A stretch of 64,000 nt of DNA from Hymenobacter jejuensis (GTDB lineage: Bacteria > Bacteroidota > Bacteroidia > Cytophagales > Hymenobacteraceae): the NCBI RefSeq assembly GCF_006337165.1, contig NZ_CP040896.1:3534001-3598000 (forward strand). The letters are read 5' to 3'. Of this stretch, positions 1-64,000 are shown one piece after another. The notes under the pieces are model-generated. The model searched no databases. It was not told where the DNA came from and was given only the letters and a program-made list of their open reading frames with translations. Numbering within the stretch: position 1 is the stretch's first letter; the number at the start of each line of letters is the position of its first letter. The position numbers were made by a program, and so were the translations under genes.

Positions 1-2646
1 ATGCAGGGCAAGGTTTCAGGCGTAACTATTACCTCTAACGGCGGAGCGCCGGGTGGCGCTGCCGGCACGTCGGTGCGGGTGCGCGGTATAACCTCCAACG
101 GCAACAACCAGCCGCTTTACATTATCGATGGCTTTCCAATGGCGCAAAGCAGCGAAAGCCAGCTGAACGCAATCAGCCCGAACGACATTGAGTCGATTGA
201 CGTGCTGAAAGATGCCTCGGCCACCGCTATTTACGGGGTGCGGGCCGCCAACGGCGTAGTGATTATCACTACGAAGCGGGGCAAAGCCGGCAAGACGAAC
301 ATCAATCTGGACGCCTACCGTGGTGTGAACACGGTAATACGTAAGCTGGATTTACTGAATGCACAGGAGTACGCCGTCATCAACAACGAAAGCCGCATTG
401 CGGGCGGCCTGCCCATCGTGCTGGATAAGCTACGCGATCCGGCAGCTTTGGGCGAAGGTACTGACTGGCAGGATGTTATGTTTCGTCGGGCCAAAGTGCA
501 GAACTATTCGCTTTCGGCCACGGGTGGCAGCGAGAGCGCGCGCTTCGCAATTTCTGGCACCTATTTTCAGCAGGACGGCACCATTCTGGGCTCCAACTAC
601 GAGCGCTTCACCCTGCGTGCGAACGGCGATGCGCAGTTGAACAAGGTGTTCAAGATGGGTACCAGCATTCAGCTCACGCACTCATCGGACCGGCAGGTTA
701 CGACCAACGACGGCGAATACGGCACCTTGCAGCAACTGCTGCGCATTCCGGCCATTGTGCCCGCTTATCGTCCCGATGGTAATTTCTACGATACCAACGC
801 GGCGTACGATAACTTTATCGAGGAGAACCCACTGGCAACCGCTACCCTAAACAATCAGCGCTACAACCTCAACCGGGCCATCACTACGCTGTTCGCTGAG
901 CTGGAGCCTGTGAAAGGCCTGCGTTTCCGTACCAACGTGGGGGCTGACCTGTTCTTCGACAACTTCAACTCATTCCGGCCTACCGTACCTCAATTGGTAA
1001 CGCCCGAACGCACGTATACTTCGCGCTACTCAACGGCCAGCGCCAATGCTAACTCCAGCTACGCGCCGACCTACCTGATCGAGAATACGGCTACCTACGA
1101 TCATCTCTTCGCCGATAAGCACCAAGTGACCCTTCTGCTTGGGCAGTCGGCTCAGGAATTCAACTACAGCAACGTATCGGCTAGCCGCCAAGGGTACCTG
1201 CGCAACGACTTGCAGACCATCAACGCGGGCCCCAACAACACGTTGCAGTCCAACGGCGGTACCATTAACCCGCCTCAGCGTTTGGCCAGCTACTTCGGTC
1301 GTATCAACTACGAGTTTGCCGGTAAGTATCTGTTCCAGGCCATCGCTCGGTACGACGGTTCTTCGGTATTTCCTCCGGGCGAGAAGTTTGGCTTCTTCCC
1401 GGGTGTATCGGCCGGTTGGCGCATTTCGGAAGAACCTTTTCTGAAGGGTAGTTCTGCTGTTAGCAACCTGAAGCTGCGGGCCGGCTACGGCAAAGTAGGT
1501 AACCCGCTGAACGCCGGGCGTTTTGCTTACCTCTACGCCATCAACTTCGGCATTACCTACCCGCTAGGCCAGGATGGCACGCTGAACACGGGTGGTGCCC
1601 CAACCCGGTTGGCTAACCCCAATTTGCGCTGGGAAACCAACAACCAGACGAACATTGGCTTGGACTTGGGCTTCATGCAAAACCGCTTCGAAGCCAGCAT
1701 CGACCTGTATAACCGTAGCTCGCCCAACCTGATTGCTCCGATTCCGGTGTCTTACGTGTCGGGTACCTACGAGTCTATCAACAGCAATGCAGCTTCGGCT
1801 TACAACCGCGGTATCGACTTCTCGCTGACCTCGCACAACGTGCAGGGCTCCGGCGACGCGTTGAGCTGGACGACCACGCTGAACCTATCAGCTTACAAAA
1901 CCAAGCTGGAAAGCCTGGGCGCTGGCTTGCCGTACAACGGCCCTAATACGCTAAGTGGCTATGGTATAGTTCGTTATGATGTAGGCTATCCCTTCAACTC
2001 GTTCTATGGATTCGTGGCCGACGGCCTGTTCCAGACTGCCGACGAAGTAACGGCTGCTCCTAAGCAGCAGGCGGGTACCGCTCCTGGCGACATCCGCTTC
2101 AAAGACCTCAACGGCGACGGCGTCATCACGGCGGCCGACCGCAGGTTCATTGGCAATCCTAACCCCGACTTCACGTACGGCATCACCAATACCCTAGGGT
2201 ATAAGGGCTTCGATCTGAGCTTCTTCATTCAGGGCTCGCAGGGCAATGAAATCTACAACCTGAATAAGTACCTCACGGAGAGCGCTTTATATGGCTCTTT
2301 CAGCGGCGGTACGCGGTTGCTGAACCGTTGGACCGGCCCTGGCACCAGCACCGACGTGCCTCGCGCCATCAACGGCGACCCGAACGGGAACCTGCGGACG
2401 TCGACGTACTTCATTGAAGACGGCTCTTACGTTCGCCTCAAAAACATCACCATCGGCTACACACTGCCCCGGAGCATCATGAGCCGTCTGTCGGCTACGC
2501 AGTTCCGCCTGTATGTTACGGCGCAAAACCTGGTGACGCTGACCAAATACAGCGGCTATGACCCCGAAGTGAGCTCCACAGGCATCGACCGGGGCATCTA
2601 TCCGCAGTCGCGCACCCTGCTGGGCGGTGTAAGCATCGGTTTCTAA
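1..2646 (+). CDS. SusC/RagA-family TonB-linked outer membrane protein (5' end outside window)
   Basis: Outer membrane beta-barrel that imports oligosaccharides with the TonB system, paired with the SusD lipoprotein just downstream. The first visible residues ([12 protein letters not shown], then [20 protein letters not shown]) are the middle of a SusC plug domain, so the signal peptide, carboxypeptidase-like domain and TonB box lie upstream of the window and the Met at base 1 is internal. The plug motif [20 protein letters not shown] is intact and the protein ends in a typical barrel strand (LLGGVSIGF). The visible part is 881 residues. The next gene starts 19 bp after the stop, consistent with an operon. 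With a GH16 enzyme in the locus, a beta-glucan substrate is the natural inference. Family is certain, substrate is not. Confidence 0.96.
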
Positions 2647-2665
2647 TTTTAATTCTCCCCTACGA

Positions 2666-4156
2666 ATGTCTATTTCAAAATATACCACCGGCGCCTTCCT
2701 GCTCTCGCTGGGATTGCTGACCAGTTGCGGCGAAAAATTTCTGGCGGAAACTCCCTCGGAACAAGTAACGGACGCCAACTTTTACAAGACCCAGACCGAT
2801 GCAGTACAGGCTACGCTGGCTGTGTACAGTGAACTGACCAAAGAAGGCCAGTATAACGCGGCGCTGTGGGGCATGGACATCATGGCCGACGTGTCTACTA
2901 CAGGCGGTGGCGGCGGCAGTGACGGCATCGAGTACACGCAGCTCGACGACTACAACATCCCGACGACCAACTTCGTGGCCACGCGCCTCTGGCAAGGCTC
3001 TTTCATCGGCATTCAGCGCGCCAACATCGTGTTGCAGAAAGTGCCGGCCATCACGAACATTGATCCGGTTATTCAGAAGCGGTGCCTAGGCGAAGCTCAG
3101 TTTCTGCGCGCCAAATTCTACTTTGACTTGGTTCGCGCCTTCGGGGACGTGCCGTTGTTTACGGCGCCGCCTACCAGCCCAGAGGCTGTGAATATTCCTC
3201 GTACGCCTGTTGCGCAGGTATATTCCCAAATTGAAAAGGACCTGACCGACGCCATTGGCAATCTGCCAGGGTCATACAGCGGGGCCGATTTAGGCCGGGC
3301 TACCAAGTGGGCAGCTACCGGTTTGTTGGCCAAGGTGTACATCACCGAAGGAAAGAAAACCGAAGCCGCCCAGCGGGCTCGCGAAGTCATTACGGGCTCG
3401 GGCAAAAGCCTGTGGGCCAACTACGGCGACAACTTCAAAGTAGAGAATGACAACGGCAAAGAATCGCTGTTTGAAGTGCAGTTCGTTAATGGCAAAAACG
3501 GCTACGACCGTAATAGCGTCGGTTCTTCCATGAACGAGTTCTTCGGCCCGCGCGGGTCTGGCCTCACGCCTGCGGGCGGCGGCTACGGCTTCAACATCCC
3601 GGAGCCCGACTTCGTGGCCGGCTATGAGCCTGGTGATACGCGCAAAGCCGTAACCATCTGGGCGCCTGGTGATAAAGGCCCCGACAACTGGGTAGAGCCG
3701 GCAAGCTTACCCGGCTCACCGTTTGGCTTCAGCTGCAAGAAGTGGTTTGTGGGCAAGGTCAATACCAACATTTGGGACTCGCCGCTGAACGTACCGGTAC
3801 TGCGCCTGGCTGAAATGTATCTCATTCTGGCTGAAGCAGTTGGCAATACGCCGGAAGGCCTTACTGCCATCAACACGGTGCGTCGTCGCGCTGGCTTGCC
3901 CGACCTGACGGCCTCTACGCCCAACTTCACGGATGCCGTACTCAAGGAGCGCCTCTACGAACTGGCTTTCGAATTCGACCGCTGGTTTGACCTCAAGCGT
4001 ACAGGCAAGCTGATTCCGCGCATGACGGAACACTCCGCTTACCTGGCTACGCTGGGCATCAAGCGCGGGGTGCCCACGGCGACCAATTTGGTGCTGCCGA
4101 TTCCGCAATCGGAACTCGATGCCAACCCCGGCCTGACGCAGAACCCCGGTTACTAA
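2666..4156 (+). CDS. SusD/RagB-family nutrient-binding outer membrane lipoprotein
   Basis: Surface lipoprotein that sits on the SusC transporter and captures glycans. A signal peptide with lipobox (LLTSC, Cys21) is followed by the TPR-rich SusD fold: FLAETPSEQVTDANFYKT near the N-terminus, CLGEAQFLRAKFYFDLVRAFGDVP in the middle, and LAEMYLILAEAVG, RRRAGLPDL and ELAFEFDRWFDLKRTG near the C-terminus, all SusD family hallmarks. Length 496 aa is usual. It lies between SusC and a PKD lipoprotein on the same strand, so it is almost certainly cotranscribed. Ligand specificity cannot be read directly; the GH16 gene downstream suggests beta-1,3- or mixed-linkage glucan. Confidence 0.97.
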   Translation: MSISKYTTGAFLLSLGLLTSCGEKFLAETPSEQVTDANFYKTQTDAVQATLAVYSELTKEGQYNAALWGMDIMADVSTTGGGGGSDGIEYTQLDDYNIPTTNFVATRLWQGSFIGIQRANIVLQKVPAITNIDPVIQKRCLGEAQFLRAKFYFDLVRAFGDVPLFTAPPTSPEAVNIPRTPVAQVYSQIEKDLTDAIGNLPGSYSGADLGRATKWAATGLLAKVYITEGKKTEAAQRAREVITGSGKSLWANYGDNFKVENDNGKESLFEVQFVNGKNGYDRNSVGSSMNEFFGPRGSGLTPAGGGYGFNIPEPDFVAGYEPGDTRKAVTIWAPGDKGPDNWVEPASLPGSPFGFSCKKWFVGKVNTNIWDSPLNVPVLRLAEMYLILAEAVGNTPEGLTAINTVRRRAGLPDLTASTPNFTDAVLKERLYELAFEFDRWFDLKRTGKLIPRMTEHSAYLATLGIKRGVPTATNLVLPIPQSELDANPGLTQNPGY

Positions 4157-4191
4157 GCCTCCTTCTCACTGACGATTTAGCCTAAGCTGAA

Positions 4192-4989
4192 ATGAAAAAT
4201 ATTTGGAACAAGGCGGCTTGTTTACTTCTTGCAAGTCCGCTGCTTTTTACTGCCTGCGAAAAGAATGACTCAGGCACGCTGGAAGGGGCCGTGCCTCAAA
4301 CGGATTTCACGACCACCATCAAGCCAGTAGGCCTTACGACGGAAGTTACTTTTACCAGCACCAACGCCGATGCCTTTCTGTACCAGTGGTCATTTGGTGA
4401 TGGCTCTGTAGGAACGGGCAAAACGGTAACGCACGTCTATAAAAAGAGCGGCACCGTGAAGGCCCAGCTCATCACGGCATACCGCGGCGGCACCAGCCTT
4501 TCGGCTGTGAAGGACGTCGTACTGCCGCAGAACATTGACTTCGTAAAGCAGCTGCTGACGGGCTCTGGCTCCAAAACCTGGATGCTCAATAAAGCCGCGG
4601 ACGCCGCCATCGTGGTGGGCACCGAAGGCAACCCTTCGGAATACTATGCCGGTGGAAAGGCCAACACGTTGCCCGACTGCCAAGCCGACGACGAGTACAC
4701 CTTCACCAGTGCCGGTGTGTTTACTTACGATGCAAAGGCTGAGACCTTCGTAGCAGGCGGCGGAGGCTGCCAGGCTCCCCGCTCCGGCACGTCAGAGTTT
4801 ACGTTTGGGCCGGCTACCGGCCAGGGCTTTGCCATGTTTGAGTTCAAGAAAGCCGGCACATTCATCGGCGTGACGGATGCGCCCGACCTGACGTACCGCA
4901 TCATCGACATCAGTGACAAGAGTATGCTGCTACGAGCCGGAAAGCCGGGTGGCACCGTGTTTCAGATGAAGTTGGTGCCGAAGCCATAA
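4192..4989 (+). CDS. PKD-domain surface lipoprotein of the polysaccharide utilisation locus
   Basis: Lipoprotein signal peptide ending in FTAC (Cys22), then a PKD domain at about residues 35-110 (FLYQWSFGDGSVGTGKTVTH holds the PKD signature WxFGDG). The remaining 150 residues form an unassigned C-terminal domain containing the phrase GSKTWMLNKAADAAIVVG, seen in other Bacteroidota PUL lipoproteins that follow SusD. Position 35 bp after susD and 34 bp before the GH16 gene places it in the SusE-like slot, so a role as a surface glycan-binding protein is inferred. It has no recognisable catalytic domain. Confidence 0.85.
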   Translation: MKNIWNKAACLLLASPLLFTACEKNDSGTLEGAVPQTDFTTTIKPVGLTTEVTFTSTNADAFLYQWSFGDGSVGTGKTVTHVYKKSGTVKAQLITAYRGGTSLSAVKDVVLPQNIDFVKQLLTGSGSKTWMLNKAADAAIVVGTEGNPSEYYAGGKANTLPDCQADDEYTFTSAGVFTYDAKAETFVAGGGGCQAPRSGTSEFTFGPATGQGFAMFEFKKAGTFIGVTDAPDLTYRIIDISDKSMLLRAGKPGGTVFQMKLVPKP

Positions 4990-5023
4990 GCACAGGCTGC
5001 TTTTCTTTGTCAATTACTATAGT

Positions 5024-5893
5024 ATGAATATTCAGCTCTTTCAAGGTGCTGGTAGTCTGAATCTTAGGGTCAGCGTTTTGCTGGCCCTAAGTCTGGCTTC
5101 CTGTACCGAAGTCAAGCCCAAAAACATTCCGGCGCCCACTCCCGGGGTTCCCGTCGTCAACCAAGAAGCCCGCGACTACGCGCAGTACACCGACCTGATC
5201 TGGAGCGACGAGTTTGGCGACGGCACCCTCGACCTTACCAAATGGGCGTATGAGCAGGGTGGCGGCGGCTGGGGCAACAACGAGCTTGAGAATTATACCA
5301 CCTCGCCGGACAACGTATTTCTGGCGGGCGGCAACTTGGTCATTCAAGCCATTAGGCAGCAGTCGGGCGGCAACGCCTACACCTCCGGAAGACTGGTTAC
5401 CAAGGGCAAGCAAAGCTTTCAGTACGGCCGCATTGATGTGCGTGCCAAGGTCCCCAAAGGCAAAGGCGTATGGCCGGCTATCTGGATGCTGGGCTCGGAT
5501 ATCGACCAGAACAACTGGCCGGTATGCGGCGAAATCGACATCATGGAGCTGCGCGGTAGCAAGCCTAGGGAGATGCTTTCTACCATGCACTACGGCACTA
5601 GTTCGGCCGATCACCGCTACAAAGGCACGACGCAAACGCTGGCCACTGACCTGTCTGATAACTTCCACATTTTCAGCGTGGTACGCAGCCGAGATCAGAT
5701 GCGCTTCTTCCTCGATGGGCAACAGTACTACACGTTCACGAGCGGCGATGCCAGTCCGTATCCGTTCAATAACCCCTTCTTCGTCATTCTGAACGTGGCT
5801 GTTGGGGGCAACTTCGATGGCAACCCCGATGCCACTACCACTTTCCCGCAGCAGATGCAGGTAGACTACGTGCGCTATTATCAATACAAATAG
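5024..5893 (+). CDS. GH16 beta-glucanase (laminarinase-like) lipoprotein
   Basis: Predicted endo-acting glycoside hydrolase of family 16, cleaving beta-1,3 or beta-1,3-1,4 glucans at the cell surface. Lipobox LSLASC (Cys27). Catalytic signature GEIDIMELRG gives nucleophile Glu170, assisting Asp172 and acid/base Glu175. Other GH16 landmarks are WSDEFGDGTLDLTKW at about 60-74, GRIDVRAKVPKGKGVWPAIW at 135-154 and VDYVRYYQ at the C-terminus. At 289 aa it is a single-domain enzyme. Last gene of the SusC-SusD-PKD-GH16 operon; the presence of this enzyme is the main evidence for the locus substrate. Laminarinase versus lichenase versus porphyranase/agarase cannot be settled by eye, although the motif fits laminarinases best. 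Confidence 0.94.
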   Translation: MNIQLFQGAGSLNLRVSVLLALSLASCTEVKPKNIPAPTPGVPVVNQEARDYAQYTDLIWSDEFGDGTLDLTKWAYEQGGGGWGNNELENYTTSPDNVFLAGGNLVIQAIRQQSGGNAYTSGRLVTKGKQSFQYGRIDVRAKVPKGKGVWPAIWMLGSDIDQNNWPVCGEIDIMELRGSKPREMLSTMHYGTSSADHRYKGTTQTLATDLSDNFHIFSVVRSRDQMRFFLDGQQYYTFTSGDASPYPFNNPFFVILNVAVGGNFDGNPDATTTFPQQMQVDYVRYYQYK

Positions 5894-6061
5894 CTTCGGA
5901 AGATGATTGCTTCACATGCAATTGATAATGAGATAGTTGTAAGATAATTTTACCTGAGCTGTATTCGGCTGGCAGCACCAGTCGGATGCGCTCGGTTCCG
6001 GGGGCCGGTTCCGCCAATGTTAGGGGAGCGGGCCGGCCCTTTTGGAATAGATTTCTGAAAA

Positions 6062-6123
6062 CAGCCCCAGCAACACAAAGCCCCCGCCGTAGCTACGGCG
6101 GGGGCTTTGTGTTGCTGGGGCTG
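6062..6123. terminator. 62-bp perfect palindrome, probable bidirectional terminator
   Basis: Bases 6062-6092 and 6093-6123 are exact reverse complements with no unpaired loop. The inner part (AAAGCCCCCGCCGTAG and its complement) is a normal bidirectional terminator with A/T flanks; the outer 15 bp of each arm is extra. It lies between the convergent GH16 and helicase genes, 12 bp from the helicase stop. Confidence 0.85.
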
Positions 6124-6134
6124 CGAAAATGCTG

Positions 6135-7691
<1,557 letters not shown>

Positions 7692-7717
7692 GGTTCAGCT
7701 AGATAAGTGAAGTATGG

Positions 7718-7742
7718 GCTGACCTTGTGTTTCTGGGTCAGC
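7718..7742 (-). promoter_or_regulatory. Leader hairpin of the DEAD-box helicase mRNA
   Basis: GCTGACC at 7718-7724 pairs with GGTCAGC at 7736-7742 across an 11-nt loop, placing a 7-bp stem in the 5' untranslated region of the helicase between its likely promoter and start codon. Function is unknown; leaders of RNA helicases are sometimes involved in cold or autoregulation. Confidence 0.3.
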
Positions 7743-7760
7743 AAACCGCTTGATTTAGAG

Positions 7761-7768
7761 CAAATATA
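7761..7768 (-). promoter_or_regulatory. Bacteroidota-type -7 element (TATATTTG) for the helicase
   Basis: On the minus strand this reads TATATTTG, an exact match to the Bacteroidota sigma-ABfr -7 consensus TAnnTTTG, about 70 bp upstream of the helicase ATG. No clear -33 TTTG was found at the expected spacing, so this is a moderate call. Confidence 0.4.
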
Positions 7769-7865
7769 GGGTAATTCCGGGTGGTACCGTTGAGGTACGC
7801 GAGCCGCTTGGCGGCGTCTGAGAAACCTACCGCGCCACTCCCCGATCTTCCTTTCTTCCTAACAC

Positions 7866-8891
7866 CTACTCATCGGCTTTTTGTTCAAGCAAGGCACTCT
7901 GCCACAGCATGTGCTCCTCGGTGATGGGGTAGGGGGCGTTGTTGCGAATCGCTTGGTACACAGCCTCGAACAAGTGCATGTAGTCGCCTTTGCCCGACGG
8001 TACGGCGGTGGTTGTTTTGGCGTCGTTGGCGCCCACCAGCGTTAGTTGGCCTTCCATACCGGCTTCTTCCAGGCCGTAGCTAGGAGCCAGAGGCGAAAGG
8101 GCTTTATCGAGTTGCGCTTCCTGCACGTCGGCGCGTTGCTTGAGGAAACTGCCCTGCGTGCCGTGCGCCACAAAAGCCGGCACTGGTTGGGCCACCAGCA
8201 AGCCCGACGTAACCGTGACGTGCAGCTGATCGGGGTACAGCAGGCGGATCGAGAAATAATCTTGGATGCGAGTTCCGGCGCGGTACATGCCTACGGCTTT
8301 GTGGCTTTTCAGCGGCTTGCCAAATAGGCTGATTACCTGATCGATAAGGTGCGGGCCTAGGTCGTAGGGCAACCCACTGCCGGGCACCGGGTGTTCTTTA
8401 AATGGCTTAGGATTTAGGGTTGATTTGTAGCGGTCGTAGCGGAAATTCACTTCGAACAGGCGGCCCAGTTGCCCGCTTTCGATGACTTGCTTTACCGCCA
8501 GAAAGTCGCTGTCCCACCGCCGGTTTTGGTAGGGAAATACCTGCTTGCCCACCTCCCGGCTCAATTGGTACAGCGCCTGGGTTTCGGCCAGGGAGGCAGT
8601 GAGAGGCTTCTCGACCAGCACGTGCTTGCCTGCCCGCAAAGCCTGCATCGCAAGGTCGAAGTGCGTGTAGCTGGGAGTGTTGACGATAATAAGCTCTATT
8701 TCAGGATCTTGTAATAATTCCTCTACGCTGGTGTAACTGATAATGTCAGGATAATCGTGTTGCGCTTTTTTCTGGTGGCGTTCGGTGACGGCTCTCAACT
8801 GAAAGCCAGGGTGCGCCGCCACAAAAGGCGCCTGAAATAATCTGCCCGACATTCCGTAGGCGAGCAAGCCGGTTTGAATTGCGTTCGTCAT
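7866..8891 (-). CDS. Gfo/Idh/MocA-family NAD(P)-dependent oxidoreductase
   Basis: Cytoplasmic oxidoreductase of 341 aa. The N-terminal Rossmann fold begins TGLLAYGMSGRLFQAPF (dinucleotide-binding glycine motif), followed by IIVNTPSYTHFDLAMQALRAGKHVLVEKPLTAS, which contains the family EKP signature with its catalytic Lys. The C-terminal half is the usual alpha/beta domain with the substrate-side His (GPHLIDQVI). The sequence with AYGMSGRLFQAPF resembles the YhhX/scyllo-inositol dehydrogenase-like branch. Substrate unknown. It is divergent from the CoA-transferase gene 75 bp away and shows no operon partner. Confidence 0.92.
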   Translation of the reverse strand: MTNAIQTGLLAYGMSGRLFQAPFVAAHPGFQLRAVTERHQKKAQHDYPDIISYTSVEELLQDPEIELIIVNTPSYTHFDLAMQALRAGKHVLVEKPLTASLAETQALYQLSREVGKQVFPYQNRRWDSDFLAVKQVIESGQLGRLFEVNFRYDRYKSTLNPKPFKEHPVPGSGLPYDLGPHLIDQVISLFGKPLKSHKAVGMYRAGTRIQDYFSIRLLYPDQLHVTVTSGLLVAQPVPAFVAHGTQGSFLKQRADVQEAQLDKALSPLAPSYGLEEAGMEGQLTLVGANDAKTTTAVPSGKGDYMHLFEAVYQAIRNNAPYPITEEHMLWQSALLEQKADE

Positions 8892-8966
8892 GTCCGAAGA
8901 TAGGATTTATGGGATTCCTCACGATTCTGCCCAACTTACCGCCTTCGCGCTATTCGCTCTAATTTG

Positions 8967-10187
8967 ATGACTCCGATCGTTTCCGCCCAAGTTTCGCCCA
9001 CGGCTAATGAGCTGCCTTTCAAGGTATTAGTGATTATAGAGTTGGCCAGTGTCTTGGCTGGCCCCCAAGTGGGACAATTTTTTGCCGAGTTGGGCGCTAC
9101 GGTTCTGAAAATCGAACACGCGGCTCAGGGGGGCGACGTTACGCGCAGCTGGAAAACCAGCGCCGAACCCGCCGATACTGATGTTTCGGCCTATTTCTCC
9201 AGTTCCAATTGGGGCAAGCAGTCCCTAGCGCTGGACCTGACCACTGCGGAAGGCCGTGCGGCAATACACGCCTTGGCTGCCCGCGCCGACGTGGTGCTGG
9301 CCAGCTATAAACCCGGCGACGCCGAGAAGTTATGCGTTGATTACGAGACGCTTGCCAATCTGAACCCCCAACTCATCTACGGCCACATCACAGGCTACGG
9401 TCCCGAGGTTCACCGAGCCGGTTATGATGCCGTCTTGCAAGCCGAAGCCGGCTTTATGCACCTTAATGCGTTGCCGGGGCAAGCGCCCCTCAAAATGCCC
9501 GTGGCCATGGTCGATCTGCTCACTGCCCATCAACTTAAAGAAGGCCTGCTTACGGCGCTGTACCGGCGCGCACGCACGGGGCAGGGCGCTTTGGTGCAGG
9601 TTTCGTTGCTGGATAGCGCTTTGGCTTCGCTGGCTAACCAAGGCACCGGCTGGCTCGTGACCGGCCACGATCCGCAGCCGATGGGGTCGGGGCACCCGAG
9701 CATCGTGCCCTACGGAACGGTTTATCAAGCCGCTGATGGCCGGAAGCTGGTGCTGGCAATTGGCTCCGATCGGCAGTTTCAGCAGTTGTGTGCTGCGCTC
9801 GGCCGCCCCTTGTGGGCTACGGACTTGCGTTTTGCAACTAACTCCGCACGAGTAACTTACCGAAACGAGTTGGAAGAATTGTTGCAGAAAAGAATCGGGG
9901 AGGTAAATGGCGCCGAACTGCTTTTGGCTCTGGAGCAGCGAGCTGTGCCGGCGGGCGCCGTGCGCACGGTAGGAGAGGCCCTAACCGCAAAGTCAGCGCA
10001 GCATATGTTGATTCCGCCATGCGCTGCGTTTCCGTATTCAGGCTTGCGCACGGTGGCTTTCCGAAGCAATGCCTGGCCTGTCATGCCTGCGCTAAGCGCC
10101 CCGCCACACATCGGCCAGCAGTCGGCCGCGGTGCTGAACCAAGGGGATGAGGGGCACCCACAACTGAAAAACGACGTATTTTCGTAA
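8967..10187 (+). CDS. CaiB/BaiF-family CoA transferase (class III)
   Basis: Predicted to move CoA between acyl groups. Family features: IIELASVLAGPQVGQFFAEL near the N-terminus, GATVLKIEH, the YGHITGYG segment, and the catalytic aspartate candidate Asp183 in PVAMVDLLTAHQ. C-terminal motifs include HPSIVPYGTV and AVPAGAVRTVGEAL. The ATG at 8967 gives MTPIVSAQ and a 406-aa protein; a TTG lies immediately upstream but is less likely. Divergent from the Gfo/Idh gene. Substrate is not predictable from context, because no beta-oxidation or carnitine gene is adjacent. Confidence 0.92.
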   Translation: MTPIVSAQVSPTANELPFKVLVIIELASVLAGPQVGQFFAELGATVLKIEHAAQGGDVTRSWKTSAEPADTDVSAYFSSSNWGKQSLALDLTTAEGRAAIHALAARADVVLASYKPGDAEKLCVDYETLANLNPQLIYGHITGYGPEVHRAGYDAVLQAEAGFMHLNALPGQAPLKMPVAMVDLLTAHQLKEGLLTALYRRARTGQGALVQVSLLDSALASLANQGTGWLVTGHDPQPMGSGHPSIVPYGTVYQAADGRKLVLAIGSDRQFQQLCAALGRPLWATDLRFATNSARVTYRNELEELLQKRIGEVNGAELLLALEQRAVPAGAVRTVGEALTAKSAQHMLIPPCAAFPYSGLRTVAFRSNAWPVMPALSAPPHIGQQSAAVLNQGDEGHPQLKNDVFS

Positions 10188-10298
10188 GTATTGGGGCTGC
10201 GGATGCACATTGCCTAAGTGCGCAATGCGGATTGCAGCAGCTAATTTGTTCTTCTTATGTGGCGCGCCACTTCAGGCGCTGCCCGTTTTGTACTTCGC

Positions 10299-11150
10299 AT
10301 GGACGAGAATTCGCAAACCCCTCCTGCCAATAGCGCCGCCGCTGCGCCAGCCGAATCAACTGCTAGTCAAGTAGTTGCTCCGGTACCTTCGGCTCATAGC
10401 GGAGCTACCGCCACCGACAATGAGCCAACTGCACCAGCGGGCGCTCCGTCCCAAGCTCCCGCCGACCGTCTCGATCAGATATTTGAGGGCCTGAAACAAA
10501 AATCGACGGCCAAACAGGCAATTTATCGCAATACGAACGCTGCTTTCGATTGCCTGCGGCTGGTTTCGCAGGAGTTAGTGGTGGAGCTTAGCCGCCGAAT
10601 TACGGCAGTTGACTCGACCGTCGTGATCGAGTACCGGCCCGTCAACGATATGGAATTTCACATCCGGTTTTCCGGCGACTTGCTCGTATTCGTGATGCAT
10701 TCCAACATCGTTACCTTCCCCGACGACTACGGCCCCATGCCGACCAAATACGTTGAGGAAGACTTCCGGCGCCGGTTTTTTGGCCACATCATGGCCTACA
10801 ACTTTATGGCCGACAGCATCAAATACCAGCGCATGAACGACCCCGGCTACCTCGTTGGGCGGCTGCTGGTCAACATCGAAAACCACTTTTTTCTGGAAGG
10901 CGTGCAGCAACTCGAACTCCCCGACAACGATATGGCCGATAACCTCATCACGCCCAACATGATGAAGCTTTTCGTGGAAAGCGCCATGATCGCCGCCGTC
11001 AACAACGACCTGATTGCACCGCCTATGGGCGAGATTCAGAAAATTACGGTTAAGCAAAAGATTGAAAATCAGCAGGTTAGCCGCGGAAGTAAAGTTGGGT
11101 TCAGCTTTTCCAGTGAGCAGCGCCATTCCGTTGATGGGCTGTTGTTCTGA
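10299..11150 (+). CDS. Conserved protein of unknown function
   Basis: I do not recognise a characterised family. The 283-aa protein starts MDENSQTPP, with about 60 residues of Pro/Ala/Ser-rich low-complexity sequence, then a folded domain of about 210 residues (LDQIFEGLKQKSTAKQAIYR to GSKVGFSFSSEQRHSV). There is no signal peptide or membrane segment. An upstream in-frame ATG at 10257 would add 14 residues, but MDENSQ gives a more natural start. The acidic and aromatic stretch FRRRFFGHIMAYNFMADS looks structural. Monocistronic, followed by a strong hairpin terminator. Probably a cytoplasmic protein conserved within Hymenobacteraceae. Confidence 0.8.
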   Translation: MDENSQTPPANSAAAAPAESTASQVVAPVPSAHSGATATDNEPTAPAGAPSQAPADRLDQIFEGLKQKSTAKQAIYRNTNAAFDCLRLVSQELVVELSRRITAVDSTVVIEYRPVNDMEFHIRFSGDLLVFVMHSNIVTFPDDYGPMPTKYVEEDFRRRFFGHIMAYNFMADSIKYQRMNDPGYLVGRLLVNIENHFFLEGVQQLELPDNDMADNLITPNMMKLFVESAMIAAVNNDLIAPPMGEIQKITVKQKIENQQVSRGSKVGFSFSSEQRHSVDGLLF

Positions 11151-11190
11151 GGGACTGAGTAGGATGCAAAGTGCCTAAATCACAGGCATC

Positions 11191-11226
11191 AAAAAGGCCC
11201 CGTAGCACTAGCTACGGGGCCTTTTT
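11191..11226. terminator. Bidirectional rho-independent terminator
   Basis: 16-bp perfect arms (11191-11206 and 11211-11226) with a 4-nt loop, A-tract on one side and T-tract on the other. It separates the convergent unknown gene and VOC gene. Confidence 0.92.
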
Positions 11227-11262
11227 ATCGTTTTGAGTCTGCAAAAGCAGCGCTTAGCCGGG

Positions 11263-11703
11263 TTACGCAATGTCTTGGTGAATACAGAGGTAATTTCCTT
11301 CAGTATCCTTAAACCAAGCGGCTTTTTCGCTGCCCAGCACGCACACATGGTCTTTCGTTTTCAGATCGGGATAATCGTAATCCTCAAATTGCACGCCTTT
11401 TTCCTCAAGCTCCCGAATAGCAGCTGCAATGTCTCTCACCTGAAAACTTAGGGCCGTATGTTCGGCTTTGGTGCCTTCCGGTTTTGGGAAGAGGGCCAGG
11501 GTGGCACCGGTGCTTCCGCCGCACGCGTATTCAAACTTGCCGTCTAGCTTTAAGCCAAGGGGCTGAAGGCCAAGTTTTTGCTCGTAAAAATCGCGGGCGC
11601 GGGTCAGGTTCATGACGGGCAGCAGCATCGTAACAGGAGCACCCGTGAGCATGGTGGTGACGTCAGAATCAGACGTGGTGGATGTAACAGGTGAGCTTGG
11701 CAT
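11263..11703 (-). CDS. VOC-superfamily protein (glyoxalase/bleomycin-resistance-like)
   Basis: A single vicinal-oxygen-chelate domain of 146 aa: VTMLLPVMNLTRARDFYEQKLGLQ at about 24-47, then HTALSFQVRDIAAAIRELEEKG in the centre and FKDTEGNYLCIHQ at the end, the usual betaalphabetabetabeta pattern. Residues suited to metal binding are a His in EHTALSF and the C-terminal His. The start may instead be the Met at 11652 (MLTGAPVTM), because the first 17 residues are Ser/Thr-rich and atypical. Reaction unknown; VOC proteins range from isomerases to antibiotic sequestration. Confidence 0.88.
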   Translation of the reverse strand: MPSSPVTSTTSDSDVTTMLTGAPVTMLLPVMNLTRARDFYEQKLGLQPLGLKLDGKFEYACGGSTGATLALFPKPEGTKAEHTALSFQVRDIAAAIRELEEKGVQFEDYDYPDLKTKDHVCVLGSEKAAWFKDTEGNYLCIHQDIA

Positions 11704-11890
11704 ACTTACGCAAGGTGGTTTCCATCGAAAATCGTTACAGAATCGTCGCCAACTACTCAGGCTTCCTGTTCGAAGCCGAGTCTTGCCTTGCTACCCCAGC
11801 CCAGCCGCGGGTGGAGAGCGCCTTTGTCTTCCCTATAATTTAAGCATTATGGTCTGTAATGCCAACTAAATCAGAGAGTTGATGATGGGC

Positions 11891-12868
11891 TTAGCGCCGG
11901 TTGTACCCTGCTTTCTCCCGAACCCGATTGAGTACTGTGCTGCCGTAAGCTTGTGCTTTGCGGGCGCCTTCGGCTAAGCGCGCGTCCAGCTCAGGGAGGT
12001 TGTTGATGAAGAAATTGAACTGTTCGCGCTCGGTGCCAAAGCGGTTCATAATTACTTCATACAGAGCCTGTTTCGCGTGGCCGTAGCCATAGCCACCGGC
12101 CAGGTACTTTTCGCGCAGCTCCTCCGTTTGCTCGGGCGTAGCCAGCAGCGAATAAAGCTTAAATACCGTGTCGCTTTCAGGGTCTTTGGGATCGTCGAGG
12201 CCGCGGCTGTCGGTAACGATGCTTTTGATGGTCTTGAGCAACTCTTTTTCGGGGGCAAAAACGTCGATGATGTTGCCGTAGCTCTTGCTCATTTTTTGGC
12301 CGTCGAGCCCCGGAATGGTCATCAATTGCGCATCGACGCGGGCCTGGGGCATGACAAAGGTTTCGCCGTAGCGGTTGTTGAAAGCGGCGGCAATGTCGCG
12401 GGCAATTTCCAGGTGCTGCATCTGATCTTTGCCCACCGGCACTATCTCCGCGTCGTAGAGCAGGATGTCGGCGGCCATGAGCACGGGGTAAGTGAAGACG
12501 CCGGCATTTACTTCCGATAGCCGGTCCATCTTATCCTTGAAGCTGTGCGCGTTAGCCAACATCGGATACGGCGTGAAGCACGACAGGTACCACGTCAATT
12601 CGGTCACTTGAGGCACATCCGACTGGCGGTAAAACAAGTCCTTTTCGGTGTCGAAACCGCAGGCCAGCCATGCCGCTGCCACTGCGTATGTGTTTTGCCG
12701 CAGCAATTCCGCATCGCGGACGGAGGTCAGCGCGTGCAGATCCGCAATGAAATACAGCGAGTCGTTCTGCGACTGGCGCGAGAGTTCGATGGCAGGCAAA
12801 ATGGCGCCGAGCAAGTTGCCAAGGTGCGGACGGCCAGTGCTTTGGATGCCGGTAAGGATACGGGACAT
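11891..12868 (-). CDS. trpS: Tryptophan--tRNA ligase
   Basis: Charges tRNA-Trp with tryptophan using ATP. It is a class I synthetase of 325 aa, the normal length. The start MSRILTGIQSTGRPHLGN places the HIGH-type signature (RPHLGN) at residues 13-18, and the KMSKS loop (GQKMSKSYGN) is at 192-196. The motif PVLMAADILLYDAEIVPVGKDQ is characteristic of TrpRS. Upstream in-frame codons to 12937 would add 23 residues lacking any similarity to the family, so the start at 12868 is preferred. A neighbour of the queuosine transporter, but with an untranslated gap, so possibly independent. Confidence 0.97.
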   Translation of the reverse strand: MSRILTGIQSTGRPHLGNLLGAILPAIELSRQSQNDSLYFIADLHALTSVRDAELLRQNTYAVAAAWLACGFDTEKDLFYRQSDVPQVTELTWYLSCFTPYPMLANAHSFKDKMDRLSEVNAGVFTYPVLMAADILLYDAEIVPVGKDQMQHLEIARDIAAAFNNRYGETFVMPQARVDAQLMTIPGLDGQKMSKSYGNIIDVFAPEKELLKTIKSIVTDSRGLDDPKDPESDTVFKLYSLLATPEQTEELREKYLAGGYGYGHAKQALYEVIMNRFGTEREQFNFFINNLPELDARLAEGARKAQAYGSTVLNRVREKAGYNRR

Positions 12869-12965
12869 TGGAAAATCAGTAGGGACGCCGTGCCGGCGTC
12901 CGTCGTAAAACGATGAAATAACCTCTGGAGAAGGCAAGGCAGGCGTCGCTCATAGCGAAGCTTCC

Positions 12966-13712
12966 CTAGACCGACACATCGGCCGCCGCTTCTTGCTGTA
13001 GCTCGGTGGTTTCCTCTTGGCCCAGATACCGATCAATCAGGAAATGAGCGAGGTAGAGCACCGGCGTCAGCAGAATAGCCGCCGCGAATTTATACCAGTA
13101 ATTGGTGTTCGCCACGCTGAGTACCTGCTGGAAAGTCCAGTTGCCGAACAAGTAAAAGGCCACAAACAGCACTACAAAGCTGTCGACAAGCTGTGAGATA
13201 AGCGTAGAGCCCGTGGCGCGCAGCCAGATCAGGCGGCTGCCTGTAACGCGGCGAAGTGCCTGAAATACAGTGGCGTCCAGTACTTGACCGACCATAAAAG
13301 CTACTACCGACCCGATGATGATACCCAATCCCTGCCGGAAAATGCTCTGGTAAGCAAAATCAATGTTGAATGGCCGTCCGTCGTGGTCAGTTTTGTTGAC
13401 GTCGAGCCAGAATGCAGCGGGTGGTAGCTTGGTCGTGGCCAGAATCACCAAGAAAGAATACAGGATAAGGCCCACCGTGAGAAAGCTCACGCGCAGTACG
13501 CCTTCGCGCCCGAAATACTCGTTGATGATGTCGGTGGTGATGAACACTACGGGCCAGATCAGCACGCCCGCCGTGAGGTTACCGGGCAGCCCAAGAAGCG
13601 CGTCCACGGAAAATATCTTGACTCCGATGATCTCGGCCAGCAGGGCATTGACTACGAAAATCCCACTCAGAATGAGGTAGAGCTGCTGTTTTTTGTGGGC
13701 GAAGGTTTTCAA
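12966..13712 (-). CDS. Queuosine-precursor transporter (YhhQ/VUT family)
   Basis: Integral membrane protein of 248 aa with about six hydrophobic segments. The family motifs EIIGVKIFSV, WPVVFITTDIINEYFGREG and STLISQLVDSFVVLFVAF are clear matches to the YhhQ group, which imports preQ0/preQ1 for queuosine tRNA modification in the characterised E. coli member. The C-terminus is acidic and Gln-rich (TTELQQEAAADVSV). Only 22 bp separate it from the upstream RNase Z gene, so STAS, rnz and this transporter could be read as one unit on the minus strand, linking tRNA maturation and modification. Confidence 0.93.
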   Translation of the reverse strand: MKTFAHKKQQLYLILSGIFVVNALLAEIIGVKIFSVDALLGLPGNLTAGVLIWPVVFITTDIINEYFGREGVLRVSFLTVGLILYSFLVILATTKLPPAAFWLDVNKTDHDGRPFNIDFAYQSIFRQGLGIIIGSVVAFMVGQVLDATVFQALRRVTGSRLIWLRATGSTLISQLVDSFVVLFVAFYLFGNWTFQQVLSVANTNYWYKFAAAILLTPVLYLAHFLIDRYLGQEETTELQQEAAADVSV

Positions 13713-13734
13713 GGGGGTCGGCTGGGCGGTGAGT

Positions 13735-14655
13735 TTATTCGGGCACGCTTATCGTTTTGCCTTCCGTTGCCAGCTCTACTGGCTCAAATATCACCTGCGC
13801 TTCGCGCAACAGTGGGTCGAGGTCGCGGTAGCGGGAGGAAAAATGGCCGATTAACAAGTGGTGGGCCTGCGCTTTGCGTGCCAGCAGAGCCGCCTGGCGC
13901 GCGGTAGAGTGGTGCGTGGTCAGGGCACGTTCGCGCATGTCGTCGAGAAAGGTTGCTTCGTGGTAGAGCAGATCGACGTTCTGAATCAGCTCGGCCAAGC
14001 TTTCCGTGTACAGCGTATCGGCGCAGAAAGCGTAGCTGCGGGAGTGGCTGGGCGGCGACGTAACGTCAGAATTTTGCACGAGCACTTGCCCGGTGGTTTC
14101 GTCAAGTGCATCCTCGCCGAGGGTTAATTGGTGGAGCTGCTTGGGCGTGAGGCCCACCGGCAGACGATCTTTTACCAAATGCCGCCGCTTGGGTTTCTCC
14201 CGAAACAAATATCCGCAGCACGGTATGCGATGCCGCATTGGTAACGTATTGACAGTCAGATATTTATCTTCATATATCTGTTCATGCGACTCGCTGTTGA
14301 CGGGCGTAAAGTTCAGCTCAAACGAAAGCTGCGTATTGGAGTAGCGAAACTGCGTGGTCAGGATATCGTCGAGGCCGACCGGGCCGAATAACTGTAGGGC
14401 GTCGGTGCGGCCCTGCAAGTGCATGGTCGAAATCAACCCGAAAAGGCCGAAGAAATGGTCGCCGTGCAGGTGCGAAATAAAAATAGTACTTATCCGTTGG
14501 TGGCGCACTTTGTGCTCGATCAGGCGTTCCTGGGTGCCTTCGCCGCAGTCGATCAAGTACAAGTGGTTGCCCACGGTCAGGACTTGGGCCGTGTGGTGGC
14601 GGTTGAGAAATGGCGTTGCCGACGCACTGCCCAGGATTCTTAGCTCAAACTCCAA
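13735..14655 (-). CDS. rnz: Ribonuclease Z
   Basis: Endonuclease that trims the 3' trailer of tRNA precursors. It is a metallo-beta-lactamase fold with the metal motif SHLHGDHFFG (His62, His64, Asp66, His67), GEGTQERL of the ElaC group, later AFCADTLYTE and YHEATFLDDM, and the final HFSSRYRDLDPLL. Starting at the TTG at 14655 gives MEFELRILGSASATPF and 306 aa, matching the family; the reading frame stays open further upstream to 14766, but that extension does not resemble the family. Lies 128 bp downstream of the STAS gene and 22 bp upstream of the queuosine transporter. Confidence 0.95.
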   Translation of the reverse strand: MEFELRILGSASATPFLNRHHTAQVLTVGNHLYLIDCGEGTQERLIEHKVRHQRISTIFISHLHGDHFFGLFGLISTMHLQGRTDALQLFGPVGLDDILTTQFRYSNTQLSFELNFTPVNSESHEQIYEDKYLTVNTLPMRHRIPCCGYLFREKPKRRHLVKDRLPVGLTPKQLHQLTLGEDALDETTGQVLVQNSDVTSPPSHSRSYAFCADTLYTESLAELIQNVDLLYHEATFLDDMRERALTTHHSTARQAALLARKAQAHHLLIGHFSSRYRDLDPLLREAQVIFEPVELATEGKTISVPE

Positions 14656-14783
14656 TGGTCGTAAGTCTGTTGCGGGGTGGAAGCCGTCAGAAGAAGGCCG
14701 AAAAGGGGTAAAAAAAATTGGTTGCCTAGCGTCAGTTCGATCAAACTGACAACTGACAACCAACAACTTACACCTAAACTACT

Positions 14784-15158
14784 TTATTCCTTGCTGGTAA
14801 GATCGCGCTCGATGGCGTGCAGGAATATGCGGTCAATACCTTCTTCAACCGTGGGCAGGATATGCAACACCGACTCAAGCTTGGAAATGGTTATCAGCTT
14901 CATAACGTGGTCTTGCAAACCGGTTAGCACCAACAGGCCGCCGGTAGAATTGCACAGGCGGTTGGCGATCAGAATAGAGCTGAGCCCCGACGAATCGGTG
15001 TACTTAACGTTGGACAAATCCAGAATTAAGTTGTTGATACCCTCGGCGTTAAGCTTCACGAATTCAGACTTCAGATCGGGCGCGACGGTGGTGTCGAGCT
15101 TCTTCTCGTCAATCGTGATAATCGTGTAGGTTTCCTTTTTATCAATCGTGTACTTCAT
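14784..15158 (-). CDS. STAS-domain anti-sigma factor antagonist
   Basis: A 124-aa single STAS domain, like SpoIIAA/RsbV, which binds and neutralises an anti-sigma factor when its conserved serine is unphosphorylated. The key loop LSNVKYTDSSGLSSILIANR carries the DSSGL phosphorylation motif. No RsbW-type kinase or sigma factor is adjacent. The placement next to rnz is one I recall from other Bacteroidota and may mark a conserved pair. Its partner must be encoded elsewhere. Confidence 0.92.
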   Translation of the reverse strand: MKYTIDKKETYTIITIDEKKLDTTVAPDLKSEFVKLNAEGINNLILDLSNVKYTDSSGLSSILIANRLCNSTGGLLVLTGLQDHVMKLITISKLESVLHILPTVEEGIDRIFLHAIERDLTSKE

Positions 15159-15263
15159 ACCGTCGGTGGTTGCGGTTGTCTAAGAGAATTGCGAAGGTAG
15201 GAAAAAAAATGTTCGTTCAAGACACCCTCCTAGGGCCTTAAAACCAGGTTAAAATGATCCGTT

Positions 15264-16088
15264 TTAATTTGCCGGATGGCCAGAAAATCCAAAAGTAAGC
15301 GTGGACCAGGTGCTCTGCCAATCGGCCGCTTTCTGGTCGGTGGCAGGCACCATTTGCACAGCGCTCACCATATAATTGCCAGGCATCTGAAGACGAAACA
15401 ACACTCGGCCTTTTTGGTTGGAGTGTAACCGAAAAATTTGTGTCGGTTTGTCGGGCGAGCGCTGCCAAACCTGCACCAGCGTGTTGGGCAAAGGCTGGCC
15501 GTTGGCGAGGAGCAACACGGTAAGAGCCGCCCCAGGCTTGAGCGCATAAGGGTTCTGCTCAGGTACCAGTTCCAATGGCAGCCCTGCCCGCCAAGCGAAC
15601 GTGCCAACCGTATCGAGGCTGCTCGGGCCTACTTGCAGCAGCGTTTTGCTACAACGCCGATAGATTTCGCGGCCTGGTTTATCAAGTGACTTTTGTTTCT
15701 GCCTGATAGCCAATACGTTATCAAAACCGTCTTCCTTCAGGTAGGTATTGAATTCGGTGGCACTCATCGTGATTGAGGCATTGTTGGTCGCTAGCGCAAC
15801 CATGTGCACGCCCGGCTGCACAAACTCCACGTTGGTGCGCAGCGAATCGTCTTGGGTAGCCAAGGCCGTGAGGTCGAGCGTATCGTTGGGGGCATAGTGC
15901 ACTAGGCTAGTTATGCGGTTGCTTTTGCCAGGCCACCGATGGCCCTCAAATTTCTCGCCCACGAGTACGCGCAGGTTCGCGACGGTGCCCGCTGCTATAA
16001 AAAAGCGGGGCGGCTGAAGCCAGAACTCATGCGCTGTGGCGGCAAGCGTGGCACCACAGCCTGCCAATACTAACACTGTCTTTCTCAA
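15264..16088 (-). CDS. DUF4198 domain-containing secreted protein
   Basis: Signal peptide (residues 1-19, ending ATAHEFWL) and then the DUF4198 pattern HEFWLQPPRFFIAAGTVANLRVLVGEKFEG, with a C-terminal Ig-like region (GAALTVLLLANGQPLPNTLVQVW) in which beta-sandwich residues predominate. DUF4198 proteins are periplasmic and often linked to nickel or cobalt uptake (NikM/CbiK-like context) or to TonB loci, where the mature N-terminal His-Glu-Phe-Trp motif is placed to bind metal. Here there is no metal transporter neighbour, so the role is undetermined. Length 274 aa. Confidence 0.85.
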   Translation of the reverse strand: MRKTVLVLAGCGATLAATAHEFWLQPPRFFIAAGTVANLRVLVGEKFEGHRWPGKSNRITSLVHYAPNDTLDLTALATQDDSLRTNVEFVQPGVHMVALATNNASITMSATEFNTYLKEDGFDNVLAIRQKQKSLDKPGREIYRRCSKTLLQVGPSSLDTVGTFAWRAGLPLELVPEQNPYALKPGAALTVLLLANGQPLPNTLVQVWQRSPDKPTQIFRLHSNQKGRVLFRLQMPGNYMVSAVQMVPATDQKAADWQSTWSTLTFGFSGHPAN

Positions 16089-16090
16089 AT

Positions 16091-16309
16091 GAACGCGTAT
16101 CGGGTAATAGATGCTATCGGTACTATCAAGGATATGTAAAGGACAACCCGCGATGGTTAAGAATGCATGAAGGACAACAATCGCTGTGGTTGAGCTTCAA
16201 GAATCCGTATTTGACGAAGCAAAATCAGTACAACAAGCGGGTGTGTAATTTTCTCTACAATCCAGCCGAGGCGCCACATTCCCGCGCCGTATTACAATTA
16301 GACTCCTAA
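16091..16309 (+). other. Open frame without a start codon, possible gene remnant
   Basis: This 279-bp gap between minus-strand genes holds a plus-strand frame open for more than 70 codons, ending TAA at 16307-16309, with peptide pieces such as YVKDNPRWLRMHEGQQ and VCNFLYNPAEAPHSRAV. The only in-frame ATG is late (29 codons remain). I recognise no family. It may be chance or a decayed gene. Confidence 0.2.
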
Positions 16310-16367
16310 GCGCTAGACATACCGAGAAGATACATCTAGCACTTAGGGTTAAGTCATTGATAATCAA

Positions 16368-18206
16368 TTATATACGCTCTAGAGCCAGTGCGTAGGCTCG
16401 GTCGTAATGGACGCGTAGGTTTTTCCAGTCGAAGAGGTCGGCGGAGCTTTCTACTTTGTTGCGTTGCGTGATGCGCTCGCGACGGTTTTGCAGCACAAAG
16501 TCCCAGAGCATGTTGGTGAGCTCTTCGGCGGCTTCATCAAAGGATTTTTCCTGGCGTTGTACCACAAAAATGCCTTTGTCTTCGTGTTCGGGCACCGTTT
16601 GCATGACGTAGTCGCCGAAGCCCGATAAGTCGCTGGTGATGGCGGGTACGCCGCGGGCCACGCACTCGAGCGGCGTGTAGCCCCAAGGCTCGTAGTAGCT
16701 CGGGAAAATGCCCAAGTGGCAACCGCGCACAAACTGCCCGTATTCCATGCCAAACAGCGGCGACGAAGGCGACACAAAATCTGGGTGGTATACGATCTTG
16801 ACGCGGTCGTGCTGGTTGTTGACCATGTTGGCCCGCCGCAGGAAGTTCAGAATGTCGTCGTTCTGGTCGTCGTAGAGGTTGTGGGTGATGACCGGCGGCA
16901 GAATGTGCGTTTTCCAGCTTTGCAGCGTGCGGCGGTAGCGAAGTTTCCAGTAGTCATCAACCATGCTCGACAGGTCGGGCAGGCGGTGCTCCGAGCTGGC
17001 GGCGGCGGCATAAAACAGCCGCTCGCCCACTTGGCGCTCAATGGCTTCGCAGGTTTCGCGGACTTCGTCGAGCACGGCGCGGTTTTGGAGCACGCCGGGG
17101 TTGATGCTGGAAAACGGCCGTTTCGTGATGAAAAACATCACCACTTGGCCATCCACGTTGTTCTGCTGAATGCGGTAATTGAGGCGGGCAAGCGCTTCCA
17201 ACGTCAAGTCGAAGCCCTTGTTGTGGTACTCGTAGCGGCCCGAAGTAAACATGTACAGCGTGTTGTCCAGGTCGAAAGAATACGTCTGGAAAAAGTGCGC
17301 CATCACGAATTCGTGAATCTTCGACTTGTACTGCTGGTGCAGGTTCTGGAACTCGTGCAGGGCCACAAAGCGCTCAATGTTAAGGCCATTGGGCAACACC
17401 GCATCCGGAATACGATCGAGTAGGTAAATGCATTCGCGCACCGTCAGCTCGCTCACGGTTGTGAACACGTGCGAACCATGTGCCGCCGCCCGCTCGATGC
17501 GCACAGCCGTCTCGATGTTGAAATGCTGGGCTTCCGGCAGCCAGCTCACCTGCATGAGATGGTCGTAGAAGTTAGGGTCGTTCATGGCCAGGTAGCGGCC
17601 CAGCAGCGTGGCGTGCGTGGTAAATACCAAGTGCGCGGGCACTTGGTCGCGGCGCAGCTCCGGAATGGCCACGCCGGTCATCCACTCGTGGAAGTGCGCC
17701 ACTACCCGTTGGGGCGGAACTACCTCACCCGTAAGGGTTTGGATAAATATCTTGGCCAAATGCCCAAAAGCCTCCACCTGATGCAGCAGATCGTCGCCTT
17801 CGGGCGTCGGGATGCCGTGGTTGTGCCACAGATCCGATTTGATGTTGTTCAGGCGGTCATACACCTGAAAGGGATTGATGAGCACCACCCGCGGACGGCC
17901 TGTCACGAGCCACACGCCCAGCTGCACATCATACCCATACGAGCGCATCTTGCGCACGGCGCCCGCAAACGGGTCATTCAGCGTCGAAAGCTGGTGCTCA
18001 TCGAAGGGCTCAAACTCGCCTTGGGCCTGGTGCGGAAAGTAGGGCCCCAGCAGGCAGTACCGATCGTCCCAGCCCTGCACGGTGGCCGGAACCTTCGAGC
18101 GAATGACGGTATAGATGCCACCTACTTGGTTGCAGACTTCCCAGGCTACTTCAACAAGCAGCGCGTCGGGGGCAATGGGCTCAGGGGCGGGAACGGGTAG
18201 TTGCAC
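16368..18206 (-). CDS. Glycogen synthase, GT3 (eukaryote-type) family
   Basis: Transfers glucose from a nucleotide sugar to growing glycogen. The N-terminus (VEVAWEVCNQVGGIYTVIRS, then GWDDRYCLLGPY) and the segments FHEWMTGVAIP, FTTHATLLGRYLA, SGRYEYHNKGFDLTLEALARLN and ITKRPFSS are characteristic of the fungal and animal GSY family (GT3), not bacterial GlgA (GT5). The donor-site motif SYYEPWGYTPLECVARG has the paired glutamates of retaining GT-B enzymes. Length 612 aa, without the regulatory phosphorylation tails of eukaryotes. Stop codon abuts an ATTGATAATCAAT palindrome. The GH13 enzyme just upstream on the same strand supports a glycogen module. Confidence 0.93.
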   Translation of the reverse strand: MQLPVPAPEPIAPDALLVEVAWEVCNQVGGIYTVIRSKVPATVQGWDDRYCLLGPYFPHQAQGEFEPFDEHQLSTLNDPFAGAVRKMRSYGYDVQLGVWLVTGRPRVVLINPFQVYDRLNNIKSDLWHNHGIPTPEGDDLLHQVEAFGHLAKIFIQTLTGEVVPPQRVVAHFHEWMTGVAIPELRRDQVPAHLVFTTHATLLGRYLAMNDPNFYDHLMQVSWLPEAQHFNIETAVRIERAAAHGSHVFTTVSELTVRECIYLLDRIPDAVLPNGLNIERFVALHEFQNLHQQYKSKIHEFVMAHFFQTYSFDLDNTLYMFTSGRYEYHNKGFDLTLEALARLNYRIQQNNVDGQVVMFFITKRPFSSINPGVLQNRAVLDEVRETCEAIERQVGERLFYAAAASSEHRLPDLSSMVDDYWKLRYRRTLQSWKTHILPPVITHNLYDDQNDDILNFLRRANMVNNQHDRVKIVYHPDFVSPSSPLFGMEYGQFVRGCHLGIFPSYYEPWGYTPLECVARGVPAITSDLSGFGDYVMQTVPEHEDKGIFVVQRQEKSFDEAAEELTNMLWDFVLQNRRERITQRNKVESSADLFDWKNLRVHYDRAYALALERI

Positions 18207-18309
18207 AGCGGAAGGGTTTTGGTGGGAAGGGATGAGTTAACCGCAGAGAATGCAGATTACGCAGATTATTCGTTGTAAACACTTACTTGGGTTCGCACTT
18301 TGAAAAAAT

Positions 18310-18343
18310 AAAGCCCCGCCATCACTCAAGATGGCGGGGCTTT
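18310..18343. terminator. Hairpin terminator after the GH13 gene
   Basis: 13-bp perfect arms (18310-18322 and 18331-18343) around an 8-nt loop with flanking A and T tracts. It sits downstream of the GH13 stop on the minus strand, so the synthase gene probably has its own promoter. Confidence 0.9.
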
Positions 18344-18392
18344 TAAATTTTAGAGGCACAGCGTTGCCTTGCCCAAAGGCAAAAAAGCTGCG

Positions 18393-20207
18393 TTAGCCCT
18401 GCGAAATAATCAGGACGGAATAAGGGGCCAGCCCGAAGCTTCCGTGCCAAGCCATGCCGTCGTATTCGCCTTCTTCGGCCTCGGCGCCGAAGCTTTCGAA
18501 GTTGCCGAAGCCTTCGTCGTAGCCCTGCCAGTCGCTGTTGAAGCGTACGTGCCACTGGCCTTCGGCTGGTAGCCCAACGGTATAGGCTTCGTGGGTGCGA
18601 TCGGCAAAATTGGCCAGCACGATGGTTGTATCGTTGGGGCCGCCGTCGCCGTCGGCCCAGCGCCGGAAGGCGATTGTTTTATCCTCGTCGTTGATGTGAA
18701 ACACTTCCGTATGCTGGCCGGTGAGGCCGTTGGTAGTGCCATGTAGGTTGCGACGCAGCCGGATAAGGTCGCGGTACAGGTTGACCAATCCTGCCAGCTC
18801 GGTCGCGCGATGCCACTGAACCGGCTGATCGTCAGAGAAATAGCCTTCGGCCAGAAATTCCTGGCCCTGAAAAATCATCGGTACACCAGGGGAAGTAAAT
18901 ACCAGCGCTGCGCCCAGCGTTGCCCGCTTTTTAGGGTACCAATGCGCGGCTTCGCCGGGCATGATTTCTTCGGGCACCCGGCTTTTGCCGTTGGCCACTT
19001 CGTCGTGCGATTCGGTGTAGATCACCCGCTGAAAAGCGTCGCCATTGTAGCTGGTACCAATCGCGCCCGCCACAGCCGAAAGGTTGCGGTCGTCGTCGGA
19101 CTGGGTGATGAGCGCGTCGCGCACGATGTTGACGAAAGCTGCATCCCACTGAGCAGCAAAGCCTTGGCCATCTTGGTCAGCGGAACGCGTGATGTATTCG
19201 TTGCCCTGCAAATCCTCGGCGATCGTGATTTTCCAAGGCATGTGCGCATGAATCTCCTCGTTGATCCAGCGCATCAGGCTCCAGCCGTCGGGCAGGTCAG
19301 TTTCGGGGTTGTCGGAGCCGTGCACGTTACGGACGTGCGAAATTGAGTCGAGGCGCAGCCCATCGACGCGAAATTCTTCCAGCCACATCAGGGCGTTGTC
19401 GCGGATGTAGCGGCGCACGGCTTCGCGGCCGTAATCGGGGCGGTTGTGGCCCCAAGGCGTTTCGGCGCGCCAGTCGTTGTAGAAATAAATGCCGCCGCCG
19501 TCGTTTTCGCTCCAGCCATCAAACTGCCACAAATCGAGGTCGCCGGGGCCAAAGTGGTTGTACACCACATCCAGAATAACGGCAATGCCGTGGCGGTGCG
19601 CTTGTTTAATGAGCTCTTTAAAGCCTTGAGGACCACCATAATCCGTTTCGAGGGCAAACGGATGCGAGGGATTGTAACCCCACGAGCGCCCGCCCGGAAA
19701 CTCGGTGGCGGGCATTACCTCAATGGCATTGATGCCTAACTCCTGCAAATACGGCAGCTTCTCGATGACGTCGTAGAACGTGCCGGGTTCGTCGGGCGAT
19801 TTCGGGTTGAACGTGCCAACGTGTAACTCATATATTACCAAGGTGTTCCAGGCGGGCATCTCGAAGTGGTCATCCTCCCAGTCGTAGGCCGGATCGAAGA
19901 CGATGGAGTTGCCCGCCGAGTTGGTGACTGCGCGGGCGTACGGGTCGTTGCGCTTGAGCACCTGCTTGCCGTTGCGGATCCAGAATTTGTACTCGGCACC
20001 GGGCTGGGCGGCTACATCGGCGGCCCAATAGCCATTGCCTTCCGCCTTAAGCGGGTGCGTTTTGGCGTTCCAGTCGTTGAATGTGCCAATAACCGATACG
20101 GCTTTGGCGTGGGGGGCCCACACGCGAAACGTGGTGCCACTGGCATGCGGAATTGCGCCCATGCCGGCTTGCAGCGTAGGAGCAGAGAGTGTAGTAGGTG
20201 TGGGCAT
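18393..20207 (-). CDS. GH13 alpha-glucan enzyme with CBM48 (branching-enzyme-like)
   Basis: CBM48 at about 15-110 (TTFRVWAPHAKAVSVIGTFN, with NDWN) precedes a GH13 barrel. Catalytic regions: DVVYNH at 213-218, GLRLDSI with nucleophile Asp287, AED with acid/base Glu331, and ESHDE with Asp402. C-terminal all-beta domain, 604 aa in total. The architecture fits branching enzyme or trehalohydrolase-like members; the pairing with glycogen synthase favours 1,4-alpha-glucan branching. The variant short form with IYELHVGTFNPKSPDEPGTF is also common in proteins labelled only as alpha-amylase. Exact activity is therefore inferred. Followed by its own terminator. Confidence 0.9.
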   Translation of the reverse strand: MPTPTTLSAPTLQAGMGAIPHASGTTFRVWAPHAKAVSVIGTFNDWNAKTHPLKAEGNGYWAADVAAQPGAEYKFWIRNGKQVLKRNDPYARAVTNSAGNSIVFDPAYDWEDDHFEMPAWNTLVIYELHVGTFNPKSPDEPGTFYDVIEKLPYLQELGINAIEVMPATEFPGGRSWGYNPSHPFALETDYGGPQGFKELIKQAHRHGIAVILDVVYNHFGPGDLDLWQFDGWSENDGGGIYFYNDWRAETPWGHNRPDYGREAVRRYIRDNALMWLEEFRVDGLRLDSISHVRNVHGSDNPETDLPDGWSLMRWINEEIHAHMPWKITIAEDLQGNEYITRSADQDGQGFAAQWDAAFVNIVRDALITQSDDDRNLSAVAGAIGTSYNGDAFQRVIYTESHDEVANGKSRVPEEIMPGEAAHWYPKKRATLGAALVFTSPGVPMIFQGQEFLAEGYFSDDQPVQWHRATELAGLVNLYRDLIRLRRNLHGTTNGLTGQHTEVFHINDEDKTIAFRRWADGDGGPNDTTIVLANFADRTHEAYTVGLPAEGQWHVRFNSDWQGYDEGFGNFESFGAEAEEGEYDGMAWHGSFGLAPYSVLIISQG

Positions 20208-20378
20208 GTGCGTAAGGTCAGAGCTGCCCTGAAACTGGGCAGTGCTAGCCCTCTAACTGATTAGGGTACAGTTAGGTTGTGTTACTCCCTTGAAACCTCT
20301 GGTACTGAACAGCCTAGAGCATACGTGCGTACGGCCGCAAGTATTGCACCCCATTTAAAATTTGCCGTTTTTGAGGTC

Positions 20379-21092
20379 ATGAATCATGCTAGCAGCGCCT
20401 CCAACGGCCCCACTACTCTTTACCATCGCAGCCACGGTGTGCGCCAGCAGAAAAAGGGCCTCGGGCACCTAGCGCCGGCCTTGGTACTGATTTACAGTGC
20501 CGGGCAAGCGATCAAAGAGCACGAACCCCTGACGTTTCTGACAGGACTGGAATTTGGAATAGGAGTGCTGTATGTAGTGCTGCTGGTGCGCGAAATCAGG
20601 CACCTGCGCCACAATCCTCACCACCGGGAACGAATAGCCTGGTTGGAGATCGCATCGGCTGGAATTCTGGGCCTCGAAGGGTACCACATCTGGCATCGGC
20701 ACCACGAGTTGGTGCTTCAGACGGGCGTAAGCAAGTTTCATGTGCTGCCTTGGATCTACTTTGCACTGGCCGGGGTGTACGTGCTGATGGCGTTCAAAAT
20801 GTCGCAACTGGATGCGCGCCGCTACCTGCATCTGCACAACCATGGCTTTGCGTTGCGCCTCAAGCCGTTTGGCCGGCACTTTCGGTATACATGGCAGGAT
20901 GTGGTTAATGTTGAGCCCGTTGGCGACACCGATATGCTGGTGCATACCACCGACGGCCGGCACCAACGCATTTCTTTTGCCGCTATGCACAATGGAGCCG
21001 CGCACCGCGACCAATTGCTGGCTCATGCTGCCGGCGCATTTCCCACGGGCAGCCTCCCAACCCCTCAACCGCCAGAAGCTGAGTTGTTTTGA
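20379..21092 (+). CDS. Membrane protein of unknown function with possible PH-like C-terminal domain
   Basis: The preferred start (MNHASSASN) gives 237 aa. Four hydrophobic helices are visible: LAPALVLIYSAGQ, FLTGLEFGIGVLYVVLLV, LEIASAGILGLEGYHIW and VLPWIYFALAGVYVLMAF. After them, about 70 residues (YLHLHNHGFALRLKPFGRHF to GRHQRISFAA) look like the small PH-like beta-barrel found at the end of some bacterial membrane proteins. His-rich spots (RHLRHNPHHRER, WHRHHE) between the helices are notable. The frame extends upstream to 20277 but with sequence of lower quality. No operon partner. Confidence 0.75.
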   Translation: MNHASSASNGPTTLYHRSHGVRQQKKGLGHLAPALVLIYSAGQAIKEHEPLTFLTGLEFGIGVLYVVLLVREIRHLRHNPHHRERIAWLEIASAGILGLEGYHIWHRHHELVLQTGVSKFHVLPWIYFALAGVYVLMAFKMSQLDARRYLHLHNHGFALRLKPFGRHFRYTWQDVVNVEPVGDTDMLVHTTDGRHQRISFAAMHNGAAHRDQLLAHAAGAFPTGSLPTPQPPEAELF

Positions 21093-21465
21093 TGCCACGG
21101 CCTCACTCCAAGCTGTTGGCCCACAGCATGCGTAGGCTCCGGTAAGCACCAGGTTTCTTGCGTTAGAGTGCTGCAGTTTGGGTAAGCCTACATACCGAGT
21201 GACTTTCTTTCGCTTCGGGTTCGGAAGTTGCCTTTATGACACAAAACGCGTTAAACAAGTCTTGATCTTGGATTATTGAACGATGAATGCCAGGGGAGTG
21301 GTTACCGAGATAAAGACGAAATTTGCTCTGTAAAAAAAGCCAGTTACATTACTGGATGTTGGGTTAAAAACATGGACTTAATACCCAAACAGCGGCTATT
21401 ACGAAGAAAAATATCGGCTTTTGAGCGCTGCTTTCGGCTAACATATCGCCGATGAGCGCGTTATT
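21093..21465. other. Intergenic stretch, nothing recognised
   Basis: About 370 bp between two unknown plus-strand genes. Falls in GC content compared with the coding regions. No tRNA, hairpin terminator or open frame of note was seen. Confidence 0.6.
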
Positions 21466-21891
21466 TTGTCGTTCACCTTACCGATCACCGTGCCCCGACC
21501 CAAACCTGTCCGTTACGGCCTGTACCCCTGGACGCCGGCTTATGGCTTGCGCTACATTCACCCCGCCAACCGCCGCACATTCGAGTGGCTCGAACCGCTG
21601 GGCAAAGTATTTGAGAAAATCGACGAAACCGAAGACTGGATTTTGCTGCGCTACGACGAACAGCAATTCAAAGTAAGCGGCGAACTCTTCACCGAACTGC
21701 ACCAAAAGCCACCCTTCAGCTTCGGTGATCTGGTGGAAGAAGTGGAGCCGGAGCCCGGCCGTCCGGCCCATCGAGGGCTGATTTCAGACGTCTTCTGGAG
21801 TGAAAGCAGCGACCGCGCCACCTACCAAATTGTAGAGAAAAAGCGGAAAGTAAAACGCGTGTTTGAAGCGGAGGAATTACGCAACGCTTAA
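21466..21891 (+). CDS. Small conserved protein of unknown function
   Basis: Soluble protein of up to 141 aa, without signal peptide or membrane segment. The core PVRYGLYPWTPAYGLRYIHPANRRTFEWLEPLGKVFE is aromatic and Pro-rich and is followed by an acidic central part (LVEEVEPEPGRP) and a basic C-terminus (EKKRKVKRVFEAEEL). I recognise the look of a short conserved Bacteroidota protein but can name no function. The start is uncertain: TTG at 21466 or GTG at 21490. Confidence 0.75.
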   Translation: MSFTLPITVPRPKPVRYGLYPWTPAYGLRYIHPANRRTFEWLEPLGKVFEKIDETEDWILLRYDEQQFKVSGELFTELHQKPPFSFGDLVEEVEPEPGRPAHRGLISDVFWSESSDRATYQIVEKKRKVKRVFEAEELRNA

Positions 21892-21967
21892 GAAGTAGTT
21901 GTTTTCAACTATTTGACTGTCAATTAGTTATGTGTAAAGCGAAAGTGCTCTTGGCCAGCTTTCCGGT

Positions 21968-23215
21968 CTAGAAAAATACCCGAAACGTAGTGCCGCAGTC
22001 GAGCTGACTTTCCACTTCGATGCGGCCACCTTGGGCCTGTACCAATCGGTTCACCAGAAAAAGACCTACTCCTGTGCCTTCTTCGGCGTGGGGGTGAAAG
22101 CGGCGAAACAGCTGAAACAACTCCGAGCCATGCCGTTCCAGGTCGATGCCGAGTCCGTTATCAGCCACTTCGAGCACCGGCTGGTCGGCTAGTTGATTGC
22201 TGCGCACCCGCACCAGGGCCGGGCGGTCGGGGTGGCGGTATTTGAGCGCGTTAGCTACCAAATTGAGCACGATGGTGCGCAGGTTGCTGCGCACATACAG
22301 CAGTTCGGGCAAGGCACTAAAATCCGTTTGAACGTCGGCTTGCGTGGTCTGCAATTGAGGGCGTAAGGTCTGCAGCACGTCGGCGGTGAGATCTGCCAAG
22401 CCTACGGGTTCGGCTTTTTGCTCGCCGGGTTGGCGGGCTACCTGCACTACGGCTGCCAGATCGGTGATGGTAGCTGTGAGGTCGCGCAGCGAATCGTCGA
22501 CGAAGCGCAGCATCTGGGCCGCTTCGGGGTCGTGAAAAGTGGCCGTGCGGCGCAATTCATCAAACAAGCCGTGCAGGTTGTGCACCGGTTGGCGCAGGTC
22601 GTGTGAGGCGGCGTACACGAAGTTGTCTAGGTCAATATTGGTGCGGGCCAGCTGTTGGTTGGTGGCCGCCAGCTCTTGGTTGCGCGCCCGAATGGCTTCG
22701 TTGGCGATGGTGAGCTGGGCGTTTTTTTCCTGGATCTGCTGGCGCGTTTCGGTAAGCTCTTCGAGCGATTCGCGCAGTTGCTGGTTTACGGCTTGCAGTT
22801 GCCCGTGGTAGCGCGTGACGTATTGCCGCCACTCGTTTTTCTCGATGGCGTGCATCACGGTTTTGCGGAGCAGTTCGCGGTCAAACTGCTGCTTCACCAA
22901 GTAGTCCAGGGCACCTTCGTTGAGGGCGCGTACGGCCAGGGTTTCGCTGCCACCACCCGTAATCATGACCACGCACAAAGCATCCGGGGGCGCCAGCCGT
23001 TTCAGGTCGCCCAGCAGCGTAAGGCCGTCAGTGTCGAGTAAGTTGTGGTCCAGCAGGACACAATCGGGCTTTTGGGCCGCAAACAAGGTAAGGCCTTCTT
23101 TCCCCGACGAGGCTTCATGAATCTCGATTCGCTCGTGCCCGACTTGCTTGCCCAGAAACCGCTTGTACAGCATGCGGTCCTGCTCATTGTCGTCAATGAG
23201 TAATATCTTTTTCAC
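21968..23215 (-). CDS. REC-histidine kinase hybrid of the phytochrome operon
   Basis: Order of domains: receiver (1-125, phospho-acceptor Asp56 in CVLLDHNLLDTDG), a long Gln/Glu-rich coiled coil (about 130-200), HisKA with phospho-acceptor His in YAASHDLRQPVHN, and HATPase_c (NLVANALKYRH, VADNGLGID, EGTGVGLFLVNRLV). No membrane segment, so it is cytoplasmic. The GTG at 23215 (VKKILLIDDN) leaves 8 bp after the preceding response regulator; an earlier start would overlap it. As the last gene of the bphO-bphP-REC cluster, it can receive phosphate on REC and pass a signal through its own kinase core, implying a relay to a regulator coded elsewhere. Confidence 0.92.
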   Translation of the reverse strand: MKKILLIDDNEQDRMLYKRFLGKQVGHERIEIHEASSGKEGLTLFAAQKPDCVLLDHNLLDTDGLTLLGDLKRLAPPDALCVVMITGGGSETLAVRALNEGALDYLVKQQFDRELLRKTVMHAIEKNEWRQYVTRYHGQLQAVNQQLRESLEELTETRQQIQEKNAQLTIANEAIRARNQELAATNQQLARTNIDLDNFVYAASHDLRQPVHNLHGLFDELRRTATFHDPEAAQMLRFVDDSLRDLTATITDLAAVVQVARQPGEQKAEPVGLADLTADVLQTLRPQLQTTQADVQTDFSALPELLYVRSNLRTIVLNLVANALKYRHPDRPALVRVRSNQLADQPVLEVADNGLGIDLERHGSELFQLFRRFHPHAEEGTGVGLFLVNRLVQAQGGRIEVESQLDCGTTFRVFF

Positions 23216-23223
23216 GCCAGCAG

Positions 23224-23673
23224 CTACGAGTTCGGAAAGGGTAGCTCCGAAGTGCCCAGCCAATAGCTGATCAGCAACCGGGTTTTCTCTTCCAAAACGG
23301 AGTATTCAATGGGCTTGGTCAGGTAGCTATTGGCCCCCAGGCGGTAGCAATCTTCGATGTCCCGCACATTGGTCGAGGTACTGAAGATGATCACCGGAAT
23401 CGACTGTAAATAAGGGTCTTGCTTGAGTACGCCGAGCACGGTGCGGCCGTCAGTGCCGGGCATGTTGAGGTCGAGCAGCACAAAAGCCGGCAGCATCTGG
23501 GGCCAGCCGGCGCGCTTGCCGTAGCCTTGCAGATATTCCAGCGCCTGATCGCCGTCTTCACAGCGCAGTACCGGATTGGGGAGCGCATGCTTGCGGAAGG
23601 CACGGCCCAGGGCCGTAAAATCCTCGGCGCTGTCCTCCACCACCAAGATGGGCTTGAGAGATAAGGCTGTCAC
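23224..23673 (-). CDS. CheY-like response regulator (Rcp1-type) of the phytochrome operon
   Basis: Stand-alone receiver domain of 149 aa. Acidic pocket in LVVEDSAED, phospho-acceptor Asp68 in FVLLDLNMPGTDG, Ser/Thr in IIFSTSTN and Lys120 in SYLTKPIE. The insertion and C-terminal helix (ALEYLQGYGKRAGWPQMLP, then LLISYWLG) resemble the Rcp1 regulators that pair with phytochrome kinases. Starting at GTG 23673 gives a 2-bp gap after bphP, so translation is probably coupled. It has no DNA-binding domain; output must be by protein contact. Confidence 0.93.
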   Translation of the reverse strand: MTALSLKPILVVEDSAEDFTALGRAFRKHALPNPVLRCEDGDQALEYLQGYGKRAGWPQMLPAFVLLDLNMPGTDGRTVLGVLKQDPYLQSIPVIIFSTSTNVRDIEDCYRLGANSYLTKPIEYSVLEEKTRLLISYWLGTSELPFPNS

Positions 23674-23675
23674 TT

Positions 23676-25991
23676 TTATAGGTGTTTGGAGAGGGAGAAA
23701 TAAAATGTAGCGCCGTTGCCGGGCGTCGATTCGACCCAAAGCTCGCCTTCGTGGCGCTCCACCATTTTTTTAGCAATTGCTAGGCCAGCGCCCGTGCCGC
23801 CGCCGTATTTGTCTTGGGTGTGCAGGCGCTTGAAGATCTTGAAAATGGTTTCGTGGTGCTTGGGGTCGATGCCGATGCCGTTGTCTTGTACGTAGAATAC
23901 GTAAAAATCTTCCGGGCGGCCCGTGCCCCGGGGGCCGAGCGCGCCATTTGATGCTAAGCCGAGGGTTACGGTTCTTTCGGGCTTATCGTTGTAACGCATG
24001 GCGTTGGTGACCAAATTGTTGAACACCTCCCGGATGCGCACCCGATCGCAGCGGATGGTAGGCAGGGTTCCGGTCACGGTTACGGTCGTTTGCGTTTGCT
24101 CAAAGCGCGGTTGCAGCATGTCCAGCACCTCTTCCACCACTTCGTTGACATTGGTTTCGACCACTTGCAGCTCCTGCCGGCCGACCCGCGAAAGCTGCAA
24201 CAGCGACTCGATAAGGGCTTCCATGCGCTGGCTCAGCCGCACCAACGTCTGGAGCTTGCTTACCCCGTCGGCGTCGAGTTGGTCGGCGTAGTCTTCTAGC
24301 AGAAAGATAGAGTAGTTGTGAATGCCGCGCAACGGCTCCTTTAGGTCGTGGGAGGCGACATAGGCAAAGGAATCCAGCTCGTCGTTGCTGCGCGAAAGCT
24401 CAGTGTTCAGGCGGCTCAGGCTGGCAGCGCGGGCTTGCAACTCGTTGAAAATCTTGAGTCTGACGTCGGAAAGGTGCAGGCGAATCTCTTGGGCGGCCTC
24501 AATTTCCATGGGTTTCCAGGGGGCCGACGTGCTGTCAACCAGCTGCTTCCAGGCCTCAAACGACTGCCGGGGCGATAAGTGCAACTGGCCGTCTTGCAGG
24601 ACCTCGGCTTTCTGGGTTTTGCCCGCCCACGTCACTGTCTGGATTTGCTCGGGCCGAAACCAGATGATGTAGTCGCTGGAATCCTGGGAAAGCGAAATGG
24701 CCAGCACCCCGCTGCTCGTACCCCGAATGGCAAGCCCCGCCGGGTTGTGCCGCACATACGAGTCGGTGTAAAATACATCCAGCTTTACGTTTTCCCGCAA
24801 CCACGCCGTCAGCTCCTCAATCTGCGTTTTGGTAGGAGTAGTGCCAAGCGTAATGATCTCATTTTCAAAGCAAATGGCCGCGCCACCACACTCCATTACG
24901 TCCAGCAAAGTGGGCGAGCGCCGGTAGAGACCTTCGATGAAGTTGGGCTGGCGGCTCACCATCTCAAACAGCCGGACCTGTGTTTCGCGGATGTGGAGCT
25001 GGTAAGCGTAGTCGTCGTGCTGCTGCTTGGTTTTGAGCAGGGCCGAGAAGGTTTTGCCAATAAACAGGCACAGCTCCCGCAGCTCGTAGCTCACCAGCCG
25101 GGGCGTCAGGTGGTGGCAGGTCATCATGCCCCAGAGCTTGCCATCCACGATCACCGAAATGGTCATGGTGGCCGCCACGCCCATGTTGCGCAGGTATTCT
25201 AAGTGAATGGGCGATACGCTGCGCAGCACGGCATACGTCATGTCTGGCGGCCGGTTGGAAACCGGGTTCAAGACCGGTACCAGCGGCGCCGGCACATACG
25301 AAACGTCCGGAATGAAGCGCAACCAGTTTTTGAGGTACATGGCCCGGGCCTGCTGCGGAATGTCGGTGGCCGGGTAATGCAACCCCATAAATGGGTCTAA
25401 ATCAGCGCGTTTGGCTTCGGCTACTACTTCGCCGCTGGCATCTTCCGCAAAACGGTACATCACTACCCGGTCGAAGCCCGTAATTTCTCGAATCTGGTCG
25501 ACGGCATACTGGCAGAACTCCGGCACCGATGTTGCGCCGAGCATCTGGCCCAACGCCACGTTAAGCGAAGGCAGGTCGAACACGCTGGCGCTGTTTTCTT
25601 CGACGGGCTCAAACTCCAGCCACAGCAACTGGTCGTAGCGGTGCAGGATGATTTTGTAGAACGGCTGGCCCGGCACCAAGTCGAGGCGGGCGCCTTGCAG
25701 CTTGGTTACCTCAGTCAGCGAGTCGCACAACCGCTCGATTTCCGCGATCTGAACTGGGTTTAGCAGCCGGTCGAGGCCTGCACCGATGAGCTCCTGCGCG
25801 GGAATCCCGATCAGAGCCTGAGTATTCTGGCTGGCGTGGACGATCCGTTTGGTCTCTTCGTGGAGGCACAGCAAAAACCCGTACGGCTGCACCGAACCCG
25901 GAATATGAATGGGCTCCCGGTCGCAATTGGTAAGCGTGACGGGAGCGTTGAGCAAGCTCTCGTCGGAGTAAATTACGGTTGATCGATCCAC
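23676..25991 (-). CDS. bphP: Bacteriophytochrome sensor histidine kinase
   Basis: Red/far-red photoreceptor kinase of 771 aa. PAS domain with the biliverdin-attaching Cys23 in LTNCDREPIHIPGSVQPYG; GAF domain with HYPATDIPQQAR (the PASDIP region); PHY domain with the tongue motif SPRQSFEAW; HisKA with SHDLKEPLRGI near residue 547; HATPase_c with FNNLVTNAMRYN, DNGIGID and GTGAGLAIAKKM. The GTG start at 25991 overlaps the last 19 bp of the heme oxygenase gene, which supplies biliverdin, and places Cys at the position seen in known bacteriophytochromes. Earlier codons in this frame overlap that gene and are not coding. Confidence 0.95.
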   Translation of the reverse strand: MDRSTVIYSDESLLNAPVTLTNCDREPIHIPGSVQPYGFLLCLHEETKRIVHASQNTQALIGIPAQELIGAGLDRLLNPVQIAEIERLCDSLTEVTKLQGARLDLVPGQPFYKIILHRYDQLLWLEFEPVEENSASVFDLPSLNVALGQMLGATSVPEFCQYAVDQIREITGFDRVVMYRFAEDASGEVVAEAKRADLDPFMGLHYPATDIPQQARAMYLKNWLRFIPDVSYVPAPLVPVLNPVSNRPPDMTYAVLRSVSPIHLEYLRNMGVAATMTISVIVDGKLWGMMTCHHLTPRLVSYELRELCLFIGKTFSALLKTKQQHDDYAYQLHIRETQVRLFEMVSRQPNFIEGLYRRSPTLLDVMECGGAAICFENEIITLGTTPTKTQIEELTAWLRENVKLDVFYTDSYVRHNPAGLAIRGTSSGVLAISLSQDSSDYIIWFRPEQIQTVTWAGKTQKAEVLQDGQLHLSPRQSFEAWKQLVDSTSAPWKPMEIEAAQEIRLHLSDVRLKIFNELQARAASLSRLNTELSRSNDELDSFAYVASHDLKEPLRGIHNYSIFLLEDYADQLDADGVSKLQTLVRLSQRMEALIESLLQLSRVGRQELQVVETNVNEVVEEVLDMLQPRFEQTQTTVTVTGTLPTIRCDRVRIREVFNNLVTNAMRYNDKPERTVTLGLASNGALGPRGTGRPEDFYVFYVQDNGIGIDPKHHETIFKIFKRLHTQDKYGGGTGAGLAIAKKMVERHEGELWVESTPGNGATFYFSLSKHL

Positions 25992-26536
25992 GCGTGTAGT
26001 TTTTGAAACGTCAGGATGGCGGACTGCACGATTTCCGCTTGATTGGCTTCGTTGGCGGCTTCCGTCAGGAGTTGGCAGAAGCTCTTCCACATCGGGCCGG
26101 TGCGTTCGCCATAGCCCGTAAAATACGTGCGGGTGGCGATGCCTGCTTTGGCCAGTTGGCGCGTGATCACCTGGCCGCCCAAAGTCGAGCCTTCCAGCAC
26201 GTACATGGCGCCCAGCACCTGCGGCCACGTGCGCAGGGGGGGCATATCGGGGCACAGCGGCAGCTCAGAAGTCGGCTGCAAATCCTCCAAAATCAGGTGT
26301 GCCCGTCGGCGGTGTGCCACTTCCCAAGCCGCCGGAAAAGTATGCAAGGAAAGCTGCGCTTCGTAGGGCTGCAAAAAGCCGTACAGCTTTGCCAGAAACC
26401 GCCGCGTAGCTTCCGCTGAAATATGCCCGGCAGTGAGCGCTTGGTTGAATTCGTTTTGCTCCAGAGCGTCGTGCGAAGCGTGGGTTTCGCTGCGCAGCCG
26501 CTGCAGAATACTGGTGTTTTCGAGGGTAATCGACAT
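25973..26536 (-). CDS. bphO: Biliverdin-producing heme oxygenase
   Basis: Cleaves heme to biliverdin, iron and CO, supplying the phytochrome chromophore. 187 aa, all-helical. The proximal heme ligand is probably His22 in RSETHASHDALE, and the distal helix motif is MYVLEGSTLGGQVI. The start MSITLENTS at 26536 is in-frame and gives the family length; the codons upstream resemble noise. First gene of the bphO-bphP-REC-hybrid operon, overlapping bphP by 19 bp. Confidence 0.94.
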   Translation of the reverse strand: MSITLENTSILQRLRSETHASHDALEQNEFNQALTAGHISAEATRRFLAKLYGFLQPYEAQLSLHTFPAAWEVAHRRRAHLILEDLQPTSELPLCPDMPPLRTWPQVLGAMYVLEGSTLGGQVITRQLAKAGIATRTYFTGYGERTGPMWKSFCQLLTEAANEANQAEIVQSAILTFQKLHAWIDQP

Positions 26537-26796
26537 GCAAAAAGGAAAGCGGTACTCCGGGAAAAGATAGCAAGTAACAGGGAACGACCGGCAAGTACAA
26601 ATCTTTCGCCCACCGAGCGAGGAAACCGTTGGGCAACTCAATAAGTGCAACGACAAAGGTTTTTGTCGCTGCTGAATCGATGGCAGGCAACGCCTTTTGG
26701 TACGGCCTGCAAGCGTATTCGAGGTGCTTGTCCTGACACGTGCCCGATGCTCCTGCTCTGGATGACGGACGCGATCTGAATCTGTAATTATATTAT

Positions 26797-26818
26797 AATC
26801 AAATACTTATAACATTAT
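26797..26818. repeat. Degenerate copy of the AT-rich stop-proximal element
   Basis: ATCAAATACTTATAAC-type half-site, matching the right arm of the 39699-39733 copy, located directly downstream of the YfcC stop codon (minus strand). Confidence 0.35.
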
Positions 26819-26830
26819 GTGAATTCATTT

Positions 26831-28177
26831 TTATTGCAGCCCTATGGCAATGCCCACCATCACGGCAACTGCGCCCAGTGCTAGCAGTGCCAGGTACAGC
26901 GGCAACACAAACTTCCACCATTGGTCGAAGCGCACCCCGCAGGCGGCCACGATGGCCATGAGGGCGCCGTTGGTGGGCGTGACCAGCTCGCAAAGGCCGG
27001 CGCCGTATTGGTAGGCCAGAATCGTGACTTGGCGGGGGAGCCCAAGCAGGTCGGAGAGGGGCGTAAGAATGGGCATGGTCAGCACGGCCTGGCCGCTCAC
27101 GCTGGGCACGGGCAAGTGCAGCGCGGTGTGCACGCCCATCATGCCCAAGGCCGACAAAGCCACGGGCAAATGCGCCAACGGGGCCGACATGCCGCTGACG
27201 ATGGTATCCACGATGTGACCTTGGTCCAAGACCACAAAAATCGCGCGGGCAAACCCGATCAGCATGGCCGAAAACGCCATATCGCGGAAGCCGGTCACGA
27301 AGCCTTCGGCCGTTCCGTTTAGGCCCAAGCCCCCGATGAGGCCCGCCAGCACGCCCAGCACAAAAAACAAAGCGCCCATCTGCTCAAAATCCCAGCCCAG
27401 CTTCAGGATGCCGTACGTGAAGAGCGCAAAAGTCAGCAGCAACAGCAGCAGAACCAACCCATGCCGGGCGGTGGCATTTGTAGTAATTGGCTCATTATCA
27501 AATACTTCTGGCGCAACGCGGTGGCGGGCGGCGTAGCGCATCGTGCCACCAATCCAGAGGACCAAGGCAGCGGCTAGAAAAACCAGTCGGAATCCGGCGC
27601 CCGAAAACACCGGCACTTGGGCCAGCTTCTGCGCGATAACCACCTGAAACGGGTTCATCGGACTAAACGCCGCACCCACGGCTGCCGCACCCAGGCTCAC
27701 CGCGGCCGCGGTGAGCACTGGGTAGCCCAGCCGCCGCATCAGCACCAGCAGTACGGGCACCAGCGGAATAATTTCTTCCTGCATGTTTTCCAAGGCACCC
27801 ATCGTGGCAAAAAGCAGCGAGATAATCGGAATTACCCACTTTTCGTGGCCTTCAAATTGGCCCACCAACCAATCGACGCCGCGGCGTAAGGCCCCGGTCT
27901 GGTCGACTACCGTGAAGGCCCCCCCGGCCAGAAAAATCAGAAAGATCACCGAAGCCGCGTCGGCCATGCCCTTCGGAATATCGACCAGTGCCTGCAATGG
28001 GCTCACGGGCGTGGCCGCTACGTGGTGATAGGAGCCGGGCACCACTACTGCGCGGCCCGTGGCGGCGTCGGGGCGGCGCTCAAACACGCCCGCCGGCAAC
28101 ACATAGCTCAGCACGGTAGCGAGCAGAATAAAGCCAACAAGCAGCACAAGGGGGTGCGGAAAGCGAAACGGGATCAT
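26831..28177 (-). CDS. YfcC-family (DcuC/ArsB superfamily-like) transporter
   Basis: Polytopic inner membrane protein of 448 aa with about eleven hydrophobic segments. The N-terminal FPHPLVLLVGFILLATVLSYVLPAG and ERRPDAATGRAVVVPGSY, then FLIFLAGGAFTVVDQTGAL, AAAVGAAFSPMNPFQVVIAQK and QYGAGLCELVTPTNGALMAI are hallmarks of the YfcC group. Substrate unknown; relatives move C4-dicarboxylates or amino acids. Monocistronic; its 3' flank has an AT-rich palindromic half-site. Confidence 0.9.
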   Translation of the reverse strand: MIPFRFPHPLVLLVGFILLATVLSYVLPAGVFERRPDAATGRAVVVPGSYHHVAATPVSPLQALVDIPKGMADAASVIFLIFLAGGAFTVVDQTGALRRGVDWLVGQFEGHEKWVIPIISLLFATMGALENMQEEIIPLVPVLLVLMRRLGYPVLTAAAVSLGAAAVGAAFSPMNPFQVVIAQKLAQVPVFSGAGFRLVFLAAALVLWIGGTMRYAARHRVAPEVFDNEPITTNATARHGLVLLLLLLTFALFTYGILKLGWDFEQMGALFFVLGVLAGLIGGLGLNGTAEGFVTGFRDMAFSAMLIGFARAIFVVLDQGHIVDTIVSGMSAPLAHLPVALSALGMMGVHTALHLPVPSVSGQAVLTMPILTPLSDLLGLPRQVTILAYQYGAGLCELVTPTNGALMAIVAACGVRFDQWWKFVLPLYLALLALGAVAVMVGIAIGLQ

Positions 28178-28287
28178 GCGGGGCAGGAGCTGAGGCAGAA
28201 CAGGGAGGCCAAAAATACGCTTCTGTCGCAGCCCAGCACTACCATCGGGAACCCGGCCGACTTATATTCGGGTTTTGGTCGGGTTCT

Positions 28288-28530
28288 ATGCGACTAACGG
28301 TTTTCAAAAAGCTCAACATGCGCCAGCAGGCCAGTTGCCTGTGCCAGCAAGGCCACTTCTTGGCTGAGCGGAAGCAAGACAGCTTCCGGTTGCAGCTTTA
28401 TGCCCTCGGCGATTTCTACGCCGAGATCTGGCGCGTGCACGACGATGAGCACATCCTTTTCATTCACCTCTTCCAACACCCGGCCGGACTAGTACCTTAT
28501 TTAGAAAAAATTACACTGCCAGAAGTATGA
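28288..28530 (+). CDS. Small protein of unknown function (80 aa)
   Basis: Soluble protein MRLTVFKKLNMRQQASCL to YLEKITLPEV with one Cys-x-Cys (ASCLCQQGH) and an alternating hydrophobic pattern (FRLQLYALGDFYAEIWRV) suggesting a small beta-rich domain. No family recognised. An ATG start with typical codon use supports coding. The next gene starts 50 bp later on the same strand with its own promoter-like box. Confidence 0.65.
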   Translation: MRLTVFKKLNMRQQASCLCQQGHFLAERKQDSFRLQLYALGDFYAEIWRVHDDEHILFIHLFQHPAGLVPYLEKITLPEV

Positions 28531-28547
28531 TTTATTACAGAATAGAC

Positions 28548-28555
28548 TAGCTTTG
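28548..28555 (+). promoter_or_regulatory. Bacteroidota-type -7 element (TAGCTTTG)
   Basis: Exact match to TAnnTTTG, 25 bp upstream of the ATG of the following gene, an expected distance. No good -33 box seen. Confidence 0.4.
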
Positions 28556-28580
28556 CTTTATTGGAAAATGTATAGAAAAA

Positions 28581-29279
28581 ATGTCAACGATAGAAGAAAA
28601 AGAATATTGGAAAATTCGAGCGGAAGTCAGACAGGAAATAACAGCTACCCGAACCGAGTTGCTGGAGCTCATCACCAAAAAGAGCATCCTTGAGCGGCGC
28701 TTAGAGCAGGCGCAGCAGCGTATGGCAGGGCTTAATCGATCCTTATTGAACGAAGACTACTACATCAAGCTCAGCACCCTCAACTCCGAAATCGACGAGC
28801 CGGGGGCCTACGACGCAAATTTCTCGGTGGCGCACGAACCGATTCCGTTTCACCACTACCGCGATGCGGGCGAAGGCGACGACCCGATTGCGATCTTCGG
28901 GCAGGAGCGCACCGTCGAAGGATTTCGACAGGAAGGCTTCGGCAGTAAGGGAATGACGATTCCGCAGCGTACGGGCCGTTTCATCGTCAGTGACAGCGGC
29001 AAGATGAAGTACCGCCTCTACGACGAGATCATCGCCCGCCTGCACGTCGCCGATCCGGCTGGGTTCCGGGCCATCACCACCAAAGACAGTGAAGGCCAGA
29101 TCCTGATCAACGGCGAATTTGGCGTAGTACCCTGCTTTGACGAAGCCGCTTCGGGCCGAATTTATACCTCAGAAGCGGCTTACTTTCAGGCACTTTCGCG
29201 CTACTATATGTTCATGGCCAAAATGGCAACCATGCGAAGTCGACCGCCGGAACAGCACCTCGCCGTAACTACCCGTTAG
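28581..29279 (+). CDS. Protein of unknown function with N-terminal coiled coil
   Basis: 232 aa, cytoplasmic. Residues 1-55 (TIEEKEYWKIRAEVRQEIT, ELLELITKKSILERRLEQAQ) form a predicted charged coiled coil. The rest is a globular domain with PIAIFGQERTVEGFRQEGFG and FIVSDSGKMKYRLYDEIIAR. I know no characterised homologue. A promoter-like box precedes it and a GC-rich hairpin terminator follows, so it is probably a monocistronic gene. Confidence 0.72.
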   Translation: MSTIEEKEYWKIRAEVRQEITATRTELLELITKKSILERRLEQAQQRMAGLNRSLLNEDYYIKLSTLNSEIDEPGAYDANFSVAHEPIPFHHYRDAGEGDDPIAIFGQERTVEGFRQEGFGSKGMTIPQRTGRFIVSDSGKMKYRLYDEIIARLHVADPAGFRAITTKDSEGQILINGEFGVVPCFDEAASGRIYTSEAAYFQALSRYYMFMAKMATMRSRPPEQHLAVTTR

Positions 29280-29362
29280 CCTATCGTTATTCTATACTTA
29301 TCGCTTACGCTTACCCCCGCTCCCGACACTACCTCTTACATACCTGTTTCCAGACTCACTAG

Positions 29363-29390
29363 AACGGCCGGCGCAAACGCACCGGCCGTT
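29363..29390 (+). terminator. Rho-independent terminator
   Basis: 12-bp stem (AACGGCCGGCGC with one G:U pair) and 4-nt loop, followed by a T-rich run; ends transcription of the upstream unknown gene. Confidence 0.85.
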
Positions 29391-29433
29391 TCTACTTTTT
29401 AAGGCTGTTGGGTTTGGCTTAAAAACAGCAATT

Positions 29434-29468
29434 GTTTATAAATACTTGATTATCAAGATTTTACATAA
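29434..29468. repeat. AT-rich palindromic element, copy overlapping the glycosidase stop codon
   Basis: 35 bp with core CTTGATTATCAAG at 29445-29457. The gene on the minus strand takes its last codons and TGA stop (29453-29455) from inside the element. Confidence 0.6.
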
Positions 29469-30778
29469 AAGGGAATATTGGCGGTCGCAACGTTGTTGTT
29501 GCCGTCGTAGACATACAGAAACAGGCGGTACGCGCCTTCTTTGGCCGGCGCCGTGAGCAGGGCCTGACCCGGCTGTTTGTTAGCAACGGCGTTCGGAACG
29601 GCCACCGGCCGGCTTTCCCGGTCGCCGCCCTGCTTCAGATCGGTGCTTTCGGGCAAAAGCTCCCAGCGGTAAGTGAGCGGGTCGCGGTTGGGATCGGTGG
29701 CCGTGGCCGCGACGGAATAGCTACCGCCGGGCTTCAGATACACGTTGTCGGTGGCTGTTTTGCCGTCGAGTAGCAGCGGCGAAACGTGGGGCGCGCGGTT
29801 GGCGGGCCACTTGCCCGTCCAGAGATGTTGCAGTACGTCAATGACTTCCGATTCCTTGCCGTCTTCGGTAAAGAGGCCGTACCACGTGGGAGTGCGCTCC
29901 TGTTTTTGCCCCCACAGAAACGCATACGAGCCCAGGCAGCGCTCCGTATCCTGCTGCATTGAGGCGGCGTAGCGGCTCTGGTAGGCGTCGGCTTTCTGGC
30001 TGCTGGTTTCCTCTACCGAAGCCTTCCAGGCCGTTTGGGGGCATTCCCAATGGCCCGTCGGACCCCATTCGGCCACGATGTACGCGCCTTCCCAGCCGTA
30101 GTCACGGATCTGTTTGGGCAGCGCGGGCAGGCCGCCGTAGGTGTTCACGGCCAGCAAATCCAAGTCGGGACAGCGGGCCTTCACCAACGCCGCCTCCTTG
30201 GGGTTGAGGCCGGCCAGCACCGTGGTGGCCGGGTGGTTCGGGTCGACTTCGTGAATCATTTTGGCGATGTCGTTCACGGCCTCCCACACCTTCGGGTTGG
30301 TGTAGTCGAGGTTCAACTCATTGCCGATGCCCCACAGCAGCAGGGCCGGGTCGTCTTTGTGCTTCAGCACGTCGGCGCGCAGCCGCGCCAGCTGCTTGGC
30401 CACCTCAGCTGTGTTGTTGTAGTCGAAGCCGTGGCGCTCGCGGGCCACATCCAGGCCCATCATCACCGTCAGGCCGTATTTGTTGGCCTCGGCCAGCGTT
30501 TTGTCGGCATCCGTCGTCGACCACGTCCGGAAGGAGTTGCCGCCGTACGCCGCCAGCCGGTCAAGGTACTGCGAGCCACCCGCTCCGTTGATGTAATAGG
30601 GCTTGCCGCCCCGCAAAAGCTGAAACTTGCCGTTCTGCTGCTTGCGGACTTCTACTTTAACCGCGGCGGCTGGCGCTTCTGCGTGCATACGAATCGGGGA
30701 GATAAAGGCGGGCGTAGAAGCCACTGTGAGCGTGGTCGTTAGCCACAAACCAAGACGTGCCGGAGCAAAAATTTTCAT
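29453..30778 (-). CDS. Secreted TIM-barrel glycoside hydrolase (GH2/GH5-like, clan A)
   Basis: Exported enzyme of 441 aa: an N-terminal signal peptide (MKIFAPARLGLWLTT, hydrophobic to about residue 27), a TIM barrel (about 45-330) with acid/base Glu in LLWGIGNELNLDY and probable nucleophile in GAYIVAEWGPTGHWECP, then an Ig-like/cadherin-like domain (YSVAATATDPNRDPLTYRWELL). N-terminal KFQLLRGGKPYYINGAGG is a phrase of GH2-type TIM-barrel enzymes acting on beta-linked glycans. The exact family is uncertain without a search. Monocistronic. The stop lies in an AT-rich palindromic element. Confidence 0.85.
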   Translation of the reverse strand: MKIFAPARLGLWLTTTLTVASTPAFISPIRMHAEAPAAAVKVEVRKQQNGKFQLLRGGKPYYINGAGGSQYLDRLAAYGGNSFRTWSTTDADKTLAEANKYGLTVMMGLDVARERHGFDYNNTAEVAKQLARLRADVLKHKDDPALLLWGIGNELNLDYTNPKVWEAVNDIAKMIHEVDPNHPATTVLAGLNPKEAALVKARCPDLDLLAVNTYGGLPALPKQIRDYGWEGAYIVAEWGPTGHWECPQTAWKASVEETSSQKADAYQSRYAASMQQDTERCLGSYAFLWGQKQERTPTWYGLFTEDGKESEVIDVLQHLWTGKWPANRAPHVSPLLLDGKTATDNVYLKPGGSYSVAATATDPNRDPLTYRWELLPESTDLKQGGDRESRPVAVPNAVANKQPGQALLTAPAKEGAYRLFLYVYDGNNNVATANIPFYVKS

Positions 30779-31142
30779 GTAATGAGGGGTGGATAAGCAG
30801 GCATTTTAGCCGCGTGTAATTGGACAAGACAAAGTATAAGCGAGTATTCTGTACGCCTGGCTGACACGGGTTTGTCCATAAAAAACCGAAACCAAAAACA
30901 GGGCAAGAGTTGTACTCAATTGAGGTGGCGTGTCGGCAGCTATGGGAAGACCGGCCGCTTATTTTAACAATCAAAATATTAGCAAGTGCTAATTGTCGGT
31001 CGGAAATGCTACGCCGCTTGGGCAAGCAACGGCAACCTGCCAGTAGGATTGAAGCTAAACAAGGAAGATGCGCAATGGAGTACAAACCACCAAGTTGCCG
31101 CCGCCTACATTTGCCAAATAACCCTGCTTTTTAGCTTTGCCC
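30779..31142. other. Divergent intergenic region
   Basis: About 360 bp between a minus-strand glycosidase and a plus-strand VOC gene, probably containing both promoters. It has a small palindrome ATTAGCAAGTGCTAAT (30978-30993) and TAnnTTTG matches on the plus strand at 31106-31113 and 31132-31139; the last is only 4 bp from the VOC start, so the first is the better candidate. Confidence 0.5.
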
Positions 31143-31532
31143 ATGATCTCGATAACCCAGGTTCACCACATTGCCATTATCTGCTCCAATTACGAAGTTT
31201 CGAAGCGGTTTTACACGGAAGTGCTGGGCCTAAGCGTCCTGCAAGAAGTGTATCGGGCTGAACGACAGTCGTATAAACTCGATCTGGCCCTGAACGGGCA
31301 GTACGTCATCGAGCTGTTTTCCTTTCCCGAAACCCCCAAACGCTTGTCGCGTCCCGAAGCGGCCGGCTTGCGCCACTTGGCTTTTGCCGTTCCGGATCTG
31401 GAAGCTGTTGCGCAACATCTTGATAATCAAAATGTTGTATATGAGCCCATCCGGACGGACGAATTCACTGGCAAGCGCTTTACCTTCATCGCCGATCCGG
31501 ATGGCCTGCCGCTGGAGTTTTACGAGCAGTAA
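31143..31532 (+). CDS. VOC-family protein (glyoxalase I-like)
   Basis: 129 aa, a single VOC domain closely resembling the glyoxalase-type protein common in Bacteroidota and Firmicutes (YwkD/SMU1112c group): ISITQVHHIAIICSNYEVSK, FYTEVLGLSVLQEVYRAER, LNGQYVIELFSFPETPKR, GLRHLAFAVPDLEAV and FIADPDGLPLEFYEQ. Candidate metal ligands are His8 region, Glu of IELF, His of LRHLAF and Glu of LEFYEQ. The ATG at 31143 is used; a TTG two codons earlier is less likely. A copy-like AT-rich palindrome lies inside the coding sequence at 31419-31431. Confidence 0.92.
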   Translation: MISITQVHHIAIICSNYEVSKRFYTEVLGLSVLQEVYRAERQSYKLDLALNGQYVIELFSFPETPKRLSRPEAAGLRHLAFAVPDLEAVAQHLDNQNVVYEPIRTDEFTGKRFTFIADPDGLPLEFYEQ

Positions 31533-31572
31533 CCAACCCTAGCGCATTACGCACGACGCGGGCAGTAGCCGC

Positions 31573-32778
31573 CTACACCTTATCGAGTACAGCGACCACG
31601 TCTTTCGTGGAAATGCGGGTGGCCGTGTCGGCGGCACGGTAAATGGCTTCCAGCAATTGCACGTCGCGCAGGCCCATTTCGCCGGGCACGCGGGTTGGCT
31701 TGTTGTGCAATACGCAATCGGCAAAATCGTCCATTTGGCGCGCCTGCTGGTTGATATTGGGCACATTCATAGGACCCTGGCTGGTTTTGCCCTGCAAGCC
31801 CCCGTAGCCAAAAGCCGGCTTAAGCTCGAACCATCCTTTGGCTGCCTCGGCGCGCAGCTGGCTCATGTTTTCAACGTAGCTCGTACGGCAGTCGGCCACG
31901 CTGCCATCCTGAAAACGAAACTGCCAGCTGATGGCCTCTTCTACTTCGTTAAACTGCTCGGGACGCTGCTTTTTGGCGTATTGAGCCGTCACGGACACCG
32001 GAATCTGGCCTTTGGTGTAGAGCGCGCCCTGCACGCAATAGATGCCCATGTCCATGAGCGGGCCGCCCCCCGAAAGCTTCTTCTGAATGCGCCAAGGGCG
32101 GTTGTTGCCCATCGTAAAGCCGTTGTCGGCGATGATGCGCTTGACCGGGTCGTACACCTCTTTCTGCCCCAGGCGCATCATTTCCAGGTTGTGCGGCTCG
32201 GTGTGTAGCCGGTAACCGATCCCGAGCTTTTTGCCCGCTTTCTTGCAGGCCTCGATCATGCGGCGGCAATCGGCGGCCGAGGTCGCCATGGGCTTTTCAC
32301 AGATGACGTGCTTGCCGGCTTTCGCCGCCCGCACCACAAAATCGGCGTGCAGGGCGTTGGGCAGCACCACGTACACAATGTCGATGTCGGGGTTGTCGGC
32401 AATACGGTCGAAGGTCTCGTAGTTGTAGATATTCTTGTCGGGGATGTTATACTGCTTTTTCCATTGCTCAGCCTTGCTGGGCGTGCCCGTCACGATGCCC
32501 GCTAGGCGGCATAGCTTGGTTTCGAGCAAGGCCGGGGCCAATTCGCCGGTGCTGTAGCCGCCCAGGCCTACCAAAGCAATGCCCAGCTTGCGGCCGGTTT
32601 GGAGCGCCTCGCGACTGGCAGGGCCTAATTGCGTTTTATTCAATCCGGGGAGCGCCTCAGCCAGCGTCGGCAGGCTCACAAAAGCGGCGCCCAGGCCCAG
32701 GCTAAGGTTGCGGAGGAACTCCCGGCGTGAAGCGTAATACCTTGACTTATAATTGGTTGTATCTTGAAGTTTGTGCAT
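31573..32778 (-). CDS. Tat-exported Gfo/Idh/MocA oxidoreductase (glucose-fructose oxidoreductase-like)
   Basis: 401 aa with a twin-arginine signal (YASRREFLRNLSLGLGAAFV), so folded with its cofactor before export. Rossmann motif GIALVGLGGYSTGELAPAL, then the dinucleotide half with HVICEKPMATSAADC containing the EKP signature, and a C-terminal substrate domain (PLMDMGIYCVQGALY). This organisation resembles periplasmic glucose-fructose oxidoreductase, where NADP stays tightly bound. Substrate unknown. Monocistronic, opposite to the upstream VOC gene. Confidence 0.93.
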   Translation of the reverse strand: MHKLQDTTNYKSRYYASRREFLRNLSLGLGAAFVSLPTLAEALPGLNKTQLGPASREALQTGRKLGIALVGLGGYSTGELAPALLETKLCRLAGIVTGTPSKAEQWKKQYNIPDKNIYNYETFDRIADNPDIDIVYVVLPNALHADFVVRAAKAGKHVICEKPMATSAADCRRMIEACKKAGKKLGIGYRLHTEPHNLEMMRLGQKEVYDPVKRIIADNGFTMGNNRPWRIQKKLSGGGPLMDMGIYCVQGALYTKGQIPVSVTAQYAKKQRPEQFNEVEEAISWQFRFQDGSVADCRTSYVENMSQLRAEAAKGWFELKPAFGYGGLQGKTSQGPMNVPNINQQARQMDDFADCVLHNKPTRVPGEMGLRDVQLLEAIYRAADTATRISTKDVVAVLDKV

Positions 32779-32899
32779 AGCTGTAACAGAAAGTACGGGC
32801 TACTGTACTTGGCTCAGGCACACAAGGTTGGGGCTGCGCAAAAAATGGTCTTGGTAACCTGCTTAAAGTGAGGTTTTTACACCTGAGCTTGCGAGCTAC

Positions 32900-33601
32900 T
32901 TACACCAGCACCTCGTCGACGTGCTGGCGAAACAGCCGGCCAATGGGCAGTTCCTGGTTGGCCACCTCAACGTGCCGGGCGTTGTAGGTTCGAATCTTGT
33001 CCAGGGCCACGATAAACGAGCGGTGAATGCGAAGGAAATTGCTCTCGGGGAGCTTTTCTTCCATCCCGTTGATGGTTTGCTTTACCACCAACGGCGGGCC
33101 TGCTACGGTATGAATCTTCACATAATCCTTCAGCCCTTCCACGTACAGGATGTCGCGCAATACCACCTTCACCATCTTCCGGTCGATGCGGAAGTAGAGA
33201 AACGCATCGGGGTTTACGGAGTGCAGCGGTTCCGGGGCGGCCCCCGAATCGGTTTTGCTGGCTTTGGCGACGGCCTTCAGAAAGCGCTCCAGCGACACGG
33301 GTTTGAGCAAGTAATCCACCGCATCCAGCTCGAAACCCTCATAAGCGTACTCGCGGTAGGCAGTGGTGAAGATGACCTGGGGCGGGTGGCGCAGGCTGCG
33401 CAGAAAATCCGTGCCAAGGATTTTGGGCATCTTGATATCGAGAAACAGCAGGTCGACCGGGTGCTGCTGCAACATGCCAAAGGCCTCCAAGGCGTTGCCA
33501 CAGGTACCTACCAGTTCCAACTGCGCTACTTCCCGCACATGTGCTTTCAGTACTTCCAGCGCCGGAGGCTCGTCGTCAACCAGTAGGCAATGCAGTTTCA
33601 T
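32900..33601 (-). CDS. LytTR-family response regulator
   Basis: 233 aa, receiver (residues 1-120) and LytTR DNA-binding domain (about 140-233). LLVDDEPPAL is the acidic pocket, the phospho-acceptor Asp lies in VDLLFLDIKMPK, and YLLKPVS carries the conserved Lys. LytTR features: LYFRIDRKMVKVVLRDILYVEGLKDYVKIHT and LPESNFLRIHRSFIVAL. It is the last gene of a three-gene operon with two LytS-type kinases upstream, 12 bp after the second. Expected to bind direct-repeat promoter sites and control envelope, competence or exopolysaccharide genes; targets not known here. Confidence 0.96.
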   Translation of the reverse strand: MKLHCLLVDDEPPALEVLKAHVREVAQLELVGTCGNALEAFGMLQQHPVDLLFLDIKMPKILGTDFLRSLRHPPQVIFTTAYREYAYEGFELDAVDYLLKPVSLERFLKAVAKASKTDSGAAPEPLHSVNPDAFLYFRIDRKMVKVVLRDILYVEGLKDYVKIHTVAGPPLVVKQTINGMEEKLPESNFLRIHRSFIVALDKIRTYNARHVEVANQELPIGRLFRQHVDEVLV

Positions 33602-33613
33602 AGCGAATGATAG

Positions 33614-34738
33614 CTAAGTGGTAGGAAGCAATTGGCGGTTGGCTAAAGTTGCTAAGGGGGGCGATATGGGCGTTTCTGTAGGCTCCGTTAAGGTCCATTG
33701 GAGCTTCAGCGACACCAAAAAGGTATCGGACTCGGCTACGATCTTCAAGGTATGCCGGCCGGGGTAGAGGCAGGCAAGCCGCTGGCGCACGCGGGCCAGG
33801 CCGGCACCTTCTGCCCACTCGGTCGCAGCTTCAGCACGGCTGTTGATGACTTTGAACGTGAGCGAATCACGTCGGGCCAGAAGGTCGATGCTAATCCAGG
33901 GGCACTCGAGAGCCGCGCCCGTGCCGTGCCGAAACGCATTTTCCACGAACGGCAACAGCAACAGCGGCGCCAGCGTGTGCGCGTCGAGCGCCCCGCTGAT
34001 GGTAAGCGAAACATCGACGGCATCGCCTAAGCGCAACTGCTCCAGGGCTACGTAAAGCCGCAGCATGGTTGCCTCCTCGGCCAGCGCGACGCTATCCAGT
34101 GCGCTTTCGTACAGCATGTAGCGCAGCAGTTCGGAAAGCTGAAGCACTGCTGCCGGTGCCTCTGCCGCCTTGGCTTCGGTAAGGGATTGCAAAGTGGCAA
34201 GAGTGCTGAACAAAAAAGGCGGCTGGAGCTGGGCTTTAAGGAGTTGCAGATCAGCCTGCATTTTTCGCTGCTGCAGCAACTGGTTGATTTGCTGTTGTTT
34301 GTGCCAATTGCTGAACACGCGCATGGTGCTGGCTGCAAATCCTACAAATAGCACTGCCAGAAAGCCAAAGCTGACGGGATCCACCTTGGACCACCGGAAC
34401 GGATGGGGAGGCATTAGGTGGAAGAAGCGAGGGGCCAGCACGTAGGTCAATAGTTCGCGCAGTAGCCCAGCCAGCAATGCGCAGCTCGCCAGCCATGCGG
34501 CCAGTAGCCCCAGAAAAGTCAGCACCTGCTTTCGGCGGAGCAGGATGGGCAGCAGCCCGTACACCAGCACGTAGGTGGCCGGAACGATCAGGGGCAGCTG
34601 CGAAAACAGAAATTCGCGCCAATACAGCGGCTGGCGCGTTGCGATGTAGTCGGGTACCTGAATCAACTCGAAGAACGCCACGACACCCAGCCAGAACAGC
34701 CCATGCCGCCTTACTCGTCGTTGCAGCCACGGCTTCAT
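33614..34738 (-). CDS. LytS-type sensor protein lacking the phospho-accepting histidine (pseudokinase)
   Basis: 374 aa: four membrane segments (FWLGVVAFFELI, IVPATYVLVYGLLPI, FLGLLAAWLASCALLAGL, SFGFLAVLFVGFAAS), coiled linker, then His_kinase (PF06580) and HATPase regions. The motif normally reading QINPHFLFNTLN is LQPPFLFSTLA: Pro174 (codon CCT, bases 34217-34219) replaces His and Ser178 replaces Asn. ATP-site boxes VENAFRHG and GAGLARVRQRL remain. Its ATG overlaps the stop of the intact kinase gene upstream as ATGA. It probably cannot phosphorylate the regulator and might work as partner, sensor or phosphatase; an actual catalytic role is excluded only by inference. Confidence 0.9.
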   Translation of the reverse strand: MKPWLQRRVRRHGLFWLGVVAFFELIQVPDYIATRQPLYWREFLFSQLPLIVPATYVLVYGLLPILLRRKQVLTFLGLLAAWLASCALLAGLLRELLTYVLAPRFFHLMPPHPFRWSKVDPVSFGFLAVLFVGFAASTMRVFSNWHKQQQINQLLQQRKMQADLQLLKAQLQPPFLFSTLATLQSLTEAKAAEAPAAVLQLSELLRYMLYESALDSVALAEEATMLRLYVALEQLRLGDAVDVSLTISGALDAHTLAPLLLLPFVENAFRHGTGAALECPWISIDLLARRDSLTFKVINSRAEAATEWAEGAGLARVRQRLACLYPGRHTLKIVAESDTFLVSLKLQWTLTEPTETPISPPLATLANRQLLPTT

Positions 34739-35856
34739 GGCTGGAGCGCGTAATCGGGTGAGGCCCCCAGAGCCAGCGCCAACCGCACCGTGAAGTGGTC
34801 GTCGCTTGCCTCCACGTCGAAATGGTGGCGCTTGGGGTAAAAGAGCGCAAGGCGTTGCCGCACGTTTTGCAGCCCAATGCCGCAAGAGCCCGAAGCGGCC
34901 GGCGTAGCCGTGCTTTTCGTGTTGGTAATGACGCAAGTAAAGCGTGGACCTTCCACGGCCATCTTGATGCCGATACGGGTCGGGCCAAGCTGCTCGGCCG
35001 CCCCGTGCTTAAAAGCATTTTCGACGAGCGGCAACAAGAGCAGAGGCGCAATTTGTCCGGTGGCAGGAATATTATCCGCCGCAAAAGAAAGGCTAAGCCG
35101 AGGTCCATAGCGTAACTGTTGGAGAGATAAGTAGTTACGCAATAGGCCTACTTCATCGGGAAGCTTTACCAGCGGCGCATCGTCTTGCTCCATCACAAAG
35201 CGCAGCAGCCCGGTGAGGCGTGCGACCACCTCCGGAGCCTGATCCGATCGCTCCAGCGTGAGGGCGTATAAGTTGTTGAGGGTATTGAAGAGAAAGTGCG
35301 GGTGCACCTGGGCCTTGAGCAGTTGTAGCTCAGCTTGGTAGTTTTCCTGTGCCAGCCTGGCGTTGTCCAGCTGCTTGTGCCGCCAACGGCGATGGAGGTG
35401 TAGAAAAGCCGCCGCGCCCGCAATGCCTAGCTGGGGCATCATGGCTCCGCTGGGAAAGATGCGGCGGTCGTCGTCGAGGAGAACATAATGCCACCCGTGT
35501 TGCGCTGCTATCAGAATCAGGTACCGGAACCCGAATTTAAGGAACATACTTAGCAAGAGCCAGCCAAAGAGCAACAAGCCAAAGCGATCCTGCCGGCCGG
35601 TGCCCCGCTCCAGTGCGGGCAACACGCCGTAAAGCAGGGCATAGGTCGCCAGCGTATGCGGTGCGAGTAGCAGTAGGGCATAGGTAAAGCCCTGCACAAG
35701 GTCGTCCGTTTTGTGGCAGCCGTACCGGAGATACCATGTCATGAGCACCGTCACAACAAGCCAGAACAGCCCGTGCCGAAGCCAGCGCCGCTCGTCGATG
35801 GCCTGCAAGAACGCGTCGAGCCTATATGTTTCTGCCTGTCCCATGCCGTGCCGCAT
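34735..35856 (-). CDS. LytS-type sensor histidine kinase
   Basis: 373 aa with four predicted membrane helices in the first 130 residues, then the His_kinase domain LLKAQVHPHFLFNTLNNL with an intact phospho-acceptor His and the ATP boxes PLVENAFKHG and GIGLQNVRQRLALFYP. First gene of the kinase-pseudokinase-LytTR operon. Its stop overlaps the next start (ATGA), a sign of translational coupling. In-frame Met at 35844 is an alternative start. A promoter-like pair TTTG-20-TAGGTTGG lies about 45-70 bp upstream on the minus strand. Confidence 0.94.
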   Translation of the reverse strand: MRHGMGQAETYRLDAFLQAIDERRWLRHGLFWLVVTVLMTWYLRYGCHKTDDLVQGFTYALLLLAPHTLATYALLYGVLPALERGTGRQDRFGLLLFGWLLLSMFLKFGFRYLILIAAQHGWHYVLLDDDRRIFPSGAMMPQLGIAGAAAFLHLHRRWRHKQLDNARLAQENYQAELQLLKAQVHPHFLFNTLNNLYALTLERSDQAPEVVARLTGLLRFVMEQDDAPLVKLPDEVGLLRNYLSLQQLRYGPRLSLSFAADNIPATGQIAPLLLLPLVENAFKHGAAEQLGPTRIGIKMAVEGPRFTCVITNTKSTATPAASGSCGIGLQNVRQRLALFYPKRHHFDVEASDDHFTVRLALALGASPDYALQP

Positions 35857-35896
35857 CGGTTGGTGAGTGTATATAAATATAAGCTTCAGTCTGCGA

Positions 35897-35928
35897 CCAA
35901 CCTATTGACTTATAGGAATATAGACAAA
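35897..35928 (-). promoter_or_regulatory. Candidate promoter of the LytS-LytS-LytTR operon
   Basis: On the minus strand: TTTG (complement of 35925-35928), 20-bp spacer, then TAGGTTGG (complement of 35897-35904), a 7/8 match to TAnnTTTG, about 41 bp upstream of the start codon at 35856. Confidence 0.4.
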
Positions 35929-36105
35929 CGACAAGTAGCCATCGACTAACGACAAAAACGGGTGCTGGTCGCCAGCATGCGTCTCTATTGGAGCACTTAG
36001 GCGCGGTCCGGCGAATAAGCAAGCAAAGGCATTTTAGATGAGCCATTTTTGGACATGGCAACGGCGGAAAGGCTCCGCGGCGCCCCAACCCAAACCTCAT
36101 CAGCC

Positions 36106-36474
36106 ATGAAAGCTTTCACCCTTGTCCGCCTGGGATTGGCCCTCTTCCTGAGCTCCCTTGCTCCCTTGGCTACGGCCCAAAAAGCAGCGCCGGCCCCTCA
36201 AGGCTACTGGACTGTCGAAACCAACCTAACCACGCGCGATTATACCTTGGTGCGTTTCTATAACGCCCAAGACCAGCTTGTGTACACTGAGCGGCTTGAT
36301 CATTTTAACCTCGATTTGGCCCGCAAATGCCCCGCCTCCCGGCGTGCCAGTCGGCGGCTCACCCTGGTTTTGCAGCAAGTTCTACGCAACCCCGCCGCCA
36401 GCCAGGTCCCAACCCTAGTAGCTCAGCAATTCGACCTCAACCGCTGGGTACGGCCCGGATATGCAGCCCGCTGA
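36106..36474 (+). CDS. Small secreted protein of unknown function
   Basis: 122 aa, signal peptide ending SLAPLATAQKAAP. The mature part (GYWTVETNLTTRDYTLVRFY, YNAQDQLVYTERL, LNRWVRPGY) is a short, mostly beta-rich domain. I know similar small exported proteins in Hymenobacter but no function. Starting at 36106 keeps the signal peptide at its N-terminus; codons before it are not coding-like. Followed by a hairpin terminator. Confidence 0.75.
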   Translation: MKAFTLVRLGLALFLSSLAPLATAQKAAPAPQGYWTVETNLTTRDYTLVRFYNAQDQLVYTERLDHFNLDLARKCPASRRASRRLTLVLQQVLRNPAASQVPTLVAQQFDLNRWVRPGYAAR

Positions 36475-36519
36475 GTGAGAAGCAATAAAATTGGTCACTA
36501 AAAACAGGTGCTCTTCTTG

Positions 36520-36564
36520 GACAGCAAAATGCCGCTGGCACAATGTCAGCGGCATTTTGCTGTC
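36520..36564. terminator. Bidirectional hairpin terminator
   Basis: 18-bp perfect arms (36520-36537, 36547-36564), 9-nt loop, between convergent genes. Confidence 0.88.
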
Positions 36565-36585
36565 GTTATAATAAAGTGCTAAAGG

Positions 36586-37197
36586 CTACAGCGAAGGCCG
36601 CTCGACATCCACGATCTCTTCCTTTTGCAGCATGGCCTCCAAGTCGAAGCGCGTGAGGTCGAAGGGCGGCTCATCGTAGTTTTCCGGCTTGTTCAGCTCC
36701 GATACGTTGCTGCTGTTGGTGGTCTGGTAGGAGTTGGCTTGCAGCATGATGATGTTGCCGTTTACCTCCACCACTTTCAGCAGCGAATAGTTGCCCTGTT
36801 CGCCCCGGACGTGGTACAAGTCGCCCACGCGTGGCGCAGCAATCAACTTCTTGTCTTCCTGGCTGTTAAAGCCGCTCATGACAAACGAGCTGAGCGTAAT
36901 CAGCGCAATAATCGCCAGCCCTGCGTAGTGCCATACGGGCGTTTTGGCCTGCTTTTTCAGCGCCACAAACTCCGCCTTCAGCGTTGGGGGCATTTGGTTG
37001 TGGCGCGATACAAAACGACAGTTGCTGCACTCCGAAGCGCCGAGCTTCCCGACGGGCAACAGCGGAATCCAATAGATGTGCGCGTAGCGGCCAAACACGC
37101 TGATGCGCAGCGACTCGGCCGTACCGCAGGCTTCGCATGTAATTTCTGGAATTGGCTTGGTGAGCAGGTGCGAAGAGTTGCTGCCGTAAATAATCAT
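36586..37197 (-). CDS. Zinc-ribbon membrane protein of unknown function
   Basis: 203 aa. The N-terminal half holds two Cys pairs (TCEACGTAE and ECSNCRF) typical of a zinc ribbon around IYWIPLLPVGKLG, a hydrophobic helix at about 90-107 (YAGLAIIALITLSSFVMSG), and a C-terminal domain (GDLYHVRGEQGNYSLLKVVEV). Similar short proteins are common in Cytophagales; no function is known to me. A single membrane span puts the ribbon in the cytoplasm and the C-terminus outside, or the reverse. Convergent with the upstream secreted gene. Confidence 0.78.
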   Translation of the reverse strand: MIIYGSNSSHLLTKPIPEITCEACGTAESLRISVFGRYAHIYWIPLLPVGKLGASECSNCRFVSRHNQMPPTLKAEFVALKKQAKTPVWHYAGLAIIALITLSSFVMSGFNSQEDKKLIAAPRVGDLYHVRGEQGNYSLLKVVEVNGNIIMLQANSYQTTNSSNVSELNKPENYDEPPFDLTRFDLEAMLQKEEIVDVERPSL

Positions 37198-37346
37198 AAC
37201 TCAAATGGATGCAGGCGAAGGGAGGCTAAGCCAACTGTAAAATGCTGCCTAAAGTATTAATTTTCCGTGGATTTTAGCATAAAAAATGGTTGGTTATGGC
37301 GCCATTTATTCCTGCGTTGCTGTGGCTTTCGTACTAGTCAGACACA

Positions 37347-37385
37347 AAAACGCCTCGCACCACCTAAGGCAATGCGAGGCGTTTT
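37347..37385. terminator. Rho-independent terminator near mqo
   Basis: 13-bp perfect arms (37347-37359, 37373-37385) with 13-nt loop and a T-rich run; its flanks suit the minus-strand mqo gene. Confidence 0.85.
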
Positions 37386-37426
37386 GCTTTTTGAGTTAAG
37401 GAGTTAACTCGTTAACTAATAATTAG

Positions 37427-38944
37427 TTACTCCGTGGCAACCACTGTGTTTATGCTCAAGACTTCGCTGGTATAATTGCGCATTTCTTCGGTCAGCTCGG
37501 GGTCGTCGGCCAGCGAGTGCCCGTAGGAAGGAATCATCTTCTTGAGCTTGGTCTGCCACGCTTCGGTTTGCAGCCGGTCGTTGAAGCACCGTTTCAGCAA
37601 GTCGAGCATGATAGAAACGGCCGTCGAGGCGCCGGGCGAAGCGCCCAGCAGTGCCGCGATGCTGCCATCGGCCGCACTCACGACTTCGGTGCCGAACTCC
37701 AGCACGCCGCCTTTTTTCGCGTCTTTCTTAATCACCTGCACGCGCTGCCCCGCGATTTCCAGCTCCCAATCCTGCATCTGAGCATTGGGGAAATACTCGC
37801 GGAGTGCGGCCAACCGGTCTTCGGGCGACTGCCGCACTTGGTCGATTAGGTATTTAGTGAGCGAGAGGTTGTGCAGGCCGGCCGAGATCATGGGCCGCAG
37901 GTTGGTCGGCTTGATGGAAGCGGGCAAATCCAGGTACGACCCGTTCTTCAGGAATTTGGTTGAAAAGCCAGCATACGGACCAAACAGCAGCTCGCGCTTG
38001 CCCTCGATCACGCGCGTATCCAGGTGCGGCACCGACATGGGCGGCGCGCCTACCGAGGCTTTGCCGTAGACCTTCGCCTGGTGTTGCTCAATGACTTCGG
38101 GGTTGGTGCATTTCAGCCACTGCCCGCTCACGGGGAAGCCGCCAAAGCCGCGTCCCTCCGGAATGTCGGCCTTTTCGAGCAGCGGCAAGGAGCCACCGCC
38201 CGCGCCGATGAACACGAACTTGGTGCGCACTTTGCGCTTCTGGTCGGTGGTAAGGTCGCGGACGCCTACTACCCAGTTGCCCTCGTCGTCGCGGCGCAGC
38301 TTGCGCACTTCGTGGTGAAAATGCATCTGCACGCCCGGCATCTTTTGCAAGCGCTTAAACATGTTGCGGGTGAGGGTGCCAAAGTTGACGTCGGTGCCCA
38401 AATCCATGCGCGTGGCAGCTACTTTCTGGGCCTTATCGCGGCCTTCCATCACCAGCGGAATCCATTCGCGCAGCAGCTCTGGGTCTTCAGAATACTGCAT
38501 GCCTTTGAACAGGTGGTTTTGAGTGAGCGCTGCGTGGCGCTTCTTCAGGTAGTCCACGTTCTTCTCGCCCCACACAAAACTCATGTGCGGAATGGGCTTG
38601 ATGAAGTTCGGTACCACGGTCATCGACTTATTCAGCATCAGATACGTCCAGAATTGCTTCGAGACCTCAAAGGACTCGGCAATCTTGATGGCTTTTGACG
38701 TTTCGATGGAGCCGTCGGGGAGCTGGGGCGTGTAGTTGAGCTCGCAAAAGGCCGAGTGGCCGGTGCCGGCGTTGTTCCAGGCGTCGGAGCTTTCGGCCGC
38801 TGCATTGTCGAGGCGCTCGAAAATCTCGATGGTTAGGTCTGGCTGGAGTTCTTTCAACAATACTCCAAGGGTGGCACTCATGATGCCAGCCCCGATTAAA
38901 ACGACATCGGGGGCTTGATTAGGCAAATTATCGTTTGTAGACAT
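37427..38944 (-). CDS. mqo: Malate:quinone oxidoreductase
   Basis: Membrane-associated FAD enzyme oxidising malate to oxaloacetate and passing electrons to quinone; replaces or supplements malate dehydrogenase in the TCA cycle. FAD-binding motif PDVVLIGAGIMSATLGVLL at about 12-30. Other Mqo segments are DNAAAESSDAWNNAGTGHSA, FVWGEKNVDYLKKRHAAL, FVFIGAGGGSLPLLEKADIP and LLGASPGASTAVSIMLDLL. Full length, 505 aa. Monocistronic with a hairpin terminator; about 310 bp of upstream sequence precedes it. Confidence 0.97.
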   Translation of the reverse strand: MSTNDNLPNQAPDVVLIGAGIMSATLGVLLKELQPDLTIEIFERLDNAAAESSDAWNNAGTGHSAFCELNYTPQLPDGSIETSKAIKIAESFEVSKQFWTYLMLNKSMTVVPNFIKPIPHMSFVWGEKNVDYLKKRHAALTQNHLFKGMQYSEDPELLREWIPLVMEGRDKAQKVAATRMDLGTDVNFGTLTRNMFKRLQKMPGVQMHFHHEVRKLRRDDEGNWVVGVRDLTTDQKRKVRTKFVFIGAGGGSLPLLEKADIPEGRGFGGFPVSGQWLKCTNPEVIEQHQAKVYGKASVGAPPMSVPHLDTRVIEGKRELLFGPYAGFSTKFLKNGSYLDLPASIKPTNLRPMISAGLHNLSLTKYLIDQVRQSPEDRLAALREYFPNAQMQDWELEIAGQRVQVIKKDAKKGGVLEFGTEVVSAADGSIAALLGASPGASTAVSIMLDLLKRCFNDRLQTEAWQTKLKKMIPSYGHSLADDPELTEEMRNYTSEVLSINTVVATE

Positions 38945-39257
38945 GAGATCGATTGGATCGTTACAAACGGTGTTTACAACCTCCGGTCTTTAGTTGTTCA
39001 AAAAATTTGTTGGTTTCAATATAAATATCTGTAAAACAAATAGTTGTGTTGTAATAAAGTGTAGTTTGTGTCAACCTGAACGGTAGTTTTTGCGGTGTCT
39101 ATCCGCGGTCCAAAAGCTCACTCACATTCCACTGCCCAGGTTCGAGTCCAATAACTAAGTCAACGGTACACCGTACTTGCTCTCAGTTCGTTAGGTAAAC
39201 GGTCTGGCCCGCAAAAGCAGCGCGCAGCACACGTGAGAAAGAGTTAAAGCAGAGGGT
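38945..39257. other. Intergenic region upstream of mqo and EamA gene
   Basis: About 310 bp, AT-rich in 38990-39070. Probably holds the mqo promoter (minus) and the EamA promoter (plus). I see no exact TAnnTTTG match, no hairpin and no small gene. Confidence 0.5.
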
Positions 39258-39689
39258 ATGTGGATTGTATTTTCGTTGTTAGCCGCGCTGACCGCGGCCA
39301 TTGTCGTGACGTTGTCGAAAGCCGGCATCAAAAACATGGATTCTAGTTTGGCCTTTGCCGTGCAGTCCGTTTTGATTCTGATTGTGGCTTGGAGCGTGGT
39401 GATTTGGCAAGGCCGGTTGCCGGAGGTAACGCGCATTGAACCACGTACTTGGCTCTATCTGGTGCTAGCCGGCGTCATTACCTGCGTTTCGTCGCTGCTC
39501 TCGTTTCGGGCGCTGAAACTCGGCGACGCGGCCCGTGCCTCTCCACTCGACAAGATCTCCCTAATTTTCTCGATTGCGCTGGCCGTGATCTTCCTGAAAG
39601 AAAAAATCAACTGGCAGGTAATTGTCGGGGCGTTGCTGATGGCTGCCGGAGCCGTGTTTATCGCCACTTCCAAGCAATCGGCCGGTTAA
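39258..39689 (+). CDS. EamA-family (drug/metabolite) transporter, single-domain
   Basis: 143 aa with four or five helices: one EamA unit instead of the usual two. MWIVFSLLAALTAAIVVTLSKAGI, LILIVAWSVVIWQG, LYLVLAGVITCVSSLLSFRAL, IFSIALAVIFLKEKINWQ and GALLMAAGAVFIATS follow the single-unit pattern of the small YdcZ/YP-type EamA group. The functional protein is probably a dimer. Substrate unknown. The stop is followed by an AT-rich palindrome. Confidence 0.88.
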   Translation: MWIVFSLLAALTAAIVVTLSKAGIKNMDSSLAFAVQSVLILIVAWSVVIWQGRLPEVTRIEPRTWLYLVLAGVITCVSSLLSFRALKLGDAARASPLDKISLIFSIALAVIFLKEKINWQVIVGALLMAAGAVFIATSKQSAG

Positions 39690-39698
39690 AATATGCAA

Positions 39699-39733
39699 TT
39701 ACATAAGTATTTGACTATCAAATACTTATGTAA
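39699..39733. repeat. AT-rich palindromic element between convergent genes
   Basis: Center TTTGACTATCAAA with arms extending to 19 bp of perfect inverted repeat (39696-39714 and 39718-39736), 9 bp after the EamA stop. The best-paired member of the family. Confidence 0.65.
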
Positions 39734-39749
39734 TTGTCAAAACCGAAGG

Positions 39750-40199
39750 TTAAGCCCGTAGCATATAAATGTGCTCGATGTCATCTTCGAGATAAATGTC
39801 GCCCTGCTGCACGAACCCCAGGCTTTGATAGAACGCGCGCAGGTAATACTGGGCTCCGATTTTGATGGGTTGCGGGCCAAAGAGCGCTTCACATTCCGCA
39901 ATGGCCTGATTCATAAGCTGTCGGCCGAAGCTGAAACGGCGAAATGCCGGGCTCACGACCACTCTGCCGATGCTCACTTGTTCGTAGCATTTGCCGGCGT
40001 CGAAGAGACGGGCGTAGGCTGCCAATTGCCCGTCGTCGGTGCGGCCCAGCAAATGATACGCTGCTTCGTCCTGCCCATCAATGTCCTGAAAGGCGCAGTT
40101 CTGCTCGACTACAAACACCTCGCTCCGGAGCTGCAAAAGGCTGTAGAGTTCGTTAAGCGCCAGTGCGTTATAAGATTTGGAAGTCCAGTTGAGGGTCAT
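39750..40199 (-). CDS. GNAT-family N-acetyltransferase, ElaA-like
   Basis: 149 aa. The N-terminal LQLRSEVFVVEQNCAFQDIDGQD is the ElaA signature, followed by YHLLGRTDDGQLAAYARLFD and the acetyl-CoA site VSIGRVVVSPAFRRFSFGRQLMNQ. The C-terminal IGAQYYLRAFYQSLGFVQQGDIYLEDDIEHI fits the same family. Acetyl acceptor unknown. Convergent with the EamA gene, with the AT-rich palindrome between them. Confidence 0.93.
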   Translation of the reverse strand: MTLNWTSKSYNALALNELYSLLQLRSEVFVVEQNCAFQDIDGQDEAAYHLLGRTDDGQLAAYARLFDAGKCYEQVSIGRVVVSPAFRRFSFGRQLMNQAIAECEALFGPQPIKIGAQYYLRAFYQSLGFVQQGDIYLEDDIEHIYMLRA

Positions 40200-40265
40200 G
40201 GCAGCATCAGGAATATGTCGCGCAAAGATGGGTAGTTGGAGGCGAAACTGAGTCCTCTTTCAACC

Positions 40266-40301
40266 GAAAAGCAGCGGCCGAGATACCAGCCGCTGCTTTT
40301 C
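40266..40301. terminator. Hairpin terminator
   Basis: 13-bp perfect arms (40266-40278, 40289-40301), loop 10 nt, with A and T tracts; follows the pirin gene on the minus strand. Confidence 0.88.
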
Positions 40302-40331
40302 AGGTTCAGCTCAAAAACGGGACGTGGCCGG

Positions 40332-41210
40332 CTATTCGTCCTCCGGAAACGTGCCCATGCCGCCGCTTTCAAAATCAGCAATGGCTTGGACCAGCTCGCG
40401 GTTGGTGTTCATCACAAACGGCCCGTACGTCGCCAGCGGCTCCTCAATGGGCTCGCCTGCCAGCACGAGCAAAATGCTGTCTTCGACGAAGGTGATCTGC
40501 ACGTCCGGCGCATCCCAGCCAAATACCACCAGCTGTTTGGTAGCGGCGGCCCGATCGCCGTTGAGCAAGATTTGGCCCGAAGCTACGTAAATGCCTACGT
40601 TGTAATCGGCAGGTAATGAAAGAGTTATGGTGCTGCCTTTGGGCTGGTGCACGTCCAGCATAATCATGGGCGAGAAGGTTTCGGCAGGCCCGGTTACGCC
40701 GTTGTACGTGCCGGCAATAACCCGAATCGCGCCCTGGCCACCCGGTGCGGATGCCGACGGAATGGCCGCGGCCCGGATGTTCTGATAACGCGGCGGGGCC
40801 ATTTTGTCCTTCTTGGGCACGTTCACCCACAGCTGCAATAGCTCCAGCGTGCCGCCTTGTTTGGCAAACTCCTTTTCGTGGCGTTCCTCGTGGAGCAAGC
40901 CTGCTCCGGCGGTCATCCATTGCACATCGCCGGGACCGAGCTTGCCGTTGTGGCCCGCCGTGTCGCGGTGCGATAAGTAGCCTTGGTACACAACCGTTAC
41001 CGTTTCAAAGCCACGATGCGGGTGCGGCGGCGTGCCCAAAGGGCTGTCGGTGGGGGCTACCGGCATCGGGCCGGTGTGGTCGATGAGCAGAAACGGGCTC
41101 AGTTGCCGGATGCGCGGCCCCGGCATGGGGCTAGTCACGTCGAAACCGTCGCCGACGAGCTTCTTGTTGCCGTCGATTACCTGAAATATTCTGCGGAAAG
41201 GGCTAGCCAT
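40332..41210 (-). CDS. Pirin-family protein
   Basis: 292 aa with two cupin domains. The N-terminal cupin has LTSPMPGPRIRQLSPFLLIDH-type sequence and the metal-binding cluster PPHPHRGFETVTVVYQG; LHEERHEKEF is a second His/Glu group, and DVQWMTAGAGLLHEE is diagnostic. Homologues are iron-binding; some have quercetinase activity and others bind transcription factors. The start MASPFRRIFQV (41210) is chosen, as the frame upstream is not pirin-like. Monocistronic. Confidence 0.94.
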   Translation of the reverse strand: MASPFRRIFQVIDGNKKLVGDGFDVTSPMPGPRIRQLSPFLLIDHTGPMPVAPTDSPLGTPPHPHRGFETVTVVYQGYLSHRDTAGHNGKLGPGDVQWMTAGAGLLHEERHEKEFAKQGGTLELLQLWVNVPKKDKMAPPRYQNIRAAAIPSASAPGGQGAIRVIAGTYNGVTGPAETFSPMIMLDVHQPKGSTITLSLPADYNVGIYVASGQILLNGDRAAATKQLVVFGWDAPDVQITFVEDSILLVLAGEPIEEPLATYGPFVMNTNRELVQAIADFESGGMGTFPEDE

Positions 41211-41358
41211 GTAATAAGCACGAATAAGAGAAATGAAGAAATCGAACCGATATCGAACAGGAATAAACGGCGAACAGCAGCGCCCGAACCCTGTGAATGC
41301 TAACCGGATTTCCGCTTCAGGGTTTCGCTGGGAAGCTATTTGTCGTCTCATCCCGCCA

Positions 41359-41422
41359 ATCCGACGCTTCGGTAACATAAAATTTCATCCGCCTCGGCAG
41401 CCGGCCACCTTTGAGCCATCAC
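41359..41422 (+). promoter_or_regulatory. 64-bp upstream module shared with the TPR gene at 57030
   Basis: Ungapped alignment with 56928-56991, about 45 of 64 bases identical, including 17 in a row (ATCCGACGCTTCGGTAA) and GCCACnTTTG. The first 17 bp contain a CCGA-N4-TCGG dyad, and CACCTTTG (41406-41413) resembles a -7 TAnnTTTG box. Located 16-79 bp upstream of the receptor's ATG. Confidence 0.55.
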
Positions 41423-41437
41423 TTCGCTGCTACCCCG

Positions 41438-43648
41438 ATGAAACGTCTTCTACTCCCGCTGCTGCTCCTGTTGCTTACTGCGCTTCCGCTGTTAGCCCAA
41501 ACGCCTGCTACCACGCTTTCCGGCACCGTACGCGATGCGGCCGGTCAGCCGCTGCCGGGAGCCAATGTGTTTCTCAAATCAACCTTCGACGGCGCCAGCA
41601 CCGATTCGGTGGGCCGCTTTCGCTTCACCACGCGCCAAACGGGGACGTTGTCGCTGGTCGTGACGCTGCTGAGCTACCAGCTTCAAGAGCAACCTGTTGT
41701 GCTCGACGGTACTGTTAAACACTTCGCCATCACCCTGAAAGCGGCGCGCAATGAGCTGGGCTCAGTCGTGATTACGGCCGGTGCCTTCGAAGCCAGCGAC
41801 GAAAAGCGGGCCACCGTGCTTACCTCCCGCGATGTGGTAACCACGGCCGGCGCGCTCGCCGATGTCGCGGGCGCTCTGAACACCTTGCCGGGCATCACGC
41901 GCAACGGCGAAGAAGGCAAACTATTTGTGCGGGGCGGCGCGGCTGGCGAAACCAAGCAATACCTAGATGGGCTGCCTTTGCAAAGCCCTTACAACGCCAG
42001 CGTGTCGGGCGTACCGGCCCGCGGGCGCTTTACGCCGGATCTGTTCAAAGGCACGGTGTTCAGCACCGGCGGCTACTCGGCCGAGTATGGGCAGGCCCTG
42101 TCGGCGGCCGTGATTCTGAATTCTGTCGACCTGGAACCGGAAACCCAGACGGGCATTTCGCTGCTCTCGTTGGGGCAGGTAAGCTTGTCGCAGCGGCAAC
42201 GTTGGGAACGTTCGTCAGTGGCCGTGACCGGTAACTACATGAACATGAAACCCTATTTCGGGCTGGTGCCCCAGCGCCTGCTTACGGCTTACGAATCGGG
42301 CGGCGGCTCCGTCGCGTTTCGGCAGCGCACCGGCGACGTAGGCATGTTGAAAGTGTACGGCGCTTTCACCGGGCAACATTCGGGCGTGCGCACCCCCGAC
42401 GTTGAGTGGCAAAACGGCCGGCCCGTAGATTTGCGCAACACCAATGGCTATCTGAATGCGTCGTTTCGCAGTACGCTCCGGCGCGGCTGGTCGGTGCAAA
42501 CCGGCGTTGCCGCCACCCGCGACGAGCAAAAGCTGCATCTCGGCGTCCGGACTGCGGAGCCCGACGTGGCACAGGTGCACGAACTGGAACAATCGGTGGC
42601 AGGGCGCGTGGTGCTCACCAACGACTCGGTGAGCGCTTATTGGAACCTGAAAGTAGGCGCCGAAGGCTTGCAGCAGCGTTTTTTGCAAGATGCTTATTAT
42701 CAAGATGATACCAAATTGCCAACTCGGGCTTTCGACGAGCAACGGGCCGCAGGATTTGCCGAGGCCAATATTTCCTTCACCAACCAATTGGTAGCCCGCG
42801 TGGGCGGCCGCACCGAATATTCGCGCGTGCTGGGCCGCTGGAATGCCGCGCCGCGGGTAGCGCTGGCCTACCAAACCGACGAATACAGCCAATTATCTGC
42901 CGCTTGGGGCGACTTCTACCAAACGCCGGCCAACGACCTGCTGCTCAGCGCCCACCGCAACCCCGATCTGCGTTTTGAGCGCGCCACTCACTATCTGCTT
43001 ACCTATCAGCGCATTCACGACGACCGTACGCTGCGGGCCGAAGCTTACTACAAAAACTACGCACACCTGCTGCACTACGATGCCGCGCGACTCTACCAAC
43101 CGACCGCTTATCAAAGCACCGGCACGGGCTACGCCCGCGGGCTAGACCTGTTTTGGCGCGACCGCAAAACCGTCAAAAACCTTGACTACTGGGTGAGCTA
43201 CGGCCTGCTCGACACACGCCGCCAGCAGCGCGCCGACGCCAGCGTGGCCATGCCCACTTTTGCCTCGCGCCACAACCTGTCGGTGGTGAGCAAATACTGG
43301 GTGCAAAAGATGCACACGCTGTTTGGGGCGACTTACAGCTACGGCAGCCCACGCGCATCGTATGACCCTAGCTTTCAGCAGTTTCATACGCCTAGCTACC
43401 ACGATCTTAGCGTCAACTTGAGCTACGTGACCACGCTGTGGAACAACCTGACCATCGTGCACGTGTCGTGCTCCAACGTGCTGGGCCGCCAGAACGTGTT
43501 TGGCTACCGGTACGGCGCCACGCCCACTGCCGACCTGAATTACGCCCGCGTGGCCATCACGCCTTCGGCTCCGCGCATGGTGTTTGTGGTGCTCATGATC
43601 TCGATCAACAAAAAACGCCCCGCCGACACGAACACCGCTCCGGAGTAA
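41438..43648 (+). CDS. TonB-dependent receptor with carboxypeptidase-like domain
   Basis: 736 aa. Signal peptide 1-21 (LLLLLLTALPLLAQ), carboxypeptidase-regulatory-like domain (SGTVRDAAGQPLPGANVFLKS) at about 25-105, plug domain (NTLPGITRNGEEGKLFVRGG, YSAEYGQALSAAVIL) and a C-terminal beta-barrel ending RMVFVVLMISINKK. Unlike the 5' SusC it has no SusD partner, so it is probably for a siderophore, metal complex or other small ligand. The signal peptide starts at the ATG 41438. Alone in its transcript; its upstream module is shared with a TPR gene 15 kb away. Confidence 0.93.
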   Translation: MKRLLLPLLLLLLTALPLLAQTPATTLSGTVRDAAGQPLPGANVFLKSTFDGASTDSVGRFRFTTRQTGTLSLVVTLLSYQLQEQPVVLDGTVKHFAITLKAARNELGSVVITAGAFEASDEKRATVLTSRDVVTTAGALADVAGALNTLPGITRNGEEGKLFVRGGAAGETKQYLDGLPLQSPYNASVSGVPARGRFTPDLFKGTVFSTGGYSAEYGQALSAAVILNSVDLEPETQTGISLLSLGQVSLSQRQRWERSSVAVTGNYMNMKPYFGLVPQRLLTAYESGGGSVAFRQRTGDVGMLKVYGAFTGQHSGVRTPDVEWQNGRPVDLRNTNGYLNASFRSTLRRGWSVQTGVAATRDEQKLHLGVRTAEPDVAQVHELEQSVAGRVVLTNDSVSAYWNLKVGAEGLQQRFLQDAYYQDDTKLPTRAFDEQRAAGFAEANISFTNQLVARVGGRTEYSRVLGRWNAAPRVALAYQTDEYSQLSAAWGDFYQTPANDLLLSAHRNPDLRFERATHYLLTYQRIHDDRTLRAEAYYKNYAHLLHYDAARLYQPTAYQSTGTGYARGLDLFWRDRKTVKNLDYWVSYGLLDTRRQQRADASVAMPTFASRHNLSVVSKYWVQKMHTLFGATYSYGSPRASYDPSFQQFHTPSYHDLSVNLSYVTTLWNNLTIVHVSCSNVLGRQNVFGYRYGATPTADLNYARVAITPSAPRMVFVVLMISINKKRPADTNTAPE

Positions 43649-43669
43649 TGAATTAGTAGGACAAAAAAG

Positions 43670-43723
43670 AATACCGCAGAACCCATCCGCGCTTAAAGCG
43701 ATTGAGATGGGTTCTGCGGTATT
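43670..43723. terminator. Long-armed hairpin terminator between convergent genes
   Basis: 18-bp perfect arms (43670-43687, 43706-43723), 18-nt loop; separates the TonB receptor and the first giant T9SS gene. Confidence 0.8.
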
Positions 43724-43725
43724 AT

Positions 43726-43760
43726 GTTTATAAAAACTTGATAATCAATATTTTACCTAC
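43726..43760. repeat. AT-rich palindromic element, copy overlapping the stop of the first giant gene
   Basis: 35 bp, core TTGATAATCAA at 43738-43748. Its TTTTAC part supplies the TAA stop (43753-43755) of the minus-strand gene. Confidence 0.6.
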
Positions 43761-46700
43761 GTATTAATTTGAGATGTGCTTGCGCTTTCTGACCATTTAT
43801 GTGTAGGTAGTAGATTCCGTTGGCTGGCATCTGCTGCGAGAAATCAAGCTCTAGTAGCGAGCCGGCTGCGGCGGGGGTGAGTTTGCCAGTACCCAAAGTT
43901 GCGCCCACCGCGGAAACCAGCGTATAAGAAACCTCTCCTTGGAAAGCTTCTGGTAAGCTGAGGCGGAAGCGCCCGTTGTCGGAAGGGTTCGGATAGACAG
44001 CGGCTACCGAAGAAAAGCCCGAAGTCTTGTCGCCTTTAAGCGCCGCCGACAAGCCTGAGGCGGTGAGGGCGGCTTGGTTGGTTACCGTAAAGTTGACGGT
44101 GAGAGCCGTGCCAGCGGTTCCGTTGCCGCCACTGCTCGTGTAAGGCGTGGCTTTGAGAGTATAAGACCCTACTGGTGCCGGCCAAGCCGCGTAGTCAGGG
44201 CCGGAGTTGCCGAATAAGGCATAGGGGGCGCTGGTTTCGACTTGGGTGCGGTTTACGGTGCCGCTGAGCACCAGCACTACGCTGCCCACCGGATACGGGC
44301 TGGTGTTGGCCCGCACGTTCAGGTTTTGGGTCGGCAAGGTGGCCAGGTTGAGCACGTCGTTGGCCACCAAATCCCGGATCGGCTGGTCGGTGTCAGCATT
44401 CATCAAGGTCAAACTCGTGACTTGCTGTGGACTGCTCGGAACCGGATTGACGGTGATCTGGACTTGGTCGGCGGCGCTGGGGGCGTCGAGGTTGTCGGTG
44501 ACCACCAAGCTGAAGACGTAAGTGCCGGCCTGGCTCAGGCCGCTGACGGTGGGGTTTTGCGCGGTTTTGCCGGGGCTGAAGGTGGCCGTCGTAGGTCCGC
44601 CGGCCTGGCTCCAGGTGTAGGTCTTGATCGAGCCGTCGTCGGTGCCCGCCCCGGCCAGCGTGACACTGCTGGTGGGCAGCGTGATCGTCTGGTCGGGCCC
44701 CGCATTGGCCACCGGTGCCGGGTTGCTGCCTGAAGCTGTACTCAGTACTTCGATGGCCGAGATCTTAGCGTTGTCTTTGCCGCCGGTATTGAGGGAGGTA
44801 AAGTTGAGGTTGAGCGTGCCGTCGCTGACCGTGACGGGGAATGACTCGACGGTGGCCACATTTGTCCCCACCTTTTTGAAAATATCGTAGGCCGATAGCA
44901 CCTTATTACCTTCCAAGCTCACGTCGAACACACGCTGGCCCACGGCCGTCCAATAAATTTCGGCGAAGTGCAGCTTCACAGTGTACGTACCGTTGGCGAT
45001 GGGCAGGGCGTAGCTGAAATTGGTGCCAAAGCGCTCGGTTTGGTACAAGGCATCGTCGGTGGTGCCAGCGATGGCAGAGCCCGTTGAATACGTGCTGCCG
45101 GGGTTCGGTGAAAAGTACTGATCCGTTGTAAAGGCCCCAATCGACGTAGTGAGCGCCCCGCCGCCACTATTGAGACGGTACACGGCCGTAGGCTGACCAG
45201 TCGGAACCGGATTGACGGTAATCTGGACTTGGTCGGCGGCGCTGGGGGCGTCGAGGTTGTCGGTGACCACCAAGCTGAAGACGTAGGTGCCGGCCTGGCT
45301 CAGGCCGCTGACGCTGGGGTTCTGCGCGGTTTTGCCGGGGCTGAAGGTGGCCGTCAGGGGGCCGCTGGCCTGGCTCCAGGTGTAGGTCTTGACCGAGCCG
45401 TCGTCGGTGCCCGCCCCGGCCAGCGTAACGCTGCTGGTGGGCAGGGTAATGGTCTGGTCGGGGCCCGCATTGGCCACCGGCGCCGGGTTGCCACCCGACG
45501 TAGCATTGAAGATTTCGATGGCCGAAATTTTGGGGCGGTCCACACCGCCGTCGGCGGCCAGCGCGCTAAAATAGATGTTGAGCGTGCCGTCGGAGACGGT
45601 GGTAGTAAAGGTTTCGGTGGTAGCCGTAAAGGCACCTACCTTGCGGATGATATCATAATTGTCGAGCACCTTAGCGCCTTCGATAGATACGTCAAAGATG
45701 CGCTGCCCCACGCTGGACCAATAGATATCGGCGAAGTGCAGCGTCACAGTATACGTGCCGTTGGCCACCGGAAAATCGTAGCTATAAGCCCCTTTATCGG
45801 TGGACGAGCTACGCTCGGTTTGGTAGAGGGCATCGTCGTTGGTACCCGCAATGGCGTTGCCGGTCGAGTAAGTATACGCCGAGCCCGAATAATACTGATC
45901 GGGGGCGAAGGTACCCAGCGAAGTGGTTAAAGTGCCACCCCCCGCGTTGATGCGGTACACGGCTGGGCCGCCCGCGGTGGCTGGGTTTACATAAATCGTA
46001 ACCTGATCGGCGATGCTGGTCAGGGTTTTGTTGTCCGTGACGACGAGCGAAAATGTGTAGCTCCCGGCCTGGGTCAGGCCGCTGACGGTGGGGTTGGCCA
46101 CCGAGGTGCTCGAGAAGCTTGCCGTGGCCGGGCCGCCGGCTTGGCTCCAAGTATAGCCCGTGATGGTGCTGCCGCTGGCCGGCGTACCCGACCCAGCCAA
46201 GATTACCGAGCTAGTGGGTAGATTGATCGTTTGGTCGGGCCCCGCGTTGGCGAGCGGAGGCGTACCCGACGGGGCGGAGTCGTCGGCGCCCGCTACCCAT
46301 TGGATCAGGCGTTGGGCAAATGCCTTGTTCTGAACGCGGCTCAAATACGTGCCATCACCGGCGTTCCAAAAGCAGTTGCGATCGAAAAAGCCTGCGGCCC
46401 GACCCTGTCCGATTTTGGCTACCGACAGGGCCGCATCATTGGCCTGCAGCGGGCCGTCTAGGCTGTTGAGGTGCGCGGCAATCGGCGGTAGGTTCGCAAT
46501 AATAGTTGCCGGGGTAGTCGTCCGGATGGGGCTTACGCCTTCGGCCTCGATAGTAAGCCCGGCGTTTTTGTTGAAGTTGTTAATGTAGTGATTTACAGCC
46601 CATTGATCCATTGTGAAGGCGCCCTGGGTGTTGTCGTGCAGAAACTGCATCCCGAACTGGAGCATGATGTCGTTGTCGCTCAACATTCCTTCGGAGCTAT

Positions 46701-48354
46701 TGGCGCCACCGTTCTGCCAGCCAAAGGCCGCATCGGACCAGGCCACTACGCCACCGCCGGCATTTACCCACGTAGCTACGGCAGCGGCTTCGGCGGCAGT
46801 GAAGCGCCGGTTATTTGAGCTCAGTATCAGTACTTTATAACCGTTGAGCGTAGCCGCATTCAGCGTAGTATTGGCATCCAGCGCTTCGGTGGTCGTGAAC
46901 CCGGCATCCAGCAGCGCCTGATTGAATTGCGACATGCCCAAGCTGCCCGTGTCCGACAGCTTCATGTCGTGGATGGAGGGCGGAATGCTGCCGTACAGGT
47001 ATAGAATCTTTGGTTTTGAGCCCGATACCGTGAACGTTATGTTGGCAGTCGCATCGGGGTAGCCGGTGGCTTTGGCCGTGATGCTGGCCGTGTAGGTGCC
47101 GGCGGCGAGGCTGCCGGCGTTGGCCGTTACCTTTATTTCGGTGCCGCCCAGCAGGTCGATGGTGCCGGAAGTAGGGCTTACGCTCAGCCACGCCGGCAGG
47201 CCGCTTGTATCGATGGAGTAGGAGGGATTGCCGCTCTTGGTCCACAAAATGATATCACGGCTGGCGCTGGCACCGGCCACGGCACTCAGGGTAACCTGGC
47301 TGGGCCAAAAGCCGATGGTGTTGTTGGGGGTGCGGGTCTGGCTGCGTTTGCGGGTAGTGGTTTGTGGGTTGGTAGATTGGTTGAGGCCGCCGTTGGCCAC
47401 AATGTATTCATTACCAATCATTTCCGCACTGGGGCCAAACAGGTTGACTGGCAGGGGCAATTGCTCCGTCCAGCTATCGGTGGCAGGGTTGTAGACCGTT
47501 ACGTTGGGAATGACGTTGTCGGTGCCGTTGGGGCGGCCGCTGCGGCCGCCGGCCAATACGATGGTGCCATCCACGACGCAAGTGGCAGGCTCTGAGTGCG
47601 AACGGACATACGGCATGTCCTGCAACCGCGTCCAGACATCCGTCGAGGGGTCATAGACCTGCACGTAGTTCACGTCGGCAATTGCCCCGTCGTGACCGGT
47701 CTGGCCGCCCAGCGCGTAGATTTTGCCGGCGACCGCCCCGCTGGCAAAGTGGCAGCGGGGCAAGGGCATGCCTGCTGCCACGCCCCACCCGGCCCCGACG
47801 TTGTTCAGGTCGAGCACGTAGTGGGCCATCGAGCCCGTCTGGCGGTCTTCCAGCAGGCCCCCAAACGAGTGCAGCTTCCGGCCTATCCGGACCAGAGCGT
47901 TGCCGCCGCTCTTGGTGGGTAGCGGCGTGCCTTGGCTCCAGGTGTTGGTGGCTACGTCGTAGATCTGCAGCTTGTCGGAGTTAGGACCACCGCTCTGGCC
48001 CGACAAAAATCCGCCGGCGACATACACCTTCGTGCCATCGACGGCGATACCGGCATGGGTGACCGGAAAAGGCATATCAGCAATGTAGGACCAAGTGTTG
48101 GTGGCGGGGTCGTACACCTGGCACTTGGCCGTCGTGGTCACGCTGGGCGAGTCAAAGCCCGAGAACACGTACATCTTGTTGTTGATCATCACGCTGAAGC
48201 CAACCCAAGTAGGCGTGCCCGAAGGGGCCACGGTTACCCAGTTGCCGGTCTGGGCCCACCCAGGGGTAGCGCCTCCCAGCAGAAATAACACCAGCAGACC
48301 AATAAACAGCAGGCTTCTGACGGCCATCTGGGTAGAGTTTAATACGTATTTCAT
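43753..48354 (-). CDS. Giant T9SS-exported protein: kelch propeller, ThuA-like, PKD, malectin
   Basis: 1533 aa. Signal peptide (VLFLLGGATPGWAQ), kelch-type repeats at about 30-330 (NNKMYVFSGFD, VYVAGGF, IYALGGQTG), Ig-like at 345-445, ThuA/DUF4350-like at 448-690 (PKILYLYGS, LNGYKVLILSSNNRRF, GGGVVAWSD), PKD at 696-790, malectin at 796-950, PKD at 955-1048, malectin at 1056-1208, PKD at 1211-1305, a Cytophagales module ADTDQPIRDLVANDVLNL at 1311-1428, and a T9SS sorting domain (YPNPSDNGRF, ending LKLIRR). Likely secreted or surface-bound, with carbohydrate contacts through malectin. No enzyme motif clear. Parts are near-identical to the neighbour at 48513. Confidence 0.92.
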   Translation of the reverse strand: MKYVLNSTQMAVRSLLFIGLLVLFLLGGATPGWAQTGNWVTVAPSGTPTWVGFSVMINNKMYVFSGFDSPSVTTTAKCQVYDPATNTWSYIADMPFPVTHAGIAVDGTKVYVAGGFLSGQSGGPNSDKLQIYDVATNTWSQGTPLPTKSGGNALVRIGRKLHSFGGLLEDRQTGSMAHYVLDLNNVGAGWGVAAGMPLPRCHFASGAVAGKIYALGGQTGHDGAIADVNYVQVYDPSTDVWTRLQDMPYVRSHSEPATCVVDGTIVLAGGRSGRPNGTDNVIPNVTVYNPATDSWTEQLPLPVNLFGPSAEMIGNEYIVANGGLNQSTNPQTTTRKRSQTRTPNNTIGFWPSQVTLSAVAGASASRDIILWTKSGNPSYSIDTSGLPAWLSVSPTSGTIDLLGGTEIKVTANAGSLAAGTYTASITAKATGYPDATANITFTVSGSKPKILYLYGSIPPSIHDMKLSDTGSLGMSQFNQALLDAGFTTTEALDANTTLNAATLNGYKVLILSSNNRRFTAAEAAAVATWVNAGGGVVAWSDAAFGWQNGGANSSEGMLSDNDIMLQFGMQFLHDNTQGAFTMDQWAVNHYINNFNKNAGLTIEAEGVSPIRTTTPATIIANLPPIAAHLNSLDGPLQANDAALSVAKIGQGRAAGFFDRNCFWNAGDGTYLSRVQNKAFAQRLIQWVAGADDSAPSGTPPLANAGPDQTINLPTSSVILAGSGTPASGSTITGYTWSQAGGPATASFSSTSVANPTVSGLTQAGSYTFSLVVTDNKTLTSIADQVTIYVNPATAGGPAVYRINAGGGTLTTSLGTFAPDQYYSGSAYTYSTGNAIAGTNDDALYQTERSSSTDKGAYSYDFPVANGTYTVTLHFADIYWSSVGQRIFDVSIEGAKVLDNYDIIRKVGAFTATTETFTTTVSDGTLNIYFSALAADGGVDRPKISAIEIFNATSGGNPAPVANAGPDQTITLPTSSVTLAGAGTDDGSVKTYTWSQASGPLTATFSPGKTAQNPSVSGLSQAGTYVFSLVVTDNLDAPSAADQVQITVNPVPTGQPTAVYRLNSGGGALTTSIGAFTTDQYFSPNPGSTYSTGSAIAGTTDDALYQTERFGTNFSYALPIANGTYTVKLHFAEIYWTAVGQRVFDVSLEGNKVLSAYDIFKKVGTNVATVESFPVTVSDGTLNLNFTSLNTGGKDNAKISAIEVLSTASGSNPAPVANAGPDQTITLPTSSVTLAGAGTDDGSIKTYTWSQAGGPTTATFSPGKTAQNPTVSGLSQAGTYVFSLVVTDNLDAPSAADQVQITVNPVPSSPQQVTSLTLMNADTDQPIRDLVANDVLNLATLPTQNLNVRANTSPYPVGSVVLVLSGTVNRTQVETSAPYALFGNSGPDYAAWPAPVGSYTLKATPYTSSGGNGTAGTALTVNFTVTNQAALTASGLSAALKGDKTSGFSSVAAVYPNPSDNGRFRLSLPEAFQGEVSYTLVSAVGATLGTGKLTPAAAGSLLELDFSQQMPANGIYYLHINGQKAQAHLKLIRR
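44436..44725. repeat. PKD-encoding direct repeat, copy A
   Basis: About 290 bp, more than 90% identical to 45201-45490, encoding PKD3; a third close relative lies in the neighbouring gene at about 51484-51770. Confidence 0.75.
45201..45490. repeat. PKD-encoding direct repeat, copy B
   Basis: Encodes PKD2 of the same protein, offset 765 bp from copy A (255 codons, in frame). Contains a 77-bp stretch (45316-45392) identical to 51591-51667 in the other giant gene. Confidence 0.75.
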
Positions 48355-48512
48355 TGTGAATCAGTTGTTTATGTACCTGCTTCGTATGTGCTTGACTTCA
48401 GGCGTATTGGGGCTAGGCCGGGCCCGCTATGTCGGGGGGGGCGTGCCTCGGGGTTGGGTAAGGGCGTGTTTTTCCCCAACCCCGGGCAGGAGTGCCCCTC
48501 TTGGGACCCGCC

Positions 48513-51500
48513 TCATTCGCGCATGAGCTTGATTTGGGTATTCAGCTTCTGGTTCTCCAGCCGCAGGTAGTAGACGCCCACATTTTTCACCTGCTCCGAG
48601 AAATCCAGCTCCAGCGTAGTCGTGGGCTCGGGCAAGTTGATCGTCTTGCTCGCCAGCGTCGTCCCGATTACAGATACCAGGCTATAAGTAACCTGTCCTT
48701 GCACGGGCTGCGAAAGCGCCAGCCGGAAATGCCCATCAGTTGAAGGGTTGGGGTAGGCCGTTACCAGCGTAGAAATGCCCGGCCGGGCTTCTTTTTTCAG
48801 CGCGGCCGGCCCACCGGCAAACGCCGCATTGTTGATGACCGAGAAGCTGAGGGTCAGGGCGGTACCGGCCGTGCCTACAGTGGCTACGGTCGTGAAGGGC
48901 GTAGCCGTGAGGGAATAATTGCCCAGCGCGGGCGTCCAGGGGCTGGTGGCGCCAAATAGCAGGTAAGGCGAAACGGCCCGGGTTACGTGCTGCACAGCCG
49001 TACCACCCAGCGCAAACCTGACGCTATCGACCACGGCCGGATTGGCATTGGCCCGGATGTTCAGATGCTGCGTCGATAAGGTGGCCAGGTTGAGCACGTC
49101 GTTGGCCACCAGGTCGCGGATCGTCAGGCCGGTGTCGGCGTCGAGGAGCGTGAAGCTGACCACCTGCGAAGCGGGCGCCGGAGCCGGTACCGGATTGACG
49201 GTGATCGTAACTTGGTCGGCCGGGCTGGGTACATCCAGATTGTCGGTGACCACCAGCGAGAAGACGTAGGTGCCGGCTAGCGTCAGGCCGCTGGCGGTGG
49301 GGCCGGCCACGGCGGCACTCGGCGCAAAAGTCGCCGTGGCCGGCCCGCTGACCTGCGTCCAAGCGTAGGTTTTGATCGTGCCGTCGTCCGTGCCCGCCCC
49401 GGCCAGCGTGACGCTGCTCGTGGGCAGGGTGATGGTCTGATCCGGCCCGGCGTTGGCTACCGGCGCGGTGTTGGCTGGCTTCACGATGACGGTCACCTGG
49501 TCGGGCGCACTGGCAAGATCCAGGTTGTCCGTAACGATTAAGTCGAAGACGTAGGTGCCCTCCAGCAAGGCACTGGCAGTGAGGGAGGCGGTAGCCGCCC
49601 CGCTTAAGGTAGCGGTACCGGGCCCGCTGACCTGGCTCCAGGCGTAAGTCTTGATCGAGCCGTCGTCGGTGCCCGCCCCTACCAGCGTGACGCTATTAGT
49701 CGGCAAGGTGATCGTCTTATCCAAGCCCGCATCGGCCACCGGAGCCGGGTTGACCTTGGGTGGGCTAACCGTAATTGTAACCTGGTCGGCCGGGCTAGGT
49801 ACATCTAGGTCGTCGGTGACCACCAGCGAGAAGACGTAGGTGCCGGCTAGCGTCAGGCCGCTGGCGGTGGGGCCGGCCACGGCGGCACTCGGCGCAAAAG
49901 TCGCCGTGGCCGGCCCGCTGACCTGCGTCCAAGCGTAGGTTTTGATCGTGCCGTCGTCCGTGCCCGCCCCGGCCAGCGTGACGCTGCTCGTGGGCAGATT
50001 AATCGTTTGGTCCGGACCCGCGTTGGCCACCGGCGCGGTGTTGACCTTAGGTGGCTGGTTGGTTACCGTAAAGCTGACGGTCAGGGCCGTGCCGGCCGTG
50101 CCGTTGCCGTTGCCAGCCGTGAAGGGGGTTCCCTTTATTGAGTACGCGCCGACGACAATAGCCGGCGTCCAAGCCGCGTAGTCAGCACCGGAGTTTCCGA
50201 ACAGCGCATACGGCGCACCAGTCTCGCTTTGGGTGCGACTCTGGGTGCCGCTGAGCACCATCACCACGCTGCCTACTGGATACGGACTGGTGTTCGCCCG
50301 AATGTTGAGGTTCTTGGTGGGCAGCGTGGCCAGATTGAGTACGTCGTTGGCCACCAGATCCCGGATCGGCTGGTCGGTGTCGGCGTTGATCAGCGTAAAG
50401 CTGACCACCTGCTGTGCCGCCGCCGGGGCTGCATTGACCGTGATGCTCACCTGGTCGGCGGGGCTGCTCAGGGTTTTGCTATCCGTGACGATCAGTGCGA
50501 AGACGTAGGTACCCGGCGTCGTCAGGCCGCTGACGGTGGGGTTGACGACGGTTTTGCTGGGCGTGAAGGTGGCCGTCGTCGGCCCGCTGACCTGCGTCCA
50601 GGCGTAGCCCGTGATGGTGCTGCCGCTGGCGGCCGTGCCCGCCCCGGCCAGCGTGACGCTGCTGGCGGGCAGGGTGATGGTCTGATCTGGCCCGGCGTTG
50701 GCTACCGGCGGCGTACCGGTTGTAGTGCTAAGTATCTCAATAGCAGATACTTTGGGGTTGTCTTTGCCGCCGGTATTGAGGGAGGTAAAGTTGAGGTTGA
50801 GCGTGCCGTCGCTGACCGTGACCGGGAAAGTTTCGACGGTAGCTGTCTTGGCGCCCACTTTTTTGACGATGTCATAGGCAGTCAAGACTTTGGTGCCTTC
50901 CAGGCTCACGTCGAACACGCGCTGGCCCAAGGCCGTCCAGTACAGCTCGGCGAAGTGCAGCTTCACAGTGTACGTACCGTTGGCGATGGGCAGGGCGTAG
51001 GCGAAGGCTCCGTTAGTGCCGTACCGCTCGGTTTGGTACAAGGCATCGTCGGTGGTGCCGGCGATGGCCGCGCTCGTCGAAAAGGTGCTGCCCGGCGTAG
51101 GCGAAAAGTACTGGTCGGTGGCGAAGGCTCCGATCGAGGTGGTAAGCGCCCCGCCGCCGGAGTTGAGCCGATAGATAGCCGTAGGCTGGCCAGTGGATGC
51201 TGGGTTAACCGTGATGCTCACCTGGTCGGCGGGGCTGCTCAGGGTTTTGCTATCCGTGACGATAAGCGAGAAGACGTAGGTGCCGGCCGTGGTCAGACCA
51301 CTGACGCTGGGCGCCGCCACGGTATTGTTGGGCGCAAAAGTCGCCGTCACGGGGCCACTAACCTGGCTCCAGGCGTAGCCCGTGATGGTGCTGCCGCTGG
51401 CGGCCGTGCCCGCCCCGGCCAGCGTGACGCTGCTGGTGGGCAAGGTGATGGTCTGGTCCGGACCCGCGTTGGCCACCGGTGGAGCATTCACCGTAATCGT

Positions 51501-54500
51501 GACCTGGTCGGCGGCACTGGGGGCGTCAAGGTTGTCGGTGACCACGAGGGAAAAGACGTAAGTGCCGGCCTGGGTCAAGCCGCTGACGGTGGGGTTCTGC
51601 GCGGTTTTGCCGGGGCTGAAGGTGGCCGTCAGGGGGCCGCTGGCCTGGCTCCAGGTGTAGGTCTTGATCGAGCCGTCGTCGGTGCCCGACCCGGCCAGCG
51701 TCGCCGAGCTGGTGGGCAGGGTAATGGTCTGATCCGGGCCTGCGTTGGCCACCGGCGCCGGGTTGCTGCCTGCGCTCAGGTCATAGACTTCGATGGCCGA
51801 AATTTTGGCATTGTCTACTCCGCCGTCAGATGCCAGCGAGCTGAAATTGATGTTCAGCGCGTCGTCGGTAACCGAAACAGTAAAGGTTTCGGTAGTGGCT
51901 GTGTTGGCGCCTACTTTCTTAACGATGTCGTAGTTATCCAGCAGCTTATTGCCTTCAATGGACACGTCGAAAAGACGCTGGCCGGCGGCCGTCCAATAGA
52001 GCTCGGCGAAGTGAAGGACTACCTTGTATTGCTTCCCGCTGCTCACCGCAAAGGCATAGCCAAAGGAATTGCCAAAGCGCTCGGTCTGGTAGAGCGCGTC
52101 GTCGGTGGTGCCGGCAATGGCGTTGCCCGAGGAATAGGTGCTGCCCGGCGTGGGCGAGAAATACTGATCGGCGGCAAATGCGCCCAACGACGTGGTCAGG
52201 GCACCATCGCCCGCGTTGATGCGATAGATCGCAACGCCGCTGCCCGGCGCCGGATTGACGGTGACGATAACCTGGTCGGCGGGGCTGCTCAGGGTTTTGC
52301 TATCCGTGACGATAAGCGAGAAGACGTAAGTACCAGTGGATAAGCCAGTTACGCTAGGGTTGACGACGGTTTTGCTGGGCGTGAAGGTGGCCGTCGTCGG
52401 CCCGCTGACCTGCGTCCAGGCGTAGCCCGTGATGGTGCTGCCGCTGGCGGCCGTGCCCGCCCCGGCCAGCGTGACGCTGCTGGTGGGCAAGGTGATGGTC
52501 TGGTCCGGACCCGCGTTGGCCACAGGGTTGCCCGTGACGCCTGTGCTAAGTATCTCAATAGCAGATACTTTGGGGTTGTCTTTGCCGCCGGTATTGAGGG
52601 AGGTAAAGTTGAGGTTGAGCGTGCCGTCGCTGACCGTGACCGGGAAAGACTCGGTGGTGGCCGCGTTGGCACCCACTTTCTTGAAAATGTCGTAGGCCGA
52701 TAGCACCTTATTACCTTCCAGGCTCACGTCGAACACGCGCTGGCCCACGGCCGTCCAGTACAGCTCGGCAAAGTGCAGGATTACGGTGTACTGCCCGTTG
52801 GTCACGGGCAGCGCATACGAGAAAGTGCCGGCTCCGCCGAACCGTTCGGTTTGGTACAGCGCGTCGTCGTTCGTGCCGGAAATAGCAGCCGTTGAGGAAT
52901 AAGTGCTGCCAGGGCTAGGTGAGAAATACTGATCCGCGGCAAACGCCCCTAGCGAAGTGCCCAAGGCGCCGCCACCCGCATTGAGCCGGTAAACCGGCGT
53001 GCCGCTGGAAGGCGCTCCGTCGGCCGTGACGTAAATAAAATCCCAGACGGCCGTAAAGGGCGTAGCGCCCCGCGAGGTAGCGATTAAACCTACTGCGTAC
53101 GATTTGCCAGTTTGCAGGGCGCTTAAAAGCGCCCCCGTAACCTGAATAGCGGGTCCTAGGTTGGTAATGGTTCCGCCGTTAGAGGAGTACTTGGGCTGCA
53201 CCATTCCGGTGACGGGGTTGACGGCGAAGAAGAAATCCAGCGTAGACCCCGGAATGCCGCCTGGCAGCGGATACGATGTGGCGACGGGTACGCCGGCGTT
53301 TTCATACACTACTTCAAGGCCGCCCACGCCGCCGTTGGCGGTGATCGCAATTTTCAGGTAGTTATCCTGGTCGCCGTTGCCGAGGTAAATGCCCTGCGAC
53401 TGAAAATTCTTGGGAGTTTGGCCATTAAAAAAAGGTCCCAGCAAACGGCCTTGCACCGTGAAGGGAGCAGGCGAGGACTTTACCCCAAACTGAAAGGCAT
53501 CTTCCTGATCGTTTTTGGTGCCGAGCGCGTCGCCAGGGGAAACGTTTACAATTGAAAATGCTCCAACTGCGCCGCCGGCAATCAGGTTCTGCTCAAAAAA
53601 TAAGTCGGAGTAAACACTATCCTTGTTAACCATTAGCCCCGTGAAACCCAGCCCAAATAGGCCGGTTCCGGGATAATTGTTGAACAGATCGTATTTGATG
53701 GGCAGTGCAGTGGTCAGCCCGTTGTTGGCATCCAGCGCAAAGAAATCCAAGTTGTCGGCGATGCCGTCGTTGTCGTCGTCGTTGTCGTTGAGGTCCGAAA
53801 CGAAGTCGTGGTCAGCGTCGGGCGGTACGCTCGAGGCGGAGCAGGGCTGGGTGCCGTTGTCGATCTCATCGGCGTTGGTGTAGCCATCTTGGTCGTCGTC
53901 GTTGGCGTCGTAGTTGCCGGTGCAGGTCAGGAAATCCTGGGGTTCAAACACCGTGATGGCATTGGCGCCGTACGTAGCGGCCCACACCGTGCCCGGAAAC
54001 ACGTCGGTATCGCCCTGCGCAATAATGTCCAGCGGAGTAGAGCCAAACCCCGACGCAAAGGGCAGATCTTGATTTAGCTTGTCAGTCGAGTTGCGCGTGT
54101 TGGTAACGTCGGTGCCCGCTGCGTTAAACGAAATCTTGACGATTTTTCCATCGTAGCTACAGGCCAGTAAGGAGCCCTTCAGCGCGTTGTTAAAATTGGA
54201 AGCGGTATACTCCGCAGTGCCGTTGGTAGAAGCATCAAAGGTTAACAAGGCCTTGCTTTTGGAGCTTCCAGGCATCTGGAAATCGCCTTCGATGGGGTTG
54301 GCCGTCGTGACCGGGGGCCAGTCGGCAGGCAAGGGAGACGGGCCTGTTTTGGTGGTGCGGAAAACACCTGAGGTGCCGTTGTGGGTGTAGAGCCCGGCCC
54401 CGTTGGGGTTGGCCCGGGTAGGCGTGGGGTGCCCGCCATAGTAGCTACCGGGCGTGTACGTGCCCAGGGTGCCGATGTAGTGCAGGTTATCGAGATTGTT

Positions 54501-55700
54501 TACCGTTCCTTCGGTGGCAGTAGGAGTAGAAGAGCCGGGCTCGTTCGGCACGTAATTGTTTGTGACATTGGCAGTTCCCTCGTTTTCTGGGTAGCCGCCC
54601 CAGCCTTGGTTGGCGCCGTTGTCGATGGTATAGACGCGGCGGCTTTGCGTAATAACCAGGTCGTAGGGATTGCGGTAGCCCGGCGAAAAAATCTGTACGG
54701 GGCCGCCCGGAACGATCTTGGCCTGGTTCAGGCCGTCGTTGCCGCCAAACGGGTCGTTGGGGTCGGAGCCATCGGGGTTGTTGGCGCGGTCCGGGTCGTC
54801 TACCGTCGGCAAATCGTATTTATACGCCGAGTTGCCGCTGCCTTTGGTGGGCAGGGCATTGATGGCCGTAAGGTTGATGGACAGAATAGCGGCCGAAAGC
54901 GCGTATTCAGGCGTGTAAGCAAAGTTGGTGGACGGCGACCCGGCATTGGTGTGCCCACCCTGGGCCAGATACAAGGTGTTGGTCTGTGGGTCCAGCTGCA
55001 TCCCGTTGCTGGAGTGGTTTTCCTCCGAGCGCGGCAACCCTCGCACCAAATCCAGCTTCGACCAAGTGCCCCCCGAGCGGCTCAGGAGCGAAACAATGCC
55101 GGAGTTCGTGTCCAGGTTTAGGTCGCCGCTCGGGCCGCCAATGCGGCTGTCGCTGGAAGACACATAAATGACCGGGTTGGCAGCGGTGCCTTTTACCAAA
55201 ATGCCGGTTACCTGCCGGGTCGTGACGGAGGCATTCAGGACGCCGTTATCGTTGTGGTTCGGGATCAGGTTAATCAGGTTGATGATCTCGGTCGCCGTGA
55301 CGGCATACTTGTTGGTGCCGTTTTTTACGACCGTAAAGGCTTTGATAACGCCGTCTTGCTGAGACACATACAACCGTCCATCCGGGCCGAACTGCAGGGA
55401 CGTAGGGTTGGTAATGTTCGCTCCGCTCAGGCCGCTGGGCGAAAAGTTATACTGCGCTGCTGCCAGCAGCGCAAAGGACAGAGGCTCGGGTGGCAGCTTG
55501 GCCTTTTTCTTCTTTTTCTCTTTGTTGGCTTGTTGCGCTTGGCTGGGGGCTGGCGCCTCGCCCTGCTTTATCGGAATGGGCGTTTGGGCCAGCGAGCCCA
55601 TTGGAAAAGCGAGGGTTAAAAGGATGCTACTCAAGGCAAGTAAAACAAGCCGGCTTGGGCTAAAGTATCTCCCACAGTCGTAGCGTTTGCGGTGGTTCAT
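48513..55700 (-). CDS. Giant T9SS-exported protein: beta-propeller, TSP3, lectin-like, malectin and PKD repeats
   Basis: 2395 aa. Signal peptide ending FPMGSLAQ, then a Lys-rich EKKKKKAK linker. Propeller of sorbosone-dehydrogenase type at about 90-590 (GPDGRLYVSQQDGVIKAF, SPGYRNPYDLVI). TSP3-like calcium loops at 595-665 (ANDDDQDGYTNADE, DNDDDNDGIADN). LamG/lectin-like domain at 665-895. Malectins at 900-1057, 1155-1310 and 1507-1662; PKDs at 1058, 1311, 1407, 1663, 1885, 1983 and 2077; two ADTD-type modules at 1760-1880 and 2177-2287. T9SS domain at the end (YPNPSTDGHF, LMRE). Probably a surface or secreted carbohydrate-binding dehydrogenase. Start MNHRKRYDCG at 55700. Confidence 0.92.
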   Translation of the reverse strand: MNHRKRYDCGRYFSPSRLVLLALSSILLTLAFPMGSLAQTPIPIKQGEAPAPSQAQQANKEKKKKKAKLPPEPLSFALLAAAQYNFSPSGLSGANITNPTSLQFGPDGRLYVSQQDGVIKAFTVVKNGTNKYAVTATEIINLINLIPNHNDNGVLNASVTTRQVTGILVKGTAANPVIYVSSSDSRIGGPSGDLNLDTNSGIVSLLSRSGGTWSKLDLVRGLPRSEENHSSNGMQLDPQTNTLYLAQGGHTNAGSPSTNFAYTPEYALSAAILSINLTAINALPTKGSGNSAYKYDLPTVDDPDRANNPDGSDPNDPFGGNDGLNQAKIVPGGPVQIFSPGYRNPYDLVITQSRRVYTIDNGANQGWGGYPENEGTANVTNNYVPNEPGSSTPTATEGTVNNLDNLHYIGTLGTYTPGSYYGGHPTPTRANPNGAGLYTHNGTSGVFRTTKTGPSPLPADWPPVTTANPIEGDFQMPGSSKSKALLTFDASTNGTAEYTASNFNNALKGSLLACSYDGKIVKISFNAAGTDVTNTRNSTDKLNQDLPFASGFGSTPLDIIAQGDTDVFPGTVWAATYGANAITVFEPQDFLTCTGNYDANDDDQDGYTNADEIDNGTQPCSASSVPPDADHDFVSDLNDNDDDNDGIADNLDFFALDANNGLTTALPIKYDLFNNYPGTGLFGLGFTGLMVNKDSVYSDLFFEQNLIAGGAVGAFSIVNVSPGDALGTKNDQEDAFQFGVKSSPAPFTVQGRLLGPFFNGQTPKNFQSQGIYLGNGDQDNYLKIAITANGGVGGLEVVYENAGVPVATSYPLPGGIPGSTLDFFFAVNPVTGMVQPKYSSNGGTITNLGPAIQVTGALLSALQTGKSYAVGLIATSRGATPFTAVWDFIYVTADGAPSSGTPVYRLNAGGGALGTSLGAFAADQYFSPSPGSTYSSTAAISGTNDDALYQTERFGGAGTFSYALPVTNGQYTVILHFAELYWTAVGQRVFDVSLEGNKVLSAYDIFKKVGANAATTESFPVTVSDGTLNLNFTSLNTGGKDNPKVSAIEILSTGVTGNPVANAGPDQTITLPTSSVTLAGAGTAASGSTITGYAWTQVSGPTTATFTPSKTVVNPSVTGLSTGTYVFSLIVTDSKTLSSPADQVIVTVNPAPGSGVAIYRINAGDGALTTSLGAFAADQYFSPTPGSTYSSGNAIAGTTDDALYQTERFGNSFGYAFAVSSGKQYKVVLHFAELYWTAAGQRLFDVSIEGNKLLDNYDIVKKVGANTATTETFTVSVTDDALNINFSSLASDGGVDNAKISAIEVYDLSAGSNPAPVANAGPDQTITLPTSSATLAGSGTDDGSIKTYTWSQASGPLTATFSPGKTAQNPTVSGLTQAGTYVFSLVVTDNLDAPSAADQVTITVNAPPVANAGPDQTITLPTSSVTLAGAGTAASGSTITGYAWSQVSGPVTATFAPNNTVAAPSVSGLTTAGTYVFSLIVTDSKTLSSPADQVSITVNPASTGQPTAIYRLNSGGGALTTSIGAFATDQYFSPTPGSTFSTSAAIAGTTDDALYQTERYGTNGAFAYALPIANGTYTVKLHFAELYWTALGQRVFDVSLEGTKVLTAYDIVKKVGAKTATVETFPVTVSDGTLNLNFTSLNTGGKDNPKVSAIEILSTTTGTPPVANAGPDQTITLPASSVTLAGAGTAASGSTITGYAWTQVSGPTTATFTPSKTVVNPTVSGLTTPGTYVFALIVTDSKTLSSPADQVSITVNAAPAAAQQVVSFTLINADTDQPIRDLVANDVLNLATLPTKNLNIRANTSPYPVGSVVMVLSGTQSRTQSETGAPYALFGNSGADYAAWTPAIVVGAYSIKGTPFTAGNGNGTAGTALTVSFTVTNQPPKVNTAPVANAGPDQTINLPTSSVTLAGAGTDDGTIKTYAWTQVSGPATATFAPSAAVAGPTASGLTLAGTYVFSLVVTDDLDVPSPADQVTITVSPPKVNPAPVADAGLDKTITLPTNSVTLVGAGTDDGSIKTYAWSQVSGPGTATLSGAATASLTASALLEGTYVFDLIVTDNLDLASAPDQVTVIVKPANTAPVANAGPDQTITLPTSSVTLAGAGTDDGTIKTYAWTQVSGPATATFAPSAAVAGPTASGLTLAGTYVFSLVVTDNLDVPSPADQVTITVNPVPAPAPASQVVSFTLLDADTGLTIRDLVANDVLNLATLSTQHLNIRANANPAVVDSVRFALGGTAVQHVTRAVSPYLLFGATSPWTPALGNYSLTATPFTTVATVGTAGTALTLSFSVINNAAFAGGPAALKKEARPGISTLVTAYPNPSTDGHFRLALSQPVQGQVTYSLVSVIGTTLASKTINLPEPTTTLELDFSEQVKNVGVYYLRLENQKLNTQIKLMRE
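49242..49427. repeat. Perfect 186-bp direct repeat, copy A
   Basis: Identical to 49812-49997; both encode the core of a PKD domain, 570 bp (190 codons) apart, in frame. Confidence 0.9.
49812..49997. repeat. Perfect 186-bp direct repeat, copy B
   Basis: Exact copy of 49242-49427, with a diverged PKD domain between them, suggesting recent duplication or gene conversion. Confidence 0.9.
50725..50830. repeat. Perfect 106-bp direct repeat, copy A
   Basis: Identical to 52543-52648; encodes the C-terminal end of a malectin domain. Confidence 0.88.
52543..52648. repeat. Perfect 106-bp direct repeat, copy B
   Basis: Exact copy of 50725-50830, in another malectin module 1818 bp away, in frame (606 codons). 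Confidence 0.88.
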
Positions 55701-57029
55701 GGCACAAGGGTTGAAAGAAGTATAACGCCCAGGACAGCAGTAAAACACTGTATATCAAGGGTTTAAGTATAAAGTATGCTGTATTGAATAGAAAAGCTGT
55801 GCAGGGCGCACGCTTGCTAAGGGCCCGAGTGGCCAGCTTAGAATACCAAGTGGTCTAGGTAGAAGAACGATCGGTGGGGCCCCGCGTGGCGGGGCAGAAA
55901 CTATCTGCGTAGTAGCCTAAAAAGCGCGGCAGGCTGGGAAGGTAAATGCGTAGGCACCAGTTAGAAATCCGGACGAGGGGGCATTCGGCAGCGATAGAAA
56001 GCCAGATGCTAAAAGCGCTGAACAGGGCACCGAAGGGCCGCTGCAAAAGCGAAGTCGGGGCGGGGCACAGGTAACCCATCCGAAAGGGCTACTATGAAGC
56101 TACTAAGTCGCGGGGTAAAAAGCTAGTTTTTAGTGTAGTAAAAAACTAGGTATCAGGTCATTGGCTAAGCCGTGAGTAGCAGGCTTGGGCGAGTGCAGCA
56201 GGCAGATTCATCCTTACGGCGGGCCCATCCATCCCAAGCGCTCATAAACAACCTGCCCCGAGCGCAAGGGTAGTGCTTCTGACCCTGTTGCCAAGGCGAA
56301 GCACACTAGAGTCTGCGGGTTAACCCGAGTGCGAGTAACCTGATAAGTGGTATAAAGTGCTATCATATTCCGGTTTTATTATATTATCCATCGCTTTTTC
56401 CTCCGTTCACTTCAGCCTGACCAACTTCTCAGCAACCCACTCCGCTGCGAAACCAATCAAATCAAGTGACTGGTACTTATCAAATAGTTTTTATAAACAT
56501 AATCATAAGAATTAAGATGAGAATCAAACGTGCTGCTTTTTTTTATTGGGAATTAGTGCCAATCTCAGCTTTATAGCCAGTCTACTTAACTCTACTGGGT
56601 CTGCTTATTAAGGGCGTATATAAATAGCCTTCTGATTTTGAATTCATTTATCTGATAATCAATAATATATATTGGATAATATACTTCTTATTTTGGTAAA
56701 TCATCTAATAAGATAAGCTGGGTGGGAGTCATAAAATTTATACCTCAGGAGAAACTATTTTTTGCTCGTTTTATTGTAATAATGCAATTTTAACGGTTAT
56801 ATTCTATCTGCGCGGATCTGCGTAGGGGCAAGCATAAGCAGAAGTTGAGCTTCGTTAGTGACTGACCGGGAGGCGAATGGGCGCCGGACTGGCCTTGGTC
56901 CTGCTCCCCCAACACCCCATCTGCCTGATCCGACGCTTCGGTAAGCTTTAATTTCGAGGGAGACGGCGGAATGCCACATTTGGGTCATCGCCTAGCAGTT
57001 ATTACGCTTCACCTTATTTTTCTGCGCCC
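55701..57029. other. 1.3-kb gene-poor region
   Basis: No convincing gene. 55701-56340 is GC-rich with one poor-quality minus-strand frame; 56123-56149 holds a small hairpin (CTAGTTTTT and AAAAACTAG); CGGGTTAACCCG is a palindrome near 56317. 56340-56800 is AT-rich, with TGATAATCAATAATATATA and TTTTTATAAACATAATC motifs resembling pieces of the 35-bp repeat family. The last 100 bp contain the shared upstream module of the next gene. It may hold an ncRNA or be a decayed locus, but I cannot name either. Confidence 0.5.
56928..56991 (+). promoter_or_regulatory. 64-bp upstream module shared with the TonB receptor gene
   Basis: Second copy of the module described at 41359-41422. CACATTTG at 56975-56982 occupies the -7-like position, and the ATG is 102 bp from the module start. 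Confidence 0.55.
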
Positions 57030-57731
57030 ATGAAAACCACTCTGATTCTTCTTGCCCTGGCCTGCACCTCGTTTTCGGCTGCGGCCCAGCAGCCAGCCTC
57101 GCCCAAAGCAACGACCACGCAACCTGTGCCGGCTGGGTACTCCGAGGGGCTGGCTGCCACCATTACTGAGCTGATGAGCACCGGTGACGTGGCCCAGCTC
57201 AAAGAAACCGCCGGCAAGCTGGAGCGGGCCGCAGCCATAGCGCCAACCGATTGGCTGCCAAGGTATTATCAAGCCTATGCCCACCTGATTGTATGCTTTC
57301 AAAGCAAGGAAGAGGGGGACGTAAAAGATAAGTACCTCGACCAGGCCGAAGCCGCCCTGGCGCAAGCCCGCAAGCTTGGGGGCGACGAGTCAGAACTGCT
57401 TGTGCTGCAAGGCTATATCTACCAGGCACGCTTGGGTATTTCGCCCATGGCCCGTTCGGCGAAGTACTCCATGATGGTGAAAGAAGTGCTGGAGCAGGCC
57501 AAAAAGCTGAACCCGGCCAACCCACGCATTTACTTGGTACAGGGCAACAACGTGTACTTTACGCCCAAGATGTTTGGCGGCGGACCAGAAGCGGCCAAGC
57601 CCCTTTTCGAAGAAGCCAAAGCGCGTTTTGCCGCCTTCAAGCCCGCCACTCCTTTAGCCCCGGCGTGGGGCGAACGGCAAGTGCAAGCCCGATTGGCCGC
57701 CTACACGGCAGCTACCGCAGATGCTAAATAA
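57030..57731 (+). CDS. Secreted TPR-like protein of unknown function
   Basis: 233 aa. Signal peptide (residues 1-19, ending SAAAQQP), then helical TPR-like repeats: APTDWLPRYYQAYAHLI, YLDQAEAALAQARKLGGDESE, LLVLQGYIYQARL, VLEQAKKLNPANPRIYLVQG and PEAAKPLFEEAKARFAAF. Periplasmic or surface helical protein, probably for protein-protein contact. It precedes a LytS/LytTR pair on the same strand, 117 bp away, and shares an upstream module with the TonB receptor at 41438. Confidence 0.85.
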   Translation: MKTTLILLALACTSFSAAAQQPASPKATTTQPVPAGYSEGLAATITELMSTGDVAQLKETAGKLERAAAIAPTDWLPRYYQAYAHLIVCFQSKEEGDVKDKYLDQAEAALAQARKLGGDESELLVLQGYIYQARLGISPMARSAKYSMMVKEVLEQAKKLNPANPRIYLVQGNNVYFTPKMFGGGPEAAKPLFEEAKARFAAFKPATPLAPAWGERQVQARLAAYTAATADAK

Positions 57732-57848
57732 GTTATTGAAAATCAGATAGCTAAACTTGATAGTAGCATTGTAATGAAAGGTGAAACGCAGGGAAAATTC
57801 GCTCCGCAGTCGTTCCCTACTTATCTTTCTGTCGCTCAGTTTCCCGTT

Positions 57849-58922
57849 ATGGCTCACTCGCCCACCACTGCTCTACCACGGGCCCTCGCTCCGTGGATGC
57901 GAACCCTGCTGTTGATGCTGGCTTTGGCCGCGAGCATAACGCTCTTTACGTGTGGGCCGTGCTGGAGCGATCCGCACGAAATGATGGCCAATTTCCTGTT
58001 CTGCCTGGCTTTTACCGTCGGGCTATGGCTCACCAACGGGTTTGCCGTGGAGTGGCTAAACGGGTACGTCAGCTGGAAGCAGCAGCCGGTTAAGCGCCTG
58101 ATTCTGACGCTGATTGTGTCGCTGGGAGGCTCGTTGGTGGTCATTTTCGGGCTGCATTTTGTGTACCGGGTGCTCTACCGCGGCCACGATGCGTCGGTGC
58201 TGCTGTCGGCGCCGGTATTGCGCCAGCTCGCGTTCCCGATCGTTATTACCATTATTTGCTCATTGGTGATGCACAGCCGCGCATTTTTGCAGGGGTGGCG
58301 TGAAGCGCTGGTCAGCAACGAGCGGCTGCAAAAGGAAAACGCCGTGTCGCAGTACGAGTCGTTGCGCAAGCAGGTCAATCCACATTTTCTGTTCAACTCT
58401 CTCAACGCCCTGACTTCCTTGGTCGAGGAAGACCCCAAACGGGCCGTGCGCTTCATTCGGCAGCTGTCGGAAGTGTATCGCTACGTGCTGGATAGCCAGG
58501 AGCAAGAGGTGGTATCGCTGGCCGAAGAACTGCGGTTTGCCGAGTCGTATCTGTATTTGCAACGCACGCGCCTCGGCGAAGGGCTCGACGTCGCCTTCGA
58601 TTTGCCGCCGGCCGCGGCGCTGGAGCAGTTTATGCTGCCGCCGCTGGCCTTGCAGCTGCTGCTCGAAAACGCCATCAAGCACAACGCCACCCGCACCGAT
58701 CAGCCCCTGCGTATCCGAGTGGAGCTTGACCAAGCCGCCCAGCAAGTAGTGGTCCGCAACACGCTCCGGCCGCGCCGCGTGAGTCCCGAAGAATCTACGG
58801 GCCTGGGCCTGAGTAACTTGCAGGCCCGGTACGCTTTCCTCAGCAAACAACCCGTTCAGATCGAGCAGACGGCCACGGAATTCATTGTGAAGCTGCCGGT
58901 GCTGGAGATGGTAACCGCGTAA
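57849..58922 (+). CDS. LytS-type sensor histidine kinase
   Basis: 357 aa. Four hydrophobic segments in the first 150 residues (LLLMLALAASITLF, MANFLFCLAFTVGLWL, LILTLIVSLGGSLVVIFGL, LAFPIVITIICSLVM), a coiled linker, then LRKQVNPHFLFNSLNAL with the intact phospho-acceptor His, and ATP boxes LLLENAIKHN and STGLGLSNLQARY. Upstream Met at 57774 is possible, but MAHSPTT fits better. Forms an operon with the LytTR gene, separated by 59 bp containing an AT-rich palindromic element. Confidence 0.95.
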   Translation: MAHSPTTALPRALAPWMRTLLLMLALAASITLFTCGPCWSDPHEMMANFLFCLAFTVGLWLTNGFAVEWLNGYVSWKQQPVKRLILTLIVSLGGSLVVIFGLHFVYRVLYRGHDASVLLSAPVLRQLAFPIVITIICSLVMHSRAFLQGWREALVSNERLQKENAVSQYESLRKQVNPHFLFNSLNALTSLVEEDPKRAVRFIRQLSEVYRYVLDSQEQEVVSLAEELRFAESYLYLQRTRLGEGLDVAFDLPPAAALEQFMLPPLALQLLLENAIKHNATRTDQPLRIRVELDQAAQQVVVRNTLRPRRVSPEESTGLGLSNLQARYAFLSKQPVQIEQTATEFIVKLPVLEMVTA

Positions 58923-58926
58923 TGCT

Positions 58927-58961
58927 ATTTATAAGTAATTGATTATAAGATATTTACATAA
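58927..58961. repeat. AT-rich palindromic element inside a kinase-regulator operon
   Basis: 35 bp, core AATTGATTATAAG, between kinase stop (58920-58922) and regulator start; clearly the same family as the 29434 and 43726 copies. Confidence 0.55.
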
Positions 58962-58981
58962 TTTATTTCTCTGTTTTCTCC

Positions 58982-59785
58982 ATGCTCCCTGCTTATCCTT
59001 TGCGTGCCATTCTGGTTGAAGACGAGCCGCTCGCGGCCCGGCGCCTTACCGATCTGCTTCGACGGCAGAAGCCCACGGTAGAGGTCATCGGGACGGCCGA
59101 ATCGGTGGAGGCGGCTGTGGTGCTGCTCCAAACCGTGGTGCCCGCGCCGGACGTGCTGTTTCTGGATATCCATCTGGCTGATGGCCTGAGCTTTGAGCTA
59201 TTTGAGCGCACCGCCGTAACGTGCCCCGTCATTTTTACCACCGCCTACGACCGCTATGCCTTGCGGGCATTCAAGGTCAATAGCATCGATTATTTGCTCA
59301 AGCCCATCGACGAGGAAGAGCTGCAAGTGGCTCTGCAGAAGCTCCATGCGCTACGCCAAACGCCCGCCGGGCCCCTTGCGCCGGCGTTCGATCCGGCGCT
59401 ATTGGCCCAGATGCTCCAGCAACTGCAACCCCAGGCCAACCACAAAAAGCAGTTTGTAGTGCGCGTCGGGGAGCATCTGAAAGTGATTCCGGTGGAGCAG
59501 ATCAGCTACTTTTTCAGCCTCGAAAAAGTGACGATGCTCCAAACGCGCGAAAACCGGCGCTTCGTGGTCGATTACACCCTGGAGCAGCTCGAAAACATGC
59601 TCAATCCGCGTGAGTTTTTTCGTCTCAACCGCGCCTACCTCGCCCACGCCGACGCCATCCACGACATCATTCACTACACCAATAGCCGCCTCCAAACCGT
59701 GCTGCGCCCCGCCGCCCCGGAGGAGGCGCCTGTGCTCGTCAGCCGCGAGCGCGTGCCCGCGTTCAAGGCGTGGCTGGATCGGTAA
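58982..59785 (+). CDS. LytTR-family response regulator
   Basis: 267 aa: receiver with LVEDEPLAARRL, phospho-acceptor Asp in PDVLFLDIHLADGL and Lys in YLLKPID, a Gln/Pro linker, then LytTR (KQFVVRVGEHLKVIPVEQIS, LNPREFFRLNRAYLAHADAI). Cotranscribed with the kinase upstream. Its last 23 bp overlap the convergent GNAT gene. Targets unknown; the TPR gene just upstream is the simplest candidate. Confidence 0.96.
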   Translation: MLPAYPLRAILVEDEPLAARRLTDLLRRQKPTVEVIGTAESVEAAVVLLQTVVPAPDVLFLDIHLADGLSFELFERTAVTCPVIFTTAYDRYALRAFKVNSIDYLLKPIDEEELQVALQKLHALRQTPAGPLAPAFDPALLAQMLQQLQPQANHKKQFVVRVGEHLKVIPVEQISYFFSLEKVTMLQTRENRRFVVDYTLEQLENMLNPREFFRLNRAYLAHADAIHDIIHYTNSRLQTVLRPAAPEEAPVLVSRERVPAFKAWLDR

Positions 59786-60419
59786 ACGATGACGCGGGAA
59801 GCACGGCCGTTGCATAGGGGGCCACTACCCGCCAGCCCAGACGCTGGTAGAGTGCGCAGCCGGCCTCCGTTGCCACGAGCAAGCGCTCCGATACGCCAGC
59901 CTGTTTGGCCAGGTCGTCCAAGGCGCTCATGACACTGGTTCCGAGCCCCTTGCGGCGATGAGCTTCCTGCGTCTCGATGCGGTCGAAGACTGCACTTGCC
60001 CCGTGCATCACAACGCGCCCCATCGCTGCGGTCTGCCCGGTGGCATCGACCAAGCGGATCACCGAAGCCCCATGTTCTACGGTTGCCTGCACGTCATACC
60101 CGGCGGGCATCGGGACGGGAGTCATCGGTTCCGTAGAGCGCATCAAATAACGGGGCTGTTCAATCTGCCAAGGCGCGGGCAGTGCCCGCCGCAGGTGGGC
60201 CGGCTCGACTGCCGCCTTGAGGTAAATGAATGGGTCCCGGATGCGGGCGGCGCAGGCTTGTAGGGCGGGTCCTGCTTCCACAAACACGTGGCGCCGCACC
60301 TGCTCGGGCCAGCCTACTTCGACTACCAACCCGCCCCCGTAAGGTTGGGGAAGCGGTAAGCCGCGGGCCAGGCTCCAGCCCGTCAACCAGCGCTCCAGCA
60401 GACCTAAGTCGAGGGTCAT
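59763..60419 (-). CDS. GNAT-family N-acetyltransferase
   Basis: 218 aa. The C-terminal GNAT core has AMGRVVMHGASAVFDRIETQ and HRRKGLGTSVMSALDDLA, the acetyl-CoA site, plus CALYQRLGWRVVAPY; the N-terminal 100 residues are a different, less conserved domain. Start MTLDLGLLERWL at 60419. It is placed between two LytTR genes and overlaps the first by 23 bp at the 3' end. Acceptor unknown. Confidence 0.88.
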   Translation of the reverse strand: MTLDLGLLERWLTGWSLARGLPLPQPYGGGLVVEVGWPEQVRRHVFVEAGPALQACAARIRDPFIYLKAAVEPAHLRRALPAPWQIEQPRYLMRSTEPMTPVPMPAGYDVQATVEHGASVIRLVDATGQTAAMGRVVMHGASAVFDRIETQEAHRRKGLGTSVMSALDDLAKQAGVSERLLVATEAGCALYQRLGWRVVAPYATAVLPASSFTDPATP

Positions 60420-60489
60420 GAAATTGAGAAAATCAGTGGTTCTTTTCGAAACTGGAAATATACTGCGGTAAGGCATGCACCGCGTGGGG

Positions 60490-61260
60490 TCAGCCTTCCA
60501 GCCAATTCTTAAACGCGCCCGCTTTCTCCCGGCTGACCATCACCTCATCCGTGGGGGCGGGCGAGAGATCAAGCTTCAACTTGCCGTTGAAATGCGGGTG
60601 CAGGCGCTGTACGGCTTGCAAATGTGCCAGAAACTGCCGGTTGAGGCGAAAAAACTGCTGCGGATTCAGGAGCTGCTCCAACTGCTCCAGCGTGTAATCG
60701 ACCACAAAGCGCCGGCCGTCGGTGGCGACGAGCGTCGTGACCTCGTGGCGGCTCTGAAACCAAGCGACTTGCTCGGTGGGCAAAGGCAGGAGCTGCTCGC
60801 CGCTGCGCACCAAAAACCGCGTTTTGAACGGCTGCGCCGGCCGGGGCAGGCTGTCGAGGAGGCGTTCGAGGCGTTGCGTCGGATCGGGGTTGGATGCGGC
60901 CGGCGTGCCCCACTGGCGCAACTTGGCAAAAGCGGCCTGCAAGTCGGCGAGCTTAATGGGCTTGAGCAGGTAATCGATGCTGTTGGCTTTGAACGCCCGG
61001 ATGGCATAGGCATCGTAAGCGGTGGTGAAAATAACCGGACTGCTCACCACCGCTCGGTCAAACACTTCGAGGCTCAGCCCATCGGCCAGCTGAATGTCGG
61101 CCAGAATCGCGTCCGGGGCAGGGTTGGCGGCCAGCCAGGCCACCGCCGCCGTCACGCTGTCCAGCACGGTCAGCACTTGCGCTTCGGGCGCGGCTTGGTG
61201 CAAGAGCCGCTGCAAGCGCTCGGCCGCCGGGTATTCGTCTTCAAGCAACAATACTTTCAT
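60490..61260 (-). CDS. LytTR-family response regulator
   Basis: 256 aa. Receiver with LLEDEYPAAERL, phospho-acceptor Asp in DAILADIQLADGL and Lys in YLLKPIK; LytTR domain with RFLVRSGEQLLPLPTEQVAW and LNPQQFFRLNRQFLAHLQAV. Start overlaps the stop of the kinase gene upstream (ATGA), so the pair is translationally coupled. Closely similar to the regulator at 58982, probably an old duplication. Confidence 0.96.
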   Translation of the reverse strand: MKVLLLEDEYPAAERLQRLLHQAAPEAQVLTVLDSVTAAVAWLAANPAPDAILADIQLADGLSLEVFDRAVVSSPVIFTTAYDAYAIRAFKANSIDYLLKPIKLADLQAAFAKLRQWGTPAASNPDPTQRLERLLDSLPRPAQPFKTRFLVRSGEQLLPLPTEQVAWFQSRHEVTTLVATDGRRFVVDYTLEQLEQLLNPQQFFRLNRQFLAHLQAVQRLHPHFNGKLKLDLSPAPTDEVMVSREKAGAFKNWLEG

Positions 61261-62366
61261 ATCTTGTTGCTAGATAAGATGTTATGTTGATGAGTGGTAA
61301 GCTGTTTGCTGCCATGCGGTTCGGGTAAGCTAGAGGCGTCCGGGGGCAGAAGCGGCAGCCGGACGGTAAAGAAATCTTCGTCGACCAGCACTTCCACCGG
61401 CCGCGGCGCTTGCAACAACTCGTAGCGATGGCGCACATTTTGGAGGCCCATGCCCGTGCCGGGCGTGAGGCCGGCCGTGCGCAGGCGCCGCGAATTCCGA
61501 ACTTCGAAATGACCGGCTGCCACATCGGCGCTCAGGTGCAGATGCAGCGGGTGCTCGCGGGACGCGACGTTGTGCTTCAGGGCATTTTCGACCAGCAACT
61601 GCACACTCAGCGGCGCTACCCGCTGCTCGAGCGCGGCGCTAGGTATTGATTTGGTAATGAGAAGGTTGTCGCGGAAGCGGATTTTGTGTAGTGCCAGATA
61701 CGTATCCACGAAAGCCAGCTCCTCGGCCAGCGGCACGGTGGGCGTAGCGCGGCTTAGCAGCACGTAGCGATACACGTCGGAGAGGTGCTCCAGAAATTGT
61801 TGAGCAGGCTCGTTTTCGGGCTCAATCAGGGCCGAGAGCGTGTTGAGGGAGTTGAACAGAAAGTGGGGGTCGAGTTGGCTTTGCAAGGCCTCAAGCTGCG
61901 ACTGCACACCGGCGCGGCTGAGCTGTTCGGCCCGCCGCACGTTGAGTTCCCACTGGTAGAAAAAGTGCCGGCTTTCGTACACAAGCAATACAATAGAGGT
62001 CGGGACCAGATTTACGGCCATGCCCACCAGCAGGCTTTCTGCGCTCAACGTACCAAACTGGGGCACTACGAGCGCGAGCCCGATGGTGATGAGCAGCGTG
62101 GCGAGGCTGGCGTACAGCACGCAGCCCACGGCCAGCAGCCAGATTCGGCGGGCCGTTTGCTCGACCTGCGGAAACCGCTCGTAAAGGCGCTGCCAAATGG
62201 TGCGTGTGCCCCACCAGATGCCCACTGTGTATACCAGCGAAATGCTCCAGCTAATCAGAAACATCGGCACAGACTGGAAGGCATAGCCGAAGTTGGGCAG
62301 TAGCATCAACAGGCTTACCAGCGGGATTCCCCACTGCAACAGACGACGGTCGTTCATCGGGCTCAT
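61257..62366 (-). CDS. LytS-type sensor histidine kinase
   Basis: About 369 aa; four membrane segments (WGIPLVSLLMLLPNFGYAF, FLISWSISLVYTVGIWW, WLLAVGCVLYASLATLL, LLVGMAVNLVPTSIVLLVY), linker, then LQSQLDPHFLFNSLNTL with intact His, and ATP boxes LLVENALKHN and GTGMGLQNVRHRYELL. Coupled to the LytTR gene by ATGA overlap. Start could be Met at 62366 or 62357. With the 57849/58982 pair it makes two convergent systems around one GNAT gene. Confidence 0.93.
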   Translation of the reverse strand: MSPMNDRRLLQWGIPLVSLLMLLPNFGYAFQSVPMFLISWSISLVYTVGIWWGTRTIWQRLYERFPQVEQTARRIWLLAVGCVLYASLATLLITIGLALVVPQFGTLSAESLLVGMAVNLVPTSIVLLVYESRHFFYQWELNVRRAEQLSRAGVQSQLEALQSQLDPHFLFNSLNTLSALIEPENEPAQQFLEHLSDVYRYVLLSRATPTVPLAEELAFVDTYLALHKIRFRDNLLITKSIPSAALEQRVAPLSVQLLVENALKHNVASREHPLHLHLSADVAAGHFEVRNSRRLRTAGLTPGTGMGLQNVRHRYELLQAPRPVEVLVDEDFFTVRLPLLPPDASSLPEPHGSKQLTTHQHNILSSNKI

Positions 62367-62460
62367 CCGGCTTCGGTGCGCCGGCAACTTACGCAGAAGT
62401 AAAGGGTTGCTCAAGCTGCGGGCGCCCGCAGCTTGAGCATTAGCCGGCGGTGTGGGCAGC

Positions 62461-63348
62461 CTAGTGCAGGGCTATCAAGGGCAGGCCCTGCATGGCCCGC
62501 CAATAGAGCAGGCCCACGGCCCCGGCATAGAGCCCAGCAAACGCAAAAATGCCCAGGGTTTGGGTGCTGTTGCGCCACCGCGGGGCGTAGCGATGCAGCC
62601 ACCACCCGGCCAGCGGCAGGGCCTGCAACGAATGAAGCCCCAGAAAATGCGCGGCGCGCAAATCGCCGTAGCGCGTGCTCCAGCCCAGCACCGGCAGGCC
62701 CGGCCCGCCGTCGGCCGCCCCGATGGTGTGCCCCATGTGGCTGACCATGCTGCCGCCAATGGCGCTGCCCACCAGAAACAACAACAAGCCCAGCCGCATC
62801 CCCCACACATACCCCGCCGAGCCAAACGGCCGGTGCCGCAGCGAGAGCCCCAACGCCCAGATTATCAAAAGGGTGTTGAGCATAATGAACATCCCCATGA
62901 GGCCGAAAATCAAACCGTCGAAGGCGGAGCCTATGTTGAAGTGCGACGTAGTGCCGCGGTAGGCTTGCAGATAAATGCACAGCATCTCGACGAGCATGCT
63001 CACGGACACGCCCCACGCGATGAAGCGCACGGCGCGTTGGGCCTTGGCCGGCAAGTCGGCCAGTAGCCACCCCAGCGTCCAGAGGTAGATAACGCTGGAG
63101 GCCGCAAACTTGAGGGGCTTGATCCACACGTTCAGGCCGGTTACCACGCGGTGGTCGAAGGGCAGCAACACCAGCGCCAGCCCCACGAGCCCTACGTTGA
63201 GCCACCCCGCCCACGACAGTACCGGGCTGCTTCGGTGCAGCACCACGAGGCGCTCCCGCAACGCTGCGCCTAAGTGCAGCTTGTGCGGTTGGGGCGCGGC
63301 GCCCATCGAAACCGAAGAATCGACCGAAGAAAGTGTCAGCGTTTTCAT
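62461..63348 (-). CDS. Integral membrane protein of unknown function
   Basis: About 295 aa with seven or eight hydrophobic segments (LSWAGWLNVGLVGLALVLLP, VIYLWTLGWLLA, FIAWGVSVSMLVEMLCIYL, FGLMGMFIMLNTLLIIWALG, GLLLFLVGSAIGGSM, FAGLYAGAVGLLYW). Starts MKTLTLSSVDSS (Met two codons upstream also possible). His residues in SHMGHTIGAADGG and the aromatic-rich loops are distinctive. I do not recognise the family. Adjacent to the ABA4-like gene 51 bp upstream on the same strand, so probably one operon. Confidence 0.75.
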   Translation of the reverse strand: MKTLTLSSVDSSVSMGAAPQPHKLHLGAALRERLVVLHRSSPVLSWAGWLNVGLVGLALVLLPFDHRVVTGLNVWIKPLKFAASSVIYLWTLGWLLADLPAKAQRAVRFIAWGVSVSMLVEMLCIYLQAYRGTTSHFNIGSAFDGLIFGLMGMFIMLNTLLIIWALGLSLRHRPFGSAGYVWGMRLGLLLFLVGSAIGGSMVSHMGHTIGAADGGPGLPVLGWSTRYGDLRAAHFLGLHSLQALPLAGWWLHRYAPRWRNSTQTLGIFAFAGLYAGAVGLLYWRAMQGLPLIALH

Positions 63349-63399
63349 GAGCATGAAGAATTATGCTTTGTTATAAAATATTGGTTGTCAACTACATGT

Positions 63400-63849
63400 C
63401 TAGATCGACGAAATTGCCGGCTTGGCCGCATAGAAGCGGCGCAGGAGGCTGTACAGCAAAAGGCCCACCGGCCCCAGCTGGAAAGTGAGTAGGAGCGCCG
63501 GCACCACCAGCAGGTGCGGCACGCCGCGGCGCTGGGCATCGCGCACTTCCCAGGCGCCCACCGCCAGATCGAAGCACAGGTAATGCACCCAGCCGGCCAG
63601 CAGTGCCCACGGATCGCGAAACAGGGCCGCCACCTGACCAAGCGAGCCAAAGCCGCCCGCGCCCGCATCGGGACCCAGAAAGTGCCTTCCAATAAAGAGG
63701 GTATAACCCACGGCCAGCACCAGCGGCAGGGCGTTGCTCAAGACCACCCACCGCGTTACGCGCCAGCGCGGCAGCAACACAAGCAACAGCCAGCCCAGCA
63801 GCGCTACGGAGCCGGCCAGCGAGAAGAGAGCGTCAGGGGAGAAAGTCAT
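63400..63849 (-). CDS. ABA4-like (DUF4281) membrane protein
   Basis: 149 aa, four membrane helices. PLVLAVGYTLFIGRHF, WVHYLCFDLAVGAWEVRDAQRR and GPVGLLLYSLLRR match the ABA4/DUF4281 family, named after the plant neoxanthin-pathway protein. In bacteria its role is not settled; carotenoid-related chemistry is plausible in a pigmented genus. Start MTFSPDALFSLAG at 63849; the upstream frame is not coding-like. Operon partner of the membrane protein downstream. Confidence 0.85.
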   Translation of the reverse strand: MTFSPDALFSLAGSVALLGWLLLVLLPRWRVTRWVVLSNALPLVLAVGYTLFIGRHFLGPDAGAGGFGSLGQVAALFRDPWALLAGWVHYLCFDLAVGAWEVRDAQRRGVPHLLVVPALLLTFQLGPVGLLLYSLLRRFYAAKPAISSI

Positions 63850-64000
63850 GGCGAAAGCAATTGGCGTTGACCAAACTTGCTCAAAATCAGCACGACTCGG
63901 ATGCCCAAAAGCAGTGAAGCCGTTCTTCCTTGGGGTGAAGTGACAGAACCGCAGGGCGAAGCGGATATCTGGTGTGAGCGCCAACACCGGCCGACCGTCG

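Follow-up and report, generated by a model that had tools for sequence, protein, structure and literature searches.

A candidate LytTR-activated promoter module shared by a TonB-dependent receptor gene and a HusA-like operon in Hymenobacter jejuensis

Genes and matching modules in the window

The window, i.e. the whole stretch of 64,000 nucleotides of Hymenobacter jejuensis DNA that was analyzed (contig NZ_CP040896.1, positions 3,534,001 to 3,598,000), contains a TonB-dependent receptor gene and, further downstream on the same strand, a gene for a HusA-like protein, apparently the first of an operon that also encodes a LytS-type kinase and a LytTR regulator. The distance from the end of the receptor gene at 43648 to the start of the HusA-like gene at 57030 is 13.4 kb, not the 15 kb given in the first-pass annotation. 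The genes considered here are as follows.

41438-43648, plus strand: TonB-dependent receptor gene, probably HusB-like, with CarbopepD_reg_2 and Plug domains
43753-48354, minus strand: ORF of 1533 aa between the modules, with exact DNA stretches in common with the neighbouring 2411-aa ORF
48513-55748, minus strand: ORF of 2411 aa between the modules; its C-terminal 495 aa, when searched, gave PKD domains and a Por_Secre_tail match
57030-57731, plus strand: gene of the HusA-like protein (the "TPR gene"), whose N-terminus looks, by eye, like a signal peptide
57774-58922, plus strand: LytS-type histidine kinase gene (PF06580)
58982-59785, plus strand: LytTR response regulator gene (Response_reg and LytTR domains), the proposed binder of the modules
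60496-62414, minus strand: second kinase/LytTR pair, paralogous to the first

Two segments, 41359-41422 (copy 1) and 56928-56991 (copy 2), align without gaps and are identical at 45 of 64 bases. The longest identity common to both modules is the 17-base stretch ATCCGACGCTTCGGTAA, and the boxes CACCTTTG (copy 1) and CACATTTG (copy 2) lie at equal spacing from it, so that both the match and the evenly spaced CACnTTTG box described in the first-pass annotation hold. Chance was considered as an explanation for this similarity and ruled out, since 1488 random pairs of 250-bp window segments (repeat genes excluded) gave a best 64-base match of 38 and a longest exact match of 13. The genome (5.09 Mb) contains exactly two copies of the 16-mer TCCGACGCTTCGGTAA, and the three closest other places differ from it by two mismatches. 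The modules end 15 and 38 bp 5' of the start codons (ATG 41438 for the receptor and ATG 57030 for the HusA-like protein), a correction to the 80-100 bp first stated.

The listed start of a pirin ORF (40332-41378) falls within copy 1. Since relatives mostly align only from residue ~44-62, its true start is probably near 41210, which would make the copy 1 module intergenic.

A tandem repeat upstream of a candidate promoter

The modules were compared with those of relatives in an alignment of 99 upstream regions (44 of receptor genes and 55 of HusA-like genes; 97 from relatives plus the window's two), anchored on the 16-mer. Regions were selected for having at most three mismatches to the 16-mer within 140 bp of the projected start, a procedure that favours columns 0 to +15 only. 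The layout that emerged is ACGCTTCAT-N12-ACGCTTCGG, with a period of 21 bp, followed by N10, TTTC, N19, and CACYTTTG. Columns -17 to -7, which played no part in the selection, read ACGCTTCATCC and lie exactly 21 bp 5' of ACGCTTCGGYAAC (n = 99). When the alignment was compared with itself, the offset of 21 bp upstream scored 6.43 out of 9; the remaining upstream offsets between 10 and 45 scored at most 3.71, and downstream offsets at most 4.79. LytTR operators have been described as two repeats of 9-11 nt separated by a spacer of 11-13 nt (PMC4847170), and the direct repeat in the relatives consists of a 9-mer, a 12-bp spacer, and a 9-mer.

The repeat was then scored as a tandem of ACNSTTCR with a mark of at least 12 out of 14, a pattern devised after viewing the alignment, which included the same sequences. 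Spacing controls and random windows were scored with the same patterns as the real upstream regions (ACNSTTCR here and the looser ACNNTTCR in the phylum-wide test described later), and loci whose protein match started after residue 60 were left out of the upstream collection and the tandem count. The mark was reached at 21 bp in 125 of 151 upstream regions, compared with at most 18 of 151 at any other spacing between 17 and 26 bp and 10 of 2261 random windows. When the count is restricted to the Hymenobacter/Solirubrum group, with the window counted in, at least 12/14 was scored at this spacing by 51 of 61 upstream regions of receptor genes and by 62 of 65 of HusA-type genes, the other 10 and 3, respectively, falling below it. 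In a set of named loci (Solirubrum puertoriconensis and eleven Hymenobacter), the tandem was found 5' of all 12 HusA-type genes and of all nine receptor genes whose own upstream region was covered; this receptor count leaves out two artefact rows in which the receptor runs off the sequence end, and the set, with apparently 7 of 12 contigs shared with the family set, is not a wholly independent repeat of the count above.

The window copies themselves score 11 (receptor gene, which misses the 12/14 mark) and 12, because the upstream half-site has drifted in both (8/11 and 7/11 identity to ACGCTTCATCC), and the repeat is therefore hidden in the window. Moreover, the two upstream halves fall outside the 64-bp segments first noted. 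The elements of the two copies, all on the plus strand and placed by the alignment, are listed below.

41343-41353, plus strand: upstream LytTR-type half-site of copy 1, TCGTCTCATCC, drifted (8/11 to ACGCTTCATCC)
41364-41376, plus strand: downstream half-site of copy 1, ACGCTTCGGTAAC, 21 bp after the first half-site
41383-41386, plus strand: -33-like element of copy 1, TTTC
41406-41413, plus strand: -7-like box of copy 1, CACCTTTG, 19 bp after TTTC
56912-56922, plus strand: upstream LytTR-type half-site of copy 2, ACACCCCATCT, drifted (7/11)
56933-56945, plus strand: downstream half-site of copy 2, ACGCTTCGGTAAG
56952-56955, plus strand: -33-like element of copy 2, TTTC
56975-56982, plus strand: -7-like box of copy 2, CACATTTG

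The operator had first been sought in a CCGA-N4-TCGG dyad, on which a dimeric regulator could sit. This dyad is present in both window copies, and its exact form recurs in 65 of the 126 upstream regions from the Hymenobacter/Solirubrum group, but the dyad block is part of the direct repeat, and the receptor upstream regions of sister genera have the repeat in 12 of 12 cases and the exact dyad in none of the 12. The conserved element is the direct repeat, and binding of a dimer to the dyad appears extremely improbable.

Downstream of the repeat, the columns of the 99-region alignment place TTTC 10 bp after the second half-site. Among 124 rows, 122 had a -7 box matching at five or more of six scored positions, at 42 bp from the second half-site in 109 rows and at 43 bp in 13; the search for this box was confined to 34-51 bp past the half-site, and ties were settled in favour of 42. 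All six scored positions of YAnnTTTG (Y allowed for T) were matched in 113 of the 124 rows. The first letter of the 122 boxes is C in 119, G in three, and never T, and the -33 element is TTTC in 83 of 124 rows, this being the commonest form, with other letters in the remainder. The C-initial -7 box and the TTTC -33 element suggest a weak promoter that would depend on an activator.

A regulator acting in the opposite sense, as a repressor, has a precedent in CoxC, a LytTR protein that represses (PMC11347149). However, the CoxC operator, as described in that source, overlaps the -35 box, whereas in the module 10 bp separate the end of the repeat from the -33 element, the arrangement found in activated promoters, and the near-invariant C at the start of the -7 box, unlike TAnnTTTG, would fit a promoter in need of help. 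Repression is thus improbable in our judgment, and we take activation as the working model.

Linkage, history, and regulator association of the module

A site model was built from 36 modules of relatives, excluding the window copies. Applied to the genome, it returned the two window sites at 68.9 and 50.0 bits (E 1.3e-18 and 1.0e-12), followed by a third site at 17 bits (E 0.019). Scoring with the model was limited to the top candidates of a first look, 150 for the window genome and 30 for each family genome, which means that weak sites can be missed. Among these candidates a larger regulon in the window genome did not appear: there were 10 lower model hits (E 0.02 to 5.5), nine of them inside listed ORFs. 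The single lower hit between ORFs (L179) lies just 5' of a membrane-protein gene. Together with the 21-bp LytTR-type tandem, the two strong genome-wide sites support the earlier suggestion of a shared promoter plus operator and putative coregulation.

Across the family, the exact 16-mer was found in 21 of 150 genomes (32 sites), and all 30 sites outside the window lie within 6 kb of a homologue of the 57030 protein. Model matches at E ≤0.001 occurred in 80 of 150 genomes, most commonly as two per genome, and matches to the 57030 protein at E ≤0.001 in 83 of 150. At 72 of 80 loci around such homologues, the receptor, the 57030-type gene, the kinase, and the regulator follow one another in a single order and orientation; at the remaining eight, the receptor (six loci) or the regulator (two loci) is not within the sequence covered. 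In one genome (G076:C1:3157860-3159189), one module match is found 5' of the HusA-like gene, and two more lie near the receptor at 1.2 kb from each other.

The receptor and the 57030-type gene are separated by 8-102 bp at 12 loci of sister genera and by 121 bp to 8.6 kb within the Hymenobacter/Solirubrum group (negative values at L141, L142, and L168 reflect broken or misassigned receptor matches). The 13.4 kb of the window is the largest gap measured with both genes co-oriented in one stretch. In the sister genera the repeat that precedes the receptor gene in 12 of 12 cases is found 5' of none of 13 HusA-like genes, which makes it probable that copying of the switch took place within the Hymenobacter lineage. 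We infer that the ancestral state was a single operator serving a receptor-HusA-kinase-regulator operon and that the present arrangement followed from it. If one promoter once served the four genes and was then copied, the receptor would have become separable, which is the situation in the window genome and also, through a rearrangement, in genome G108.

Further sites were inspected as 20 stretches chosen among the matches listed. Three of these carry a full-length receptor gene. At L197 (G108), the receptor gene, which has kept its module, is on the opposite strand, 27 kb away from the HusA-like gene. At L196 (G100), it lies on a separate contig, which may be a mere assembly break, and at L183 (G070) an intact receptor and its site occur without a HusA-like gene and without a close regulator orthologue (best match 48%, paralogues only). 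L181 and L182 have truncated receptor genes, and L193 a kinase-regulator pair. The truncated genes belong to G128 and G130, which have kept the site but have no regulator match (E ≤1e-40) and no HusA-like match; these well-conserved modules are a decaying copy of the system. Conversely, G016, G036, G056, and G088 have kept the regulator (70-77%), as has G106, with no receptor match at E ≤1e-40. G096 has no site (E ≤0.001) and no receptor match, and its regulator paralogues reach at most 49% and its HusA-type match is weak (29%).

In the other 14 stretches the site precedes a Zn-protease/RimK-type cluster (nine), an alpha/beta hydrolase gene (three), or a small membrane-protein gene (two); these labels come from Pfam for L195 and L198 and otherwise from resemblance judged by eye. 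The module-like site lies 5' of the Zn-protease/RimK-type cluster at L185, L186, L188, L190, L192, L194, L195, L199, and L200, and a 2TM-like gene comes first in at least six of these nine (by eye; Pfam for L195 only), which makes the cluster a possible further target. In the window genome, no more than a weak repeat (12/14) precedes the counterpart of this 2TM gene. At L184, L187, and L198, the site lies immediately 5' of an exported-looking alpha/beta hydrolase gene (Pfam for L198 only).

The kinase and the proposed binder have the composition of a LytS/LytTR two-component system, in that a PF06580 kinase adjoins a regulator with receiver and LytTR domains. They differ from an LRS, i.e. a regulator with an inhibitory membrane protein and no kinase, in that kinase and receiver domains are present. 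In a sequence search of the PDB with the regulator, the two alignments shown span the receiver domain.

Association of the repeat with such systems was assessed across the phylum, where a HusA-like profile matched 89 of 395 genomes. Loci were taken from 40 of the 86 matching genomes outside the family, mostly top-scoring ones with some hand-picked from lower ranks. A co-oriented receptor gene lies less than 5 kb upstream at 38 of the 40, and 18 of these loci also have a co-oriented kinase and LytTR regulator. The repeat was scored here with ACNNTTCR at 10/12 or better, a pattern set after the ACNSTTCR counts. It was found 5' of the receptor at 16 of 18 loci with the kinase and regulator versus 5 of 20 loci without them (n = 38, with L261 and L265 left out as they have no receptor; Fisher p 8.5e-5, with loci treated as independent). 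At the loci with the pair, other spacings between 17 and 26 bp gave at most 6 of 18, and the background was 46 of 1000. The two exceptions among the 18, L281 and L285, have weak kinase/regulator matches, and the 5 of 20 loci that have the repeat without a local co-oriented pair exceed the background (p 0.002). This co-occurrence, together with the four-gene linkage at 72 of 80 loci, strengthens what had been a guess in the first-pass annotation, namely a link of the modules to the nearby LytTR systems.

At five HusA-receptor loci that lack a LytTR system nearby, a palindrome, GGTTTAT-N-ATAAACTA, lies close to the receptor start (L249:2304, L253:2590, L258:2416, L273:2558, and L275:2559, with the HusA-like gene turned to the plus strand), which suggests a different regulator there.

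The repeat could also be bound by another LytTR regulator than the one at 58982, for example that of the paralogous pair at 60496-62414 on the minus strand. In favour of this, the window regulators share 52% identity, an opposite-strand LytTR regulator neighbours the first one at 44 of 80 loci of relatives as well as in the window, and G070 has kept the site and an intact receptor with regulator paralogues only. Yet the second pair is found at none of 13 sister-genus loci (sequence covered to 0.6-2.1 kb past the regulator), where the repeat precedes all 12 receptor genes scored, and across the phylum the repeat accompanies the cassette's own kinase and regulator. In the upstream stretch of the second pair that was looked at, no convincing repeat was found. 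Binding by a regulator other than that of the operon seems very unlikely, and we infer that the 58982 protein is the one that would bind the repeat and activate.

The HusA-like protein and the proposed circuit

The 57030 protein matched no Pfam model above the cut-off, TPR families included. Its predicted structure (mean pLDDT 83) has HusA of Porphyromonas gingivalis as its best Foldseek match (E 3.2e-8, TM 0.71/0.81), and a profile search of the PDB returned HusA alone (E 4.9e-36). HusA is the sole solved structure matched by fold at E ≤0.001 and by profile at E ≤0.1. Predicted fold and profile identify the protein as homologous to HusA, a porphyrin haemophore. The earlier label "TPR gene" is thus incomplete; HusA has a TPR-like fold (PMC6173696).

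HusA binds porphyrins in a hydrophobic groove with no evidence of iron ligation, and is thought to hand them to the receptor HusB (PMC6173696, PMC10100897). Residues were paired by eye from the profile alignment, with HusA numbering deduced from the W130-Q131-x-Y133 pattern. In this pairing three groove residues are alike in kind (F80 to F90, V124 to I137, and Y164 to F177) and two are lost (L123 to G136 and W130 to S143); further pairings are P126 to P139 and M116 to Y129. F90 is invariant across 12 aligned sequences. Since the groove is only partly kept, porphyrin is a best guess for the ligand. The receptor at 41438-43648 is probably HusB-like, given the linkage of such receptors to HusA-like genes at 38 of 40 loci outside the family; a PDB sequence search with it gave nothing at E ≤0.001.

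The HusA-like protein may instead have ceased to bind porphyrin and act as a receptor partner or kinase co-sensor with another ligand. The changes of W130, L123, and M116 in the pairing made by eye would be in keeping with this, as would the five relatives (G016, G036, G056, G088, and G106) that have the regulator but no receptor match at E ≤1e-40. Set against it are the exclusive match to HusA by fold and profile, the invariant F90 at the position of F80, F177 at the position of Y164 (the HusA Y164F variant keeps the haem environment; PMC6173696), and the receptor partner found upstream at 38 of 40 loci outside the family. We regard a change of ligand as a possibility of some weight, though on the whole doubtful, and proceed with porphyrin as the putative ligand.

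Since the module fits each geometric point of LytTR operators, activation of the receptor gene and of the regulator's own operon is the most likely role of the regulator. We consider it quite probable, from the sequence comparisons made here, that both modules are copies of one LytTR-activated promoter driving the receptor gene and the HusA-like/kinase/regulator operon. In the proposed circuit, the kinase (57774-58922) would phosphorylate the regulator (58982-59785), two molecules of which would occupy the tandem half-sites, on the same helix face owing to the 21-bp period, just 5' of the TTTC-N19-CACYTTTG promoter. The bound regulator would switch the promoter on, copy 1 driving the TonB-dependent receptor gene and copy 2 the operon of the HusA-like protein, in which the regulator itself is encoded after the kinase, so that positive feedback would arise. 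Regulator activity would thereby raise uptake and the regulator's own level together, the receptor and the HusA-like protein presumably forming a Hus-like porphyrin/haem uptake pair. The operator would have been copied 5' of the HusA-like gene in the Hymenobacter lineage, after which other genes could have lodged between the two targets with coregulation unbroken.

A broader idea, which is speculative and more likely wrong than right, is that of a four-gene cassette, present in many Bacteroidota, whose kinase would be informed of porphyrin status across the envelope by the catcher or the receptor, in a Fec-like manner with LytTR output; regulators would have been swapped in lineages where a different palindrome takes the place of the tandem.

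The locus provides a LytTR system of Bacteroidota with a concrete candidate operator and with target genes. The tie of this system to HusA-type genes makes the kinase input testable with porphyrins, haem, and iron. It also appears to present an operon split in two, with coregulation preserved through operator copying. The porphyrin use of the HusA fold has been proposed to have arisen within Porphyromonas evolution (PMC6173696). HusA homologues with a receptor partner occur well outside Porphyromonas, and porphyrin use would be older if it is true that these homologues bind porphyrin. Our literature search, most subscription papers being outside its scope, found no paper joining LytTR and HusA among the matches listed and none joining LytTR and Hymenobacter.

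As in the Hus system of P. gingivalis (HusA, HusB), a HusA homologue of predicted HusA fold is linked to a TonB-dependent receptor in the window; compared with the P. gingivalis hus operon, the window locus adds a LytS/LytTR system. The available portion of PMC10100897 describes HusC and HusD as being without assigned function and expression as iron/haem-dependent, and mentions no LytTR regulator. The candidate promoter shares the TTTG core of the Bacteroidota primary-sigma promoter, which has a TAnnTTTG -7 box (PMC9723704), and has the 19-bp spacer seen in Bacteroides LRS-like promoters (PMC6193735), whereas its -7 box begins with C and its commonest -33 element is TTTC. In the Bacteroides LRS-like operons, similarly to the module, direct repeats stand 11 bp 5' of a promoter of the form TGTA-19-TATCTTTG (PMC6193735); these operons encode membrane-spanning LytTR regulators, in contrast to the kinase and receiver-LytTR regulator of the window. 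In LRS operons more generally, most repeats lie 12 bp apart with a strong bias to a position 10 bp 5' of the -35 element, and the repeats mediate positive autoregulation (PMC6193735). Autoregulation of the own operon, as proposed for the window regulator, is thus known from the LRS of S. mutans (PMC6193735, PMC4847170). Like LytTR operators of the AgrA, ComE, YpdB, and HdrR/BrsR type, as far as these are covered in the sources cited, the module has half-sites about 21 bp apart that end 10 bp before the -33/-35 element. Unlike other LytTR operators, its half-sites, ACGCTTCAT and ACGCTTCGG, are lineage-specific and stand before a TonB-dependent receptor gene and a HusA-like operon.
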